Shown here in pieces: positions 1-64,000 of a stretch of 64,000 bases of DNA. The notes under the pieces are model-generated. The model did no database searches and had not been told where the DNA came from. It worked only from the letters and a program-made list of their open reading frames with translations. Location: contig JAQTLN010000002.1 in assembly GCA_028714875.1 (NCBI GenBank), positions 62,001 through 126,000 of the forward strand. The letters are read 5' to 3'. Numbering within the stretch: position 1 is the first letter of the stretch; every line of letters begins with the position of its first letter. The position numbers and the translations under genes are program-made. Source of the DNA: Gallionellaceae bacterium (GTDB lineage: Bacteria; Pseudomonadota; Gammaproteobacteria; Burkholderiales; Thiobacillaceae).

Positions 1-3000
1 GGCCAGACCCTGCTGTCCACCACCGTCTACCACGACGCCGCCATCCAGGGCGGCGTGGCCGCCGCCGGCAGCCTGGCGCGTTCCTATGACTACACCCTGC
101 CCGATGGCGATTCCGGCGTCGGCGACATGCGGGTCAGCATCACCACCGACTACTACAACCACCAGTACGAGTACAACGCGGGCGGCACCGGCAACAGCAA
201 CAACAGCGCCAGCGCCACCGTGGCCGCGAGCCTCGCGCCCTACGCCGACCTGCAAGTGCGGAACCTCGCGGCCACGCCTTCCACCCTGCTGACCGGCGAG
301 GTCATGCACATCACCTGGAATGACGCCAATAGCGGCAATCTGGCGGCGAGCGCCAATTGGTATGACCGCGTCGTGGTACTCAACACCACGACCGGCGCGA
401 CGCTGCTCGACACCACCGTCTATCACAACGCCGGCAGCGAACTGTCCGTGGCGGCCGGCGCCAGCCTGGCGCGCGCCTACGATTTCACACTGCCCAACGG
501 CACCGCCAGTGTCGGCAATCTGCAAATCACCGTTACCGCCGACACTTACAACTACCAGTACGAACACGACGGCGTCATTCCCAATGGCGGCGAGAGCAAC
601 AACAGCGCCAGCACCACGGCCAGCGCGAGCATCGCGCCCTACGCCGACCTGCAAGTACAGAACCTGGTGGCGACCCCCTCCAGCCTGCTCACCGGCGGCG
701 TCATGGCGATCACCTGGAATGACGTCAATAGCGGCAACCTGGCGGCGGGCGCCAACTGGTACGACCGCATCGTCGTGCTCAACACCAGCACCGGCGCGAC
801 CCTGCTCGACACCACCCTGTACCACAATGCCGCCAGTGAAGGCGGTGTGGCGGCCGGCGCCAGCCTGGCGCGGGCCTGGAACTTCACCTTGCCGAACGGC
901 GATGCCGCTGTCGGCAATCTGCAAATCACGGTGACCACCGACGCCTACAACTACCAATACGAGTACAACCCGGGCGGCACCGGCGAGAGCAACAACAGCG
1001 CCGTCACCAGCGCCAGCGCGACCCTGGCGCCCTATGCCGACCTGCAAGTCACGGGCCTGTTGATCGGCCCGGCCACACCGCATTCCGGCGACGTGGTGAC
1101 GATCTCCTGGAACGACAGCAATACCGGCAATGGCGCCGCGAGCGCCTCCTTCTACGACTACCTGCGGGTACGCAATACCGATACCGGCGAGTGGCTGTAC
1201 TCCACCACCCTCTATTACGACGCCAACACCCAGGGCAGCATCGCCGTCGGCGGCGCGCTCGCCCGTAGCGCCAGCTTCACCCTGCCGCAGGGCACGCGCG
1301 GCGTCGGCAACCTGGAAGTGACGGTCAGCAGTGACTGGTACAACCAGGTGTACGAACGCAACAACCTCGGCACGGGCGAGAGCAACAACACCACGGTGGC
1401 CAACGCCGCTTCCAGCATCGCGGACTACGCCGACCTGCGCGCGCGCAACCTCGCGCTGACACCGACCAGCTTCACCTCCGGCGCCAGCGTCACCCTGAAC
1501 TGGGAAACCTACAACGATGGCTTGGCGGCCAGCGCCGCCTCGTTCTACGACCGCGTCATGGTGGTGAACCAGACGACCGGCGAGACCCTGGTCAACACCT
1601 GGGTCTACTACGACCAGGCCAGCGGCGGTTCCCTCAACGCCGGGGAAGCCCGTGCCCGTTCCTACAGTTTCAACCTGCCGCAAGGCACGCGCGGCGCCGG
1701 TAATCTGCTGATCACGGTGGATGCCGACATCGGCAACTACGTGTTCGAGTACAACGCCGGCGGCACCGGCGAGAGCAACAACAGCGCCAGCCTCGCCGCG
1801 ACTTCCGGGCTGGCTCCGTACCCCGACCTGACCGTGAGCGACATCCAGGCACCCGGCAGCGCGTTGGCCGGACGTTCGACGCAGGTGTCCTGGACGGTCG
1901 CCAACCTGGGCGACCTGGCCGCCACCGGCGCCTGGTCGGAACAGGTCTGGCTGTCGAACGACGCGGTCATCGGCGGCGATCAGTTGCTCGGCACCTTCTA
2001 TTACAGCGGCAACAATCTCCCGGCCGGCGGTGGCAGCGTCACCCGCACCGAGTCGGTCACCCTGCCGACTTTCGTCAGCGGCGCCTACCGGCTGGTGGTG
2101 CGGGTCGATGCCGGTAACGCCGTGTTCGAGCTCAATGAAGCGAACAACGCCGTCATCGACGACGTGGCCTTCGACCTGGGCGCGGCCCTGCAACTCACCC
2201 TGAACACCGCGCAGATCAACGAACAGGCCGGCGCCAACGCGGCGACCGGCACCCTGGTGCGCAGCGGCTCCACCGCCGCCGCCCTGAGCGTGAACCTGTC
2301 CAGCGACCTGGCGGGCCTGACCTTGCCGGCCACGGTGGTGATCCCGGTCGGCCAGTCCAGCGTCAGCTTCACCATCGGCATGACCGACAACAGCCTGGTC
2401 GATGGCACCCGCAACGGCGGCATCAACGCCAGCGCCGTCAACTTCGCGGATGGCGCCGCCGCTCTGCGCATCCTCGACAACGATCAGCCGACGCTGACCT
2501 TGACCGCGCCGGTAACCACGATCGACGAAGGCTATGGTCCGCTCACCATGACGCTGACCCGCAACACCGATCCCAGCGCCGCGCTCAGCGTCACGCTCAG
2601 CAACGAGAAGCCCTACAAACTGACCGTGCCGGCCAGCGTCACCTTCGCCGCCGGTCAGTCCAGCGTCACCTTCCAGGTCACGCCGGTGAACGACAACGTG
2701 CCGGAAGGCGACCGCAACATCTGGGTCACCGCCACGGCGGCCGGCTTCGCCAGCGGCGCGCGGCAATTGCGCGTTCTGGACAACGACATCCCCAGTCTCA
2801 GCTTCGATCTATCCAGCCACATCGTCTCCGAGGGTGCCGGCACCGCCGCCCTGTACGGCACGGTGACCCGTTCCTACGTCACCGACAGCCCTCTGGTGAT
2901 CCTGCTGAGCGGCGACATCGGCCGTGCCCGCATGGCGAGTTACGTCACCATCGCCGGAGGCGAGTCCTCGGTCAGCTTCCCCGTCTCCATCCTCGACAAC

Positions 3001-6000
3001 AACCTCGTCGGCGGCGACTACACGGCGACCTTGAGCGCGGTCGTGGCCGACGCCTTCTCGCTGATTCCGCTGCCCTCGACCAAGGTGACCACCGCGCTGC
3101 TGATCACCGACGACGACGGCCCGACCCTCAGCCTGTCGATCGACAAGAACGTCATCGCCGAAGTGGCCGGCGCCGGGGCCGCCACCGCGACGGTGACGCG
3201 CAATACCGATACGTCGAGCGATCTGCTGGTCTATCTCACGTCTTCCGACACCACGGAAGCGACGGTGCAGAGCACGGTCACCATCCTGGCCGGCCAAAGT
3301 TCCGCCACCTTCGCCGTGAACGCGGTCAGCGACGGCATCCAGGACGGCACCCAGAGCGCCACCCTGGTGGCCGCCGCCGCCGGCTTCAACTCCGGTAGTG
3401 TCGGCGTCCAGGTCAGCGATCGTGAACTGGCCGACTTGCAAGTCACTTCGATCAACCTGCCGACGAGCACCCTGACCCAGAGCGTCATCAATCTGACCTG
3501 GAGCGTGGGCAACGTCGGTTTCGGCGCCGCCGCCGGTAGCTGGACCGATACCGTCTATGTCTCGGTCGACGCCAACCTGTCGGCCGACGACGCGCTGATC
3601 GGCAGCTTCAACGGCACGCCGCTCGGCGTGGGCGAGTCTTACGACCGCGGCATGTCGATCCAGATCGGCGATCGCGTCGGTCCCTTCTATGTGTTCGTGG
3701 TGACCGACGCCGCCGGCAACGTGCCGGAACTGGTGGAAGGCAACAACACGCGCGGCAGCGCGGGCGTCGAGGTTTCCGCGGCCTATCACGCGGTGGTCTA
3801 CACCGACTTCGAATCCGGCCCCGCCGGCACCACCATTCCGCTCTACGGCGACGCCATCGACGCCGTCAGCGGCGCGGCCCGCGCGCACGTGCCGGTGACC
3901 ATCCAGGTGGTGCACGGCTCGACCGTGCGCACCCTGAGCGCGTTCACCAACGCCTCCGGCCACTTCACCGCCAACTTCACCCCGCTCTACAACGAGTCCG
4001 GGCACTTCACCCTCTCCGCCGATCACCCCGGCGTCTATGAACGTACGGCACAGGATGCCTTCGACCTGCTCGGCATGACCGCGCAGGGCGGCATCAACAT
4101 CGCGCTGCTCCCCGGCCAGACCCAGAGCGGCACGATCGAACTGCGCAACCTCAGCCCGGTGGCGCTGACCGGCCTCGCCGCCTCGCTGGCCAACCTGCCG
4201 CCGTCCCTGACGGTGAACCTGAGCCTGCCGGACACCCTGGCGGGTTCCGGCAGCGTGCTGTTGAACTACACACTGACGGCCGCCCTCGATTCCGGCGCGC
4301 TCAACGGCAGCACCGCGGTACAGATCACCAGCGCCGAGGGGGTGACGGTGAGCGTACCGCTGTCGGTCAGCGTCACGCCGCTGACCCCGCATCTGGTGGC
4401 CAACCCCGGTTACCTCACGGCCGGCATGCTGCGCGGCGCGCAGACCACGGTGTCGTTCGATGTGGTCAACACCGGCGGCGTCGACAGCGGCCCGCTGACC
4501 GTGCAATTGCCGGACAACGCGCCGTGGTTGAGCCTCGGCTCCAATGCCACTCTGCCCAGCCTGGCGCCGGGCCAGAAAACCACCATCACCCTGGCGCTGA
4601 AACCGGCGGCTGATCTGCCCCTGCAGGTCTACAGCGGCGTGCTCAACGTGGTCGGCACCAATTGCTACAGCAATGTTTCCTTCCAGTTCCGCGCCGTGTC
4701 CGAGGCGACCGGCGACGTCCAGATCACGGTCACCGACGAGTACACCTATTTCGCGGAAGGCGCTCCCAACCTGGCCGGCGCCACCGTGCAACTGCTCGAC
4801 GCCTATACCAGCGCGGTGGTGGCCAGCGCGGTCACCGATGCCACGGGCATCATCAACTTCAGCAACCTCGCCGAAGGCCCCTACACCCTGATGGTGAGCG
4901 CGAACAAGCACGACACCGTGCGCCAGACCGTGCACGTCACCCCGGGCGGGCTCGACACGGAAGAAGTGTTCCTGCACCGCCAGGCGGTCACCTACAACTG
5001 GACCGTGGTGCCCACGCAGATCCAGGACCACTACCAGATCACCCTGGAATCCACCTTCGAGACCGAGGTGCCGATGCCGGTGGTCACGGTGGACGAGCCG
5101 TTCATCATGCCGTGGGTGATTCCCGGCTATGAGACCCAGTTCAACATCACCCTGCGCAACCACGGCCTGATCGACGCCAAGGATGTGCACTTCAACATTC
5201 CGGAAGACGCCGACTACATCATCACGCCGCTGATCGACAGCATTCCGACGCTGGCCGCGAAGAGCGAAGTGACCATTCCCTTCACCATCCGCCTGCGCGA
5301 CACCTCGTCCGCCTCGGTTTCGGCGAGTAGCGGCGGCCTCGCCACGGCGGGCGCCGGCAGCGCCCTGATGAAGTGCCTGGGCCTGGACACCATGTACACC
5401 TACGAGTGCAAGAACAACCAGTGGGTGGCCGTGCCGGTCAAGATCGCGGCCGTGGTGGGCTGCGGCGAAGGCATCAACAGCGGCGCCGAGTCGATCGCGA
5501 CCTGGCTGGCCGAACGTGGCGCCGGCAACCTGCTCAAGGCTGGTTGCGACGTGATCAGCCTGGCCCTCGATTGCATCGAGGCGGCGGGCGGCCCCGGCCT
5601 CACCGATTGCCAGACGGCGATCATCACCACCGCCTGCAACGCGCTGGCCGGCGGCATCGCCGGCTCCGCGGCGGGCGGCATCGGCGCCATTCCCGGCGCC
5701 ATCGGCGGCGCCCTGAGCAACTGGGCCGACATCCTCGCCTGCATGTGCAGCCTGATCGGCCCGATCGGCGCCGGCGGCGGTGGCACCAGCAGCGGTGGCT
5801 GGGGTGGCGGCGGCTGGTACTGGGGCGGCGGTAATGGCGGCTCCGGCTCACCCTACAGCGTGCCGATCGGCTACAGCGTGCCTTATACCGGCTGTTCCGG
5901 TTCCACCAGCGCCTCCAGCGCCGACAGCATCGGTTCCGGCGATACCGCGCTTACCTCGCAAGGCGCCAACGGCGTCTGCGCCGAGGTGCGCCTGCGCATC

Positions 6001-9000
6001 GAGCAGCAAGCGGTGATCACCCGTACCGCTTTCCTGGGCACCCTGGAAATCAACAACGGCCGCGCCGACACCACCCTGGAAAACATCAGCCTCACCCTGG
6101 ACATCCGCGACCAGAACGGCAACGCGGCCAACGACATGTTCGTCGTGCGTGGCCCGACTCTGGACGGCGTGACGCGGAACGCTGACGGCTCCTGGAGCAT
6201 CGGCCCGAGCAGCATCGGCAGCATTCAGTACACCTTCGTGCCCACCAACGACGCCGCGCCGGACGCGCCGATCCGTTATTCGATGGGCGGCATGCTGCAT
6301 TACATCGACAATGGCACGGTCGTGGATGTGCCGCTGTTGCCGGCGACCATTACCGTCTATCCGGAAGCCAAGCTGAACCTGGATTATTTCTGGCAACGCG
6401 ACGTCTACGCCGACGACCCGTTCACCGATGTGGTGGAGCCTTCCGAGCCGTTCGCGCTCGGCCTGCAAGTGACCAACGTCGGCAAGGGCGGCGCCGGCAA
6501 CCTCACCATCACCTCGGCGCAACCGCAGATCATCGAGAACGAGAAGGGCTTGTTGGTCGACTTCAAGATCATCGGCTCGCAAGTGGGCGCCAACCCCGGC
6601 AGCAATTCCCTCACCGTCGACCTCGGCAACATCGCCCCCGGCCAGACCACCACCGCGCAGTGGAACCTGATCTCCAGCCTGCAAGGCAAGTTCAAGGACT
6701 TCTCCGCGACCTTCGAGCATCTGGACGACAACGGCGACCTGCGCACCTCGCTGATTCAGCAGGTCAACATCCACGAGCTGATCCGCGCCGTGCGGGTGAC
6801 CACGCCCAGCAACGACAACATCCCCGACTATCTGGTCAACGATGTGCCGGACGCCGACAACCTGCCCGACACGCTCTACATGAGCACCGGCGGCCAGGCG
6901 GCCGTCAGTCTCGCGGCCAACGCCCTGGTCAGCGGCGGCGGCCTCACCCGCATCCTGACGGCCGACATGCAGGCCGGCTGGTCCTACCTCCAGGTGGCCG
7001 ATGGCCTGCCCGCCGCCTATCAGCTCACCAAGGTGCTGCGTTCCGACGGTACCGAACTGCCGGTCAACGGCATGGCCTGGCGCACCGACCGTACCTTCCA
7101 CGCGGACCAACCGGGCGCTACCTACGAAAACCTGTTCCACCTGCTCGACTACAACAGCACCGGCAGTTACACGCTCTATTACGCCATCGTCGACCATGTG
7201 GCGCCGACGCTGGACGCCCTGGGCGGCGTCGCCGCCGGCCTGCAAACCACGCCGGTGGACGCGGTGGAACTGACGTTCTCGGAAGAGATCGACACCGCCA
7301 CCCTAAGCGCGGCCGACTTCACCCTGACCCACAACGGCGTCGGCGTGGCCGTGCCCGACCTGAGCGTCACACATCTCTCCGGCAACACCTGGCGCGTCTC
7401 CGGCCTGGCCGGCGCCACCGCCGCTGACGGCAACTACCGTCTCGGCGTCGATGCCCACGGCATCACCGATCTGTCCGGCAACGCCGGCGTCAACAGCCTC
7501 GCGCTCAACTGGGCGATGGGCGCCAGCGCGCCGGTCATCCTCGACGTGCAGGCGGTAACGCCGGCCGTGCGCCATGACGTCGTCGCCAGCCTGGACGTGA
7601 CCTTCTCGCGCGACATGGACGCGGCCAGCTTCGACTGGAACGACCTCGCGTTGACTCGCGACGGCGCCGCCGTCGCGCTCAACGCGAGCGTCAGCGTGGT
7701 GCAACTGGACGCCACCACTTTCCGCGTTGGCGGCCTCGCCGGCTTCACCAATGTGGCGGGCGACTATGCCCTAACCGTTCTCGCCGGCGGCACCCTGGAC
7801 AGCCTCGGCGTGGCCGGCGTCGGCCAGTTCAGCCGCGCCTGGACGCTGGACAACACGGCGCCGACCTTCACCGGTATCGAGCACCTGACCACCAACCCGC
7901 GCAACACCGTGGTTCTGTCGCTCGATGTCGACTTCAGCGAGCCGATCGACGCGGGCAGTTTTGACTGGCGCGACATCACCCTGACCCGCAACGGCGGCGG
8001 CAACCTGATCACCAATGAAGTCACGGTGGAACAGGTCGACGCGGATACCTGGCGGATCAAGGGCTTCAACTGGAAAGTGGGCCAGGACGGCACCTATGTC
8101 CTGACCGTCATCGGCGCCGGCATCAGCGACCTGGCCGGCAACGCCGGCACCGGCTCGGTGTCGGAAACCTGGGTCATGGACATCGTCGATCCGCTCGCCC
8201 CGAGCAACCTGGCGATGACCCCGGACAACGGCATTTCCAACAGCGACCGTCGCACCAATACGCTCAACCTGAGCGTCACCGGCGATCTGCCGGAAACCGG
8301 CCTGGCGGTGCGCATGACCGACATGACGACCAACAAGGAACTGGGCTACGCCACGGTCAGCGGTACCAGCTTCAGTCGCGCCTTTACCCTGAGCGGCCCC
8401 GGCGCGCACCAGATTCGCGTGCGCGTGGTCGACGCCGCCGGCAACCTGGCGCCGGACAGCTTCCTCAACGTATTCATCGACATGACCGCGCCGGGCGTGG
8501 CCTCGATCGCCGGTATCAGCCCGAATCCGCGCACTACTGGCGTGGACACGGTGGATGTCACCCTGGATGAAGAGGTCGATCTGGCCGGCTTCACCTTTGC
8601 CGACATCGCCCTCACCCGCGACGGCGCGGCCGTCACCCTGGACGCCGCGGTCACGGTCAGCAAGCTCAGCGACAACGTCTACCGCATCGCGGGCCTCGGC
8701 GGCTTCACCGCCACCCCGGGCGCCTATCAGCTCACGGTGTCCGCCACCGGCCTGGCCGATCTGGCCGGTAATGCGGGCACGGGCGCCAAGTCGGTGTCCT
8801 GGAACACCCTCGCCGTGCTGCCCACCGGCATCCGCGGCTTCGCCTACGAAGACCTGGATGGCGGCGGTACCTTCAACCCGGCCAGCTACAACCCGGAAAC
8901 CGTCATCGCCGGCCGTACCGTGTTCCTCGACAGCAACAGCAATGGGCAACTCGATGCCGGCGAGGTCTCCACCACGACCGGCGCCGACGGCAAATACGCC

Positions 9001-12000
9001 TTCGACAATCTGGCGGCGGGCGACTACCGCGTGGCGCAGGTCACGCCTTCCGGCTGGATCACCACCGGCCCGGCCAGCGGCGCCTACAGCGTCACCCTGA
9101 CGGAAGGGCATACCGTCAGCGGCGCCGATTTCGGCAGTTTCCGCACCGGCAACATCAGCGGCGTCCTGTTCCACGACCGCGACGCCGACGGCACCCGCGA
9201 AATCGGCGAGGAAGCGATCTCCGGCCGTACCGTGTACCTCGACAGCAATGCCAACGGCGTCCTCGACACCGGCGAAGCCAGTGTGGTCACCGGCGCCGAC
9301 GGCGTCTTCAGCTTCACCGGGGTCGGCCCCGGCACCGTGGTCATCGGCGAAGTGCTGCCGGACGGCTGGCAGCGCACCACACCGGGCGTGCCTTACCGTA
9401 TCAAGAGCGGCTTCGTGCTTGCCTCCGATCTCGGCAACGTGCAGGCCGGCAGCATCAGCGGCGCCAAGTTCAACGACCTCAACGGCAACGGCGTGCGCGA
9501 TTCCGGCGAGCCCGGCGTCGCGGGCTGGACCATCTTCCTCGACAGCAACGCCAACGGCCTGCTTGATTCCGGCGAGATCAGCACCCTGACCGACGCCGAC
9601 GGCAATTACAGTTTCACCGGCCTGCTGCCCGGCCAATACACCGTGGCCGAAGGCACGCGCGACGGCTGGACCCAGACCACGCCGCTACCCGGCCCCTCCG
9701 CCGTCGATGTCAGCACCGCGGGTTCCAGCATCACCATGGAAAGCCTCGGCTGCGGCTGCGGCGGCACCTGGGCTACCGCCTCCGGATCGGCGGTGGTCGA
9801 TTACGGCGCCATCGCCATCAACACGGCCCTGGACACGGTGGGCATTACCAAGCTGCGCGCGCAGTCCGCTTATGCCAACCTGGACGGCCGCGGCACTACC
9901 ACCGTCATCATCGACACCGGTATCGACCTCAACCACAGTTTCTTCGGTCCCGACCTCAATGGTGACGGCGTCGACGATCGCATCGTCTATCAGTGGGACT
10001 TCGCCAATAACGACGCCGACGCCAGCGATGTCAACGGCCACGGTTCGCACATCGCCAGCCTGATCGGCTCGCAGGACAGCCGTTACTACGGGGTCGCTCC
10101 CGGCACCGACCTGATCGCCCTCAAGGTGTTCGAGGACTCCGGGCGCGGCACCTTCGCCTACCTGGAAAAAGCCCTGCAATGGGTGCTGAACAACTACCAG
10201 ACCTACAACATCGGCGTGGTCAACCTGTCCCTGGGCGATGGCGGCAACTGGACCGATGAGTTCTCGCGCTACGGCATCGGTGACGAACTCGCCGCGTTGG
10301 CGCAGACCGATGTGATCGTGGTCGCCGCCGCCGGCAACGACTATCTCCAGTTCGGCCGCATGGGCGTCGCCTACCCGGCCTCCGACCCGGCGGCCATCGC
10401 CGTCGGCGCCACCTGGGCGGCCGACTTCGGCGGCCCCTGGACGGTCTACACCGGCGCCACCAACTACAGCACCGGCGTCGACCAGATCGCCGCCTTCTCG
10501 CAGCGTGATACCTCGCTGCTCGACACCTTCGCGCCGGGCGCCCGCTTCAACGGCGCCAACGCCACGGGCGGTGTGCAGACCATGCAGGGCACCAGCCAGG
10601 CGACCGCCTTCGTCTCCGGCGCCGCCGCGCTGGCCCAGCAGATCGCCCACGAAACCCTGGGACGCGGCCTCACCACCGGCGAGTTCGCCACCTTGCTGCG
10701 CAACACCGGCGATCTGATCATGGACGGCGACGACGAGATCGATAACGTCGTCAACACCGGCCTGCAATTCCCGCGCCTCAACATGGAAAAACTCGCGGCC
10801 GCCATCGCCACCCTCGGCGCCACTCCGGCCGGCGGCGCCGGCGGCAGCGGCGGCGGCAACGTCGGCGGCGTGCTGCAACAAGCCGCGCGGGGCGTGCACA
10901 CCCTCGTCCTGAGCGCCGGCGACAACCTCGGCAGCCTCGATTTCGGCAACTTCCAGTTGATGAACGTCAGCGGCAGCCTTTACGACGACCTTAACGGCAA
11001 CGGCGTGATGGACGCTTCCGACAGCGCCCTGGTCGGCTGGAGCGTGTTCCTTGACGGCAACGGCAACGGCACCCTGGACGCGGGCGAGACCAGTGCGGTG
11101 ACCGACGCCAACGGCGCGTACCGCTTCAATGACCTCGGCCCCGCCACTTGGCGCGTCGCCATTGCCGCGCCGGACGGCTGGCTGGTCACCACGGACAGCT
11201 TCTTCGACGTGTTCGCCAACAGCGGCCAGAGCGCGACCGGCAACTTCGGCGCCAACCACCTCCCGGTGGCGGTGGACGACAGTTACAACGCGGACGAAGA
11301 CCAGGCCATCAACGGCAACGTGTCCGGCAACGATACGGATGGCGATGGCCCCGTTTATAACGCGACCCTGGTCACCGGCCCGGCGCATGGCGGTCTCGTG
11401 TTCAACGCCGACGGCGGCTTCACCTACACCCCGGCGGCCAACTACCACGGCGCCGACAGCTTCACCTATCGCGTATCCGACGGCCTCAGTCAGAGCGGTA
11501 TCGCCACGGTCAGCCTGACCCTGGCCTCGGTCAACGACGCCCCGGTGGCGGCGGACGATACCTATACCGTGCTGGAAAACGGCGGTATCAGCATCGCCAC
11601 GCCCGGTGTGCTGACCAACGACAACGATGTGGATGGCGACACGCTCAGCGTCACGCCGTTCAACGGCCGCACCAGCCACGGCGCGCTGGAGTTGTTCGCC
11701 GACGGTCACTTCAATTACACCCCCGATGCCGGTTACGCCGGTGATGACGGTTTTGCCTATGAAGTCAGCGACGGCGCGCTGAGCAGCGGCGCCAACGTGG
11801 TGTTGCACGTTAGCGCGGTGAATCACGCCCCGAACGCGGTGGACAACGCCTACGCGCTGGATCAGGACAGCAGCCTTACGGTGGATGGTCCCGGCGTCCT
11901 CGGCAACGACAGCGACCCGGATGGCGACAGCCTCTCCGCCGTTCTGGTCGGCGCGGCCTCCCACGGCACGGTGACGTTCAACACCAACGGCGGCTTCACC

Positions 12001-14982
12001 TACACGCCCAACGCCGGCTACATCGGTGGCGACACCTTCACCTACCAGGCCAACGACGGCAGTCTGGACAGCAACCTCGCCACGGTCACGCTTACCGTGA
12101 ACGAAGTGGTCGCGGTGAATCACGACCCCGAGGCCATGGCCGACAGCTACACGGTGCACGCCGGCCAGGCGTTGCAGATTGCCGCGCCGGGCCTGCTGGC
12201 CAACGACAGCGACGCCGACGGTGACGCGCTGCACATCGCATCCATCGACGTCACCAGCACGCAAGGCGTGGTGGTGGCCTTCCCCGACGGCCACTTCAGC
12301 TTCACGCCCACGGCCGGCTTCACTGGCCAGACCAGCTTCACCTACACCGTGGCGGACGGTGTCGGCGGCACGGCGCTGGGTACCGTCACCATCGACGTCA
12401 CCAACGCGGCGCCGGAAGCGGTGGCCGACAGCTACACGGTGCATGCGGGCCAGACGCTCAACATCGCCGCGCCAGGCCTGCTGGGCAATGACAGCGACGC
12501 CGATGGCGACACGCTGCGCCTCACCGCGCTCGACCGTACCGGCACGCAAGGCACGGTGGTGGCGTTCCCCGACGGCCACTTCAGCTTTACGCCCACGGCC
12601 GGTTTCATTGGCCAGACCAGCTTCACCTACACCGTGGCGGACGGCCTCGGTGGCACGGCGCTGGGTACCGTCACCATCGACGTCACCAACACGGCGCCGG
12701 AAGCGGTGGCCGACAGCTACACGGTGCATGCGGGCCAGACGCTCAACATCGCCGCGCCAGGCCTGCTGGGCAATGACAGCGACGCCGATGGCGACACGCT
12801 GCGCCTCACCGCGCTCGACCGTACCGGCACGCAAGGCACGGTGGTGGCGTTCCCCGACGGCCACTTCAGCTTTACGCCCACGGCCGGTTTCATTGGCCAG
12901 ACCAGCTTCACCTACACCGTGGCGGACGGCCTCGGTGGCACGGCGCTGGGTACCGTCACCATCGACGTCACCAACACGGCGCCGGAAGCGGTGGCCGACA
13001 GCTACACGGTGCATGCGGGCCAGACGCTCAACATCGCCGCGCCAGGCCTGCTGGGCAATGACAGCGACGCCGATGGCGACACGCTGCGCCTCACCGCGCT
13101 CGACCGTACCGGCACGCAAGGCACGGTGGTGGCGTTCCCCGACGGCCACTTCAGCTTTACGCCCACGGCCGGTTTCACTGGCCAGACCAGCTTCACCTAC
13201 ACCGTGGCGGACGGCCTCGGTGGCACGGCGCAGGCAACGGTCACAATCAACGTCGCCCCTCCAGATACCTTCCAGGTCACCGCCTTCACCCAGACCGACA
13301 GCGGCTTCCATCTCGACTTCAACCGCGTGGTGGATGGCGGCGTCCTCAACCTCTACAGCGGTGTGGACGACGCCCCGAATAGTCCGATGGGCGCGGCCGA
13401 CCTGACGCTGACCGATTCACGCGGCAACCTTGTGCGCGGCAACCTCATCCTCGACGCCAATGGCATGGGCGCCACCTACCTCAAGAGCGACGGCGTCCTC
13501 GCCGCCGGCGATTACAACCTCACCCTCTCCAGTCGCGGCGATGGATGGAAAGACAGCGGCGGCCAACTCCTCGACGGCAACGGCGACGGCACCACCGGCG
13601 ACGACTACAGCCGCGTTTTCACTGTCGCCTCCAGTTCCAGCGCCATTGTCAGCATCGGCGAACTCGCCCTCGGCGCCGGCCAGACCATTGCCAGCACCCT
13701 CGGTGGCCTCCCCATCACCCTGCTCAACGGCGCCGGCGTCAGCCACATCCAGTTCAGCCTCACCTACGATTCGGCGCTCCTCACGATCAGCGGCGCCAGC
13801 CTCGGTAGTGGTCTCACCGGCAGCGTCGACACCAGCGTCGCCGGTCGCGTACTGGTCGACCTCAGCAGCGCCGCCCCACTCGGCAACAGCGCCAAGGAAC
13901 TGCTCCGCCTCGAAGGCCGGGTTCCCGACACCGCCCAGAACCAATACGGCGGCAAGAACCTGCTTCACCTCCAGAACGTCCTCCTCAACGGCGGCGCTCT
14001 CGCCACGCGCGTCGACGACGGTCTTCATGTCGCCGCCTACGTTGGCGACGGCAACGGCGATGGCACCTACACCACGGTCGACGCCACGCGGCTGCTGCGC
14101 GTGCTCAGCCGTGCCGACACGGGCTACAACCTCTACCCCCTGGTCGACCCCAGCCTCATCGGCGACGTCAACAACAGCCATAACCTCAGTACCGTCGACT
14201 ACGCCCTGGTCCTGCGCGAAGCCACTTTCCTCCTCACCCACAACGCCGCCCTCCACTGGGCCGGGATACCCTACCTCCCGGTCGGCATCGGCCCCATCAC
14301 CTTTGCCGGCGCCGACCCGCTGGTCAAACTCCCGGACAACCTCGAAGCCACCGCCGGCGGTGAAATCACGGTTCCCGTCCTCCTTGCCGAACTCGAATCC
14401 GGCCTCACCAGCATCCCGCTGGAAACGGTCACGATCCGGATCGCCTGGAACCCCGGCCAGCTTGAACTCCTCGACTGGAACCCGGGCAGCCTCACCGGCG
14501 ACTTCGGCACCGTCATCACCCACAGCGAAGCCGGCCTGCTCATCCTCGACCTCAGCCATGACGGCGCCAAGGATGTCGGTCTCGGCAGCCTCGCCGAACT
14601 GCGCTTCCGGGTCACCGCCCAGGCCAGCGGCACGGTCAGGGTCGACTTGCAGGAAGTCAAACTCAACGCCAGCCACCTCACCCTCAATCCCGCCCCGCAA
14701 ATCGGCGCCGACTCCACCGACGGCCTGATCCGGGTCAACCTCCCGATCGCCCCGGACCGCCTCGCCATCCCGGATAGCGGTGTCTCTCATGACCTGGGCG
14801 CCACGCCGGTGATCGACTTCGGCAGCCGCTACGACGGCTTCGAATTCACGGGCAACGGCGACAAGAGCTGGCTGGGCGACTGGCTCACCGACGGCAAGAA
14901 CAAGAAGCCCGACCTGGAAGCGCTGCGGATACAGCCCAGCATCCAATCCAGGGTGGCGCCGAAGTTGAGCGCTAGGTTATAA
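1..14982 (+). CDS. Giant repeat-rich surface/secreted protein A with embedded subtilase and cohesin-dockerin-cohesin C-terminus (5' partial)
   Basis: The frame is open from base 1, so the true start lies upstream; 4993 residues are visible. Domains in order (nt): about six CARDB repeats of ~131 aa (1-2180); four Calx-beta-like repeats (2180-3420); another CARDB (3421-3780); Ig-like and carboxypeptidase-regulatory-like segments (to ~4980); a cysteine-rich, then Gly-rich region (5370-5990); four SbsA/Big-like repeats (7190-8820); SdrD-B-like repeats (8821-11260) interrupted by a subtilase domain; seven Big_9/VCBS-like repeats (11262-13263); and a C-terminal Ig-cohesin-dockerin-cohesin module. 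The protease triad is intact: Asp at 9913 (IIDTGID), His at 10039 (NGHGSH), Asn at 10336, Ser at 10594 (GTSQATA). The dockerin-like loops are GDGNGDGTY and GDVNNSHNLS. A LEPR-XLL start is expected by analogy with protein B but is outside the window. Surface adhesion or fibre formation is inferred; type I export is a guess. Confidence 0.9.
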   Translation, partial: GQTLLSTTVYHDAAIQGGVAAAGSLARSYDYTLPDGDSGVGDMRVSITTDYYNHQYEYNAGGTGNSNNSASATVAASLAPYADLQVRNLAATPSTLLTGEVMHITWNDANSGNLAASANWYDRVVVLNTTTGATLLDTTVYHNAGSELSVAAGASLARAYDFTLPNGTASVGNLQITVTADTYNYQYEHDGVIPNGGESNNSASTTASASIAPYADLQVQNLVATPSSLLTGGVMAITWNDVNSGNLAAGANWYDRIVVLNTSTGATLLDTTLYHNAASEGGVAAGASLARAWNFTLPNGDAAVGNLQITVTTDAYNYQYEYNPGGTGESNNSAVTSASATLAPYADLQVTGLLIGPATPHSGDVVTISWNDSNTGNGAASASFYDYLRVRNTDTGEWLYSTTLYYDANTQGSIAVGGALARSASFTLPQGTRGVGNLEVTVSSDWYNQVYERNNLGTGESNNTTVANAASSIADYADLRARNLALTPTSFTSGASVTLNWETYNDGLAASAASFYDRVMVVNQTTGETLVNTWVYYDQASGGSLNAGEARARSYSFNLPQGTRGAGNLLITVDADIGNYVFEYNAGGTGESNNSASLAATSGLAPYPDLTVSDIQAPGSALAGRSTQVSWTVANLGDLAATGAWSEQVWLSNDAVIGGDQLLGTFYYSGNNLPAGGGSVTRTESVTLPTFVSGAYRLVVRVDAGNAVFELNEANNAVIDDVAFDLGAALQLTLNTAQINEQAGANAATGTLVRSGSTAAALSVNLSSDLAGLTLPATVVIPVGQSSVSFTIGMTDNSLVDGTRNGGINASAVNFADGAAALRILDNDQPTLTLTAPVTTIDEGYGPLTMTLTRNTDPSAALSVTLSNEKPYKLTVPASVTFAAGQSSVTFQVTPVNDNVPEGDRNIWVTATAAGFASGARQLRVLDNDIPSLSFDLSSHIVSEGAGTAALYGTVTRSYVTDSPLVILLSGDIGRARMASYVTIAGGESSVSFPVSILDNNLVGGDYTATLSAVVADAFSLIPLPSTKVTTALLITDDDGPTLSLSIDKNVIAEVAGAGAATATVTRNTDTSSDLLVYLTSSDTTEATVQSTVTILAGQSSATFAVNAVSDGIQDGTQSATLVAAAAGFNSGSVGVQVSDRELADLQVTSINLPTSTLTQSVINLTWSVGNVGFGAAAGSWTDTVYVSVDANLSADDALIGSFNGTPLGVGESYDRGMSIQIGDRVGPFYVFVVTDAAGNVPELVEGNNTRGSAGVEVSAAYHAVVYTDFESGPAGTTIPLYGDAIDAVSGAARAHVPVTIQVVHGSTVRTLSAFTNASGHFTANFTPLYNESGHFTLSADHPGVYERTAQDAFDLLGMTAQGGINIALLPGQTQSGTIELRNLSPVALTGLAASLANLPPSLTVNLSLPDTLAGSGSVLLNYTLTAALDSGALNGSTAVQITSAEGVTVSVPLSVSVTPLTPHLVANPGYLTAGMLRGAQTTVSFDVVNTGGVDSGPLTVQLPDNAPWLSLGSNATLPSLAPGQKTTITLALKPAADLPLQVYSGVLNVVGTNCYSNVSFQFRAVSEATGDVQITVTDEYTYFAEGAPNLAGATVQLLDAYTSAVVASAVTDATGIINFSNLAEGPYTLMVSANKHDTVRQTVHVTPGGLDTEEVFLHRQAVTYNWTVVPTQIQDHYQITLESTFETEVPMPVVTVDEPFIMPWVIPGYETQFNITLRNHGLIDAKDVHFNIPEDADYIITPLIDSIPTLAAKSEVTIPFTIRLRDTSSASVSASSGGLATAGAGSALMKCLGLDTMYTYECKNNQWVAVPVKIAAVVGCGEGINSGAESIATWLAERGAGNLLKAGCDVISLALDCIEAAGGPGLTDCQTAIITTACNALAGGIAGSAAGGIGAIPGAIGGALSNWADILACMCSLIGPIGAGGGGTSSGGWGGGGWYWGGGNGGSGSPYSVPIGYSVPYTGCSGSTSASSADSIGSGDTALTSQGANGVCAEVRLRIEQQAVITRTAFLGTLEINNGRADTTLENISLTLDIRDQNGNAANDMFVVRGPTLDGVTRNADGSWSIGPSSIGSIQYTFVPTNDAAPDAPIRYSMGGMLHYIDNGTVVDVPLLPATITVYPEAKLNLDYFWQRDVYADDPFTDVVEPSEPFALGLQVTNVGKGGAGNLTITSAQPQIIENEKGLLVDFKIIGSQVGANPGSNSLTVDLGNIAPGQTTTAQWNLISSLQGKFKDFSATFEHLDDNGDLRTSLIQQVNIHELIRAVRVTTPSNDNIPDYLVNDVPDADNLPDTLYMSTGGQAAVSLAANALVSGGGLTRILTADMQAGWSYLQVADGLPAAYQLTKVLRSDGTELPVNGMAWRTDRTFHADQPGATYENLFHLLDYNSTGSYTLYYAIVDHVAPTLDALGGVAAGLQTTPVDAVELTFSEEIDTATLSAADFTLTHNGVGVAVPDLSVTHLSGNTWRVSGLAGATAADGNYRLGVDAHGITDLSGNAGVNSLALNWAMGASAPVILDVQAVTPAVRHDVVASLDVTFSRDMDAASFDWNDLALTRDGAAVALNASVSVVQLDATTFRVGGLAGFTNVAGDYALTVLAGGTLDSLGVAGVGQFSRAWTLDNTAPTFTGIEHLTTNPRNTVVLSLDVDFSEPIDAGSFDWRDITLTRNGGGNLITNEVTVEQVDADTWRIKGFNWKVGQDGTYVLTVIGAGISDLAGNAGTGSVSETWVMDIVDPLAPSNLAMTPDNGISNSDRRTNTLNLSVTGDLPETGLAVRMTDMTTNKELGYATVSGTSFSRAFTLSGPGAHQIRVRVVDAAGNLAPDSFLNVFIDMTAPGVASIAGISPNPRTTGVDTVDVTLDEEVDLAGFTFADIALTRDGAAVTLDAAVTVSKLSDNVYRIAGLGGFTATPGAYQLTVSATGLADLAGNAGTGAKSVSWNTLAVLPTGIRGFAYEDLDGGGTFNPASYNPETVIAGRTVFLDSNSNGQLDAGEVSTTTGADGKYAFDNLAAGDYRVAQVTPSGWITTGPASGAYSVTLTEGHTVSGADFGSFRTGNISGVLFHDRDADGTREIGEEAISGRTVYLDSNANGVLDTGEASVVTGADGVFSFTGVGPGTVVIGEVLPDGWQRTTPGVPYRIKSGFVLASDLGNVQAGSISGAKFNDLNGNGVRDSGEPGVAGWTIFLDSNANGLLDSGEISTLTDADGNYSFTGLLPGQYTVAEGTRDGWTQTTPLPGPSAVDVSTAGSSITMESLGCGCGGTWATASGSAVVDYGAIAINTALDTVGITKLRAQSAYANLDGRGTTTVIIDTGIDLNHSFFGPDLNGDGVDDRIVYQWDFANNDADASDVNGHGSHIASLIGSQDSRYYGVAPGTDLIALKVFEDSGRGTFAYLEKALQWVLNNYQTYNIGVVNLSLGDGGNWTDEFSRYGIGDELAALAQTDVIVVAAAGNDYLQFGRMGVAYPASDPAAIAVGATWAADFGGPWTVYTGATNYSTGVDQIAAFSQRDTSLLDTFAPGARFNGANATGGVQTMQGTSQATAFVSGAAALAQQIAHETLGRGLTTGEFATLLRNTGDLIMDGDDEIDNVVNTGLQFPRLNMEKLAAAIATLGATPAGGAGGSGGGNVGGVLQQAARGVHTLVLSAGDNLGSLDFGNFQLMNVSGSLYDDLNGNGVMDASDSALVGWSVFLDGNGNGTLDAGETSAVTDANGAYRFNDLGPATWRVAIAAPDGWLVTTDSFFDVFANSGQSATGNFGANHLPVAVDDSYNADEDQAINGNVSGNDTDGDGPVYNATLVTGPAHGGLVFNADGGFTYTPAANYHGADSFTYRVSDGLSQSGIATVSLTLASVNDAPVAADDTYTVLENGGISIATPGVLTNDNDVDGDTLSVTPFNGRTSHGALELFADGHFNYTPDAGYAGDDGFAYEVSDGALSSGANVVLHVSAVNHAPNAVDNAYALDQDSSLTVDGPGVLGNDSDPDGDSLSAVLVGAASHGTVTFNTNGGFTYTPNAGYIGGDTFTYQANDGSLDSNLATVTLTVNEVVAVNHDPEAMADSYTVHAGQALQIAAPGLLANDSDADGDALHIASIDVTSTQGVVVAFPDGHFSFTPTAGFTGQTSFTYTVADGVGGTALGTVTIDVTNAAPEAVADSYTVHAGQTLNIAAPGLLGNDSDADGDTLRLTALDRTGTQGTVVAFPDGHFSFTPTAGFIGQTSFTYTVADGLGGTALGTVTIDVTNTAPEAVADSYTVHAGQTLNIAAPGLLGNDSDADGDTLRLTALDRTGTQGTVVAFPDGHFSFTPTAGFIGQTSFTYTVADGLGGTALGTVTIDVTNTAPEAVADSYTVHAGQTLNIAAPGLLGNDSDADGDTLRLTALDRTGTQGTVVAFPDGHFSFTPTAGFTGQTSFTYTVADGLGGTAQATVTINVAPPDTFQVTAFTQTDSGFHLDFNRVVDGGVLNLYSGVDDAPNSPMGAADLTLTDSRGNLVRGNLILDANGMGATYLKSDGVLAAGDYNLTLSSRGDGWKDSGGQLLDGNGDGTTGDDYSRVFTVASSSSAIVSIGELALGAGQTIASTLGGLPITLLNGAGVSHIQFSLTYDSALLTISGASLGSGLTGSVDTSVAGRVLVDLSSAAPLGNSAKELLRLEGRVPDTAQNQYGGKNLLHLQNVLLNGGALATRVDDGLHVAAYVGDGNGDGTYTTVDATRLLRVLSRADTGYNLYPLVDPSLIGDVNNSHNLSTVDYALVLREATFLLTHNAALHWAGIPYLPVGIGPITFAGADPLVKLPDNLEATAGGEITVPVLLAELESGLTSIPLETVTIRIAWNPGQLELLDWNPGSLTGDFGTVITHSEAGLLILDLSHDGAKDVGLGSLAELRFRVTAQASGTVRVDLQEVKLNASHLTLNPAPQIGADSTDGLIRVNLPIAPDRLAIPDSGVSHDLGATPVIDFGSRYDGFEFTGNGDKSWLGDWLTDGKNKKPDLEALRIQPSIQSRVAPKLSARL
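12127..13230 (+). repeat. 285-bp in-frame tandem repeats (4 units)
   Basis: Units start at 12127, 12412, 12697 and 12982, giving an exact 285 bp (95 aa) period. Each encodes one Big_9/VCBS-like domain starting near PEAVADSY. Units 2 and 3 look identical by eye. Unit 4 differs by a T/C change (Ile to Thr) and diverges after 13223. Unit 1 is a more diverged copy. This points to recent tandem amplification. Confidence 0.9.
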
Positions 14983-14987
14983 AAAGC

Positions 14988-15007
14988 CCCCCGCCGCGTG
15001 GCGGGGG
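14988..15007 (+). terminator. GC-rich hairpin just after giant gene A
   Basis: An 8-bp stem CCCCCGCC/GGCGGGGG closes a GCGT loop six bases after the stop codon. It is preceded by an A-run and followed by ATTTC, so it could be a weak or partial terminator. A hairpin of different sequence sits at the equivalent place after giant gene B. Confidence 0.6.
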
Positions 15008-15019
15008 ATTTCACCTGGA

Positions 15020-15034
15020 GCGCCTCCGAGGCGC
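15020..15034 (+). promoter_or_regulatory. Small hairpin upstream of DUF3467 gene
   Basis: GCGCC-TCCGA-GGCGC ends 31 nt before the ATG at 15066. The same stem with a different loop occurs before the second DUF3467 gene, which suggests the structure is conserved. It may protect the processed downstream mRNA or control its translation. Confidence 0.5.
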
Positions 15035-15065
15035 GAATTGAACGAAGCGAAGAAAGGAGCAGGAA

Positions 15066-15359
15066 ATGGCCGAAGCCAACGAACAAGCCGTCGCGAAACC
15101 CGAAGCCACGGGCCCGCGCGTGAAGTGGAACGTCGAGCACCTGAAGAGCAGCTACGTCAACTTTGCCAACGCCAACTCGACACGCGAGGAAGTGGTGATG
15201 AACTTCGGGCTGAACACCAGTTGGGACCGCAGCCAGCCGGAGATGGAAATCGAACTGGCGCACCGCATCGTGATGAGTCCGTTCGCCGCGAAACGCCTGG
15301 CGGAACTGCTGAACAAGCTGATGGGCGAGTATGAGAGCCGCTATGGCGAACTGAAATAA
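15066..15359 (+). CDS. DUF3467 family small protein (copy 1)
   Basis: A 97-aa soluble protein with no signal peptide or membrane segment; its function is unknown. The body reads RVKWNVEHLKSSYVNFAN, a typical DUF3467 start, and ends with a helical segment LAELLNKLMGEYESRYGELK. The start is set by AAGGAG at 15054-15059, six bases before the ATG. It lies 83 bp after giant gene A, on the same strand, with no separate promoter seen, so co-transcription is likely. A paralogue with an almost identical body lies at 62300-62590 after giant gene B. The first ~20 residues (Ala/Glu/Lys-rich) differ between the two. The pairing suggests an accessory role for the giant protein, such as cytoplasmic chaperone or regulator, but this is inference. 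Confidence 0.85.
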   Translation: MAEANEQAVAKPEATGPRVKWNVEHLKSSYVNFANANSTREEVVMNFGLNTSWDRSQPEMEIELAHRIVMSPFAAKRLAELLNKLMGEYESRYGELK

Positions 15360-15374
15360 GGGTTCGCAAAAGCA

Positions 15375-15404
15375 AAAACGGGGCGGCCTGGCCGTCCCGT
15401 TTTC
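15375..15404 (+). terminator. Rho-independent terminator after DUF3467 gene
   Basis: AAAACGGGGCGGCC pairs with GGCCGTCCCGTTTT, with one G-T wobble. This is a 12-13 bp stem ending in TTTT, 16 bases after the stop codon. Confidence 0.85.
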
Positions 15405-15432
15405 GTTGCCGCGTCCGGTATGGGCTGAGCCG

Positions 15433-15654
15433 CTATGCCGTGCGCAGTTTCACCGCGAATTCCGCTACGCCGATCTTGAACAAGCAGCGCGCGGCGGCGT
15501 CCAGAGTCTTGAATTCGCGGGTCTGGCGTTTGCCGGTTTCCAGAGTCTTGCCATCAATCACCACCATGTAGCCGCTGGACATGACCGCGTAATGGATCTG
15601 CACCCGCTTCACGGCGTTGGCATCCAGCAACAGTTTGAGTTCGCGTTCCGTCAT
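15433..15654 (-). CDS. Small conserved protein, partner of XRE regulator
   Basis: 73 aa, starting MTERELKLLLDANAVKRVQ. It has a compact alpha/beta pattern with no signal peptide or membrane segment. Its ATG overlaps the stop of the upstream XRE gene (ATGA at 15651-15654), so the two are translationally coupled. The reading GYMVVIDGKTLETGKRQTRE followed by a helix resembles small plasmid- or mobile-element-associated proteins often called RepB/ParC-like partners of HTH proteins. I do not recognise a firm family. Function is unknown. Confidence 0.65.
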   Translation of the reverse strand: MTERELKLLLDANAVKRVQIHYAVMSSGYMVVIDGKTLETGKRQTREFKTLDAAARCLFKIGVAEFAVKLRTA

Positions 15655-15899
15655 GGTTTGTTTCCGCCTGAGGGTTCCGATACGCCGAACAATTCACCTT
15701 GCTCGACCATGACCAGCAGTTCGCCAGGTGTGACCTTGAGATACTGACAGAGCCGGGTAAGCACATCCCGGTCGAAACTTTTCACCCGGTCGTAGTAGTA
15801 GCGGTCGAGTGTGGCGCGGGCGATGCCGGTGGCCCGGCAGACATCCGCCACCTTGAGTCGTCGTTCGCCTAGCAGGGTAGAAAATTTACAGGTGATCAT
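15651..15899 (-). CDS. XRE/Cro-type helix-turn-helix regulator
   Basis: 82 aa. The N-terminal half is a Cro/C1-type HTH: ERRLKVADVCRATGIARATLDRYY, then a further helix pair FDRDVLTRLCQYLKVTPGELL. It resembles the YozG-like stand-alone regulators. No Shine-Dalgarno is visible before the ATG at 15899. An AT-rich inverted repeat lies five bases upstream, suggesting autoregulation. It overlaps the next gene by four bases. The pair could be a small regulator module or an antitoxin-like unit; no toxin fold is evident in the partner. Confidence 0.8.
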   Translation of the reverse strand: MITCKFSTLLGERRLKVADVCRATGIARATLDRYYYDRVKSFDRDVLTRLCQYLKVTPGELLVMVEQGELFGVSEPSGGNKP

Positions 15900-15903
15900 G
15901 GCA

Positions 15904-15930
15904 ATATTTTATCGGTTCGGATGAAAATAT
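15904..15930 (-). promoter_or_regulatory. Candidate operator of the XRE gene
   Basis: The inverted arms ATATTTT (15904-15910) and AAAATAT (15924-15930) are separated by 13 bases and lie immediately upstream of the XRE start codon. The position fits an autoregulatory site. The assignment is by position and symmetry only. Confidence 0.4.
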
Positions 15931-16046
15931 CTACTGCTGTGTGCTATCTGACAGCCAGGAAGCGTGGGTAAATGTGGGTGCTTTGGCCTGTCACTTCGGC
16001 CCACCGCTTCGCTACACTTCCCGCCCCTTCATCTGGAAACCCCGCC

Positions 16047-16448
16047 ATGAGCCTTCGAGCGCTTTTCATCATCGCCGCTTTCACCGTCAGCGCCCAAGCC
16101 CTGGCCGCGAATTCCGAAACTTTGCCGTCCGGCGTGATCGTCACGCATCTCAAGCAAGGGTCTGGCGCGTCGCCTGCCGCGAGCAATACGGTCAAGGTCC
16201 ACTATCGCGGCACACTCGCCAACAGCACCGAGTTCGACAGTTCCTACAAGCGCAATGAACCCATCGCCTTCCCGCTGCAAGGGGTCATCCCGTGCTGGAC
16301 CCAGGGTGTGCAAAAGCTGAAGGTCGGGGGCAAGGCCAGGCTCACCTGCCCGGCGGATACCGCGTATGGCGCGCGCGGCGTTCCCGGTGTCATCCCGCCG
16401 AACAGTGTGTTGACCTTCGAGGTGGAATTGCTGGCGATCGAGCGTTGA
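16047..16448 (+). CDS. Periplasmic FKBP-type peptidyl-prolyl cis-trans isomerase
   Basis: 133 aa. The N-terminal ~21 residues (MSLRALFIIAAFTVSAQALA) are a signal peptide. A single FKBP domain follows: VKVHYRGTL, FDSSYKRNEP, FPLQGVIPCWTQG, LTCPADTAYGARG and VIPPNSVLTFEVELL are the family blocks, and the active-site aromatic and Tyr positions are recognisable. It is expected to catalyse proline isomerisation in the periplasm. It is short, with no FKBP_N dimerisation region, and has two cysteines. The start at 16047 is preferred over 15972 because it begins the signal peptide. It is a single gene between the divergent XRE module and the convergent protease gene. Confidence 0.9.
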   Translation: MSLRALFIIAAFTVSAQALAANSETLPSGVIVTHLKQGSGASPAASNTVKVHYRGTLANSTEFDSSYKRNEPIAFPLQGVIPCWTQGVQKLKVGGKARLTCPADTAYGARGVPGVIPPNSVLTFEVELLAIER

Positions 16449-16451
16449 CGC

Positions 16452-17579
16452 TTACTTGAGCCTGGGCAGGAGTTCCTTCACGCCGGGCAGGGCATCGATG
16501 GCGTCCGGCTTCCAGTTCAGTTTGCAGCTTTGCTCAAAGTAGGGGTCGATGATGCCGTCGCCACCCGGTCGCTGGCGGACTTCGCAGTCCAGGATCACAG
16601 GCAGGGGGTCAGGGCAGTCGCAGTGATAACGGTCCACCTTGCTCTGGTCGGAAATCGAAATGCCCTTTTCCCGCTCCAGTATTTTCAGGCGATCCAGCAG
16701 GCTGCCCTTGCCCGGTTCCAGCTTGCCCTGATTGGTGCGCTCGAAATACAGGGTGCGCGGTTCATAGCCGTTGCGTACCCGTACCGGGTTTTCGTAAAGC
16801 TCCACGGTACGCGCCTCGCCCAGCAGCGAGCTGGAGCTGTCCGGGTCGCCATAGCGGGTATGGCCGAATTCGTGCGACAGGATGGCGTGCGGGTCCACCA
16901 GTTCGTCGCTGCTGGGAAAGTGGCAACGCAGGCCGGCATCGCCCAGACCGATGCCACCCGGCTGCGCCAACGCCCCGGTTCCGGCATAGGCGCCGAACTT
17001 GAACACCTCGGCATCCTCGGCGAATTGGCCGGCTTCGCTCAGGCGACCGGTCAGCAGTTGCGACAGATTCGGCATGCGGCCGCTCTTGAGGGCGCGCCGC
17101 CACAAGGCGTGGTCGTATTCCAGATAACCCTTGTTGAACAGGCGCAGGGTGTCATCCGCCACCTCGCGCAGCCACACCGCGCCGGCGTCAGCCAGGGCGA
17201 AACGTTCGAGCAATTCGATCTGCTCCGGCGGTAGCGCCAGGGTGCGGGTGTTGACCTCTTCCTTGCGCGCGAAATTGATGCGCCGCGCCAACGCGAAATG
17301 CTCGGCGCGACGCGCTCTTTCTTCCTCGGCGTTCGCCGCTGGCGGCGAAAGACGCCCGGCCAGCGGTTGTGCGCTGGCCGCTTTACCCGACCCACAGATC
17401 AGAACGATCTCGCCACCCGCCTGCCAGGGCTGCGCCAGTTCCCGTTTCAGATCGACCTGGACGCGCTGTCGCGGCGGCATGGCAAATCCATCCGGTACCA
17501 CCGGACACGCCGCCCAGGCGCCAGCCGTCGAGCAGAACGACAAGAGCAGGAGCGTGAATATCGCGGCGAAGGAAGGCAT
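16452..17579 (-). CDS. Secreted HExxH protein, NleD/M91-like zinc metalloprotease candidate
   Basis: 375 aa from the ATG at 17579, which begins a clear signal peptide (MPSFAAIFTLLLLSFCSTAG). An alternative ATG at 17642 would add 21 residues before it. The zinc-binding motif HEFGH lies at residues 236-240, in AILSHEFGHTRYGDP. About 20 residues on, GEARTVELYENPVRVRNGYEPRTLYF is split around a Glu-Asn pair that resembles the third-ligand region of M91/NleD-like effectors (family knowledge, not searched). The C-terminal ~60 residues contain several cysteines (YHCDCPD, ILDC), consistent with an oxidising compartment. It faces the FKBP gene tail to tail, three bases apart. A MITE-like element sits upstream in its promoter region. 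Substrate is unknown. Confidence 0.65.
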   Translation of the reverse strand: MPSFAAIFTLLLLSFCSTAGAWAACPVVPDGFAMPPRQRVQVDLKRELAQPWQAGGEIVLICGSGKAASAQPLAGRLSPPAANAEEERARRAEHFALARRINFARKEEVNTRTLALPPEQIELLERFALADAGAVWLREVADDTLRLFNKGYLEYDHALWRRALKSGRMPNLSQLLTGRLSEAGQFAEDAEVFKFGAYAGTGALAQPGGIGLGDAGLRCHFPSSDELVDPHAILSHEFGHTRYGDPDSSSSLLGEARTVELYENPVRVRNGYEPRTLYFERTNQGKLEPGKGSLLDRLKILEREKGISISDQSKVDRYHCDCPDPLPVILDCEVRQRPGGDGIIDPYFEQSCKLNWKPDAIDALPGVKELLPRLK

Positions 17580-17654
17580 GGGATGGATAGTGTCCCGAGT
17601 GATACGCAAAAGCGACCTGGGAGAGAGCGCTGAGGTGGTCATGGTAAGGTATTT

Positions 17655-17829
17655 AACCTAGTAGTCAGTCACGTTGAAACACAGGAACATAAGCGCGCCC
17701 CACCCTGACGTAGGGTGTGGTGAGCGTAGCGAACCGCACCATGCAATGCGAACGAGGTCGATGCGGTTCGCTACGCTCACCACATCCTACGGGCCATCCA
17801 TTCGATTCATGGTGACTGACTACTAGGTT
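17655..17829. mobile_element. MITE-like 175-bp nested palindrome
   Basis: Perfect 18-bp terminal inverted repeats AACCTAGTAGTCAGTCAC lie at 17655-17672 and, inverted, 17812-17829. Inside is a second, 23-bp perfect inverted pair (17716-17738 with 17762-17784), extended to 17709/17791 with one G-T pair, of the type TGGTGAGCGTAGCGAACC. No coding capacity is seen. It is probably a non-autonomous transposon or a REP doublet. It occupies most of the 412-bp space 17580-17991; nothing else was recognised there. Confidence 0.7.
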
Positions 17830-17991
17830 GATTTCCGAGATCGACCCAGGCTCGGAAGGCGGGTCCGCAAGCGGTGATCGAAGGGATCGGCGCGCGCCCG
17901 GCTTGTGGCGCGGGAATAACCGCCGGCGGGAAGGCCGCGACGCGACTGTTGACCGCTTGTCAGCGCGCGTTTGATTGCCTCGTCGCCCCGC

Positions 17992-19122
17992 TTACACAAT
18001 ATCCAGATGATCCAGCCCTGAAAGCGGCGATTCGCCGCGTTCTTCCTTGTTGTGCAGCTTGATCTTGAGGCGCAGGTCGTTGAAGGAGTCGGCGTTGCGC
18101 AGGGCATCTTCGGGACTGATGATGCCGATGTTGTTGAGGTCGTAGAGCGACTGGTCGAATGTCTGCATGCCGAGGTCGCGCGAGCGGGCCATGATGTCGC
18201 GGATTTCGTCGAGGCGGCCTTTCATGATCAGGTCGGATATCAGCGGCGAGTTGAGCATGACTTCCGCCGCCGGGATGCGGCCCTTGTGGTCGGTGCGCGG
18301 CACCAGGCGCTGCGAGACGATGGCGCGCAGGTTCAGCGAGAGGTCGAGCAGCAACTGATCGCGCCGGTCGCGCGGGAAGAAACTGAGAATCCGGTCCAGG
18401 GTCTGGCTGCCGTTGTTGGCGTGCACCGTGGACAGACAGAGGTGGCCGGTTTCCGCGTAGGACAGGGCGTATTCCATGGTTTCACGGTCGCGGATCTCGC
18501 CGATCATGATGACGTCCGGCGCCTGCCGCAGAGTGTTTTTCAGGGCCACTTCCCAGGACTCGGTATCGGAGCCGATCTCGCGCTGGGTGATGATGCACTT
18601 GCCGTGCTGGTGCACGAATTCGATGGGGTCTTCCACCGTGACGATGTGTTCGCTGGCGATGCCGTTGCGATAGCCGATCATGGCCGCCAGGGTGGTGGAT
18701 TTGCCGGAACCGGTGGAACCGGCAAGCAGCACCAGGCCGCGCGGCATCATGCTGATATCGCGCAGGATGGGCGGCAGATGCAGTGTTTCCAGTTTCGGGA
18801 TCACCGTATTGATCTGGCGAAATACCAGCCCGGCGCGGCCCTGTTGAATGAAGGCATTGACCCGGAAACGGCCGATGTCATGGTCATGGATGGCGAAGTT
18901 CGCTTCCTTGGTGGCCTGAAATTCCGCCCGTTGCTTCTCCGTCATCACCGCCTTGGCGTACTCCAGGCTCTCGGAGGGGGTCAGGCTCTGGTTGGTGATG
19001 GGGGTGACCTTGCCATCCATCTTGATGGCGGCGGGGAAGCCCGCCGTGATGAACAAGTCGGATGCGCCGCGCGCCACCATGAAGCGCAGCCATTCGAAGA
19101 TTTTTTTCTGGAAGTCGGTCAT
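17992..19122 (-). CDS. pilU: Type IV pilus retraction ATPase PilU
   Basis: 376 aa, the usual PilU length. It is a hexameric secretion ATPase of the PilT/GspE superfamily acting on the inner face of the pilus machine, as an accessory retraction motor. Walker A GSTGSGKS is at residues 135-142; the Asp/His boxes (EDPIEFVHQH, GEIRDRETM, TGHLCLSTVHAN) are complete. The N-terminus FEWLRFMVARGASDLFI and the long C-terminal tail ending near LKIKLHNKEERGESPLS are PilU-like rather than PilT-like. Its start overlaps the pilT stop by four bases (ATGA), so it is the second gene of a pilT-pilU operon. The downstream 160 bp up to the MITE hold nothing recognised. Confidence 0.95.
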   Translation of the reverse strand: MTDFQKKIFEWLRFMVARGASDLFITAGFPAAIKMDGKVTPITNQSLTPSESLEYAKAVMTEKQRAEFQATKEANFAIHDHDIGRFRVNAFIQQGRAGLVFRQINTVIPKLETLHLPPILRDISMMPRGLVLLAGSTGSGKSTTLAAMIGYRNGIASEHIVTVEDPIEFVHQHGKCIITQREIGSDTESWEVALKNTLRQAPDVIMIGEIRDRETMEYALSYAETGHLCLSTVHANNGSQTLDRILSFFPRDRRDQLLLDLSLNLRAIVSQRLVPRTDHKGRIPAAEVMLNSPLISDLIMKGRLDEIRDIMARSRDLGMQTFDQSLYDLNNIGIISPEDALRNADSFNDLRLKIKLHNKEERGESPLSGLDHLDIV

Positions 19123-20162
19123 ACCGGAAAGTTGTCCTTGTTCATCGCCACGGCGCGGGCGTCCGCCGATGCAATCACATTGCGCCGCACCAGATCCGTC
19201 AGCGCCTGATCCAGTGTCTGCATGCCGATGGATTGGCCGGTCTGGATCGAGGAATACATCTGCGCGATCTTGTTTTCGCGGATCAGGTTACGGATCGCCG
19301 GGGTGCCGATCATGATCTCGTGCGCGGCGACCCGGCCGCCGCCGTCCTTGCGCTTCAACAGCGTTTGCGAAATCACCGCGCGCAGCGACTCGGACAACAT
19401 CGAACGCACCATTTCCTTCTCCGCCGCCGGGAACACGTCGACGATACGGTCGACGGTCTTGGCGGCCGACGAGGTATGCAGGGTGGCGAAGACCAGATGG
19501 CCGGTTTCCGCGCCGGTCAGCGCCAGGCGGATGGTTTCCAGGTCGCGCAATTCGCCCACCAGAATGATGTCCGGGTCCTCGCGCAGGGCGGAACGCAGCG
19601 CCTCCGCGAAGCCACGCGTGTGCGGCCCCACCTCGCGCTGGTTGATCAGGCATTTCTTGCTCTTGTGCACGAATTCGATGGGGTCCTCGATGGTGAGGAT
19701 GTGGCCGAACAAATTCTCGTTGACGTAGTCGATCATCGAGGCCAGCGTGGTCGACTTGCCGGAGCCGGTGGGGCCGGTGACCAGGACGATGCCGCGCGGC
19801 TGGTCGGATATTTCCTTGAAAATGCGCGGCGCTTCCAGTTCCTCCAGCGTCAGCACCTGGCTGGGAATGGTCCGGAACACCGCGCCGGCGCCCCGTTCCT
19901 GGGTAAAGGCGTTGACCCGGAAGCGCGCGATATTGGGCAGTTCGAAGGCGAAATCGACCTCGAGAAACTCTTCGTAGTGCTTGCGCTGGGTATCGCTCAT
20001 GACGTCGTAAATCATGGAGCGGGTCGTGGTGTTGTCGAGCGCGGGAAGGTTGATGCGGCGAATATCGCCATGCACCCGAATCATCGGAGGCAGGCCGGCG
20101 GAGAGGTGCAGGTCGGAGGCTTTGTTCTTGACCGAGAAGGCAAGAAGCTCGGAAATTTCCAT
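19119..20162 (-). CDS. pilT: Type IV pilus retraction ATPase PilT
   Basis: 347 aa, full length. It powers depolymerisation of the pilin fibre (twitching, DNA uptake, surface attachment). Walker A GPTGSGKS is at residues 130-137; the Walker B/His boxes EDPIEFVHKS, VGELRDLETI and TGHLVFATLHT are intact. The PilT signature AIRNLIRENK is present near the C-terminus. The start MEISELLAFSVKNKASDLHLS is the canonical PilT N-terminus; an AGGGAA lies eight bases upstream. It is divergent from yggS with 47 bp between, and is followed by overlapping pilU. Confidence 0.97.
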   Translation of the reverse strand: MEISELLAFSVKNKASDLHLSAGLPPMIRVHGDIRRINLPALDNTTTRSMIYDVMSDTQRKHYEEFLEVDFAFELPNIARFRVNAFTQERGAGAVFRTIPSQVLTLEELEAPRIFKEISDQPRGIVLVTGPTGSGKSTTLASMIDYVNENLFGHILTIEDPIEFVHKSKKCLINQREVGPHTRGFAEALRSALREDPDIILVGELRDLETIRLALTGAETGHLVFATLHTSSAAKTVDRIVDVFPAAEKEMVRSMLSESLRAVISQTLLKRKDGGGRVAAHEIMIGTPAIRNLIRENKIAQMYSSIQTGQSIGMQTLDQALTDLVRRNVIASADARAVAMNKDNFPV

Positions 20163-20168
20163 TATAAT
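20163..20168 (+). promoter_or_regulatory. Candidate -10 box for yggS operon
   Basis: A perfect TATAAT lies 41 bp before the yggS start, in the 47-bp divergent spacer. The -35 region falls inside pilT and is poor. The hexamer sits in the palindrome ATTATAAT, but on the minus strand it would be too close to the pilT start to serve a normal leader. Confidence 0.35.
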
Positions 20169-20209
20169 TCCCTGAGTTACGTGATTTTCCCGCGGGAGTT
20201 CGAGGCATT

Positions 20210-20917
20210 ATGGGTGCGATAGCGGCCGCCGTGCAAGCCTGCCGAAAACGCATAGCGGCAGCCTGCGCCGAAGCGGGACGATACGCCGAATGTGCCCGTT
20301 TGCTGGCGGTCAGCAAGACTTTTTCCGCCGAAGCCATTCGTGAAGCGCACGCCTGCGGATTGACCGCTTTCGGCGAAAGTTACCTGAGTGAAGCGCTGGG
20401 CAAACTCGATGCCCTCGCCGACCTCCCCCTGGAATGGCATTTCATTGGCCCGTTGCAAAGCAACAAGACGCGCCCGGTGGCGGAACGCTTCGCCTGGGTG
20501 CATGGTGTGGAGCGGGAAAAGATCGCGCGTCGCCTGTCTGAACAACGCCCGGCCACACTGCCCCCGCTCAATGTCTGTGTGCAGGTCAATGTCAGCGGCG
20601 AAGCCAGCAAGCACGGCGTGCCGCCGGAACAGGCGTTGAGTCTCGCTCACCTGGTGGCGAGCCTGCCCGGTTTGCGCTTGCGCGGCTTCATGGCCATCCC
20701 CGAGTCCAGTACCGACATTGCAACACAACGTATTCGTTTTTCGCTCCCGCGCATTCTGCTGGAGCAAGCCCGCGCGGAAGGACTGCCGGTGGACACCTTG
20801 TCCATGGGTATGTCAGCCGATCTGGAATCCGCGATCCTGGAAGGTTCCACGATGGTGCGCGTCGGAAGCGCCCTGTTCGGCGCCCGCCATTACCAAGAAG
20901 AAGGAGAACTCCCATGA
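20210..20917 (+). CDS. yggS: YggS/PLPBP-family pyridoxal phosphate homeostasis protein
   Basis: 235 aa, single TIM-barrel-like PLP-binding protein of the PROSC family. It has no known enzymatic activity and is involved in vitamin B6 and amino-acid homeostasis. The PLP lysine is Lys36 in AVSKTFSAE. Other family blocks are AFGESYLSEA, WHFIGPLQSNK, VNVSGEASKHG, GFMAIP and LSMGMSADLESAI...GSTMVRVGSALFG. Note SYLSEA where most members have NYVQEA. It is the first gene of an operon with proC (four-base overlap), yggT, yggU and a GTPase, the standard proteobacterial context. The start ATG at 20210 has only a weak ribosome site (GGGAG ~12 bases upstream). Confidence 0.93.
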   Translation: MGAIAAAVQACRKRIAAACAEAGRYAECARLLAVSKTFSAEAIREAHACGLTAFGESYLSEALGKLDALADLPLEWHFIGPLQSNKTRPVAERFAWVHGVEREKIARRLSEQRPATLPPLNVCVQVNVSGEASKHGVPPEQALSLAHLVASLPGLRLRGFMAIPESSTDIATQRIRFSLPRILLEQARAEGLPVDTLSMGMSADLESAILEGSTMVRVGSALFGARHYQEEGELP

Positions 20918-21723
20918 AACTCGGCTTTATCGGTGGCGGCAACATGGCGGCCGCCATGATCGGCGGCCTGTTGCAGAAAGGCTTTGCGCGAGAGGACATC
21001 GTTGTGGCGGAGCAGCACGCGGAACGGCGTACCTGGATGGCAAATGAATTCGCTGTGAACGTCGTCGACGACACTACTCAGGCGTTGACCGCCGATGTCG
21101 TGGTTCTGGCGGTCAAACCCCAGCAGTTGCGCGCCGCGCTCTGTTGCCTGCCGCCACCGCACCCCGAACAACTGATCGTCTCAATCGCGGCGGGCGTGCG
21201 TGCCTGCGACATCTCACGCTGGCTGCACGGACATCCCACGGTGGTGCGCGCCATGCCCAATACGCCGGCCCTGGTCGGTGCCGGCATCACCGGCCTGTAT
21301 GCCCTGCCCGCGGTAAGCGAGGCGCAGAAAGCCCAGGCCACGCAATTGCTGGAAGCGGTAGGCAGCGTGGTATGGGTGGATACGGAAGCCCAGATCGACG
21401 CCGTCACCGCCATATCCGGCAGCGGCCCGGCCTATGTATTCCTGTTCATTGAAGCCCTTGAACAGGCGGCCATCGACCTCGGCTTGCCCGCCGAGACCGC
21501 GCGCCAGCTCACCCTGCAAACCTTCCTCGGCGCCTCCGCCCTGGCGATCAAGGATAAATCTCCCCTAGCCGAGTTGCGCGCCCGCGTCACCTCCAAAGGC
21601 GGCACCACCGAGCGCGGCCTGCTGGCGCTGGAAGAGGGGGGGGTGAAATACGTCATCGGCATGGCGGCGCGCGCGGCGGCGGAACGTGCCCAGGAGATGG
21701 GCGTGCTGTTCGGGAAAGACTGA
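20914..21723 (+). CDS. proC: Pyrroline-5-carboxylate reductase
   Basis: 269 aa, full length. It catalyses the last step of proline synthesis, NAD(P)H-dependent reduction of pyrroline-5-carboxylate, in the cytoplasm. The N-terminal Rossmann motif is KLGFIGGGNMAAAMIGG. The C-terminal domain carries the conserved ISGSGPAYVFLFIEAL and the substrate-loop block VTSKGGTTERGLLALEEGGV. Start codon overlaps the yggS stop (ATGA), and a good AGAAGGAGAA precedes it. Its stop overlaps the yggT start by one base. Confidence 0.97.
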   Translation: MKLGFIGGGNMAAAMIGGLLQKGFAREDIVVAEQHAERRTWMANEFAVNVVDDTTQALTADVVVLAVKPQQLRAALCCLPPPHPEQLIVSIAAGVRACDISRWLHGHPTVVRAMPNTPALVGAGITGLYALPAVSEAQKAQATQLLEAVGSVVWVDTEAQIDAVTAISGSGPAYVFLFIEALEQAAIDLGLPAETARQLTLQTFLGASALAIKDKSPLAELRARVTSKGGTTERGLLALEEGGVKYVIGMAARAAAERAQEMGVLFGKD

Positions 21724-22298
21724 TGTTGCTCGATGCCATCCAATTCCTGCTGCGCACCGCGTTCGATCTGATCGCCTGTGCCCTGTTTCTGCGTTTCTGG
21801 ATGCAATGGGCGCGGGTGCCGTTCCACAACCCCTTCGCCCAGTTCGTGCTGCGCGTGACCGATTTCGCGGTGCGACCCTTGCGACGGGTGATTCCCGGCT
21901 TCTTCGGGCTCGACTGGGCCAGCCTGCTCCCGTTTTATCTCGCGGAATTGCTCTCCGTGCTGGTTAGCCAATGGTTGCAGGGTTACCCGTTCGCGGTGGC
22001 GGGGTCGGCGGTGCTGCCCGCCTTCCTGCTCCTGGCCCTCGCCGTCGCCCTGCGTCTGGCGCTGTATCTGTTGATCGGTTTCGTCCTGTTGCAGGCCGTC
22101 CTGAGCTGGGTCAACCCGTTCTCGCCGCACGCGCCTCTGGCTTACGCCCTGGCGCGCCCAGTCCTGAAACCGTTCCAGAAACTGGTCCCTCCCATCGGTG
22201 GGATAGACCTCACCCCGATGGTTGCCCTGATCGTGGTGCAGATGCTGCTGATCGCTCCGGTTTCCGCCCTGGAGCGGATGGCCCTTGCGCTGCTATGA
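21723..22298 (+). CDS. yggT: YggT family integral membrane protein
   Basis: 191 aa with two YggT repeats, each a pair of hydrophobic segments (residues ~8-22 and ~60-110, then ~115-135 and ~165-185). The typical motifs are FLRFWMQWARVPFHNPFAQF and LSWVNPFSPHAPLAYALA with VLKPFQKLVPPIGGIDLTPM. Inner-membrane location is expected. The family is linked to osmotic tolerance and division-associated functions, but the precise role is unsettled. It overlaps proC by one base and yggU by four. Confidence 0.92.
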   Translation: MLLDAIQFLLRTAFDLIACALFLRFWMQWARVPFHNPFAQFVLRVTDFAVRPLRRVIPGFFGLDWASLLPFYLAELLSVLVSQWLQGYPFAVAGSAVLPAFLLLALAVALRLALYLLIGFVLLQAVLSWVNPFSPHAPLAYALARPVLKPFQKLVPPIGGIDLTPMVALIVVQMLLIAPVSALERMALALL

Positions 22299-22588
22299 CA
22301 TCCTGGCTGCGGCCCGTGGATGACGGCGTCGAGATCACCGTGCACATCCAGCCCGGCGCCTCACGCAGCGAATTGGCGGGCGAACACGGCGAGGCGCTCA
22401 AGGTGCGTATCTCGGCGCGGCCGGTGGAAGGGGCGGCCAATGCCGCCTTGACGGAATTCATGGCGCAGTGCCTTGGAGTGGCGCGGCGTGAGGTTAGAAT
22501 CGTGCGCGGTGAGAAATCCCGCCACAAAGTGCTTTGGGCGCCTGTAGCTCCAGAGCTGGCTCGGCGGCGGATTGAGGGGGATACCTAA
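22295..22588 (+). CDS. yggU: DUF167 / YggU family protein
   Basis: 97 aa. The start ATG at 22295 overlaps the yggT stop (ATGA), which is why this start is chosen over earlier in-frame codons. It shows the DUF167 pattern: VEITVHIQPGASRSELAGEHG, LKVRISARPVEGAANAALTEFMA, and VRIVRGEKSRHKVLWAP. A small cytoplasmic alpha/beta protein; function unknown. Its stop TAA overlaps the ATG of the GTPase gene (TAATG). Confidence 0.93.
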   Translation: MTSWLRPVDDGVEITVHIQPGASRSELAGEHGEALKVRISARPVEGAANAALTEFMAQCLGVARREVRIVRGEKSRHKVLWAPVAPELARRRIEGDT

Positions 22589-24549
22589 TGAATTACGGCC
22601 TGGAAAGCGGCATTACCCGGTTCCGACATAGGCGCGACCGACTGGTTAAGGTGGTGACCGCCTATCGGGATTGGCTGGAAAAATACGCCGAAGTGGAACC
22701 GGCACAGTTGCTGCGCCTGTTCGACCTGACCGAAAACCTGAAGAAAGACCGGCTCATGCTGGCTTTCGTGGCCGAATTCAGCCGCGGCAAGACCGAACTC
22801 ATCAACGCCCTGTTTTTCTCCGATTTCAAGCAGCGCCTGCTACCCTCGGATGCCGGCCGCACCACCATGTGTCCGACCGAGATTTTCTACGACGCGGACA
22901 CCGAGCCCTACATACGCCTGCTGCCCATCGAAACCCGTTTCCGTGACGACAGCATCACCACTCTGAAGCGCATACCGGTGGAGTGGAGCACCATCAAGCT
23001 GGATGTTTCCGATCCCAATGCCATGGTCAGCGCCATGCGCAAGCTGGCGGAAACCAAAGTGGTGTTCAAGGTGGAAGCGCGCGCCCTCGGTCTGTGGGAC
23101 GAGAATGACCCCAACCTCGGTTACATGGTGAAAGACCGGGACCGCGTGGAAATTCCTGCCTGGCGTTACGCCATGATCAACTACCCGCACCCGCTGCTGG
23201 AGTCGGGGCTCGCCATTCTCGACACGCCCGGCCTCAATGCCATGGGGGCGGAGCCGGAACTGACTATTTCCGCCATCCCCAACGCGCACGCCCTGTTGTT
23301 TCTGCTGGCCACCGATACCGGCGTCACCCAGTCCGACTACGAAATCTGGAATAAGTGGGTATCCAAGCACGCCAGCCAGCACTATGCCGTGCTGAACAAG
23401 ATCGACATGCTCTGGGACGACCTCAAGAGCAACGAGGACATCGGCCGCACCATTCAGCGCCAGATCGAATCCACCGCGACCCAGCTCAACATTCCGACCT
23501 CCAGCGTCATGGCCATCTCCGCCCAGAAAGCCCTGGTCGGCAAGATCCGCAATGATGCCGACATGATCAAGCGTTCCGGTATCCAGACCCTGGAAGTCAT
23601 GCTGGCGCGGGAAATCATCCCCTCACGGGAAAAGATCATGCGCGAAGCCGTGGTGCGCGAAGTCGGCCCGCTGCTCACCGAAGCGCGCGACACCGCGCAG
23701 AACCGCCTCCTCGCCGCGCGCCAGTCGCTCATGGACCTGCACGCCCTGTCCGGCAAGAATCAGCAGATCGTCGGCCAGATGCGGGAAAAGATGATGTCCG
23801 ACAAACATCTCTACGAGGAAACCGCGCGCAACTTCAACGTCACACGCAAGATCGTCGCGCAGCAGGGCTGGGAACTGCTCACCCACATGGACGATGACCG
23901 CATGGACAAGATCATCGAAGAGTCCATGATGGCCATCAACGACTCCTGGACCACCGCCGGCCTGATCAAGGGCATGCATCTCCTGATCCGCCGCATGGGC
24001 GCCGAATTCGATCATGCCAACCAGCAGAGCGGCGGCATCAAGCAATTGCTCAATGCCGCCTACCAGCGCTTCCACGAGGTGCACGGCCTGGAGCGTCTGG
24101 ACCCGCCCAATCTCGACCTTTCCCGCTATCGCGGGCGCCTCGACGAACTGATGGTGAGCACCCAGGAGTTCTGCTCCGACCCGCTCAACATCATGTTGGA
24201 GAAGCGCTTCATGGTGAAGAAGTTCTACATCGCCCTGGTCACTCAGGCGCGCATCGTGTTCCAGCAAGTCCGCCTGGAAACCGAAACCTGGCTGCGCCTC
24301 ACCCTCGACCCCATCGTCGCGCGCATCAAGGAACACAAGACTCAGTTGGAGCACCGCCTGGAAAACCTCAACAAGGTGCACACCAACCTCAGTTCCATCC
24401 AGGAACGCAGCGCCGTGATCAGTAATGAAATGGTCGGCATCAAGGCGCAGTGCGACCAGATCGAAGAAGTCGCCAAGGAATTCTCCCTGCTCACCGGCGT
24501 CGCCTTCCGGCCGCTGGAGGGGATGAACCAGCCGCCGAAAGCGGCGTAG
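22588..24549 (+). CDS. Dynamin-family large GTPase
   Basis: 653 aa. The GTPase domain is N-terminal: P-loop AEFSRGKTE at residues 62-70, G3 DTPGL at 212, G4 NKID at 270. After it come long helical stalk regions (residues ~350-640) rich in Glu/Arg/Gln, consistent with a dynamin-like membrane-remodelling protein. No transmembrane segment was seen. Bacterial dynamin-like proteins act on the inner membrane (fusion, phage or stress response, division). It is the last gene of the yggS operon and overlaps yggU by one base, so constitutive expression with housekeeping genes is likely. It could also be annotated as a generic 50S-binding-like GTPase; dynamin_N is the better fit. Confidence 0.85.
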   Translation: MNYGLESGITRFRHRRDRLVKVVTAYRDWLEKYAEVEPAQLLRLFDLTENLKKDRLMLAFVAEFSRGKTELINALFFSDFKQRLLPSDAGRTTMCPTEIFYDADTEPYIRLLPIETRFRDDSITTLKRIPVEWSTIKLDVSDPNAMVSAMRKLAETKVVFKVEARALGLWDENDPNLGYMVKDRDRVEIPAWRYAMINYPHPLLESGLAILDTPGLNAMGAEPELTISAIPNAHALLFLLATDTGVTQSDYEIWNKWVSKHASQHYAVLNKIDMLWDDLKSNEDIGRTIQRQIESTATQLNIPTSSVMAISAQKALVGKIRNDADMIKRSGIQTLEVMLAREIIPSREKIMREAVVREVGPLLTEARDTAQNRLLAARQSLMDLHALSGKNQQIVGQMREKMMSDKHLYEETARNFNVTRKIVAQQGWELLTHMDDDRMDKIIEESMMAINDSWTTAGLIKGMHLLIRRMGAEFDHANQQSGGIKQLLNAAYQRFHEVHGLERLDPPNLDLSRYRGRLDELMVSTQEFCSDPLNIMLEKRFMVKKFYIALVTQARIVFQQVRLETETWLRLTLDPIVARIKEHKTQLEHRLENLNKVHTNLSSIQERSAVISNEMVGIKAQCDQIEEVAKEFSLLTGVAFRPLEGMNQPPKAA

Positions 24550-24628
24550 GTCGAAACGCGTAGCGGTTCCGACATGTCCGGTGTCGGATCGCCCTACGGG
24601 CATCCGACCTACGGCATCCGACCTACAG
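24546..24628. repeat. REP-like repeats in the convergent spacer
   Basis: GTAGGTCG at the left and two copies of CATCCGACCTAC at the right (ends ~24612 and ~24628) form inverted pairs, with inner CCGACA/TGTCGG. It lies between convergent genes and overlaps the rng stop region slightly. Possible bidirectional transcription stop or REP element. Confidence 0.45.
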
Positions 24629-26074
24629 CAGGATGATGTCGTACTGCTCCTGGCTGAAGATGCTCTCCACCTGCAATGAAATCGGCTTGCCGATGAAGTC
24701 GGAGAGCTGCGCCAGGCTTTGCGATTCCTCGTCCAGGTACATGTCGATCACGGTTTGCGAGGCCATGATGCGGAATTCACGCGCGCTGAACTGGCGCGCT
24801 TCGCGCAGGATGGAGCGGAGAATTTCGTAGCACACGGTTTGCGCGGTCTTGATCTGGCCGCGCCCCTGGCAGGTCGGGCAGGGTTCGCACATCACCCGGA
24901 TCAGGCTCTCGCGGGTGCGCTTGCGCGTCATCTCCACCAGGCCCAGTGAAGTAAAACCGTTGATGGTCATGCGGGTATGGTCGCGCGCCAAGGCCTTGGA
25001 CAACTCCGCCAGCACCGCCTGCTTGTGCTCGTTGCTGTCCATGTCGATGAAGTCCAGGATGATGATGCCGCCCATGTTGCGCAAACGGAGTTGCCGGGCG
25101 ATAGCCTGGGCCGCTTCCAGGTTGGTCTTGAAGATGGTCTCGTCGAAGGTGCGGCCGCTGGTGTAACTGCCGGTGTTCACGTCGATGGTGGTCAGCGCCT
25201 CGGTCTGATCGACGACCAGATAGCCGCCCGATTTCAGATCGACGCGCCGCCCCAGCGCTTTTTCGATCTCCTCTTCCACCCCGTAAAGATCGAACAGCGG
25301 CCGCTCGGCGGTGTAGTGATTGATCTTGCCATGCACGTTGTGGGTGAACTCTTCCGCGAAGGCATCCAGGCGCTGATGCGTCTCGCGCGAATCGACCAGG
25401 ATGCGGGTGGTCTCCGCCGTCGCGAAATCGCGCAGTACGCGATGCGCCAGGTCCAACTCCTGATAGATCGCCTTCGGCCCGGAGGTGTTCTCGGAGCGCG
25501 CGCGAATCGCGTCCCACAGGGTGTAGAGGTATTCCACGTCGGCGGCCAGCTCGGCGTCGTCGGCGATGTTGGCCATGGTGCGGATGATGAAGCCGCCCTG
25601 TTCGCCCTCCGGCAGGAGGCGGGTCAGGCGCTCGCGCAGCAATTCCCGTTCCGTCTCGTCCTCGATCTTCTGCGAGATGCCGATGCGCGTTTCCTGCGGC
25701 AGGAACACCAGAAAGCGCCCGGCCATGCTGATTTGCGTGGACAGGCGCGCGCCCTTGGTGCCGATCGGGTCCTTGATCACCTGCACCAGCACGCTCTGGC
25801 CTTCGTGCAATACCTTCTCGATCGGGCGCGGGCAGTTGTCGCAACGCGCCTCGACGATGTCGCCGACATGCAGGAAGGCGGCGCGATCCAGGCCGATGTC
25901 CACGAACGCCGACTGCATTCCCGGCAACACCCGGCTCACCTTGCCCTGGTAGACGTTGCCCACCATGCCGCGGCTGCCCGCGCGCTCGATGTGCAACTCC
26001 TGCACCACACCCAGATACAGCACCGCGACCCGCGTTTCCTGTGGTGTCACGTTGATCAGAATTTCTTCGCTCAT
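24623..26074 (-). CDS. rng: Ribonuclease G
   Basis: 483 aa, the length of RNase G rather than RNase E. It is a single-strand endonuclease that matures 16S rRNA 5' ends and decays mRNA. The N-terminal S1-type domain begins after VGNVYQGKVSRVLPGMQSAFVDIG. The catalytic region has TIDVNTGSYTSG and IIILDFIDM with the two magnesium-binding Asp. The zinc-link CEPCPTCQGRG is present, followed by the small C-terminal domain. There is no RNase E scaffold. Start MSEEILINVTPQETRVAV is canonical. It is convergent with the dynamin gene. It lies downstream of maf, separated by a MITE-like element, so the usual maf-rng linkage is interrupted by an insertion. Confidence 0.97.
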   Translation of the reverse strand: MSEEILINVTPQETRVAVLYLGVVQELHIERAGSRGMVGNVYQGKVSRVLPGMQSAFVDIGLDRAAFLHVGDIVEARCDNCPRPIEKVLHEGQSVLVQVIKDPIGTKGARLSTQISMAGRFLVFLPQETRIGISQKIEDETERELLRERLTRLLPEGEQGGFIIRTMANIADDAELAADVEYLYTLWDAIRARSENTSGPKAIYQELDLAHRVLRDFATAETTRILVDSRETHQRLDAFAEEFTHNVHGKINHYTAERPLFDLYGVEEEIEKALGRRVDLKSGGYLVVDQTEALTTIDVNTGSYTSGRTFDETIFKTNLEAAQAIARQLRLRNMGGIIILDFIDMDSNEHKQAVLAELSKALARDHTRMTINGFTSLGLVEMTRKRTRESLIRVMCEPCPTCQGRGQIKTAQTVCYEILRSILREARQFSAREFRIMASQTVIDMYLDEESQSLAQLSDFIGKPISLQVESIFSQEQYDIILL

Positions 26075-26132
26075 GATGGTCTCGAATAGTCAGGATTCGG
26101 GAAGCGCGCGCCGCGCGACTCTCGAATCGTGG

Positions 26133-26298
26133 CTAGTGGTCTGCTTCCGAAATAGCGCAACATGAAACGGCGTCTTTTTCCACGCGGCGGCGTTGCTCGT
26201 CGTTGCCATAGTCCGGGCTATGGCGCCTCCTCGCGCCTTGCCCCGCGAAAAAATCCATCCGTTTCATCAGTCACGCCATTTCGGAAGCAGACCACTAG
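26133..26298. mobile_element. MITE-like 166-bp element with 21-bp perfect TIRs
   Basis: The arms 26133-26153 (begins CTAGTGGTCTGC) and 26278-26298 (ends GCAGACCACTAG) are perfect inverted repeats of 21 bp. The interior has no credible gene. The right arm provides the stop codon of maf (TAG on the minus strand, 26297-26295). It is different in sequence from the 175-bp element at 17655. Confidence 0.7.
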
Positions 26299-26903
26299 AT
26301 CACGGAAAAATCCACCTCCCGCAGCAGTTGCGCCGTCTCGAACAAGGGCAAGCCCATCACCCCGGAATAACTGCCGGAAAGATGCTCGATGAACAGCGCC
26401 GCGCGCCCCTGGATGCCATAACCGCCCGCCTTGTCGAAGGGTTCCCGGGAAGCGATATAAGCCGCTATTTCTTCTTCCGACAAGGCGCGGAACGCCACCG
26501 TGCTCTCCGACAAGGCCACCTCCAGACGCCCCTGAAACACCACCGCCACCCCGGTCAGCACGCTATGCGAGCGACCTGAATAAGCGCGCAGCATCGCCGT
26601 CGCCGCTTCGTCATCCGCCGGCTTGCCGAGAATTCGCCCATCCAGCGTCACCGTGGTGTCCGCCGCCACGATCGGCCAGTCCGCCAGCGCGCGCCGATGC
26701 CGCGCCAGTTCCCCGGCTTCCGCCTTCAGGCGCGCCAGACGCAGCACATAGTCCAGCGCCGGTTCGTCCGCCAGGGGCGTCTCATCCACATCCAGCCGCT
26801 CCGCCCCATTGCGCAAGCGCAACACCGCCGGCGCCAGGCCGATCTGGCGCAACAACTCCAGGCGGCGCGGGCTTTGTGAGGCGAGGTAAAGGGGTTTCAA
26901 CAT
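26295..26903 (-). CDS. maf: Maf family nucleotide pyrophosphatase
   Basis: 202 aa from the ATG at 26903, giving the canonical start MLKPLYLASQSPRRLELLRQIG. An upstream ATG at 26951 would add 16 poorly conserved residues. It hydrolyses non-canonical or modified nucleoside triphosphates and is linked to division arrest. Key blocks: SQSPRR, VAADTTVTLDGRILGKP, and EPFDKAGGYGIQGRAALFIEHLSGSYSGVMGLPLFET. The last codons lie against a MITE-like element, and the stop codon is inside its terminal repeat, so the extreme C-terminus (REVDFSVI) may have been altered by the insertion. The core is complete and probably active. Confidence 0.93.
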   Translation of the reverse strand: MLKPLYLASQSPRRLELLRQIGLAPAVLRLRNGAERLDVDETPLADEPALDYVLRLARLKAEAGELARHRRALADWPIVAADTTVTLDGRILGKPADDEAATAMLRAYSGRSHSVLTGVAVVFQGRLEVALSESTVAFRALSEEEIAAYIASREPFDKAGGYGIQGRAALFIEHLSGSYSGVMGLPLFETAQLLREVDFSVI

Positions 26904-27019
26904 GAGCGAATCAGGCGGAGCGGGCGGCACGGCCCCGCATTTTCTACTCATTCGCCATGCCGTGCCGCCACCTTGTCAAAACGAAACGAGAGACTCGCGA
27001 GGAAACGGCAAATATCCCC

Positions 27020-27064
27020 TTGCTGAATAACGACGCAATCAAGACAATGCGAACCGTTCTCATT
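27020..27064 (+). promoter_or_regulatory. Promoter with overlapping Fur box
   Basis: TTGCTG (27020-27025), 17 bp, then GACAAT (27043-27048) make a reasonable sigma70 promoter. The 19-bp 9-1-9 palindrome AATGCGAACCGTTCTCATT at 27046-27064 has a single mismatch between arms and matches the AATGxGAA/TTCTCATT style of Fur sites. It overlaps the -10 and would repress under iron sufficiency. Confidence 0.65.
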
Positions 27065-27078
27065 AAACGGATAAATCC

Positions 27079-27840
27079 ATGTTCTCCCGCTTCGCTTTTA
27101 TTCTTGGCCTCGCCATCCTGGCCGGGCACGCGCTGGCCGCTCCCGATGAAATTCAGGTGTATGACGATGAACTGGATGCCCCCGGCACCTTCGGCGTCGA
27201 GCTGCACAGCAACTATGTGCTTTCCGGGAGCCGTACCCCGGCCTTCAGCGGGCAAGTGCCGCCCCATCATGTCTTGCAGATCACGCCCGAGTTTTCCTAC
27301 GGCATCAACAAGCAGTGGGAGGCGGGCCTGTACTTCCCGCCTCTGCAACTGACGCCCGGCGGCAAGATTTACGTCAACGGCCTGCGGCCGCGCCTCAAAT
27401 ACATCGCGCCCAAGGAAGGTGACGAAGGCTTCTTCTGGGGGGTGAACACGGAAATCGGCTACTTCTCACGGCGCGTATCCGAAGCCCATTGGGGCGGAGA
27501 AATCCGCCCCATTCTTGGTTACCGGGCCGGCAAGTGGACAGCGGTCATCAACCCCATCCTCGGCTTCTCCCTATCCGGCAATGTCAGCCGCACACCGGAA
27601 TTCGAACCGTCCATCAAGCTGTCCTGGCAGATGAATGAAGACCTGGCCATCGGGCTGGAACACTATGCCGCGCTCGGCCCGGTCAACAACCTGCTGCCCT
27701 CGGGCGCCGCCGCCCAATCCACCTTCGCCGTGGTGGACTGGAAGTACAAGGGCTATGACGTCAACCTCGGCCTCGGGCACGGCAACAGCCAGAACGAAGA
27801 CCGCGGCGTCATCAAACTGATCCTGGCATTGCCGCTGTAA
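27079..27840 (+). CDS. Outer-membrane beta-barrel-like protein, probably iron-regulated
   Basis: 253 aa. Signal peptide MFSRFAFILGLAILAGHALA is cut after ALA. The mature part alternates short beta strands with aromatic girdle residues (FSYGINKQWEAGLYFPP, LKYIAPKEGDEGFFWGVNTEIGYFS, WKYKGYDVNLGLGHG) and ends in a strand LILALPL, as small barrels do. It has no TonB box or plug, so it is not a siderophore receptor. I do not recognise a specific family with confidence; similar 250-aa barrels are often listed as transporter-like or hypothetical. The Fur box just upstream suggests expression under iron limitation. Monocistronic: the following gene is convergent. Confidence 0.75.
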   Translation: MFSRFAFILGLAILAGHALAAPDEIQVYDDELDAPGTFGVELHSNYVLSGSRTPAFSGQVPPHHVLQITPEFSYGINKQWEAGLYFPPLQLTPGGKIYVNGLRPRLKYIAPKEGDEGFFWGVNTEIGYFSRRVSEAHWGGEIRPILGYRAGKWTAVINPILGFSLSGNVSRTPEFEPSIKLSWQMNEDLAIGLEHYAALGPVNNLLPSGAAAQSTFAVVDWKYKGYDVNLGLGHGNSQNEDRGVIKLILALPL

Positions 27841-27884
27841 GGGCGCGACGGCATACCCGTCTCCCAACGGCGATGAGAGCAAAG

Positions 27885-28178
27885 CTACTTCTTCCCATAC
27901 GCCCCATCGTGGTCTGAATGCAGCGCAATGAAGCGCAGGTAATCGCCTTCACGGCGTGCCACCGCGCGGCAGGAACGGGATAGGCGGAGGGTGTGGCGAC
28001 CCGGCGCGCCTTTGATTTCTTCCCATTTGAGGCTGTGGTCTCGGTAGACGGTGGGCCAGTCCATGCCGCGAAGTTTGCGTAGCGTTTTCAGCACCAGCCT
28101 CACTTCGTTGCCATCCAGCGCGAGCAGGTCGTCCTGAAACTCGGGCAGGTTCAGGTCCAGCAGAACCTTGCCGCTCAT
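27885..28178 (-). CDS. RelE/ParE-type toxin
   Basis: 97 aa, basic, with the RelE-fold pattern: VRLVLKTLRKLRGMDWPTVY, then KWEEIKGAPGRHTLRLSRSCRAVARREGDYLRFIALHSDHDGAYGKK. The central Arg/Ser-rich strand and C-terminal His/Tyr/Lys are consistent with a ribosome-dependent mRNA interferase (family knowledge). It follows the antitoxin gene with an ATGA overlap (28175-28178). Toxin second is the usual order for RelBE-like loci. The assignment to RelE rather than ParE is not certain. Confidence 0.75.
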   Translation of the reverse strand: MSGKVLLDLNLPEFQDDLLALDGNEVRLVLKTLRKLRGMDWPTVYRDHSLKWEEIKGAPGRHTLRLSRSCRAVARREGDYLRFIALHSDHDGAYGKK

Positions 28179-28429
28179 TCCTGCTTGTCCAACCTGGTGG
28201 TTAGCGCGTCCAGATCGGTTTCGCTTGGCGGATTGGCGGCCATCCAGGCTTCGGCGCGGGCGAGGCGGTCACGCATTTCCGGGGTGTAAAGCCAGGCCTC
28301 GGCTTCGGGAATGACGCGCATGGGCTTGAGCAGAATGGCGCCATCTTCCTGGGCCTCCATTTCGAAGTAACGCCCCGCGAATTGTTTACCCAGCGATAGT
28401 TGGCCGCTGCTGCCTACCATTTTGAGCAT
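28175..28429 (-). CDS. Antitoxin of the RelE-type module
   Basis: 84 aa from the ATG at 28429, chosen because GGAG lies six bases upstream. A further upstream ATG at 28441 adds only four residues, and longer reading frames run into a REP hairpin. The N-terminus MLKMVGSSGQLSLGKQFAGRYFEME is beta-rich like AbrB/SpoVT-type antitoxins, followed by ILLKPMRVIPEAEAWLYT and an acidic helix that could wrap the toxin. It is translationally coupled to the toxin. A REP palindrome sits ~90 bp upstream in the leader. Confidence 0.7.
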   Translation of the reverse strand: MLKMVGSSGQLSLGKQFAGRYFEMEAQEDGAILLKPMRVIPEAEAWLYTPEMRDRLARAEAWMAANPPSETDLDALTTRLDKQE

Positions 28430-28517
28430 GGCATTCTCCATGAGAACAAGTAAATCATGCCGCATGATAATGGCGATTTTGTGTTTAAGCGAGATTATCC
28501 ATGGGCCGAGGTAGGCT

Positions 28518-28589
28518 TGTAGCGCAGGCGTCTCGCCTGCTTCGTGGGCCTGATCAGAAGGACGAAGCAGGCGAGACGCCTGCGCTACA
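28518..28589. repeat. REP-type palindrome (28-bp perfect stem)
   Basis: Arms at 28518-28545 and 28562-28589 are perfect inverted copies (TGTAGCGCAGGCGTCTCGCC...), with a 16-base loop. It lies upstream of the toxin-antitoxin operon and downstream of the exporter permease gene. The 245-bp spacer 28430-28674 holds nothing else recognised. Confidence 0.8.
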
Positions 28590-28674
28590 GGTGGGCCTCC
28601 AGCAATGAACCATTTGGGTTTAAGCGATGCTCTGGCTGAGCCGAGAAACTTGTCGTCGAGTCCTTTCCCGCCGC

Positions 28675-29874
28675 TCACTCCGCCCGCAAGGCTTCCACCG
28701 GGTTCAGTCCTGCCGCTTTTCTCGCCGGGGCGACGCCGGCGGCGAGGCCGATGCCTACGGCCACGCCTTCGGCGGCGAGGATGTAGTCCCAGGCCAGGCT
28801 GACCGGGAGGGCGGGCAGGATGATATGCAGAGCCTGCGCGAGGCCCAGCCCCAAGGCCAGTCCCGCCGCGCCACCGAGGGCGGCGAGGCCGGCGGCTTCA
28901 ACCAGGAACAAGGCCATGATCTGGCCGTGGCGGGCGCCGAGGGCGTTGAGCAGGCCGATCTCGCCGGTGCGTTCGGTGACGGTGATGGTCATCAGGGTGA
29001 GGATGCCGACGCCGCCGACCACCAGGGAGATGCTGCCCAGCGCCGCGACGGCGAAGGTGAGCACGCCCAGGATGGAGTCGAGCACGGCCAATTGTTGTTT
29101 CTGCGGGGTGACGGTGAAGTCTTCGCCGCCGTGGCGCGCCTTGAGCAGGCGGCGGATACCGGCTTCGACGTGTTCCGGGTTGGCATCCGGGTCGTGGGCG
29201 ACGTCGATTTCCATCAGGCCTTCGCGGTTGAACAACTCCAGCGCGCGGGCGGCGGGCAGGTAGACGGTGTCGTCGAGGTCGAAGCCGAGCACTTGGCCTT
29301 TGGCTGCCATCACGCCGACCACGCGGTAACGCTGGCCGCCGACGCGGATCAACACGCCAAGTGGGTTCTCCGCGCCGAACAGTTCGTTGCGTACCTTGGC
29401 GCCGAGCACGGCGAAGGCGCGCGGTGAACCGAGGTCGTCCGGGGGGAGGAAGCCGCCGACGGCGACCGCCATACGGAAGGTTTGCGCGAAATCCGGCCCA
29501 ACGCCGTAGACGGTGACACGGCGAGAATGCCCAAAGCCTTCAACTTCCGCATTGCCCTGGACCACCGGGCAGACGCTCTCGACTTGCGGCACTTGGCGCA
29601 GCGCCTGGGCGTCGTCCAGTGACAGCGGCCGCACGCTGCCGAACATGCCGACGGCGCCGCCGTGGGTCTTGGTCTTGCCGGGGGTAACGGCGATCAGATT
29701 GGTGCCAAACTGGGTGAACTCGGCCAGCACGAACTGGTGCAGGCCTTCGCCCAGAGCGGTGAGCAGGATGACCGCCGCGACCCCAACCGCGATGCCCAGC
29801 GCCGAGAGCAGGCTGCGCCCGGGGTGGTGGGTGAGGGCGCCCAGCGACAGACGCAGCAGGTCGGGGAGGCGCAT
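28675..29874 (-). CDS. MacB-like ABC transporter permease (second of two)
   Basis: 399 aa from the ATG at 29874; GGGAG lies five bases upstream, and the earlier in-frame GTG/ATG falls in a repeat. Architecture: one N-terminal membrane segment (LLSALGIAVGVAAVILLTALGEG), a MacB_PCD periplasmic domain (~50-240), then three C-terminal membrane segments ending ARKAAGLNPVEALRAE, the conserved FtsX/MacB tail. It works with the adaptor, ATPase and first permease. It is separated from the first permease by a G-rich palindromic element, which may lower its expression. Two non-identical permeases suggest a heterodimeric exporter of macrolide/peptide or lipoprotein type; substrate is unknown. Confidence 0.9.
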   Translation of the reverse strand: MRLPDLLRLSLGALTHHPGRSLLSALGIAVGVAAVILLTALGEGLHQFVLAEFTQFGTNLIAVTPGKTKTHGGAVGMFGSVRPLSLDDAQALRQVPQVESVCPVVQGNAEVEGFGHSRRVTVYGVGPDFAQTFRMAVAVGGFLPPDDLGSPRAFAVLGAKVRNELFGAENPLGVLIRVGGQRYRVVGVMAAKGQVLGFDLDDTVYLPAARALELFNREGLMEIDVAHDPDANPEHVEAGIRRLLKARHGGEDFTVTPQKQQLAVLDSILGVLTFAVAALGSISLVVGGVGILTLMTITVTERTGEIGLLNALGARHGQIMALFLVEAAGLAALGGAAGLALGLGLAQALHIILPALPVSLAWDYILAAEGVAVGIGLAAGVAPARKAAGLNPVEALRAE

Positions 29875-29881
29875 AACTACT

Positions 29882-29980
29882 CCCCCCTTTCCCAAAGGGG
29901 GGTGGGGGGGGATTTAGCGACGCTTGCACTGGCGGAGGCCGTAGAAATCCCCCCCGGCCCCCCTTTGGGAAAGGGGGGGG
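29882..29980. repeat. G-rich palindromic element, copy 1
   Basis: Two G/C palindromes of the form C6-TTT...AAA-G6 face each other across a ~29-base spacer bounded by GATTT and AAATC. The same layout recurs at 32067 and 37262. It fills the gap between the two permease genes. Confidence 0.8.
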
Positions 29981-30013
29981 CAAAACGGCGTGGCGCGCGC
30001 GGATGCGCCATCT

Positions 30014-31222
30014 TCACCGCCTCGCCAGCGCCAGGGCCGCGTCCAGCTTCGCCGCGCGCTTTGCCGGCAGCCAGGCGAACAGCATGCCGGCGACGAGGGC
30101 GGTGGTGACGGCGGCGGCGACCGCCCAGAGGGGTGGAGCAATCGGCAGGACCGGGTAGAGGCGGCCGAGGGCGAAGCTGGCGGCCAGGCCGAGGATCAGG
30201 CCGCCCGCCGCGCCGAGGGCGGAAATCAGCCCGGCTTCCGCCAGGAACAGCAGCCGCACGCTGGCGGCCGGCGCGCCCAGCGCCTTGAGCAGGCCGATTT
30301 CCGAGCGCCGCTGCGCCACCGAAACCAGCATCACATTCATGATCAGCACCCCGGCCACGCCCAGGCTGATGGCGGCGATGCCGGCCACGGCCAGGGTCAG
30401 CGCGGTGAGAATGCGGTCGAAGGTGGCGAGCACGGCATCCTGGGTGATGACGGTGACATCGGCATCATTCTCGTGGCGGGTCTTGAGCAGCGCCAGCACG
30501 CTTTCCTTCACCGCCGGCACTGCCTCCCGGCCGCGCACTTCCACCAGGATGCGGAACAAGGATTCGGTGTTGAACAACTGCTGCGCCGCCGCCACCGGAA
30601 CCGCCACGGTTTCGTCGGTATTGAAGCCCATCTGCTGGCCTTGGGCCGCGAGGATGCCGATCACCCGGAAACGACGATCTCCGATGCGCACCCACTCGCC
30701 CAGGGCATTGCCGGCACCGAACAGTTCGGCGCGGATTGCCTCGCCCAGCACGCATACCGGCGTCGCCTGGTCACTCGGGCCGGGCGGCAGATAGCGCCCC
30801 TGGCCGAGGCGCATGTGGCGGATTTCCAGCATGTCGGCGGTGGAACCCAGCAATACCGCCTCGCGGCTGAGACCGCCGCGCGACACCTGCGCCACCCCGA
30901 CATTGAGTGGCGCTGCCCGCGCCACACCGCGCAGGCGAGCAACGGCATCGGCATCGCTCAGAGTGAGATCGCGCGTGGTCTGGCCGGAGAGCACGCCGGG
31001 CGCGCCCCCCGTGGTTTCCGCGCGGCCGGGGAGAACGATGAGCAGATTGGTGCCGAGCGAGGCGAACTGCTCCAGCACATAGCGCCGCGCGCCCTCGCCC
31101 AGCGCGGTCAGCACCACCACCGAACCGACGCCGATGCTCATGGCCAGGGCGATGAGCAGGGTGCGCCGGGGCTGGTGGATGAGGCTGCCCCAGGCGAGCG
31201 CGAGGGTGTCGCGGAGGGTCAT
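30014..31222 (-). CDS. MacB-like ABC transporter permease (first of two)
   Basis: 402 aa. N-terminal membrane segment after HQPRRTLLIALAMSIGVGSVVVL, a MacB_PCD periplasmic domain, then three membrane helices (~275-375) ending LPAKRAAKLDAALALARR. The conserved mechanotransmission segment ISLGVAGVLIMNVMLVSVAQRRSEIGLLKALGA is present. Its start overlaps the ATPase stop (ATGA at 31219-31222), so the two are coupled. It resembles the neighbouring permease in layout but not closely in sequence, pointing to an old duplication. Confidence 0.92.
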   Translation of the reverse strand: MTLRDTLALAWGSLIHQPRRTLLIALAMSIGVGSVVVLTALGEGARRYVLEQFASLGTNLLIVLPGRAETTGGAPGVLSGQTTRDLTLSDADAVARLRGVARAAPLNVGVAQVSRGGLSREAVLLGSTADMLEIRHMRLGQGRYLPPGPSDQATPVCVLGEAIRAELFGAGNALGEWVRIGDRRFRVIGILAAQGQQMGFNTDETVAVPVAAAQQLFNTESLFRILVEVRGREAVPAVKESVLALLKTRHENDADVTVITQDAVLATFDRILTALTLAVAGIAAISLGVAGVLIMNVMLVSVAQRRSEIGLLKALGAPAASVRLLFLAEAGLISALGAAGGLILGLAASFALGRLYPVLPIAPPLWAVAAAVTTALVAGMLFAWLPAKRAAKLDAALALARR

Positions 31223-32037
31223 GGTTTGCTCCCCTCCCCCCTCGGGGGAGGGGCCGGGGGAGAGGGGGGGACGGTTGATTCGGCGTTGGCGCTTGTTTGG
31301 GCTTCGCTCCCTCTCCCCGACCCTCTGATAAAGCCCCTACCCTGCGGTACCCCGGAGGGGGAGGGAGAAATGCTGTCCCCCACCACTCGCCCATCCTCCA
31401 TGAGTATCCGCCGACCGGCGCGCGCGCCGATTTCCTGGTCATGGGTGACCACGATCAAGGTGGTGCCGCGCTGGTTGAGGTCTTCCAGCAAAGCCAGCAC
31501 TTCGCGGCCGGTGGCGCGATCCAGGTTGCCGGTGGGCTCGTCGGCCAACAGGATGGCGGGGTTCATCGACATGGCGCGGGCGATAGCCACGCGCTGCAAC
31601 TGGCCGCCGGAAAGCTGCGCGGGCAGATGGTCGGCGCGCCCGGACAAGCCGACATCGGCCAGCAGGCGCGCCACCCTTTCCTTGCGCTCACTCGGCGCCA
31701 CCCCGGCCAGCACCAGCGGCAGGGCGACATTGCCGGCGGCGGTCAGGCGCGGTATCAGGTGGAAGAACTGGAACACGAAGCCGATCTTCTCGCGCCGCAC
31801 CGTCGCCGCCGCTACCTCATCGAGACCAGTCACATCCAGGCCATCCAGGCGGTAAGTCCCGCTATTGGGGCGGTCGAGCAGGCCCAGCAGATTGAGCAGG
31901 GTGGATTTCCCGGAACCGGACGGCCCCATGATGGAAACGAACTCGCCGGCCGTGATGTTGAGGCTCACCTCGCGCAGCGCCTGAACCAGCTGATCGCCGA
32001 CCTGGAAGCCGCGCGTGATGCGGTCGAGTTCGATCAT
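31219..32037 (-). CDS. MacB/LolD-type ABC transporter ATP-binding protein
   Basis: 272 aa from the ATG at 32037 (MIELDRITRGFQVGDQLVQA). Walker A GPSGSGKS, signature LSGGQLQRVAIARA, Walker B ILLADEPTGNLD and the His switch VVTHD are all intact. The core ends near residue 225; the last ~47 residues (from DSISPSPSGVP) are Pro/Gly/Ser-rich and encoded by a G-rich repeat, so they are unlikely to be functional. The frame still reaches an ATGA overlap with the permease. It drives the exporter formed with the adaptor and two permeases. Confidence 0.92.
   Translation of the reverse strand: MIELDRITRGFQVGDQLVQALREVSLNITAGEFVSIMGPSGSGKSTLLNLLGLLDRPNSGTYRLDGLDVTGLDEVAAATVRREKIGFVFQFFHLIPRLTAAGNVALPLVLAGVAPSERKERVARLLADVGLSGRADHLPAQLSGGQLQRVAIARAMSMNPAILLADEPTGNLDRATGREVLALLEDLNQRGTTLIVVTHDQEIGARAGRRILMEDGRVVGDSISPSPSGVPQGRGFIRGSGRGSEAQTSANAESTVPPSPPAPPPRGEGSKP
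31226..31376. repeat. G-rich intergenic-type repeat read as coding
   Basis: Two G/C-rich palindromic parts (about 31229-31270 and 31308-31370, containing CCCTGCGGTACCCCGG) flank a short spacer. It looks like the dispersed repeats of intergenic regions, yet lies entirely inside the 3' end of the ATPase gene. Confidence 0.6.
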
Positions 32038-32066
32038 GCCCACCACCCCGCCGCAGGCCGACAACT

Positions 32067-32163
32067 CCCCCCTTTTTCAAAGGGGGGCCGGGGGGGATTT
32101 GCGGAGGTTCCGCGAGTGGCTGGCGTAAAGAAATCCCCCCTGCCCCCCTTTGGGAAAGGGGGG
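32067..32163. repeat. G-rich palindromic element, copy 2
   Basis: Same design as 29882-29980: left arm C6-T5-CAAA-G6, spacer of about 30 bases between GATTT and AAATC, right arm C6-TTTGGGAAA-G6. It lies between the adaptor and ATPase genes of the exporter operon. Confidence 0.8.
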
Positions 32164-32185
32164 TTCCAGCGCGCCGCGCGCTGTC

Positions 32186-33343
32186 TCATTTCACCACCGC
32201 CCGCGCGCCCGCCTTCACGCCTTCCTTTTCCAGCGAAACCACCACCTGATCGCCCGCCTTCAGGCCACGGGTGATTTCCGTGTGCTGCCAGTTGGCCAGG
32301 CCGGTGCCGACTTCGCGTTCGCTCAACATGCCCTCCTTCAGCAGCAGCACCTTGTTGCCGGAAAGCAGCGCCTGGGTGGGAATGCGCAGCACCTTGTCGC
32401 GCGCTTCCAGGATGATTTCCGCGTCGGCGCTGTAGCCCACCAGCAGGGTTTTGGTATCGAGCGGCTGCGTGAACGCCACTTCCACTTCCACCGTGCGCGC
32501 CTGCTTTTCCACTTCCAGCACATAGGGCGCGATGCGCTGTACGCGGCCGGCGAAATGCTTGCCGGGGAAGGCGTCCAGCGCGATGCGGGCGGGCAGGCCG
32601 ACGCGGATTTTTGGGGCGTCCACTTCGTCGATGGGCGCGGTGACGTACAGGCAGGTGTCGTCGATCAAGTCGATGGCCGGCGGCGTGGGAATACCGGGCG
32701 GGGAGGGCGTGGAGTATTCGCCCTGTTCGCCGGTGACTTCCGCGACGATGCCGGCGAACGGCGCCTTGAGCACGCTGCGCGCCAGCGTGGCGCGGGCGGT
32801 ATCGAGACGCGCGACGGCGGTGGCGATGTCGGCCTCGGCGGCGCGGCAGCCGGCTTCTTTTACGTCAGCCTCGCTGACGGCGGCATCCACCTTGGCCGCG
32901 CTGACGAAGCCCTGGGCGGCGAGTTTCTCCTGGCGCCCGCCCTCGCGCCGCGCCGCCTGGGCCGCCGCGCAGGCCTCGGCGCGATGCGCGCGGGCGGTGC
33001 GTATCTGCTCCTCGGCCTGGCGCGCCTGGGCGGCGAGATCGACACTCCACAGCTTCAACAGTACTTGCCCTGTCTTTACGCGATCGCCCTCATGCACCAG
33101 CAGTTGCGCGATCTGGCCACCGCCCTGCGGCGCCAGTTTGGCGCGACGACAGGCTTTCACCGTGCCGGCGCGGGTGTTGGCGGCGCTGGATTCGACCAGG
33201 CCCAGATTCGCCTCGGCCACGCTGACTTCGATGGGTTTGGGTTTGCCGTAATGGCGCCAGGCGGCATAGCCGCCGCCGCTGATAACGGCCAACACGACTA
33301 GACGCCAGAGCCAGCGGCGCGAGGTGGGGTTCAGCATGATCAT
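32186..33343 (-). CDS. MacA-like periplasmic adaptor (membrane fusion protein)
   Basis: 385 aa. One N-terminal membrane anchor (residues ~12-29, WLWRLVVLAVISGGGYAAW), a biotinyl-lipoyl hairpin (GGGQIAQLLVHEGDRVKTGQVLLKL), an alanine/arginine-rich coiled coil (~95-185), then the beta-barrel and membrane-proximal domains (LIPTQALL-type RIPTQALLSGN). It bridges the inner-membrane ABC transporter to an outer-membrane channel; no TolC-like gene is in the window. The start at 33343 overlaps the rlmH stop (ATGA). Confidence 0.9.
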   Translation of the reverse strand: MIMLNPTSRRWLWRLVVLAVISGGGYAAWRHYGKPKPIEVSVAEANLGLVESSAANTRAGTVKACRRAKLAPQGGGQIAQLLVHEGDRVKTGQVLLKLWSVDLAAQARQAEEQIRTARAHRAEACAAAQAARREGGRQEKLAAQGFVSAAKVDAAVSEADVKEAGCRAAEADIATAVARLDTARATLARSVLKAPFAGIVAEVTGEQGEYSTPSPPGIPTPPAIDLIDDTCLYVTAPIDEVDAPKIRVGLPARIALDAFPGKHFAGRVQRIAPYVLEVEKQARTVEVEVAFTQPLDTKTLLVGYSADAEIILEARDKVLRIPTQALLSGNKVLLLKEGMLSEREVGTGLANWQHTEITRGLKAGDQVVVSLEKEGVKAGARAVVK

Positions 33344-33807
33344 TCCCGATGGTAAGGATGGTTGTTCAGCAGACTGATGGCGCGATACAACTGTTCCGCC
33401 AGCAGCACCCGCGCCAGCGCGTGCGGCAAGGTCAGGCGCGATAGCGAGAGTTTCGCTTCGGCCTTGTCCAGCAAATCGGGCGCCAGGCCGTCGGCGCCGC
33501 CGATCACCAGGGCCATGTCGCGGCCCTCCGCCATCCAGCGTGCCATCAAGTCGGCTAATTCGCGGGTGGTCACTTCACGCCCGTGTTCGTCCAGCGCCAC
33601 CAGACGAGCGCCGGCCGGCAGTTTGTCGAGCAGCCGCGTCGCCTCGATCGCTTTGATCGAATCGGCGGACTGGCCGGCGCGCTTCTCCGGTTTGATTTCC
33701 ACCAGCTCGACGCGCGCCTTGCGCGGCATCCGCTTCAGATACTCCGCTACCGCCGTATTGGCCCAGGCCGGCAGCTTGTCGCCCACGCTCAGCAGGGTCA
33801 GTTTCAT
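33340..33807 (-). CDS. rlmH: 23S rRNA pseudouridine-1915 N3-methyltransferase
   Basis: 155 aa, full length. SPOUT methyltransferase that methylates pseudouridine 1915 in helix 69 of 23S rRNA on assembled ribosomes. It starts MKLTLLSVGDKLPAWAN and carries the knot motifs ALDEHGREVTTRELA, LVIGGADGLAPDLL, and LSLSRLTLPHALARVLLAEQLYRAISLLNNHPYHRE, the family's invariant end. It overlaps the glycosyltransferase stop and the adaptor start by four bases each, so it is embedded in this operon instead of in the usual nadD-rsfS cluster. Confidence 0.98.
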   Translation of the reverse strand: MKLTLLSVGDKLPAWANTAVAEYLKRMPRKARVELVEIKPEKRAGQSADSIKAIEATRLLDKLPAGARLVALDEHGREVTTRELADLMARWMAEGRDMALVIGGADGLAPDLLDKAEAKLSLSRLTLPHALARVLLAEQLYRAISLLNNHPYHRE

Positions 33808-34745
33808 GCGAATTCCTCAAGCAACGATGTCAGCGCCGCCGCCTCGTGTTCCGGCGTGAACAGCGGCGCGCGTGCCGCGCACTGGCGTTGCAGCAGGGCG
33901 AGAAAGACGGGGTCGGATTCGGCGCGCCACAGCAATTCGGCCAGCGCGGTTTCGTCGCCGAGGGGGAAATAGCCGGCGTAATCCTCACCCAACATGCCGA
34001 CGTTGCCGGCGATGTCCGACGCCAATACCGGCGTGCCGGCCATCACCGCCTCGCAGATCACATTGGCGCCGCCTTCCATGCGCGAACTGATCACCAGCAG
34101 ATGGCTGCGCGCGATGCGCCGCCGCGTCTCGCCATGCGACAGCGCGCCCAGCCAGTGCCAGCGTGGGGATTCCAGCGCGTGTGCTTCGGCTGCCATCTCC
34201 GCCTGCAACAAACCGCCCACATGGCGAACCCGAATCCGGCTCGCGGCAGGCAACAGGCGGCTGGCGTAAGCCGCGCGGAACGGATCTTTCTCCTCGCGCA
34301 GATGCGCGACGACGCAGACATCGAAGGTTCTGGCCGGCCTCGGCGCCGGTCGCAAAGTGGGCGCGGATTGGTAAATCACGCGCGCCTTCGCGCGCCATTC
34401 GAGCGGCAATTCATCCAAGCCCTTGTCCTGCAACACCACCAGACGCCGCGCCAGACGCAGCGAATCCTGGGCATCGGCATCGAAGTGAATATCGCGGTAA
34501 ACGTCGGTGCCGGTCAGGATCACCACCAGGGGGGGGGCCGGGTACAACGCGGCAAATTGGGCGATGCTGGAATGGCTGCGCCGCGCGTGCAGCGCAATCA
34601 ACGCATTCGCCGCCCGTCCATCCCATTCCTTCACCATTTCCACGTCATGCCCGGCGCGCCGCAGAAAGCGCAACCAGCGCGCGGCGGTGTGAAAGTTGCC
34701 ATTGCGCGCGGCGGCGAGATAAGGAGTCACCAGAACAATACGCAT
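33804..34745 (-). CDS. SenB-like glycosyltransferase (TIGR04348 type)
   Basis: 313 aa from the ATG at 34745 (MRIVLVTPYLAAARNGNFHTA); upstream in-frame starts add a non-conserved leader. GT4-type GT-B fold: donor-site C-terminal half has ISSRMEGGANVICEAVMAGTPVLASDIAGNVGML. The N-terminal blocks ALIALHARRSHSSI, VVILTGTDVYRDI, LVVLQDKGLDELP and KARVIYQSAPTL match, from memory, the family of SenB, the selenosugar synthase that joins selenophosphate to a UDP-sugar in selenoneine synthesis. No SenA or selD/senC gene is in the window, so the selenium role is not shown. It is first in the operon with rlmH. Confidence 0.7.
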   Translation of the reverse strand: MRIVLVTPYLAAARNGNFHTAARWLRFLRRAGHDVEMVKEWDGRAANALIALHARRSHSSIAQFAALYPAPPLVVILTGTDVYRDIHFDADAQDSLRLARRLVVLQDKGLDELPLEWRAKARVIYQSAPTLRPAPRPARTFDVCVVAHLREEKDPFRAAYASRLLPAASRIRVRHVGGLLQAEMAAEAHALESPRWHWLGALSHGETRRRIARSHLLVISSRMEGGANVICEAVMAGTPVLASDIAGNVGMLGEDYAGYFPLGDETALAELLWRAESDPVFLALLQRQCAARAPLFTPEHEAAALTSLLEEFA

Positions 34746-34860
34746 GGCCGGAATATAGCCCACCCGCGCCGTCCCCAGCCTTGTCCCGAAAAAAGCGCCA
34801 TGAACGCAAAAAGCCACTTTACAAGGCTGAAAACCGTCAATAGAATGCGCGCTCTCTTGT

Positions 34861-34936
<76 letters not shown>

Positions 34937-34978
34937 CAAAACGAGAAGACTCGGGAAACCGGGTCTTCGGCCTCATAA

Positions 34979-35054
34979 GTCCCTATCGTCTAGAGGCCTA
35001 GGACATCGCCCTTTCACGGCGGTAACCGGGGTTCGAATCCCCGTGGGGACGCCA
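34979..35054 (+). tRNA. tRNA-Glu(UUC)
   Basis: 76 nt with encoded CCA. Acceptor GTCCCTA pairs with TGGGGAC; anticodon loop CTTTCAC gives UUC; T-arm CGGGGTTCGAATCCCCG. It lies 42 bp after tRNA-Ala and is probably co-transcribed. Confidence 0.97.
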
Positions 35055-35062
35055 GAAGTAGC

Positions 35063-35097
35063 AAAAACGGCTCGCAGCGATGCGGGCCGTTTTTGTT
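35063..35097 (+). terminator. Rho-independent terminator of the tRNA operon
   Basis: A 14-bp stem beginning AAAAACGGCTCGCA closes a GCGA (GNRA) tetraloop and ends in TTTTTGTTT. Confidence 0.93.
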
Positions 35098-35448
35098 TGT
35101 GGCGTGACTGGATTGCCGTCCGTGCCGTGGTATTTGCATCAGCCTCTCGCATCTTGCGCACCACGGCTGCCGCCATGTCTTCCACCGTCATGGCCTGACT
35201 ACCATTGGCTTGCCCAGTCCCTGGATTAGCTCCCCCTGGCGTCGTGCCGACACATCGCCGTAGCCTTGGAACGTCGCCACCCCACCGCGCCGTGAGCGGC
35301 GCATTCGGTATCTGCCGGAAAATGTCCCTGGTGGTGTAGCGCCTGGCTGTCCCACCCACGGGTGCGTTCAACGATAATGGCCGTCACCCCCACGGGCGGA
35401 TCAGCCCCTCATTTCAGGGCTGGCAGAGATAACGAAAGCGGGAGCGGC
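35098..35448. other. 351-bp region without a supported gene
   Basis: A minus-strand frame is open here, but its 3' half is only the antisense of tRNA-Glu and its 5' half (RRYTTRDIFRQIPNAP) is not recognised. Lying between a tRNA and a broken helicase gene, it may be eroded genomic-island DNA. Confidence 0.4.
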
Positions 35449-36036
35449 ATGAAAATCGTCAGCAACATCGGCACAGACCGGGTGATCGACCTGCTCCGCC
35501 CGCACCTCAAGCGCGGAAGCCGGCTGGACGTGGTCACGCCCGTCTTCTCCCTGTTCGCCTTTTTCGAAATGCTTGATGCCTTATCCGGGCTGGAGAAGGT
35601 GCAAATCCTGCTGCCCTCCGAAACAGTCGAGATGGCTTACCTCGGCGGCGAGTCTGATCGCGCGGCCCGCAACCGATTGCATGCCCGCTGGCTCGCGATG
35701 CGCTGTGCCGAGTGGTTGCGCGCAAAGGGAGAAGTCCGCCGGGCCCATGGCGGCGTGCCTCAGGGTGCGGTGGTGGTCCGTGATGCGGAGTCTCTCCCAC
35801 AACAAGTCATCCTGGGGTCGTTCTCATTCACGACCGATGGCCTGGGTCTGAACCCCGGCAATCCGTTGAGTCTGATTCAGGCGTCCGAATCCGTCGCCGA
35901 GGCCACCACACTTAGCCAGTGGTTCGACATGCAGTGGGCCAGCCTGCAAGCCCAGCCGGAAGCGCATACGTCGCTGATTCAGGCATTGCAGTCTCTCGCG
36001 GAGCAGCGCGACCCTTACTCCACCCGCGCGCTATGA
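35449..36036 (+). pseudogene. N-terminal fragment of a PLD-domain SNF2-type helicase
   Basis: 195 aa from ATG 35449 (GGAG four bases upstream): MKIVSNIGTDRVIDLLRPHL. It is an alpha/beta segment similar to the N-terminal phospholipase D-like domain that precedes large SNF2/DEAD helicases found in restriction-like and defence loci. It ends abruptly at LAEQRDPYSTRAL, where such proteins normally continue into a linker (PYSVYAL...) and the helicase motor. No helicase motif follows. I read it as the 5' remnant of a ~1000-aa gene, left next to tRNA-Glu. The family match is from memory. Confidence 0.55.
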
Positions 36037-36354
36037 AGTGGCGCGCTCGGTGGATGACCTGTTGGCGATAGCGCGGCGCGGGTAAGTCGGGTGACCAGCA
36101 GCACTTCCGGTGCCTTCTTGTTGTGGCTGCCTGAGATAAGTTTCCTTCCGTTCCCGCCATGGTGGTTTCGGCTGTGGGATGGTTCAAATCGTGGCAATGG
36201 CCAGCGTGGATGCCGCTTGGCACTTGTCGTGATTAAAGCCGGATATAAGTGGCTTGAACGACCTTGATCCAGGTCAGGAAGCAATTGTCCCCGATTGCGG
36301 CGATGCTGGGGTGTGCCGGTTTCATCCAAATAAAAACAGTCTATTATGTTGTTG
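36037..36354. other. Spacer with no recognised gene
   Basis: 318 bp between the helicase remnant and the bfd promoter. Frames on both strands are short and show no family pattern. Lower GC near 36320-36360. Probably decayed sequence plus promoter region. Confidence 0.5.
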
Positions 36355-36384
36355 TTGACACCGGTTCTCATTTGCATGCAGAAT
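36355..36384 (+). promoter_or_regulatory. bfd promoter with possible Fur-type site
   Basis: TTGACA at 36355-36360 and CAGAAT at 36379-36384 (18-bp spacing). GTTCTCATT at 36364-36372 is the same nine bases as one arm of the Fur box at 27046, but the opposite arm matches only about half. TGCATGCA overlaps the -10. Confidence 0.45.
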
Positions 36385-36414
36385 GATTTAACCCCCCCGC
36401 AAGGAGTCCACATC

Positions 36415-36615
36415 ATGTACGTCTGTGTTTGCCAGGCAGTGACCGAACGCCAGGTTCGTGAGGCGGTGGAGCGTGGCGTGACTTCCATGCGCGGTTTGCG
36501 GGAACAACTTGGTGTGGCTTCGGAATGCGGCCGTTGCGCGCGTTGTGCGCACAGCATCCTGAAGGAGTGCGGCAACTGTCCGCGCCGCGCCGACGCGCTG
36601 GCCTGTGCCGCCTGA
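36415..36615 (+). CDS. bfd: Bacterioferritin-associated ferredoxin
   Basis: 66 aa. A small [2Fe-2S] protein that reduces the iron core of bacterioferritin to release iron. The start is set by AAGGAG at 36401-36406, eight bases before the ATG. The four cluster cysteines are in CVCQ (residues 4 and 6) and ECGRCARC (first two), the CxC...CxxC spacing of Bfd; extra cysteines follow (C44 region, ECGNC, ACAA). It lies 100 bp upstream of bfr. Confidence 0.93.
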   Translation: MYVCVCQAVTERQVREAVERGVTSMRGLREQLGVASECGRCARCAHSILKECGNCPRRADALACAA

Positions 36616-36715
36616 ATTGATGACAATGCGCCTTCGGCCCGCCCACTAGCCACCGTTCAATACCCAGCCAACGGCCCGCCAGAATGAACCCCTCATCCAC
36701 TTTTCGGAGCGTTCC

Positions 36716-37195
36716 ATGAAAGGCGACAAGAAAGTCATCCAGTTCCTGAACAAAGCGCTTACGGTCGAGTTGACCGCGATCAACCAGTATTTCCTGCATG
36801 CGCGCATGTACAAAAACTGGGGCTTCGTTGCCCTGGGCAAGCATGAATACGAGGAATCCATCGAGGAAATGCACCACGCCGACAAGTTGATCGAACGCAT
36901 CCTGTTCCTCGACGCGCTGCCCAATCTGCAAGATCTGGGCAAACTGATGATCGGCGAGAACGTGCCGGAATGCCTGGCCTGCGACCTCAAACTGGAACAG
37001 CACGGCCACGCGCTATACACGGAAGCCATCTCCTACTGCGAATCCGTGAAGGACTACGTTTCGCGGGAAGTGTTGCAGAGCATCCAGAGCGATACCGAAG
37101 AACACATCGACTACCTGGAAACCCAGATCGGTCTGGTCGAGAAGGTGGGTGTGCAGAACTATCTGCAAACCGCGATGGGTGGAATCGAAGGCTGA
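36716..37195 (+). CDS. bfr: Bacterioferritin
   Basis: 159 aa, 24-mer iron-storage cage subunit. Ferroxidase ligands Glu18, Glu51, His54, Glu94 and His130 and the haem-ligand Met52 are all in place by count against E. coli Bfr. Position 127, normally Glu, is Thr here (SDTEEHI), though Glu128 and Glu129 follow. The C-terminus [10 protein letters not shown] is typical. A ribosome site TTTCGGAG precedes the ATG by seven bases. With bfd it forms an iron storage and release pair. It ends at a strong terminator. Confidence 0.95.
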
Positions 37196-37214
37196 ACGTA
37201 TCCGCCTGGACAGC

Positions 37215-37241
37215 AAAAACGGGGCCACTGGCCCCGTTTTT
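37215..37241 (+). terminator. Rho-independent terminator of bfr
   Basis: AAAAACGGGGCC-ACT-GGCCCCGTTTTT, a perfect 12-bp stem with a T-run, 20 bases after the stop. Confidence 0.95.
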
Positions 37242-37261
37242 CATTGGCTTGGTTCGCGGTT

Positions 37262-37359
37262 CCCCCCCCTTTTTTCAAAGGGGGGCAGGGGGGATTTCTG
37301 CGACGACTGCTCAGGCCAACGTCGCTAAATCCCCCTTATTCCCCCTTTGGCAAAGGGGG
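37262..37359. repeat. G-rich palindromic element, copy 3
   Basis: Third copy of the design seen at 29882 and 32067, slightly decayed (right arm CCCCCTTATTCCCCC...). It lies between the bfr terminator and the promoter region of giant gene B. Confidence 0.75.
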
Positions 37360-37757
37360 AGGCCACTCCCCCGGGCGCTTTCTGTCATATCACTTCACTT
37401 CGCGCGGCGCGTCGCCCATCGCCCGGCCCGTGTTTTCAAACAGCGCCTGCCCTTGTTTCGGGAAAACATGAGTAAAAAAGTATGGAATTTTCAGCCTTGG
37501 AACTCCCTTTCAGATTGTCATTAACCTATTGAATACGTTGTCAAATAACTTGGCGGCGTATTTCTTGCGTGACAAGCGGTATGAGTGAATAAGGTTTGCA
37601 CGAATAAGATCCGCTTCTAATAATGGTTGCATGCGACGCAACGTCGTAACCCACGCTTCGAGTGGTCGGGCTGTTCGTGACCAGTCGTCAAGCCGCAACA
37701 GTAGTGCGCAATATTCGGTTTCAACGTCCAGGTGTTGAGCCGAACGAGGAGATGGTC
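37360..37757 (+). other. Long leader/promoter region of giant gene B
   Basis: About 400 bp of lower GC than its surroundings, with no recognised gene. AT-rich patches near 37470-37580 could hold the promoter. A minus-strand 62-aa frame (37510-37698) and an 18-codon frame at 37468 show no family pattern. Confidence 0.4.
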
Positions 37758-40700
37758 ATGAAAGGTGGATCGAGCCGCGCGGGTAAGGGTGTTTCTGGTG
37801 ACAAGGCGAGCAAAGGTGGGTTTAGCCTGAGTCGTCTGGCGCGGTGGATACACGGCACGTTCGCGGAGCCGACCACCCCCATGAGCGGCCGCGAGCCGCG
37901 CCGCAAGGGCCTGCTTTTCGAAAGCCTCGAACCGCGTTTGTTGCTGTCCGATACGCCTTTTTACAGCGCGGCGCTGGCCTCCAGCGCCGTTGACCTGACC
38001 ATCCGCACCGAGTTGCAGGACAGCGCGAAGTACATCAACGTGGTCGACAGCCTCAGCGGCATTACGCTGGCCAGCGCCGCCCTGGATGACCTCGCCAATC
38101 CCCTCGCCATCCGCGGTTCGGATTTCGGTGACCGCATCACGCTCGATGTGAACCCCGACATCCTCAGCAGCGATCTGTGGGGCATGATCAAGCTGGATGG
38201 CGGCGCCGGCCTCGACCTGCTGACCGGGCCTTCCGGCGACAACGACTGGACCCTGTCCGGGGCGAACAGCGGCGCGGTGGCGGGTGTCGTGTTCAGTGAC
38301 TTCGAGAATCTTCTCGGCGCCGCCGGCGATGACAATTTCGTGCTGGAAGACGGCGCCAGCCTCGCCGGGTCGCTCGATGGCGGCGCCGGGAACAATGCCC
38401 TGCTGGGCGCCGACATCGCGAACGACTGGCAACTGTCCGGGCTCGACGCGGGCAGCTTGAATGGCCTGGTCTTCAACCGGGTTGGCAACCTGATCGGCGG
38501 CGCCGCCGACGACGCCTTCGTGTTCGGCCTGGCGGGCGAGGTGTCCGGCCTGCTCGACGGCGGCGCCGAGGATGAAACCCTGACGCCGCTGGACAGCCTC
38601 GATTACGCCGCCTTCACCAGCGCCATCAGTGTCGATCTCGCGGCGTCCAGCGCCACCCGCGCGCACCAGATTTCCCGTATCGACCAGATCACCGGCGGCA
38701 CTTCCGCCGCCGACTCGATTCTTGGCCCCGACGATGAATACGTCTCCTGGGCCGTGACCGGGGCCGACGCGGTCAGCTTGCGCGGCATCGCTTTCAGCGG
38801 CTTCGAGAATCTGGTCGGCGCGGCGAACAACAGCGACGTTTTTGCCATCGAAGGGGCGGGCTCCCTCAGCGGCACGGTGGACGGCGGCAGCGGCGGCGCC
38901 GACGGCATGATTTTTTACGATCCGGCGGACGCGACCGCCGGCGTGGCCTACAACCCCGCCGGCGCCGACAGCGCCGGCAGCGCGGCGCTGTTCGGCAAGT
39001 CGATCGCTTACGCGGGCATGGACCGTCAGGACGTGCTGGCCGGCAACGATGTCAATCGCGTCATTCGCGGCACCATTTTCGACGACACCCTCATCCTGAG
39101 CGACGCGGATCTGTCCAATCCCGGCCAGATGATGGTCAGCTTCGAGGCCCATGGCTTCTTCGATGTCCTCACCGGGTTGATCAGCCATAGCGTCACCTTC
39201 CTCAACCCGCTCGAATCTCTGACCATCGAGGGCGATGCCGGCGCGGACAGCATCACGGTCGCCTCCCTGGACAGCGCCTTCGCGGCCGATCTGCACATCT
39301 ACGGCAGCCAGTTGAGCGGCGCCGCCGGCAAGGCGCCCATCCCGGAAGACGACGCCTACGTCGATACGGTGACCTTCAGCGGCGGCATCGACACCCACGG
39401 TGGCTTCCTGGAGGTTTACGCCGACAACATCAAGGTCAACGACAACGTCGCCATCGTCACCGGCGACAACGACATCGTGTTCCGTTCGCGGCGCATCAAC
39501 ACCGCCGCCCTGGAGGCCATCGAAAGCCTGTCGCCGCTGATCGTCGCCAACAAATCGGTGTCGATCGACATCGGCCGGAACGCCGTGCTCGACGGCGGCG
39601 GCATCTATCTCATCACCCAGGCGGAAGACCGCAGCTTCGCCGACATTCTCGGCATCAACAGCCTGGTGAAGTCCTATGTGATCGGGCCGTTACTGGACAA
39701 GGTCGCCGATCTCACCGCCTTTCCGGTGAAGCTGCTGTTTAAGGAATCCAGCGCCACCGTCACGCTTGGCGAGGGCGCCCGGATCACCGGCAGCGGCACC
39801 ATCGGCATTTACGCCACGGCCGTCGCGGACGCCTCCGGCAAGGCTGCCGGCAGCCTGTTCAGTGTCGGTTACGGCCAGAGCAAGGCGCACGCCGACATCG
39901 ACATCCAGCGCGGCGTCGTCATCGACGCCGGCGAGGCGGTGGTGGTCACCGCCAGCGGCGAAGCCACGGCGAATGTCACGACTGGAACCAAGCGCGAGAT
40001 GTCCGGCACCCCGAATCCGGGGTCGAAGCAGATCGGGGTGTCGCTGGCGGTGAACTACGCCGACACCTACTCCCACGTCAGCATGGCGGACACCGCCTCG
40101 ATCAGCGCCGGCAAGACCGCCAACCTCACCGCCGACGGCAAGGTGAGCGCGGAAACCGAGGCCGAATCCGGCATGTTCTCCGACGGCGCCGCCGCGCTGG
40201 CCTTCGGACTCAGCTTCTCCACGGCCGATGTCCAGGCCAGTGTCGATGGCCGGATCACGGCGCGCATGGAGGACGGCTCGGTGGTGAAGATCGAGATCGA
40301 CCCCACCGTCACCGATCCGAACCAGATCGGCTATGTCGATTACGACAAGGACATGATCCACGTCGGCCCGCATGCCCTGGTGACCGAGGACACCATCACC
40401 TACACGAACCGGCGCGGCAACAGCATCGGCGGGCTGGTGGACGGCACGGAGTATTTCGTCATCGCCCTGGCCGACGACCCGACCACGCTGGATCGCGACG
40501 AATCCGAGTGGATCAAGCTGGCGAAGACCGAAACCAAGGCGATCAACGGCGGCTACATCGGCGCCGACGGCTATTCCCTGCCCTACGAGGCGGGCAATCT
40601 GGTCGATCTCGCGCCAATACCCGGGGGCGGTGTCGTCACCGCCAACAACGTCAAGGGCTTCGCCGGCAGCGACGTGAACGACGCAGCCGACAGCATCACC

Positions 40701-43700
40701 CTGGCCAATCCGGCCTTCACCGGCGCCGGCACCCTGGATTTCTCCCTGCTCGGGCAGACCTTCGAACTGGGCCAGGCGGTGGTCTACCACCAGGGCAGCG
40801 CCGCCATCGACGGCCTCGTGGACGGCAACACCTACTACATCATCACCGGCACCAACGAATTCAACCTGCAGGGCGACCAGCGCTTCGTGGAAAAGCAGGT
40901 GGTTCAACTGGCGGAGACCGAGAACGAGGCGCGCGGCGGGGTGGCGATCAAGATCGGGCCGGCGTCGGCGGGCGCGACCGGCTACAGCTTCGCGGCCAAG
41001 CATGTGCTTGATTCCGGTTTCGCCACCGGCGTCGGCGTCGTCGCCCAGTTGAGCGCCACGGACAAGGCCTCGGCCAGCGCCGGCCTGGCGAGTGAAGACC
41101 CCGCGCCGAGCAAATGGGACAAATTCAAGGAGACGCTATCCCCCAATCTGGCCGACAAGCTGTTCCAGGGCCTGACCAAGGGCTACCGCGACAACGCGGC
41201 CAAGTCGAACACCGGCGCCAGCAACACGCTCAGCGTCGCCGGCGCGCTGGCCTTCTCGTTTGCCGATCACACCGTGCTGAGCAGCATCGGCGGCACGGCC
41301 GAACTCAAGTCGAACGAGGATCTGGAGGTCAAGGCGACGCTCAAGGAAGCGTTCCAGCTCAGCGCCGAGAGCCGCACCGAGCCGCAGGCGAACGCCGGCG
41401 GCGGCAGCGCCGGTAGCAGCGCCGCGAACTCGGTCAGCGTCGCGGTGGATGTGGGCATCTTCAACAATTCGGCCAAGGCCATCGTTCACGGTGGCGCGCA
41501 ACTGGACGCGCTGAAGGCCAACCGGATCATCGCCGACGTCTCCTACCCCTTCCTCACCCGGCCCGACATGCTCGTGCCCACCACCCTGGGTGAAGTGGTC
41601 GACGCCCTGCAAAGCGAAGGCCCGGAAGCCGTCACCAAGTACATCGACAACACCCTGGGCTTCAAGTCCGGCCTGTTCAACAGTTGGGCGCGCAGCACCG
41701 CCAAGGCCGACAAGGTGGGCATCGCCGGCTCGGTCAACGTGCTGGTATTCACCGACCGGGCCGAGGCCATCGTCGAGTCCGGCGCGCTGATCAACCAGGA
41801 CGCGGCCTGGCATGACGACACGGGCAACCCGCACGTCAATCAGGGTGCCCGGCAGGGTGACCATCTCGGCGAGGAGACGGTCTCGGTCGAAGCGACCAAC
41901 TACATGCAGACGTTCAACATGACGGGCATCTTCTCCCTGCCCAGCCTGACCATCGACCCCAGCGACCCGAAGAAAAACAGCCTCTCGCTCAACCCGGTCG
42001 GCACGGCCGGCGAGCGCGGCGGCGCCGGCGGCGCCATCTACGTCAGCGTGCTGAACAACACCACCCATGCCATCGTCGAGGATGGCGCGCATATCGCCAG
42101 CGGCGGTGACGGCGGCTTCAACATGAAGGCCGAAGAAGCCATCTGGGGCTTCAACTTCACCCAGGCCGGCGGCGTCGGCGGCAAGTTCGCCATCGGCGGC
42201 AGCGTCGCCTACGTCGGCCAGGACAGCGACACCCTCGCGCAACTCGGCGCGGCGGCCTTCGTGACGGGCCGCAACGCGCGCATCTACGCCGGCGACCTGG
42301 AAACCGGCATCAACTGGGTCGGCGGCGTGGCCAAGGGCGAGGGAGTGGGCCTAGGCGTCTCGGTGGCGATCAACGACGTGACCCGCCATACCCGCGCGGT
42401 CATCGGCGCCATTGACCCGGTCACCGGCGCGGGCGCCCGCGCGGATGTCCAGATCGGCGTGAGCGAAGGCGTCGATCTACTGGCCAAGACCGATGGCGCG
42501 CTGTGGAGCTTCGCCGTCGCCGGCGCGCTGGTCAGCGACACCCCGGTGAAGCAGACCGCGGAAGACCCGCTCGATGGCGAAACCGCGCCGACCACGCCGG
42601 GTTCGCTGGCGCAGGACGCGCCCGCCAAGACCGGCATCGGCATCGCGGCGGCGGTTTCGTTCAACACGGTGAGCGATGTCACCCAGGCCTCGATCGCCGA
42701 TGCCGGCACGATCGCCGCGAAGACTTTGGCGCTGAAAAGCAGCAACGACAGCGACCTGATCGCCGCCACCGGCGGCCTGGCCTTCAGCAAACCCGACCAG
42801 AGCAACAACGCGGTCGCCCTGGCCGGCGCCTTCAGCAAGAACACGGTGAGCGGCACCACCCGGGCTTACCTCATGGACACCGCCGCCCATCTGAGCGGCA
42901 CCAGCGACAGCGTGTTCAGCGTGTCGGCCACGCGCGACTCCGAGATCATCGCCATCGCCGCCGGCGCGGGCGGCTCGCTCGCCACCGGCCAGAGCGCGTC
43001 CGGCGGCAGCAGCAATACGGCGTTTTCGTTGGCCGGATCGGTGTCGATCAACTCGATCGACGGCGCCACCGAAGCCTTCCTCACCGGCACCAGCATCAGC
43101 GTGGCCGGCGGCCAGACGACGCTGCTGGCACAGGACACCTCGGACATCTTCGCCATCGGCGGCGGCCTCTCGCTGTCGATCGCCAAGGGCGGCGCCGGCG
43201 GCGGCACCAACGCCGCTTCGTTCGGCGTGGCGGTATCGGTCAACCGCATCACCAGCCCGGTCACGGCCTACCTCGACCATTCCAGCGTGACGAATCTGGG
43301 CAGCGGCAACTTCTCGCTGCGCGCCAGCGTCGACACCACCATCGCCGCCTACACGCTGGGCGCGGCGGTCAGTGTGGTTTCCGGCACGCAGGGCGGCGGC
43401 ATTGCCGGCGCCGGCGCCGGTTCGGGCTCGATCAACACGATCAACGCCGACGCGATCGCGGCGGTGCGCAACGCCAGCAACGTGAGCACCCATGGCGGCA
43501 CGGCCACGGTGGCGGCGAGCAATAGCGCCGACATCACCGCCGATGCCGGCGGGTTTGCCCTGGCGCTGGCGCTGGGTGGCAGCGGCAGCAGCAATGCCGC
43601 CGCCTTCGGCGCGGCCTTCGCGGTCAACCACATCGGCGCGGATGGCGACCGCAACAGCGTCGAAGCCCTGATCGACGCCTCCACGGTGAACGCCGGCGGT

Positions 43701-46700
43701 GGATTCACGCTCAGCGCCGTCTCCCTGCTCGGCATCAGCGCCTTCACCATCGGTGCCGCCGGCGCGGTCAACGGCCAACCCAACTCGGCGGTCACCGCCA
43801 GCCTGGCCGGGGCGTTCTCGTTCAACAAGGTGCGCGCCAGCACCCAGGCCAAGGTACGCGGCAATAGCAGCGTCACCACCACGCTGGACGACGTCAACAT
43901 CAGCGCCAGCGACCAGAGTTCCATCACCGCCGATGCCGGCGGTTTCGCGGTGGCCTTGCGCAAGGCCGACTCGTCGGGCGCCAGCCTGTCCATCGGCGCC
44001 TCGCTCGCGCTTAACGACATCGCCAATCTCAGCGAGGCCAGCGTCGCTGCGTCGCAAGTCACCTCGGCCGGCGCGATCACGCTGGACGCCACCGCCACCG
44101 GCGGCATCGACGCGCTGACCATGGCCGGCGCGCTGAGCGCCACGCTGGGCGGCAACAGCCTGAATTTCGGCTTTGCCGGCGCCGGTAGCGGCTCGGGCAA
44201 CAAAGTGGCCAACAGCATCCAGGCCCGCCTGCTCAACGGCGCCGAACTCACCACGCTGAACGGCGGCGCGGTGAATGTGACCGCCTCGGACGAGCGCTAT
44301 GCCTTCGACCTGGGCTGGAGCTCCGCCGCGCAACTGGACGACGCCGGCAAGCAGGATGACGACGTCGACGGCACCACGGCCAACGAGGCCAGCCTCGACG
44401 AGGTGGGTGATGGCGTGATCCGCGCCAATCTGAAGTCGGCGTTCGCCGCTCAAGGGGTGAATTTCGCCAGCAAGCCCACGGTCAGCACCATCACCGCCGG
44501 CAGCGCCTGGCTGGTCAGCGAGGAGGGCGGCGCGGCTTATGTGCTGCGCCTCGAAGGCGGCGTATACAAAGCCTATGCCACCACGCTGATCCACGCCGAC
44601 GCCGGCGCCGTGGCCATCGCCCTCGGTTTCAGCCAGGGCGGCGGGCAGAGCATCAATGCCTCGGTGGGCGCGTCGGCCGCGGTCAACTCGGTCGCCAACA
44701 CGATCCGCGCCGATGCCGACGCCGCGACGGTGACCGCCGCCGGCGGCGTCACTTTCGAGGCCACCTCCAGCGCCACCATCAACGTGCTGACCATCGCCGG
44801 CGCCGCTGGCGGCAGCGTGTCCAGCGGTTCGGGCTTCGGTGTGACCCTGGCCGGCGCCGGCACCGGCGCCGGCAACTCGGTGGACAACAGCGTGATCGCC
44901 AGCATCGCCAACGGCAGCACGGTGAGCAGCGGCGGCGGCCACGACATCGCGCTGCGCGCCACCGACAGCAGTTTCATCGACGCCAAGGGCATCGCCGGCG
45001 CGCTGTCCATCACCGGCGGCGAGGGCGGCGCCGTGGCGCTGGGCATCTCGATCGCCACGAATGACATTTCCAACACCGTGCAGGCGCTGATCGACCACGC
45101 CGCCGTCCACTCCGGCGCCGGGCTGACGCTGGCCGCCAACAGCACCTCGGTCATCAACTCGCTCACCGTCGGCGCGGCGGTCAGCATCGCCGCCGGCGGC
45201 GAGGCGGTGGCGCTATCCGGCTCGGGCGCCGGCGCCAGTTCAACCAACACCATCGCCAACAGCATCGAAGCGTCGATCAGCCACGGCCAGTCGGTGAGCA
45301 CCGGCGCGGGGAGCGCCCTGCTGCTCTCGGCCGGCGATCATTCCAGCATCGACGCCATTGCCGTCGCCGGCAGCGTGGCCATATCGGCCACCTCCAGCGG
45401 CCTCTCCGGCGCCATCGCGATCGCGGCGGCCCTCGCCGACAACGACATCGGCAACAGCGTGACGGCGAGCATCGGCGACGGCAGCGTGATCAATGCCGGT
45501 GGCGGCATCGGCCTGACCGCCGCCAGCGACAGCCGCATCGACGCGCTGGCCGTGGGCGTGGCGGTGTCGGCGGCGGTGACCGATCCGGCCGAAGGGCTCA
45601 GCATTTCCGTGTCCGGCGCCGGCGCGTCGGCGATCAATGACATCCACAACAGCGTCGCCGCGCAACTGGGTGTCAGCGGCGGTGCGCGCAGCCAGGTGAA
45701 CGCCACGGGCGCCGTGACGCTCAGCGCCAGCGACGCCTCCAGCATCGTCGCCAACGTGCCGGCGATCGCGGTTTCCCTGAGCACCGGCGGATCGTTCTCG
45801 GTCGGCGCTTCGCTGTCACAGAACACCCTACGCGGCGCGCTGGACGCGTCGGTCGAAAACGTCCTGCTCGACATCAGCGCCGGCAATCTCGGGGTTGCGG
45901 CCTACTCGAGCGCCAGTGTCGACGCCAAGTTGAGCCCGGTGTCCGCGTCCATCGGCATCGCGGCGGCGGCGATCTCGGGTGCCTATGGCACCTCCACCGT
46001 GGCCGGCCACACCCAGGCCTGGCTGGGCGGCGGCGCCGACGTGACGCTGCATGCCGGCCGCGCCGACATCACCGCCAACTCCAGCGCCGACGCCAAATCG
46101 GCGCCCAAGGGCGGCAGCGGCAGCACCGGCCTCGCCGTCAACATCCTGCTGGCCGAGACCCGGGTCGAGCGCGACACCGCGGCCTTCATCGACGGCGGCG
46201 CCGTGTTGCTCGCCAATGGCCTGCGCGTCGCGTCGGACTCGACCTACAGCGCCACCACCGACATGCTGGGCGTGGCGCTGGGTGTGGCCGCCGGCAGTGG
46301 TGGCCGCTCGCAAGCCTATGTCACCGGCAACACCGAAGCCCGCATCGGGCCGGCCAAGGGAGCGGGGGCGCAGGCGGCCACCCGCATCGACGTCGGCGGC
46401 GGCGACATCGACATCGTTTCGACCTCGCACAACACCGCTACCGCCATCGCCAACGGTGGCGGCGGCGGCGGCCTCGCGGTGTCGATCTTCCTGGCCGATG
46501 CCGGCATCGGCAGCAACGGCGGCGACGACGGCGCGACGCGGGCCTATCTCGGCCAGGGCAGCTTCATTTCCGGCGGCACGCTGGACATCGCCGCCGACGC
46601 CAGCAACCACGCCAGCAGCGACATGCTGGTGGTTTCGGTGGGCTTGGTCGGCGGCAGCGGCGCGATCGCCACCACTCGGGGCGATGGCGATGTCGAGGCG

Positions 46701-49700
46701 TTTATCGACTCGGGGCCGGCTGATGTCGGCGTCTTCACCCAGCCGGTCGCGCTGACCGGCGCGGTCAGCGTGCTGGCCACCGGGCGCGAGACGCTTGACG
46801 CCACCGCCACCGGCGGCGCCGGCGGCGGCATCGCCATCGCCGGCATGACCGCCACCACCACCAGCGACAGCGACCTGCGCGCCTACCTGGGCACGCGCGC
46901 CGGCCTCTCGGCCAACGGTGTGACGGTCAAGGCCGACGCGCCGGTGCGCGACGCCAACGCCAAGATCATCGTCGGTTCCGTCGGCATCGCCGGTGGCGCC
47001 GGCGGCAAGGCCCAGGCCGACAGCCAGGGCAGCGTCGAAGCCTATCTGGGCAGCGGCGCGACCGTGGTGTCACCGAGCGGCGACGTCCGCGTCGAGGCCC
47101 TCGATACTTACAGCCATGCCCACGCCACGGCGCGGGGCGGAGCGGGCGGCGGCATCGCGATCGCCAAGTTCATCGCCGAGGCGACCACGGCCGGCAATAC
47201 CTTCGCTCATGTCGATGAGGGCGCCGACGTCACCGCGCGCGGCTTCACCCTGAAGGCCGACGCCACCGGCAAGGCCGAGAGCGACATGCTGACCGTGGGC
47301 ATCGGCCTCGGCGCCGGCGCGCTGGGCGAATCCACCGCCAACGCCAATGCCACCACCCAGGCGCTGTTCGGCCCCGCCGGGGGCACGGTCAGCGGCCAGG
47401 CGACGCGCCTGGCGGCGGGCGGCAACGCGCTGATCCTGGCGCAGTCTAACCAGACCGCCGAAAGCGATGCCGATAGCGTCTCCGGCGGCGGCATCGCGGT
47501 CGGCGGCATCCGCGCCGACGCCAACCTGAATACCAGCAACCAGGCGGTGATCGGCAACAACGCGAAACTGGCCGGCACCGGCAACGTCACGCTGCGCGCC
47601 ACGACCACCGCGCACGGCGACAGCAATGCCGACGGCGGTGGCGGCAGCCTGATCGCGCAGATCGACTCGGCCAAGGCCACGACGACGATGCACGACCAGA
47701 CCGGCACCCGTGTCGGTGACGCGGCGCGGGTCGACGCCAACGGCGCCTTGCTGGTCGAGGCGCTGCAAAGCCTCGAACTCGACGCCCTGTCCGACATCAC
47801 GAACGGCGGCCTCGGCACCGAGGCCAACGCCGACGCCATCGGCACCCTCGACGCCACCACGGTGAAGTCCGACATCGGATCGGCCACGCTGATCGGCCAG
47901 ACCCTGGCGGTGCGCGCCGACGTGAGCAAGATCGACGCCCGCGTCACCGGCAGCGCCGATTCCGGCGGTCTCATCACCAACACCAACGCCACGGCGACGC
48001 TGGATGTGACGACAGAAGCCGACGTGCTGGTGCACAGCGGCGCCGACCTCAAAGGCCGCGACACCCTGACCCTGGGCGCCTACCACAACGCCGGCAATGC
48101 CGGCGGCGCCCTCTACACCGCCGCCACCGCCGACGCGAACGGCTCCAGCCTCGGCGGCGGCACCGATGCCGGCGCGACCAACCGCCTGACCACGACCACC
48201 ACGGTGGATGCCGATGCCGGCGCCACGCTGCGCGCGCGCGATCTGGTGGTCGCGGCCGAAGCACACGGCACACCCAGCCGCATCGCCAACCCCACCGCCG
48301 ACGGCGCGCTGATCGACAGCCCGACCGAAACCACGCTGAAGTCGCTCACCGCCAACAGCAACATCGACTTCGACGCCACCGCCGTCCTGCTGGGCGCGCC
48401 CAGCCCCGACCTGCTGATCGACGCCGCCGGCAACGTGGTGCGTCAGCAGAACATCAACTTCACCCGCGTCGGTGACGAGATCCGCATCGCCGACATCGCC
48501 AATACCGGCGCGCTGGCGGGGTCGATGAAATTCTCCGTGCTGACCTTCCCGATCGCCAACAGCGGCGACGCGGCCAATCTGGTCAGCACCAGCGCCGTGA
48601 TTCGCGGCAACCCGGTGTTCGAATACCGCACCGGATACGAGAGCGTGACGATCAACGTCGCCTCCAACACCGCGTTGCGCACCGGCCTGATCGACGTCAT
48701 CAATCACGCCGCCGTGTTCAGCCCCGCCATCAGCATCAGCGCGAGCGACAAGACCGGGTTCCACTACACCACCCGCACGGACCCGGGCAACACGCTGATC
48801 GGTATCGACAATGCCGGCGCCAAGGCCATCACCCTGGCCGGCAACATCCTCAATCCGTTTGGCGGCACCCGTATCGACAGCGCCCTGGGCAGCATCATGG
48901 CGGCGAACACGGCGCTCAAGATCGAGACCGACAGCGCCGAACTGCGCGCGCGCCACGGCGCCATCGGCGGCGCCACCACGGCGATCCGCATCGACTCCAA
49001 CCGGCTCGCCGCCGAAAGCGGCGCGGCGGGTATGAACATCAACGAGATCGCCGGCGACCTGCTGGTTGAGCAGGCCTATGCCTTGGGCGGCACGGTGCGG
49101 CTGCGCGCGGCCGGGTCCATCCGCGACGGCAATGCCGGCCCGTTCGCCGACATCATCGGCGCCGACGTGATCCTGACCGCCGACGGCGGCGGCATCGGCA
49201 CGTTCGCCGACGCGCTGGAGATCGACGCCGGCGCGAGCAGCTTGTGGGCCACGGCCCAGGGCGACATCGTCATCGAGGACATGGCCGGCGCGCTGGGCAT
49301 CGCCCAGGTGGTGTCGCAGGCCGGCGGCATTCGCCTGGCCACGCGCGACGTCGGCAACAGCGCGGCTGAAAACATCCTGCTGGCCAATGGCGGCGTGCTG
49401 CGCGCGCTCCAGGGCGACATCACGCTGTGGTCGGGCGATGACGTCATTCTGGCCAGCGGCGCCGGCATCAGCGCCGGTGGTCTGGTGCGGGTCGAGGGCG
49501 ACCACGGCAAGGCCGACGACGCCTCGTTCGGCGTGACGCTGGACCTGCGCGGCGAAATTCGCGGCAGCTCGGTCAGTTTGCAAACCGGCGCGGGCGACGA
49601 CACGGTCGTGCTGGCCCAGGTGCTGTCCGACACCACGGTCGCCACCGGCGGCAACAGCGACCTCATCCGCGTCGGCAGCCAGGCAACGCCGACCGGCAAT

Positions 49701-52700
49701 ACCTTGGGCTTGCTGGATAGCGTGCATGCGCGACTGGATGTGCAAGGCGGCGAGGGTGTCGACCGGCTCGAACTGGATGACAGCGGCGACAGCGGCGCCA
49801 ACATCGGCGTGCTCGGCGCCAACAGCCTCAGCGGCCTGGGCATGGCCGGCGAGATCACTTTCGACCAGATCGACGATCTGGTGCTGACGCTGGGCAGCGG
49901 CGCCGACCGCCTGAGCGTGCTCGGCACCCGTGCCGGTGGCCGCACCGAGGTGTTGATGGGCGAGGGCGCCGACATTCTGGTGGCCGGCGACAGCGCCGGC
50001 GTGGTGAAGCACGGGCTCAACGCAATGGCCGGTCTGCTCAATGCGCAGGGCCAGGGCGGTAACGACGCGCTGTGGATCAGCGACCAGGTCAGCGGCGACC
50101 ACGCCGCCGACGAGAACATCGGCCTGCTCACCGGGCTGCGCCTCACTGGCCTGGGCATGGGCAACGCCGACCAGACCGTGGTGAACCCGGACGCGGGCAT
50201 CGCCTACGCTGAATTCGAGTCGCTCGCGCTGACCTTGGGCGACGGCATCGACGAACTGCAAATCCTCGGCACCTCCACGGCAACCACGGTGGACATGGGC
50301 GCCGGCAGGGACATCCTGGCCGTGGGTGATAGCACGCCCAGTAGCAGCCTCAACAGCATCAGCGGGCCGCTGACCGTGCTGGGCGGCGCCGATGGCGGCC
50401 TGCTCGGCGTGGCCAGCGGCGTGGCCGTGGACATGCGTGTGGAACGCGACGCGGCCGATGCCGGCATCGGCGTGCTGAGCGAAACCAGCATGGCCGGCGC
50501 GATCCGCTACAGCGGTTTCGACGCGCTGGCGCTGGTGCTGGGTGACGGCGCCGACAAACTCCAGATCGTGGATACCGCCTCGCAACTGGCGGTCGCCGCC
50601 GGTGGCGGCATTGACACGGTGACGATAGAAACCGTGTCGCACGGCACCACGCTGGAGTTGGGCGACGGCGCCGACCGGGTGACCGTGCATGGCGCCCAGG
50701 CCGCGTTGAGCATCGCGGGGCAAGGCGCGGGTGACGATCAGGACAGCCTCCTGCTCGATCTCGGCGCGCGGGCACAGAGCGTCCAGGGCAGCCTGCTGGG
50801 CAGCGGCGATGCGGGCTCGCTGGTCGGCTTCACGACGGGGGATGTCGGCTTCACCGGCATCGAGCAGTTGACGCTGCAACTGGGCGCCGGCAACGACCGG
50901 GTGACGCTCAGCAATGCGCTGGCGACCACGGCGGTCACCGTCAATGGCGGCCTGGGCGACGATGCCGTCGAGGTCTACGAGCTGGGCGACCAGACCACCA
51001 CCCTCAACGGTGACGTCGGTGACGACACCGTCACCCTGCACATCGCCGATGTGCCGGTGGCCGGCAGCTTCACGCACCTGGCCCTGTCGGTGGACAACCT
51101 GGTGGTGGACAACCTGCTGAACTTCAGCACGGCGGTGGACTGGACGGTGGTCGACGGCGCGGTGATCCAGGCGAGCATCGGCGGCGGCGCCAGCGCGGCG
51201 GTGGCGACGATAGACGGCGCCAACCAGATCCGGGTGCTGGCCGGCGCGCAATCCGACACCCTGAACATCGTCAGCGAAATCCCGGGCGACGTGACCGGCA
51301 TCATCGACGGCAACAGCGTCGACCTCACCGCCGGCCGCATCGTGCTGGTGCCGGGCGGCTTCAACGAGCTGGTGGACTACGAGGTGGTGGTCGATTTCGA
51401 CGCGCTGACCGGCACCAGCAACAGTTACTCGGTCGAGGACGGCTTCACGCTAACCAGCAATTCCGGTCTGCTCGGCCTGGACAACGGCAGGAGTCCGGCG
51501 GCGAAGCTGGCATCTGGCGCGGTCGCCACCTTGACCAGCGACAGCGGCGCCTTTTCGGCCGGGTCGCTGCTATTGGCCGCCGACGGCGCGGCCGACCTCA
51601 CCGTGCGCTTCAGCGGCACGACGCTCAATGGCCAGACCGTGATGGTGGATGCCACCGCGCCCGGACGCGATTCGGCGACCGGCCTGCCGGCATTCCGCCG
51701 CTTCGACTTCACCGCCGCCGGCTTCCGCGCGCTCAGCGCCTTGAGCTGGCAGGTGCTGGGCAGCGGCGCGCTGCTGATGGACAACATCGTGGCCGGGCGC
51801 ATCACCGGCGTCAGCGCCGGCGGCAGCACACCGACGCCGGTCACGGTGCCGATCTTCATGGCGTCGGCCAATCTCACCTTCGATACCAACACCGGCCGCA
51901 TCGCGACCGGCTATGTCGACATCGACCGCAACCGTGACGGCGTGGCCGATTCCGGCCAGCGCATCGCGGCCGGCGCTTATTTTTCCGGCACTGGCTATTC
52001 GGTCAGCGCCACCAGCACCGTGACCACGTTCTGGGTCGGCGGCGACATGGTGTTCCCGGCCAATGGCGGCGTGGTCAGCGCCGTCGGCAGCCGCGCCATC
52101 GCCCTGGTGGTGGCCAATGACGTGACGGTCGGCGCTAACACCGATTTCCGCGTCTCGGCCACCAGCACGGCCAGCGGCAGCACCGCCGCCGGCGCCGGCG
52201 GCGGCACGGTGGGCACGGCCGGCGCGGCCGGCACCCTGTATGGCTATCGCGGTTATCGCGGCAGCTATGGTTATGGCCAGGGCGGCGGCGGCGGTGGCGA
52301 CTCCACCGGCCAGGGCACCTATGCCTCCGGCACCTTGCGCGATGGCACGGCCGGCACCGCCGGCACCGCCGGCGGCAATGGCGGCGATGGCACGGTTGGC
52401 CAGGCCGGCGGCAGCGGCGGCAGCGGCGGCAGCGGCGCCGGTGGCGTGGGTGGTGCCGGTGGCGCTGGTGGCGCCGGCGGTCTTCCCGGCGCCGGCGCCA
52501 CCAGCGGGGGTGGCGGTGGCACGGCCGGCACCAAGGGCAACAAGGGTTCAGACTGGGTCAACGGTGGCAATGGCGGCCCCGGTGGCACCGGCGGCACGGG
52601 CGGCAGTGGCGCGGCGGGCGATAGCGGCGAAGCCGGCCTGCCGGGCAGCGCCGGCCTGAACACGGCGGTCGGCCTGGGCATCACCGGCGGTGGCGCCGGT

Positions 52701-55700
52701 GGCTCCGGCGGCGGTGGTGGTGAAGGCGGCGGCGGCGGCGGCGGCAAGGGCGGCGGCGGTGGTGGCGGCGGCGGTGGTGGCGGTTCCACCGCGTTCTACA
52801 TCCCCTACACCTTCGTCGTGGTCTGGTACGGCCTGGATGGCGGTTATGGCGGCACCGGGACCAATGGCGGTTACGGCGGCTATGGTGGCGCCGGCGGCGA
52901 CGGCGGCGCTGGTGGCCAGGGTGGTTACGGCGCCGGCGCGTTCGAGCTGACGGCCAACGGCCGCATCACGTTCAGCAGCGGCAACGACTTGCAGGCCATC
53001 GGCGGCAACGCCTCGGCCGGCGGCGCCGGCAGCGCCGGCGTCAGCAGCGGGCTTGGCGGCAGCGCCGGCGGCGGCACCGGCAGCGCCGGCAGGGCGGGCG
53101 ATTCCGATTCCGGCGTCATCTTTGCCGGCACCGGCGGGACCGGCGGTGCCGGTGGCAGCGGCGGCAGTGGCGGTGCCGGTGGCGCCGGCGCGCCTGGCGC
53201 GCCCGGCGCGGGTGGCGCCGGCGGCACGATCAAGGTGTCAGCCAGCGTGCTGGACGTCTCCGGCGCGGCGGTCAATACCGATGGCGGGCTGGCGGGCGGC
53301 AATCCGGATGTGCGCATCGTCGGTTCGGGCCTCGCCACGACCATCTACAACGGTCAGTTCGGCTCTGTTCTGACCACCCGCACCGACCCGCTGATCTATC
53401 AGGGCAACGGCCTCGACGGCTTCGGCAGCGGCCTGCCCGTGGACAATTTCTCCGCTGCGTGGAGCGGCCAGATCGAGGTGCGCGCGGAAAATCCCGCCAA
53501 CCCCACTTCGCAGACGGTGACCTTCTATCTGTCGAGTGACGATGCCTCGCGGCTCTACATCGACGGTACCCTGTATATCGACGCCTGGCGCGCGCAGTCC
53601 TACACGCTGGGAACCGCCACCGTCACCCTCACGCCGGGTTTGCATTCGATCCAGGTCTACTATGTCGAACTGACCGGCTCGGCCGGCATCGCGCTGGAAT
53701 ACAGCACCGCCAGCGACGCGCGGCGGCCGGTCTCGGTGGCGCAGGACGGTGGCGATGGTCGCCTGATTCTGGCCAGCAACACCGGCATCGCCAGCAGCGG
53801 CGGCGTGATCACCAGTTTCGCGTCGGAACCGGGCAGCAAGGCCAACACCACGACCGAGCGCTACACCGGGCCGCGCCTGGACAACCCCTATGTGATCGAC
53901 TTGGCCGGCGCCGACGCCACGCTCGACGACACGCCCTACATCGCCGGCCTGGCCGGCGGCGCTGAAATCTATGGGCTGTTGCAGGGCATCAGCAAGGGCG
54001 GCCTCGACTACAACCCGGCCACCAGCGCCATCGACGCGCTGCCGGCGGCGCAGGGCGACGCCCTGTTCGCGGTGATGCGCCTGGACAAGGGGCCGGGCAG
54101 CTATGCCGACGACTACACCGGCTTCGATATGCTGTTGTTCGTCAACCTGACCAACGACGTGGCCCTGAGCAGTCCGACCCTGATGCTGTCGCAGTCGGGC
54201 AACCCGGTCACCATGAAGCCTCTGGCCATCGACGGCCTGGGCACGGCGCAGAACCTCACGGCGCTGGGCGCCGGACAGGTGTGGGCGACGCTGATCCCCG
54301 ACAGAGCGAACCTGAAGTTCGACGCCTCGGTGCAGATCAACGGCCAGACCCTGTTGCTGGACGACCAGCCCTTGGCCAAGAACGCGGTGGTGTATGGCAA
54401 GTTCACGCCCAGCGGCGTGGCCGAGAGCACGCTGAACGGTCTCGCCGACATCGCGCTCAGCCCGGATGGCCGGCAGATCTACGCGGTCGATCCCAGTCGC
54501 GACGCCCTGGTGGTGATCAACGCCGACGATCTCAGCGAGCGCCAGTTGTTCAGGAACGGCGACGATGGCATCACCGGTCTGGACGGCGCCGCCGCCGTGA
54601 CGGTGAGCCCGGATGGCTTGCATGTCTATGTGGCCAGCGCGATCTCGCAAACCCTGCTGGTCTTCAGCCGCGATCCGAATACCGGCAATCTCGGCGGCGC
54701 GACGCTGTCCAGCCTGAACGGCTACAACGCGTTCGACACCGTCGCCGGCAACTCGGCGGGCACGCGGGTCTACACCGCCGGATCAAGCTACCTGTTCGCC
54801 TACGATGCGGCGGGAACCTGGCAGGGCTACAACAGCGCCAACACGGGGAGCGTCAACCAGGTCTCCAGCCTGGCCGTCAGCCAGGATGATGGGCTGGTAT
54901 TCGCCGCCAGCGCCAACCGCGACGCGCTGTGGGTGCTCGACAGCGGTCTTGGCCTGTTGCAGACCATCGCCGGCGCCGATGTCGGCTTGCAAGGGCCGTC
55001 CGGCATCGCGGTCAGCGCCGATGATGGCTTCGTTTATGTCACCGGCGCCGATAGCGCCTCGCTCGCCGTCTTCGCCCGTAGCGGCAATACGCTGAACCCT
55101 GTGCAGACCATCGTTAATGGCAGCGCCGGCGTGCGCGGCCTGCTCGGCGCCAGCGACGTGGTGCTGTCGGCCGACCAGCGCTTCGTGCTGGTCAGCGGCA
55201 ACGAGAACAATGCGGTGGCGGTATTCGAGCGCAATGCCACGACCGGAAAACTGACCTTCGTGCAGTTGCTGCGCGAGAACGTCGGCGGGGCCGAAGGCCT
55301 GCTGGCCGCTTCCAGCCTGGCCACCACGGCCAGCGGCGATCGGGTGTTCGTCGGCAGCCTGGGTGGCGCCGGCGTGCCCGGCGGCATCGCGGCGCTGGTC
55401 AACCAGACCCTGGTGGGCAACGCGGTGGTCGATCGCGCCTTCGTGGACACCGCCGTCGGCAGCGTGTTCGTGGTCAACGACGCTTTCACCGCCGGCGACG
55501 CGGTGCTGGCGCAATGGCGGCTGTTCAACAACAACGCCAGCCAGGCTGGCCGCCAGATCACACCGCTGCTGCTGGAAAATGTCGCCGGCAGCTGGCGCGT
55601 GGTCGGCATCGGCACCACGCGCGGCATCGACGCCAGCGGCGCGCAGACCTTCGACTTCGGCCTCACCCAAGGCAGCAACAGCACGCTGGGCCGCTACTTC

Positions 55701-58700
55701 GGCTGGGTCGACGGCGATGGCGCCGGGGCGGACAACGCCGGGGTGATCGAGTACAGCAACAGCGGCGGCGACCAGGTGGTCTGGTTCGCCGGCCCGCATG
55801 GCGCTTTGGGCCAGGGCACGCTGCTGGGCACCGGCCAGGCGCTGGGCCGCAGCTATTCGGTGCAGGCGACGGCGGTACCCAAGCCGGTGCACCAGCTCAC
55901 CACCTTCACCAACGTCGAGAACCTGGGCGTGACCCTGGCCGCCGGCGATGACAGCCTCACGCTGCGCAACGCGCCCGAAGCCCTGGTGGCGATGCTGCGC
56001 ATCGACAGTGGCGCCGGCAACGACCGCGTGGTGTTGTCCGACCTGGGCGTGGTCAACACCGTGGTCAGGCTGGGCGCCGACGACGACCTGCTGCAACTGC
56101 GCTCGACCCGCGCCAACACCCACCTGCTGGTGGATGGCGAGGGCGGTGTGGACAGCTTCGAGATTCCGTTGGTGGGCGCCGGGGCGTACACCGACATCAG
56201 CGGCGGCGCCGGTCCGGACACGATGCACGTGACCGGGGCGGGCCTGCCGTCGAGCGCGACCACCCTCTTGCGCGGCGGCAACAGCGACGCGGCCTTCCCG
56301 TATGACACGCTGACCTACGATCCGGGTCTGCTCAGCGTCTACCCGACCGGCATCAACCAGCACGCCGGCAGCCTGCAACTCGGCCAGCCAGTGGGGGGCA
56401 CGGTGGTGCCTCTGGGCTACGGCCTGTTGACCTATGACACCTTCGAGGGCGTCAGCGTCATCACGGCCCCGGTCATCTATGCGCCCACTTCGGCGCCGCG
56501 CATCAACGAGGGCGACGACCTGCTGATTTCGACGCGGGTCGGCGGCTACAGCGCCGCGACCGCGCTCCAGTGGACCATCAATCCGCTGGGCGCGGGCAAT
56601 GCCCTGGCCGAACCGCTGGCCTGGGACATCGACGGCGACGGCCAGTTCGGTGAGGTCACCGGCTCCGACTTCACGCTGACCTGGGCGCAACTGGTGGACC
56701 TGGGGCTGGGCGACAACGGCCAGTACCAGATCGCCGTGCGGGCGACCAATGCCAGCGGCTATTCGAGCATCGGCTTCACCACGCTGACGGTGGACAACAC
56801 GCCTCCGGATATTCAGCTTGGCGGCGCCGGCAGCGTGCCGGCGGGCCAGCGCTACACGTTGAACCTGGCCGCCACTGATCCGGGTAACGACCGGATCTCC
56901 GCCTGGCGCATCGACTGGCAAGACGGCTCGCCGATCGACCAGTTGGGCAGCAATGCCCTGAGCGCGAGCCATGTTTTTGCCGAGCCCGGCAGTTACACCA
57001 TCCTGGTGACCGGCAGCGACGAGGACACCTCGGTCAGCGTCAGCAAGGCGATTGGGGTCACGGTATCCAGCGCCCAGGTTTCGGTGGGCGGCCCTTACAC
57101 GATCCACGAGGGCGAGGCGCTGACCTTGCGTGCCGGCGCCGTGGGCACGCCCAGCGAGGTGCTGTGGGACATCAATGGCGACGGTGTGGTGGATGCCACC
57201 ACCTCGGGGCTGCAACTGACCCGTTCGTGGGCTCAGTTGCAGGCCTTGTCGCCCACGCCGATCAACGACAACGGCAGCTTCGCGCCGCGCATGACCGTGC
57301 ATTACGCCAGCGGCGACAGCGCGGTCTCCGTCGCGGGGCAGTTGTTGGTGCTCAACAGCGCGCCGACGGCCAGCCTGGCCAGCCTCGGGTCGGTGTCGGA
57401 GGGCGCCGACGCGAGCGTGCGCTTCAGCGCGCCGTTCGACCCGTCGGCGGCCGACACGGCGGCCGGCTTCACCTATCGCATCGACGTGGACACGGCCTTC
57501 GGCCACTACCAGCACGAGGTCACGTCGACCGCCGCCGTGGTCAATCTGACCATTCCGGCGGCCTACATCCTGGACAACGGCAGTTACACGGTGCTCGGGC
57601 GCATCACCGACCAGAACGGTGGCTATAGCGAGCAGAGCACCACCGTGGGGGTGAATGAGGTGGCTCCCACGCTGCTCGCGCTAGGCGCCGACAACGCGGT
57701 CGAGGGTGCCGACTACGCGCTGACCTTGAGCGCGAGTGACCCCGGCGCCGACACGGTCAGCCGCTGGCTGGTCGATTGGGACGACGGCAGCGTCGAGAGC
57801 TTCGACGGCGCGGCGCAGTCGCTCACCCACCGCTTCGCCGACGATGGTGTCCGCACCCTCCGCGTCACCGCCTTCGATGAGGACGGCGGCTACCAGACGA
57901 GCAAGCTGGTGACGGTACAAAACGCCGTGCCGACCTTGAGCAACCTGAGTGCTACCGATAGCACGGAAGGCGAGAACACCGTGCTGAGCGGCCTGATCGC
58001 CGATGCCGGCGTGCTGGATACCTTTACCCTGGAGATCGACTGGGGCGACGGCCAGAGCGAGACCGTGGCGATGGGCGCGGGCAGCGGCGCCTTCTCGCTC
58101 AATCACCGCTATCTGGATGATCTGCCCGGGGTCGCGCCGGCCAACCGTTATGCCATCTCGGTGACCTTGCGTGACGACGATGGCGGCGCGGTGAGCGCGG
58201 CCACCACGACCACGGTCGGCAACACCGCGCCCGGCTTCACCGGCCTGGGCGTGCTGGCCAGCAGGGTGGTCGAGAACGGACTGGTGACGCTGGTGGGCGA
58301 GGTGGTCGATCCAGGCGTGCTGGACAGCCATGTGCTCAACGTCGATTGGGGCGATGGCCACGCCGAAGCGGTGGCGGTGGACCCGCTGACCCGAGGTTTC
58401 ACGGCAACCCACCGCTATGCGGATGATGATCCCAGCGGCACCGCTGAAGACGTCTACAGCATCACCGCGACCGTCAGCGATAACAACGGCGATAGCGGCA
58501 TCGCCTCCACCACGGTGACCATCGTCAACCAGGCGCCGTTCATCAGCGGCCTCAACCTGAGCGAAGTGCTGGGTGTGGACAGTTCGCAGGCCACGCTGAC
58601 CGGCAGCTTCACCGACATCAGCGTGCTGGACAGCCATACGGTATCGATCGACTGGGGCAATGGTTCGGTTGAACAGGCCACGCTGGACGTCGGCGGGCTG

Positions 58701-61700
58701 AGCTTCAGCGCCAGCCATGCCTACAGCTTCGGCGTCGTGCCGGGCTACCGGATCAACGTGCAAGTCACGGACGACGACCTCGGTGTGGCCACGGCCAGCG
58801 TCTATACCAGCGCCTACCCGGTCAACCGTGCGCCGATCGCCGTGGATGACGACATCACGGCGGCCGAGTCCACACCGATTACCCTGGAGCCGCTACTCAA
58901 TGACAGCGACCCCGACGGCGATCCGCTGTCGGTCTTCGTGCTGTCCCAACCCGAACATGGCACCTTGGTGCCGCTGGGCAACGGGCGTTTCACCTATATC
59001 GGCAACAAGGACTACTTCGGGCCGGATTCCTTCACCTATGTGGCGCGTGACGCCAAGGTCGGCTCCAACGTCGCGGTGGTGCGCCTGCTGCTCGAAGCGC
59101 GCAACAGCGCGCCCACCGCGGTTGACGACAACATCGGAACGCTGGAAGACACGGCGGTCAGCTTCGACCCGCGCGGCAATGACAGCGACCCGGAAAGCGA
59201 CCCGTTGACGATTCAGGTGGTCGATGCCCCGCTGCATGGCAGCCTGTCGCAAAACCCCGATGGCGGCCTGACCTATACGCCGGCGCTGAACTACCACGGC
59301 GGCGACAGCTTCACCTACCTGGTGGGCGATGGCGCGCTATTGTCCAACCTCGCCACGGTCCGCGTGACCGTGGCCGCGGTGAACGACGCCCCGACGTCTC
59401 TGGACGACAGCTACAGCATCAATGAAGACGGCGTCCTCGACGTGGCCGACAACGGCATCCTCGGCAACGACAACGATGTCGATGGCGATGCCCTCACTGC
59501 GGTGCTGGTCGACGACGTGACGCACGGCAGTTTGGTCCTGAATGGCGCCGGCGGTTTCACTTACACCCCGAACGCCAACTACCACGGCCCGGACAGCTTC
59601 ACCTATCGCGCCAACGATGGCAGCGTGGACGGCAATCTCGCCACCGTCAGCCTCACCATCAACCCGGTGAACGACGCCCCGACGTCAGTGGACGACAGTT
59701 ACAGCGTCGACGAGGACGGCGTACTCAACGTGGCCGCCAACGGCATCCTCGGCAACGACGGCGATGCCGATGGCGACGCCCTCACGGCGGTGCTGGTCGA
59801 CGATGTGGCGCATGGCAGTTTGGTTCTGAATGGCGACGGTGGTTTCACTTACACCCCGAACGCCAACTACCACGGTAGCGACAGCTTCACCTACCGCGCC
59901 AACGACGGCACGGTGGACGGCAACCTCGCCACCGTCAGCCTCACCGTCAACTCGGTGAACGACGCGCCGACGGCGGCGGCCATCGCCACCCAGGTCGTCA
60001 ACGAAGGCCAGGCCGTCAGCCTCAGCGTGCTCGGCCACGACGTGGACGGCGATCCGCTCAGCTACAGCCTGTTGCCCGGCAGCGCTGGCGCCATTGACCC
60101 CAATACCGGCGCCTACAGCTTCCAAGCCCTCGACGGCGATGCCAGCCACACGGTCGGCGTGCGGGTCAGCGACGGCATGGCCCCGGACAGCTTCTTTGAC
60201 GTCTTCTTCGACATTACCGTCCACAACGTCGCCCCCACGCTCGCCGTCACCGGCGCGGCCAGCGCCCAGGTCGGTGCTGCTTATAGCCTCGACCTGAGTT
60301 CCAGCGATCCCGGCCAGGACACCCTCGACTGGAGCATCGACTGGGGTGACGGCGGCAGCGGCAACTTCGCGGGCAACGCCGGCATTGCCAGCCACGTCTA
60401 CGCGGGTGCCGGCAACTACAGCATCAGCGTCGTCGCGACCGACGAAGACGGTAGCTACGCCGCCAGCGGCCCCACGGTCGCGGTCAGCGCCGCCGCCTTC
60501 CAGATCACCGCCTTCGAGCAAACCGACAGCGGCTTCCACCTCGGCTTCAACCACGCCATCGACGCCAGCGTGCTCAACCTCTACAGCGGTGTGGACGACG
60601 CCCCGAATAGCCCGATGGGCGCCGCCGACCTCGTCCTTACCGACGCGCGCGGCAACCTTGTGCGCGGCAACCTCATCCTCGACGCCGATCACCTGGGCGC
60701 CACCTACCTCAAGAGCGACGGCGTCCTCGCCGCCGGCGATTACAACCTGCGGCTCTCCAGCCGCGCGGACGGCTGGCGCGACACGGGCGGCCAGCTCCTC
60801 GACGGCAACGGCGACGGCACTGGCGGCGACGACTACACCCGCGTGCTCACGGTCGCCCCCAGCAACAGCGCCATCGTCAGCATCGGCGAAGTCGCCATCG
60901 GCGCCGGGCAAAGCCTCAACAGCAACGCCATCGCCAGCCGCCTCGGCATCAGCTTCAGCAACGCCGCCGGCCTCACCAGCGGCAGTCTCAAGCTCGCCTA
61001 CGACCCTGACCTGCTCCACCTCACCGACGTCACCTTCCTCAATGGCGCCAGCGGCAGCTACAGCATCGCTGGCGGCATCCTCAGCGTCACCTTCAGCCAC
61101 GCCGGCCTTGGCGGCGGCACCCTCGAACTGTTCCGCCTCGAAGGCGACGTCCCGCTTGACGCGCAGAACCAATACGGCGGCAAGAACCTGCTCCACCTTT
61201 ACGACGTCAGTCTGAGCAACGCCGGCGGCGGCGCTCTTGCCACGCGCGTCGACGACGGTCTTCACGTCGCCGCCTACGTCGGCGACGGCAACGGCGATGG
61301 CACCTACAGCACGGTCGACGCGCAACGTCTGCTGCGCGTGCTCAGCCGCGCCGACACGGGCTACAACCTCTACCCCCTGATTGACCCCAGCCTCATCGGT
61401 GACGTCAACAACAGCCACAACCTCAGCACCGTCGACTACGCCCTGATCCTGCGCGAAGCCACCTACCTCGCCAGCGGCAACGCCGCCCTCAACTGGATCG
61501 GCATCCCCGACCTCCCCGGCGGCGTCAGCATCACCTTTGCCGGCGCCGACCCGCTGGTCAAACTCCCGGACAACCTCGAAGCCACCGCCGGCGGAGAAAT
61601 CACGGTTCCCGTCCTCCTCGCCGAACTCGAACCCGGCCTCACCCGCATCCCGCTGGAAACGGTCACGATCCGGATCGCCTGGAACCCCGGCCAGCTCGAA

Positions 61701-62201
61701 CTCCTCGACTGGAACCCGGGCAGCCTCACCGGCGACTTCCGCACTGTCATCGCCCACAGCGAAGCCGGCCTGCTCATCCTCGACCTCAGCCATGACGGCG
61801 CCAAGGATGTCGGTCTCGGCAGCCTCGCCGACCTGCGCTTCTGGGTCACCGCCCAGGCCAGCGGCACGGTCAGGGTCGACTTGCAGGAAGTCAAACTCAA
61901 CGCCAGCCACCTCACCCTCAACCCCGCCCCGCAAATCGGCGCCGACCCCACCGACGGCCTGATCCGGGTCAACCTCCCAATTGCCCCGGACTTGCCCCTC
62001 ACCCCGCAAGACTTGGGCGCCACGCCGGTGATCGACTTCGGCAGCCGCTACGACGGCTTCGAATTCAGGGGCAACGGCGACAAGAATTGGCTGGGCGACT
62101 GGCTCACCGACGGCAAGAACAAGAAGCCCGACCTGGAAGCCTTGCGGATACAGCCGATCATCCAGCCCAAGGTGGCGCCGCGGTTGAGCTCGCGGCTGTA
62201 A
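37758..62201 (+). CDS. Giant LEPR-XLL repeat protein B (8147 aa) with PA14, propeller, PKD and cohesin-dockerin-cohesin modules
   Basis: Start ATG 37758 is chosen because AGGAG ends six bases upstream; earlier in-frame codons lack this. The basic N-terminus has no signal peptide and carries the LEPR-XLL motif FESLEPRLLLSD (LEPR = residues 57-60). Order (nt): NDWxLSG-type repeats (38100-38900); beta-helix-like repeats (39700-48000, ~125-131 aa period, each with two alternating halves) with non-repeat islands at ~40300-40980 and 44296-44585; further GDGAD-type repeats (49500-50950); Gly-rich segment (52160-53240); PA14 domain (53330-53730); lactonase-like propeller (54400-55400); about six PKD-like domains (56460-58800); four Big_9 repeats (58800-59957); cadherin-like and PKD units; Ig-cohesin-dockerin-cohesin module (60500-61965); 63-aa tail. 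Carbohydrate binding and fibre formation are inferred. DUF3467 gene follows. Confidence 0.93.
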   Translation: MKGGSSRAGKGVSGDKASKGGFSLSRLARWIHGTFAEPTTPMSGREPRRKGLLFESLEPRLLLSDTPFYSAALASSAVDLTIRTELQDSAKYINVVDSLSGITLASAALDDLANPLAIRGSDFGDRITLDVNPDILSSDLWGMIKLDGGAGLDLLTGPSGDNDWTLSGANSGAVAGVVFSDFENLLGAAGDDNFVLEDGASLAGSLDGGAGNNALLGADIANDWQLSGLDAGSLNGLVFNRVGNLIGGAADDAFVFGLAGEVSGLLDGGAEDETLTPLDSLDYAAFTSAISVDLAASSATRAHQISRIDQITGGTSAADSILGPDDEYVSWAVTGADAVSLRGIAFSGFENLVGAANNSDVFAIEGAGSLSGTVDGGSGGADGMIFYDPADATAGVAYNPAGADSAGSAALFGKSIAYAGMDRQDVLAGNDVNRVIRGTIFDDTLILSDADLSNPGQMMVSFEAHGFFDVLTGLISHSVTFLNPLESLTIEGDAGADSITVASLDSAFAADLHIYGSQLSGAAGKAPIPEDDAYVDTVTFSGGIDTHGGFLEVYADNIKVNDNVAIVTGDNDIVFRSRRINTAALEAIESLSPLIVANKSVSIDIGRNAVLDGGGIYLITQAEDRSFADILGINSLVKSYVIGPLLDKVADLTAFPVKLLFKESSATVTLGEGARITGSGTIGIYATAVADASGKAAGSLFSVGYGQSKAHADIDIQRGVVIDAGEAVVVTASGEATANVTTGTKREMSGTPNPGSKQIGVSLAVNYADTYSHVSMADTASISAGKTANLTADGKVSAETEAESGMFSDGAAALAFGLSFSTADVQASVDGRITARMEDGSVVKIEIDPTVTDPNQIGYVDYDKDMIHVGPHALVTEDTITYTNRRGNSIGGLVDGTEYFVIALADDPTTLDRDESEWIKLAKTETKAINGGYIGADGYSLPYEAGNLVDLAPIPGGGVVTANNVKGFAGSDVNDAADSITLANPAFTGAGTLDFSLLGQTFELGQAVVYHQGSAAIDGLVDGNTYYIITGTNEFNLQGDQRFVEKQVVQLAETENEARGGVAIKIGPASAGATGYSFAAKHVLDSGFATGVGVVAQLSATDKASASAGLASEDPAPSKWDKFKETLSPNLADKLFQGLTKGYRDNAAKSNTGASNTLSVAGALAFSFADHTVLSSIGGTAELKSNEDLEVKATLKEAFQLSAESRTEPQANAGGGSAGSSAANSVSVAVDVGIFNNSAKAIVHGGAQLDALKANRIIADVSYPFLTRPDMLVPTTLGEVVDALQSEGPEAVTKYIDNTLGFKSGLFNSWARSTAKADKVGIAGSVNVLVFTDRAEAIVESGALINQDAAWHDDTGNPHVNQGARQGDHLGEETVSVEATNYMQTFNMTGIFSLPSLTIDPSDPKKNSLSLNPVGTAGERGGAGGAIYVSVLNNTTHAIVEDGAHIASGGDGGFNMKAEEAIWGFNFTQAGGVGGKFAIGGSVAYVGQDSDTLAQLGAAAFVTGRNARIYAGDLETGINWVGGVAKGEGVGLGVSVAINDVTRHTRAVIGAIDPVTGAGARADVQIGVSEGVDLLAKTDGALWSFAVAGALVSDTPVKQTAEDPLDGETAPTTPGSLAQDAPAKTGIGIAAAVSFNTVSDVTQASIADAGTIAAKTLALKSSNDSDLIAATGGLAFSKPDQSNNAVALAGAFSKNTVSGTTRAYLMDTAAHLSGTSDSVFSVSATRDSEIIAIAAGAGGSLATGQSASGGSSNTAFSLAGSVSINSIDGATEAFLTGTSISVAGGQTTLLAQDTSDIFAIGGGLSLSIAKGGAGGGTNAASFGVAVSVNRITSPVTAYLDHSSVTNLGSGNFSLRASVDTTIAAYTLGAAVSVVSGTQGGGIAGAGAGSGSINTINADAIAAVRNASNVSTHGGTATVAASNSADITADAGGFALALALGGSGSSNAAAFGAAFAVNHIGADGDRNSVEALIDASTVNAGGGFTLSAVSLLGISAFTIGAAGAVNGQPNSAVTASLAGAFSFNKVRASTQAKVRGNSSVTTTLDDVNISASDQSSITADAGGFAVALRKADSSGASLSIGASLALNDIANLSEASVAASQVTSAGAITLDATATGGIDALTMAGALSATLGGNSLNFGFAGAGSGSGNKVANSIQARLLNGAELTTLNGGAVNVTASDERYAFDLGWSSAAQLDDAGKQDDDVDGTTANEASLDEVGDGVIRANLKSAFAAQGVNFASKPTVSTITAGSAWLVSEEGGAAYVLRLEGGVYKAYATTLIHADAGAVAIALGFSQGGGQSINASVGASAAVNSVANTIRADADAATVTAAGGVTFEATSSATINVLTIAGAAGGSVSSGSGFGVTLAGAGTGAGNSVDNSVIASIANGSTVSSGGGHDIALRATDSSFIDAKGIAGALSITGGEGGAVALGISIATNDISNTVQALIDHAAVHSGAGLTLAANSTSVINSLTVGAAVSIAAGGEAVALSGSGAGASSTNTIANSIEASISHGQSVSTGAGSALLLSAGDHSSIDAIAVAGSVAISATSSGLSGAIAIAAALADNDIGNSVTASIGDGSVINAGGGIGLTAASDSRIDALAVGVAVSAAVTDPAEGLSISVSGAGASAINDIHNSVAAQLGVSGGARSQVNATGAVTLSASDASSIVANVPAIAVSLSTGGSFSVGASLSQNTLRGALDASVENVLLDISAGNLGVAAYSSASVDAKLSPVSASIGIAAAAISGAYGTSTVAGHTQAWLGGGADVTLHAGRADITANSSADAKSAPKGGSGSTGLAVNILLAETRVERDTAAFIDGGAVLLANGLRVASDSTYSATTDMLGVALGVAAGSGGRSQAYVTGNTEARIGPAKGAGAQAATRIDVGGGDIDIVSTSHNTATAIANGGGGGGLAVSIFLADAGIGSNGGDDGATRAYLGQGSFISGGTLDIAADASNHASSDMLVVSVGLVGGSGAIATTRGDGDVEAFIDSGPADVGVFTQPVALTGAVSVLATGRETLDATATGGAGGGIAIAGMTATTTSDSDLRAYLGTRAGLSANGVTVKADAPVRDANAKIIVGSVGIAGGAGGKAQADSQGSVEAYLGSGATVVSPSGDVRVEALDTYSHAHATARGGAGGGIAIAKFIAEATTAGNTFAHVDEGADVTARGFTLKADATGKAESDMLTVGIGLGAGALGESTANANATTQALFGPAGGTVSGQATRLAAGGNALILAQSNQTAESDADSVSGGGIAVGGIRADANLNTSNQAVIGNNAKLAGTGNVTLRATTTAHGDSNADGGGGSLIAQIDSAKATTTMHDQTGTRVGDAARVDANGALLVEALQSLELDALSDITNGGLGTEANADAIGTLDATTVKSDIGSATLIGQTLAVRADVSKIDARVTGSADSGGLITNTNATATLDVTTEADVLVHSGADLKGRDTLTLGAYHNAGNAGGALYTAATADANGSSLGGGTDAGATNRLTTTTTVDADAGATLRARDLVVAAEAHGTPSRIANPTADGALIDSPTETTLKSLTANSNIDFDATAVLLGAPSPDLLIDAAGNVVRQQNINFTRVGDEIRIADIANTGALAGSMKFSVLTFPIANSGDAANLVSTSAVIRGNPVFEYRTGYESVTINVASNTALRTGLIDVINHAAVFSPAISISASDKTGFHYTTRTDPGNTLIGIDNAGAKAITLAGNILNPFGGTRIDSALGSIMAANTALKIETDSAELRARHGAIGGATTAIRIDSNRLAAESGAAGMNINEIAGDLLVEQAYALGGTVRLRAAGSIRDGNAGPFADIIGADVILTADGGGIGTFADALEIDAGASSLWATAQGDIVIEDMAGALGIAQVVSQAGGIRLATRDVGNSAAENILLANGGVLRALQGDITLWSGDDVILASGAGISAGGLVRVEGDHGKADDASFGVTLDLRGEIRGSSVSLQTGAGDDTVVLAQVLSDTTVATGGNSDLIRVGSQATPTGNTLGLLDSVHARLDVQGGEGVDRLELDDSGDSGANIGVLGANSLSGLGMAGEITFDQIDDLVLTLGSGADRLSVLGTRAGGRTEVLMGEGADILVAGDSAGVVKHGLNAMAGLLNAQGQGGNDALWISDQVSGDHAADENIGLLTGLRLTGLGMGNADQTVVNPDAGIAYAEFESLALTLGDGIDELQILGTSTATTVDMGAGRDILAVGDSTPSSSLNSISGPLTVLGGADGGLLGVASGVAVDMRVERDAADAGIGVLSETSMAGAIRYSGFDALALVLGDGADKLQIVDTASQLAVAAGGGIDTVTIETVSHGTTLELGDGADRVTVHGAQAALSIAGQGAGDDQDSLLLDLGARAQSVQGSLLGSGDAGSLVGFTTGDVGFTGIEQLTLQLGAGNDRVTLSNALATTAVTVNGGLGDDAVEVYELGDQTTTLNGDVGDDTVTLHIADVPVAGSFTHLALSVDNLVVDNLLNFSTAVDWTVVDGAVIQASIGGGASAAVATIDGANQIRVLAGAQSDTLNIVSEIPGDVTGIIDGNSVDLTAGRIVLVPGGFNELVDYEVVVDFDALTGTSNSYSVEDGFTLTSNSGLLGLDNGRSPAAKLASGAVATLTSDSGAFSAGSLLLAADGAADLTVRFSGTTLNGQTVMVDATAPGRDSATGLPAFRRFDFTAAGFRALSALSWQVLGSGALLMDNIVAGRITGVSAGGSTPTPVTVPIFMASANLTFDTNTGRIATGYVDIDRNRDGVADSGQRIAAGAYFSGTGYSVSATSTVTTFWVGGDMVFPANGGVVSAVGSRAIALVVANDVTVGANTDFRVSATSTASGSTAAGAGGGTVGTAGAAGTLYGYRGYRGSYGYGQGGGGGGDSTGQGTYASGTLRDGTAGTAGTAGGNGGDGTVGQAGGSGGSGGSGAGGVGGAGGAGGAGGLPGAGATSGGGGGTAGTKGNKGSDWVNGGNGGPGGTGGTGGSGAAGDSGEAGLPGSAGLNTAVGLGITGGGAGGSGGGGGEGGGGGGGKGGGGGGGGGGGGSTAFYIPYTFVVVWYGLDGGYGGTGTNGGYGGYGGAGGDGGAGGQGGYGAGAFELTANGRITFSSGNDLQAIGGNASAGGAGSAGVSSGLGGSAGGGTGSAGRAGDSDSGVIFAGTGGTGGAGGSGGSGGAGGAGAPGAPGAGGAGGTIKVSASVLDVSGAAVNTDGGLAGGNPDVRIVGSGLATTIYNGQFGSVLTTRTDPLIYQGNGLDGFGSGLPVDNFSAAWSGQIEVRAENPANPTSQTVTFYLSSDDASRLYIDGTLYIDAWRAQSYTLGTATVTLTPGLHSIQVYYVELTGSAGIALEYSTASDARRPVSVAQDGGDGRLILASNTGIASSGGVITSFASEPGSKANTTTERYTGPRLDNPYVIDLAGADATLDDTPYIAGLAGGAEIYGLLQGISKGGLDYNPATSAIDALPAAQGDALFAVMRLDKGPGSYADDYTGFDMLLFVNLTNDVALSSPTLMLSQSGNPVTMKPLAIDGLGTAQNLTALGAGQVWATLIPDRANLKFDASVQINGQTLLLDDQPLAKNAVVYGKFTPSGVAESTLNGLADIALSPDGRQIYAVDPSRDALVVINADDLSERQLFRNGDDGITGLDGAAAVTVSPDGLHVYVASAISQTLLVFSRDPNTGNLGGATLSSLNGYNAFDTVAGNSAGTRVYTAGSSYLFAYDAAGTWQGYNSANTGSVNQVSSLAVSQDDGLVFAASANRDALWVLDSGLGLLQTIAGADVGLQGPSGIAVSADDGFVYVTGADSASLAVFARSGNTLNPVQTIVNGSAGVRGLLGASDVVLSADQRFVLVSGNENNAVAVFERNATTGKLTFVQLLRENVGGAEGLLAASSLATTASGDRVFVGSLGGAGVPGGIAALVNQTLVGNAVVDRAFVDTAVGSVFVVNDAFTAGDAVLAQWRLFNNNASQAGRQITPLLLENVAGSWRVVGIGTTRGIDASGAQTFDFGLTQGSNSTLGRYFGWVDGDGAGADNAGVIEYSNSGGDQVVWFAGPHGALGQGTLLGTGQALGRSYSVQATAVPKPVHQLTTFTNVENLGVTLAAGDDSLTLRNAPEALVAMLRIDSGAGNDRVVLSDLGVVNTVVRLGADDDLLQLRSTRANTHLLVDGEGGVDSFEIPLVGAGAYTDISGGAGPDTMHVTGAGLPSSATTLLRGGNSDAAFPYDTLTYDPGLLSVYPTGINQHAGSLQLGQPVGGTVVPLGYGLLTYDTFEGVSVITAPVIYAPTSAPRINEGDDLLISTRVGGYSAATALQWTINPLGAGNALAEPLAWDIDGDGQFGEVTGSDFTLTWAQLVDLGLGDNGQYQIAVRATNASGYSSIGFTTLTVDNTPPDIQLGGAGSVPAGQRYTLNLAATDPGNDRISAWRIDWQDGSPIDQLGSNALSASHVFAEPGSYTILVTGSDEDTSVSVSKAIGVTVSSAQVSVGGPYTIHEGEALTLRAGAVGTPSEVLWDINGDGVVDATTSGLQLTRSWAQLQALSPTPINDNGSFAPRMTVHYASGDSAVSVAGQLLVLNSAPTASLASLGSVSEGADASVRFSAPFDPSAADTAAGFTYRIDVDTAFGHYQHEVTSTAAVVNLTIPAAYILDNGSYTVLGRITDQNGGYSEQSTTVGVNEVAPTLLALGADNAVEGADYALTLSASDPGADTVSRWLVDWDDGSVESFDGAAQSLTHRFADDGVRTLRVTAFDEDGGYQTSKLVTVQNAVPTLSNLSATDSTEGENTVLSGLIADAGVLDTFTLEIDWGDGQSETVAMGAGSGAFSLNHRYLDDLPGVAPANRYAISVTLRDDDGGAVSAATTTTVGNTAPGFTGLGVLASRVVENGLVTLVGEVVDPGVLDSHVLNVDWGDGHAEAVAVDPLTRGFTATHRYADDDPSGTAEDVYSITATVSDNNGDSGIASTTVTIVNQAPFISGLNLSEVLGVDSSQATLTGSFTDISVLDSHTVSIDWGNGSVEQATLDVGGLSFSASHAYSFGVVPGYRINVQVTDDDLGVATASVYTSAYPVNRAPIAVDDDITAAESTPITLEPLLNDSDPDGDPLSVFVLSQPEHGTLVPLGNGRFTYIGNKDYFGPDSFTYVARDAKVGSNVAVVRLLLEARNSAPTAVDDNIGTLEDTAVSFDPRGNDSDPESDPLTIQVVDAPLHGSLSQNPDGGLTYTPALNYHGGDSFTYLVGDGALLSNLATVRVTVAAVNDAPTSLDDSYSINEDGVLDVADNGILGNDNDVDGDALTAVLVDDVTHGSLVLNGAGGFTYTPNANYHGPDSFTYRANDGSVDGNLATVSLTINPVNDAPTSVDDSYSVDEDGVLNVAANGILGNDGDADGDALTAVLVDDVAHGSLVLNGDGGFTYTPNANYHGSDSFTYRANDGTVDGNLATVSLTVNSVNDAPTAAAIATQVVNEGQAVSLSVLGHDVDGDPLSYSLLPGSAGAIDPNTGAYSFQALDGDASHTVGVRVSDGMAPDSFFDVFFDITVHNVAPTLAVTGAASAQVGAAYSLDLSSSDPGQDTLDWSIDWGDGGSGNFAGNAGIASHVYAGAGNYSISVVATDEDGSYAASGPTVAVSAAAFQITAFEQTDSGFHLGFNHAIDASVLNLYSGVDDAPNSPMGAADLVLTDARGNLVRGNLILDADHLGATYLKSDGVLAAGDYNLRLSSRADGWRDTGGQLLDGNGDGTGGDDYTRVLTVAPSNSAIVSIGEVAIGAGQSLNSNAIASRLGISFSNAAGLTSGSLKLAYDPDLLHLTDVTFLNGASGSYSIAGGILSVTFSHAGLGGGTLELFRLEGDVPLDAQNQYGGKNLLHLYDVSLSNAGGGALATRVDDGLHVAAYVGDGNGDGTYSTVDAQRLLRVLSRADTGYNLYPLIDPSLIGDVNNSHNLSTVDYALILREATYLASGNAALNWIGIPDLPGGVSITFAGADPLVKLPDNLEATAGGEITVPVLLAELEPGLTRIPLETVTIRIAWNPGQLELLDWNPGSLTGDFRTVIAHSEAGLLILDLSHDGAKDVGLGSLADLRFWVTAQASGTVRVDLQEVKLNASHLTLNPAPQIGADPTDGLIRVNLPIAPDLPLTPQDLGATPVIDFGSRYDGFEFRGNGDKNWLGDWLTDGKNKKPDLEALRIQPIIQPKVAPRLSSRL
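52160..53240 (+). repeat. Glycine-rich low-complexity segment
   Basis: GGC/GGT-rich DNA encodes Gly-Gly-X runs, densest at about 52680-52790. It is interrupted by a hydrophobic island AFYIPYTFVVVWYGL (~52790-52835) and a short ordered stretch near 52940. Strand-slippage and G-quadruplex formation are plausible. Confidence 0.85.
59382..59957 (+). repeat. 288-bp tandem repeat pair in giant gene B
   Basis: Units start at 59382 and 59670, exactly 288 bp (96 aa) apart, each a Big_9/VCBS-like domain starting NDAPTS and containing GGFTYTPNANYHG. They are closely similar at DNA level. A related, more diverged unit precedes them. Confidence 0.85.
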
Positions 62202-62218
62202 GCGAAGTTGCAAGAACC

Positions 62219-62242
62219 GGCTCCCTCCGCGAAGAGGGAGCC
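62219..62242 (+). terminator. Hairpin after giant gene B
   Basis: Perfect 9-bp stem GGCTCCCTC/GAGGGAGCC with loop CGCGAA, 18 bases after the stop codon, with no T-run. It ends 57 bases before the next ATG; the hairpin of copy A ends 58 bases before its ATG. Confidence 0.6.
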
Positions 62243-62252
62243 CAACACTGGA

Positions 62253-62267
62253 GCGCCCCCAAGGCGC
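62253..62267 (+). promoter_or_regulatory. Small hairpin upstream of second DUF3467 gene
   Basis: GCGCC-CCCAA-GGCGC, the same stem as at 15020-15034 with a changed loop, ending 32 bases before the ATG. Confidence 0.5.
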
Positions 62268-62299
62268 GAACTTGAGTGAAACGAAGAAAGGAGCAGTAC

Positions 62300-62590
62300 A
62301 TGGCCGAAGTCCCCGCGGTTGAAAAGAAAGCCGAACCCGCGAACCCGCGGGTGAAGTGGAACGTCGAGCACCTGAAGAGCAGCTACGTCAACTTCGCCAA
62401 CGCCAACTCGACGCGCGAGGAAGTGGCGATGAATTTCGGGCTGAATAACAATTGGGACCGCGGCCAGCCGGAGATGGAAATCGAACTGGCGCACCGCATC
62501 GTGCTCAGTCCGTTCGCCGCGAAACGCCTGGCGGAACTGTTGAACAAGCTGATGGGCGAGTATGAGAGCCGCTATGGCGAACTGAAGTAG
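62300..62590 (+). CDS. DUF3467 family small protein (copy 2)
   Basis: 96 aa. AAGGAG at 62288-62293 lies six bases before the ATG at 62300, which is preferred over an in-frame GTG at 62276. The body from PRVKWNVEHLK to ESRYGELK is nearly identical to the copy at 15066. Differences include MNFGLNNNWDRGQ for MNFGLNTSWDRSQ and VLSPFAAK for VMSPFAAK. The N-terminal ~20 residues are unlike. No signal peptide. It sits 98 bp after giant gene B and ends in its own terminator. Its function is unknown; linkage to the giant genes in both copies is the main clue. Confidence 0.85.
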   Translation: MAEVPAVEKKAEPANPRVKWNVEHLKSSYVNFANANSTREEVAMNFGLNNNWDRGQPEMEIELAHRIVLSPFAAKRLAELLNKLMGEYESRYGELK

Positions 62591-62608
62591 CAGCCAGACA
62601 AGAGATAG

Positions 62609-62640
62609 CGGCGGACCGGGTGACCGGCCCGCCGTTTTTA
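62609..62640 (+). terminator. Rho-independent terminator after second DUF3467 gene
   Basis: CGGCGG...CCGCCG outer stem and CCGG/CCGG inner stem around a GTGA loop, with one mismatch, followed by TTTTTATTTT. It separates cassette B from giant gene C. The spacer 62641-62816 holds its promoter region; no clear hexamers were assigned. Confidence 0.88.
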
Positions 62641-62816
62641 TTTTGTAATTTTGGCTAATCACAGCCTATTTGTTACCAGTTTGAAACCACCTATAAACCA
62701 TGATTACCACTAAGGGATACTGGAGTCGGATGTGCTCGGCTTCGGCGTTGTCATGGTGGTTTTTGGATGGCTAGTCCTGCGTTTGGTCTGGTTATCCAGA
62801 AGGAACGGGTGGGGAC

Positions 62817-64000
62817 ATGTCAGCGTATGAGACAACCAGAACCGCCAGGGGTGCGTTGCGTCGTGGCGTGATGCCATCTCTGCCTTTCAGCAAGATCAGT
62901 CAATTAGTGGCGAACACGCTGGGCAAGACGGCCAGGCCAACACATGACAAGCTGGTCTTCGAGACGCTGGAGCCGCGCATTCTGCTGTCCGGGGATCTAC
63001 CCCTGCCGCAGTTGCATGGCTCGCTGGATGTGCCGGGCGAGGTGGATTGCTACTCCTTTACCCTGGAAAACGAAGTTCATGTCATCTTCGACGCCCAGAC
63101 CAATAGCGGTCTCCTCAACTGGAGCCTGAGTGGTCCGCGCGGAAATGAGGTTTCCGCTCGGGCTTTCAACGCCTCTGACGGCGGCGGTATGAGCGGCAAC
63201 CCGGTGCTTGACCTTCTGCCCGGTGCCTACACCCTTACGGTGGACGCTAGCGGCGACGCCACCGGCAGCTATGATTTCCGGCTACTCAACCTGGATCACG
63301 CTTCCACGATCTCACCCGGAACGGCGATCTCCGGCATCCTGGAACCGGGTAACGAAACGACCCTGTATCAACTCGACGTCAGTGCCGGCGACCACTTCCT
63401 GATTGACTGGCAGACTACGCCGGCGAACGCGCGCTGGCGTCTGATTGATCCATGGGGCAGGCAACTGGTCGGGCCGAGCCCCCTGACTGATTTCAGTGGC
63501 AGCTTGCTGGTCGGAGGCAGCTATACGCTGCTGATCGAAGGGGCGGTAACGGCCTCGATGCCGTCTGACTATGCCTTCACCGTTCAGCACCAGGGCAATA
63601 CCCCGCCACCGGCGCCATTGGGGCAGACCCTGAATCTGGGCGAGACGATCTACTTGCCGCAAGCCTCGGGCCAATGGACGGACTTCCATTTCACGGTTGG
63701 CGAGCCTGGTTTGTATTGGTTCGACGTAATGAACCACAACTGGGGTTCTTTCTGGACCCTTACCGATCCGCGCGGTGTGACTTTGGTCAGCGGGCGGAGC
63801 CTGGAACAAAGCGATCTCCAACTCGAACTGAATGCTCCCGGCACCTACCAGTTGCGCGTGAGCACGGACAATTCCGCCTATTTCCGGCTGCTTGATGTTT
63901 CCGCCGCAACGCTGCTGACCCCGGGTGCGACGGTGACCACACCCGCCGGGTCAGCCGACAAGGCGTACCTCTATCGTTTGCCCACTGAAACGGGGCAACG
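62817..64000 (+). CDS. LEPR-XLL protein C, N-terminal part (3' partial)
   Basis: The frame is open from ATG 62817 to the end of the window (394 codons, no stop). The N-terminus is basic and lacks a signal peptide, and carries FETLEPRILLSGD (LEPR = residues 51-54), as in protein B. Then come at least three ~110-aa beta-sandwich repeats of bacterial pre-peptidase C-terminal (PPC) type: GEVDCYSFTLENEVHVIFDA...LLPGAYTLTVDASGDATGSYDFRL; EPGNETTLYQLDVSAGDHFLIDW; and QWTDFHFTVGEPGLYWFDV. An AGAAGGAA lies ~14 bases upstream with GGTGGGG nearer the start. It is likely another giant secreted protein; the rest of the gene is outside. Confidence 0.85.
   Translation, partial: MSAYETTRTARGALRRGVMPSLPFSKISQLVANTLGKTARPTHDKLVFETLEPRILLSGDLPLPQLHGSLDVPGEVDCYSFTLENEVHVIFDAQTNSGLLNWSLSGPRGNEVSARAFNASDGGGMSGNPVLDLLPGAYTLTVDASGDATGSYDFRLLNLDHASTISPGTAISGILEPGNETTLYQLDVSAGDHFLIDWQTTPANARWRLIDPWGRQLVGPSPLTDFSGSLLVGGSYTLLIEGAVTASMPSDYAFTVQHQGNTPPPAPLGQTLNLGETIYLPQASGQWTDFHFTVGEPGLYWFDVMNHNWGSFWTLTDPRGVTLVSGRSLEQSDLQLELNAPGTYQLRVSTDNSAYFRLLDVSAATLLTPGATVTTPAGSADKAYLYRLPTETGQ

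Follow-up and report, generated by a model that had tools for sequence, protein, structure and literature searches.

Giant LEPR-XLL genes paired with DUF3467 genes, and their association with a SecA-like exporter operon

The stretch of DNA analysed here (the window, 64,000 nucleotides) raises the question of why a small gene of the DUF3467 family should follow giant genes of the LEPR-XLL type. Proteins of this and related kinds are about 4,000 to 12,700 aa, very long for bacterial proteins, and in the literature that we searched we found no explanation of how LEPR-XLL-type giants cross two membranes. In the repeated cassette, DUF3467 follows a giant adhesin-like protein of the LEPR-XLL type whose C-terminal module is conserved, and the setting of the cassette suggests that the small protein serves the export of the large one.

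Four cassettes and a shared tail

The first-pass annotation had described two such cassettes (A and B), an observation that is confirmed and was understated. The 4.08-Mb genome holds DUF3467 and giant LEPR-XLL genes in equal number, four of each (giant frames of 7,420-9,075 aa), paired one to one. Each DUF3467 gene found lies directly behind a tail-bearing giant, which is more than chance. The four cassettes, being paralogous, represent a single event. In cassettes A and B the two genes share a strand and a similar spacing, as had been noted, with gaps of 83 and 98 bp between giant stop and DUF3467 ATG. A terminator had been placed behind each DUF3467 gene; for A the hairpin is seen by folding alone, being missing from the sites of the simple terminator scan, and for B a stem is followed by TTTTTATTTT (Table 1). 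The third LEPR-XLL gene said to begin straight behind cassette B does so; Giant C runs on to C2:147037, complete outside the window as a 7,420-aa frame, with a DUF3467 gene belonging to it at C2:147156-147446. The fourth cassette (D) is on contig C12, separate from the window's contig. All four DUF3467 copies pass the PF11950 cut-off. The LEPR-XLL model NF012209 (cut-off 17) recognises Giants A, B and C at 26.8, 18.2 and 28.8 bits, and the LEPR start of Giant D was recognised from the DNA pattern only. Giant A carries cadherin-like, Big_9, SdrD_B, CARDB and subtilase domains; against PF07595 it scores 17.9 bits, under the cut-off of 25.5.

Table 1. Coordinates of features in the window
Feature	Position	Strand	Remarks
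Giant A, C-terminal 4,993 aa in window	1..14982	+	frame start outside window; 9,075 aa whole; LEPR motif at frame position 66
Giant A C-terminal module, about 570 aa	13276..14979	+	cohesin-like; dockerin-like loops (below cut-off); W-L-G-D-W-L end
G+C-rich hairpin between Giant A and DUF3467 A	14988..15007	+	no U-run on + strand; terminator-like on minus strand; whole linker z -1.6
DUF3467 gene A	15066..15359	+	PF11950 69.4 bits, cut-off 25, E 2.9e-19
Terminator-like hairpin 3' of DUF3467 A	about 15375..15403	+	folding, z -3.2
MacB_PCD/FtsX genes	28675-31222		
HlyD gene	32186-33343		
Giant B	37662..62201	+	8,179 aa counted from first listed start; LEPR motif 37917-37942
Giant B C-terminal module	60504..62198	+	
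G+C-rich hairpin between Giant B and DUF3467 B	62219..62242	+	whole linker z -2.6
DUF3467 gene B	62300..62590	+	PF11950 68.4 bits, cut-off 25, E 5.8e-19
Terminator 3' of DUF3467 B	about 62609..62634	+	stem then TTTTTATTTT; z -5.3
Giant C start	62817..64000	+	ATG 62817; LEPR motif 62958-62983

The C-terminal module had been proposed to be shared by A and B over 63 aa; the sharing holds (460 of 608 aligned positions, 76%), and the true length is about 570 aa. The two giants, described as unrelated-looking, are not wholly unrelated beyond the tail, as further stretches show about 31-70% identity, partly between repeats. Tail and DUF3467 form a shared unit. Cassettes C and D are 97.2% identical in DNA over 2,124 bp comprising the tail module, the linker and DUF3467; this identity begins at about the start of the module and goes no further than the stop codon of DUF3467, and in all six cassette pairs identity falls directly past that stop. 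The upstream edge is sharp in pairs C-D and A-B; it is not sharp everywhere, since in A-C, B-C and B-D moderate identity extends about 1 kb above the module.

The exporter operon and its distribution

Cassette D continues into genes for a GAF-HlyD protein, an M50/PqqD-HlyD membrane protein, a SecA-like ATPase and an HlyD protein. The SecA-like protein matches SecA_DEAD at E 1.3e-96 and contains the DEAD motor (PF07517), the preprotein cross-linking domain (PF01043) and the second nucleotide-binding domain (PF21090). Similarity to Bacillus-type SecA chains stops around residue 600 of about 840, and no counterpart was found of what in SecA would be the helical wing, the scaffold and the C-terminal tail. 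Against SecA2 models it scored under the cut-offs. In the membrane protein PqqD is over its cut-off and M50 is just under (26.5 bits, cut-off 27.2), with an HEMGH motif present, and HlyD_3 and HlyD_D23 are over their cut-offs in two of the operon proteins. None of the four proteins of this operon matched an ABC family.

Linkage in related genomes had been set beforehand as the point on which the proposal should stand or fall, and among 61 genomes DUF3467 lies directly behind the tail in all four same-genus relatives that carry it (G002, G006, G007 and G022; the G002 contig includes no more than the final 248 aa of the giant frame, so that the size of the giant is unseen there). The order tail-DUF3467-GAF-HlyD-M50-SecA-HlyD is found in cassette D, G002, G007 and G022, and likewise in G006 over the stretch covered. 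Ten of these 61 genomes have M50 at E<1e-140 (16 at the looser E<=1e-10), and DUF3467 occurs in 8 of those 10 and in none of the other 51. Across the 61 genomes the LEPR pattern found the four giant starts of our own genome and hits in G006, G007, G022 and G052, with 2 hits in the reversed control. DUF3467 is not universal to exporter loci, because G036 combines GAF-HlyD, M50 and SecA with a cadherin-like giant frame yet lacks DUF3467, and G041 has three tail-bearing frames without an adjoining DUF3467, its sole copy adjoining a lone HlyD gene.

DUF3467 also heads the exporter locus in many other Proteobacteria, distant ones included, and on finished plasmids, often straight behind a giant gene. 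We surveyed the best 80 of 165 DUF3467 loci, a choice biased towards the kin of the query. M50 and SecA were present in 47 of the 67 with at least 7 kb downstream, and at least one operon-protein homologue occurred anywhere in the locus in 62 of the 67. An open frame (not a predicted gene) of at least 3,000 aa ended within 1 kb upstream in 30 of the 49 loci with at least 9 kb upstream. Seven of the 29 M50+SecA loci with enough flanks had no giant directly upstream; in one of these (L093) it is one gene away. In a phylum sample 71 of 398 genomes carried DUF3467, and those outside two families had M50 at E<=1e-60 in 24/24 cases and at E<=1e-100 in 20/24, cut-offs that were chosen after inspecting the list; 13 of the 39 genomes with M50 at E<=1e-60 were without DUF3467. 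The LEPR pattern was not enriched at phylum level (13 hits, 23 in the reversed control). Of nine annotated records of finished plasmids, five show a 12-38 kb gene directly upstream of DUF3467, one such gene being labelled LEPR-XLL, and a TolC (outer-membrane OEP/TolC) gene is annotated in the operon on two plasmids, from Thalassospira and Methylosinus.

A probable escort of giant substrates

DUF3467 had been suggested to serve the giant in export, folding or regulation. This is partly supported. Export is favoured among the three because a SecA-like motor, an M50/PqqD-HlyD membrane protein and HlyD adaptors are encoded next. The rule does not cover the entire DUF3467 family, since another lineage has DUF3467 behind mazG. 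As DUF3467 stands behind each giant here and opens a SecA-based exporter operon elsewhere, it probably escorts the giant to the exporter. Building on the gene order, the one-to-one pairing, the shared unit and the co-occurrence, we consider it rather probable that giant substrates leave by a SecA-driven, type-1-like export pathway in which DUF3467 acts as their small cytosolic escort. The operon behind cassette D would serve all four giants. DUF3467 would bind the freshly synthesised giant at its C-terminal module, keeping it export-competent; the PqqD-like/M50 portion of the membrane protein would recognise, and perhaps cut, the N-terminal LEPR-XLL leader; the SecA-like ATPase, judging from its family, would push the unfolded chain through the inner membrane, and HlyD adaptors and a TolC channel would carry it to the surface.

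A different explanation makes DUF3467 a constant component of the exporter itself, regulating the SecA-like motor for instance, rather than a partner of each giant; cassettes A-C would then have gained their extra copies as passengers when the tail unit was duplicated. This explanation would account for DUF3467 being the gene just before GAF-HlyD in most module loci and for its adjoining an HlyD gene without a giant directly upstream in G041 and several Burkholderiales loci. We regard it as unlikely, though deserving attention, because giants with DUF3467 but without operon homologues in the flank occur also at L051, L059 and L086, because all four DUF3467 copies are uninterrupted, and because the genome has four of them against one GAF-HlyD hit and one close M50 copy (two more M50 hits are at 27-28% identity). 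The number of DUF3467 genes thus follows the substrates rather than the machine, as judged by the GAF-HlyD and M50 counts. Less likely again is that DUF3467 has a PC4/Pur-alpha-like fold, binds nucleic acid and acts as a regulator on the very long giant transcripts. That the giants take a different way out, for instance through the MacB-like ABC permeases and HlyD encoded between cassettes A and B, and that the SecA operon has some other cargo, appears very improbable, since in relatives and on plasmids the SecA/M50 operon is directly flanked by giants on one side or the other and the tail module was found only in genomes with a close M50 homologue (6/6, among the 61 genomes).

Taking DUF3467 as an escort further, we tentatively propose, at somewhat less than even confidence, a distinct Gram-negative pathway with a stripped-down SecA motor, a PqqD/M50 protein reading and cutting the LEPR-XLL leader, HlyD and TolC, in which DUF3467 is a per-substrate escort recognising the C-terminal module, and in which a single 2.1-kb unit of tail plus escort passes from giant to giant. 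If the unit is mobile in this way, the bacterium could convert new giant bodies into cargo.

Comparison with known export systems

A secondary SecA_DEAD/HlyD/Peptidase_M50/GAF locus, exporter-like and with a role called completely unknown, was described by Kamneva, Poudel and Ward (2015, PMC4452313), with a similarly weak M50 similarity and, in some loci, an outer-membrane (OEP/TolC) gene. The same gene set lies behind cassette D (GAF-HlyD, weak-M50 HlyD membrane protein, SecA-like ATPase, HlyD); the main-text passages of that paper considered here name no substrate and contain neither DUF3467 nor LEPR. What our locus adds to that description is DUF3467 and the giant LEPR-XLL protein, with one DUF3467 per giant in the genome. 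The family names LEPR-XLL (NF012209) and Planctomycete extracellular domain (PF07595) are likewise silent on an exporter, whereas here the giant is tied to one and to a companion gene. This tie would give the orphan SecA/M50/HlyD machine a substrate, and a likely escort role would be a testable job for a domain of unknown function; both questions become answerable by a few gene deletions in cultured bacteria.

The likeness to Type I secretion lies in the HlyD-type adaptors, the TolC genes of two plasmid operons, the giant Ig/cadherin-repeat protein as proposed cargo and its conserved C-terminal module; the difference is that the set of four exporter proteins scanned has no ABC protein and, in its stead, a SecA-like ATPase and an M50/PqqD membrane protein. 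As a small cytosolic protein beside a SecA, the role proposed for it, DUF3467 would resemble SecB. Comparison of the two profiles gave no sign of similarity (hhalign probability 0.5, E 0.12), and the SecB fold was not among the DUF3467 matches listed, which leaves that fold possible; SecB itself is present in 59 of the 61 genomes. In the accessory Sec system of Gram-positive bacteria (SecA2/SecY2/Asp), a second SecA is dedicated to very large surface adhesins and is assisted by small accessory proteins. The locus described here differs from it in having HlyD/M50 proteins instead of SecY2/Asp.

Giant proteins and their probable DUF3467 partners

The first-pass annotation had described giant proteins that share a C-terminal end and are each followed by a DUF3467 gene (PF11950), which would serve the giant, perhaps in export, folding or regulation. 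This repeated cassette is confirmed and is larger than had been stated, as four of four LEPR-XLL giants in the genome (4.08 Mb in 54 contigs, the window being C2:62001-126000) are paired with a DUF3467 gene. The plus strand of the window carries giant B in full, together with the end of giant A and the first part of giant C; the complete frames of A and C, which run past the window, measure 9,075 and 7,420 aa, and a fourth giant, D, of 8,401 aa, is located on contig C12. Searched at E<=10, the whole genome yields four DUF3467 genes; the tail is likewise found four times, each with an E-value of 1.7e-37 or lower, and all four tails are paired with a DUF3467 gene. A fifth tail match (25 aa, E 0.95) was left out of this count. 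The shared end had been given as a 63-aa tail, and these residues turned out just to close a larger module, about 570 aa long. Counted along the stop-to-stop frame, the LEPR-XLL motif falls at positions 65-100 in all four giants.

The bodies of A and B were scanned for domains. That of A contains Ig-like, cadherin-like, CARDB, SdrD_B and subtilase domains and that of B Ig-like, cadherin-like, PKD and PA14 domains, with no family at E 1e-4 in the first 4,000 aa of B. The subtilase (Peptidase_S8) domain of A is internal (approximately residues 3296-3570 of frame window:1-14979), and one is also found within the giant of L102, another of the loci compared. An Rfam scan of the window gave two adjoining tRNAs and nothing further above gathering scores. 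A hairpin in the linker between the giant stop and DUF3467 was rejected as a true terminator, that of A being without a plus-strand U-run and the folding z-scores being modest (-1.6 to -3.0; -0.4 in the relative G007); it may be mRNA-stabilising or attenuating.

Coordinates of the features discussed, in the window unless a contig is named
Feature	Position	Strand	Remark
DUF3467 gene behind A	15066-15359	+	terminator-like hairpin behind
DUF3467 gene behind B	62300-62590	+	terminator-like hairpin behind
Subtilase domain of giant A	9886-10710		
Tail module of A	13276-14979		
Tail module of B	60504-62198		
C-D stretch of 97.2% identity, C copy	C2:145326-147447		confined to tail-DUF3467 unit
C-D stretch of 97.2% identity, D copy	C12:53092-55198		confined to tail-DUF3467 unit
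Two tandem MacB-like permease genes and HlyD-type adaptor	28675-33343	minus	between cassettes A and B
tRNA pair	34861-34933, 34979-35051	+	adjoining
Exporter genes, then giant, at locus L145 (G036:C1)	8761-19998		without DUF3467

The shared unit and the probable role of DUF3467

That DUF3467 works with the C-terminal end of the giant is indicated most strongly by the joint copying or upkeep of the tail and the DUF3467 gene. Between cassettes C and D, DNA identity is 97.2% over 2,124 bp, approximately from the start of the tail module to the DUF3467 stop; such a match, between two contigs, points to a recent duplication or gene conversion event. For all six pairs of cassettes, identity measured in 200-bp windows dropped directly past the DUF3467 stop. 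About 2.1 kb ahead of that stop lies the upstream edge, which C-D and A-B show sharply and A-D less so; moderate identity (52-89%) extends about 1 kb further upstream in A-C, B-C and B-D. The linker window has the lowest identity inside the unit in four of six pairs and is identical in C-D. Given this identity and its edges, the tail and DUF3467 have undergone joint copying or have been kept alike as a pair, which is clearest for C and D; the bodies of the giants differ. The tail module itself shows similarity to cohesin, and it combines cohesin-like stretches with dockerin-like loops on one chain, the dockerin score being below cut-off; such a pairing could allow giant-to-giant linking. Of 51 giant tails, 26 have the pattern W[LVKMA]x(1-3)[WFY][LVFA] in their final 110 aa, versus 8 of 2,450 internal windows; the pattern is only a lead since it was picked after the tails were viewed and many of the tails are related.

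Behind cassette D, on the same strand, are genes for a GAF-HlyD protein, a 715-aa membrane protein (M50), a 655-aa SecA-like ATPase and an HlyD adaptor. The genome has four giants and four DUF3467 genes versus a single GAF-HlyD match and a single close M50 (SecA copies elsewhere were uncounted), and because of these numbers DUF3467 looks like a substrate partner rather than a component of the exporter. Because the tail and DUF3467 form a shared unit, the C-terminal module of the giant would be the target on which DUF3467 acts. The association of DUF3467 with giant adhesin-like proteins and a secondary-SecA exporter is well supported; that DUF3467 is an escort of the giants is our best guess, which we hold to be somewhat more probable than the other readings together. 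These odds are unaffected by the upstream edge being sharp in just two of six pairs, since the C-D identity and the downstream edge hold. We considered whether DUF3467 is a SecB-like chaperone by homology and rejected this, as hhalign of 81 DUF3467 against 12 SecB sequences gave a probability of 0.5; SecB is also absent from the fold-search rows shown, an absence that proves nothing. No convincing sequence relative of DUF3467 was found in the PDB (best E 0.38), and an initial structure model built on 11 sequences was of low quality (pLDDT 62.8) and was superseded by a later one. The MacB-like/HlyD ABC exporter encoded between cassettes A and B was considered as an alternative export route for the giants.

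Occurrence in relatives, distant loci and plasmids

Among 61 genomes (own, genus, family and order), DUF3467 occurs in eight and the tail module in six. M50 is matched in 16 genomes at E<=1e-10, ten of which reach E<1e-140. DUF3467 is present in eight of the latter ten versus none of the 51 others (Fisher 1.5e-8, with kinship uncorrected and the M50 cut-offs chosen after the list was viewed). The order tail, DUF3467, GAF-HlyD, M50, SecA, HlyD is found in G002, whose contig ends within the tail, G007 and G022, and in G006 as far as the start of SecA, where the reading ended. G046 and G052 have DUF3467 without a tail match and the operon behind it, with a LEPR giant ahead of DUF3467 in G052. Full giant frames measure 4,601 aa in G052, 7,824 aa in G007 and 7,978 aa in G022. 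In G036 the operon occurs together with a giant carrying cadherin and DUF4347 domains, and neither DUF3467 nor a LEPR match is present; G041 has three tail-bearing frames without an adjoining DUF3467. Given these two exceptions, the exporter may accept giants with or without a DUF3467 partner. At the G036 locus (L145) the giant, with DUF4347 and cadherin repeats, follows the exporter genes and is perhaps a second cargo class. The LEPR pattern gave nine matches in the 61 genomes, namely the four own giant starts, one each in G006, G007, G022 and G052, and a chance-like one in G041, versus two for the reversed pattern. As a phylum-wide marker it was rejected, with 13 matches in 398 genomes versus 23 in the reversed control, and is therefore informative only among close relatives.

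For more distant comparison the best 80 of 165 DUF3467 loci in named genomes were retained, and flank homologues were called by tblastn at E<=1e-8. In these best 80, GAF-HlyD homologues flank 67 loci (some matches being weak and possibly other HlyD proteins), M50 54, SecA 50 and HlyD 45. Where at least 7 kb was available downstream, M50 and SecA occur together at 47 of 67 loci and any operon homologue, on either side, at 62 of 67; where at least 9 kb was available upstream, a frame of at least 3,000 aa ends within 1 kb at 30 of 49, these giants being open frames and not predicted genes, and that of L122 possibly ending out of true frame. The 45 of these loci that were judged on both sides comprise 22 with a giant, M50 and SecA, seven with M50 and SecA and no giant (including L093, with a giant one gene off), three with a giant and no operon, two with a giant, GAF-HlyD and M50, nine with part of the operon and no giant, and two with neither. 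All three locus giants scanned have Ig/cadherin-type repeats.

In a phylum sample, DUF3467 was present in 71 of 398 genomes, 45 from one family, two from a second and 24 from elsewhere. M50 is found in all of these 24 at E<=1e-60 and in 20 at E<=1e-100; it reaches E<=1e-60 in 39 of the 398, and 26 of the 39 have DUF3467. Twenty selected regions from the phylum genomes contained operon genes in 13 cases, MazG in three and neither in four. In the family of 45 genomes MazG precedes DUF3467 in all three readable copies, and at L190, L191 and L192 the DUF3467 behind mazG is without the tryptophan insertion; the mazG-linked genes form a separate subfamily, perhaps with a housekeeping function.

Plasmids provided an independent check: a Sphingobium DUF3467 query returned 11 plasmid records, and the nine annotated ones were examined. 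A gene of 12.1-38.2 kb is directly upstream in five (Mesorhizobium, Rhizobium, Pseudosulfitobacter, Thalassospira and Methylosinus) and a giant gene is one gene off in Terrarubrum; an upstream giant is absent in Octadecabacter, and DUF3467 is at the record start in Pseudohalocynthiibacter and Pontibrevibacter, leaving the upstream gene undecidable. The Thalassospira giant is annotated as LEPR-XLL. Clear M50 homologues (>300 bits) are present in five of the nine and SecA in four, SecA not being found in the Thalassospira stretch; TolC is the last operon gene in Thalassospira and Methylosinus. In Mesorhizobium, Rhizobium and Pseudohalocynthiibacter, frames upstream of DUF3467 match the tail module over its front part (E 3e-13 to 3e-18).

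The exporter-like operon and known systems

The operon behind D is the one described by Kamneva et al. 2015 (PMC4452313), a paper on a SecA/HlyD/M50 locus from the open-access literature searched. Its authors call the broader role of the locus 'completely unknown'. By text-term count, DUF3467 and LEPR have no occurrences in the main text of that paper, and in the open literature covered DUF3467 was met in one paper, as a row of a proteomics table, and LEPR-XLL in two papers. In the SecA-like protein the DEAD and cross-linking domains are present along with the second nucleotide-binding domain, and its match stops near residue 600 of SecA. The membrane protein is PqqD-like at its N-terminus, contains the sequence HEMGH and is weakly similar to M50; its M50 part resembles a daptide metalloprotease (127.9 bits, below the model cut-off of 300). 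PqqD-like domains are of the type that binds leader peptides in peptide maturation. On the basis of this domain type and the resemblance to the daptide metalloprotease, we propose that the LEPR-XLL leader of the giants could be read and cut at the PqqD-like/M50 membrane protein.
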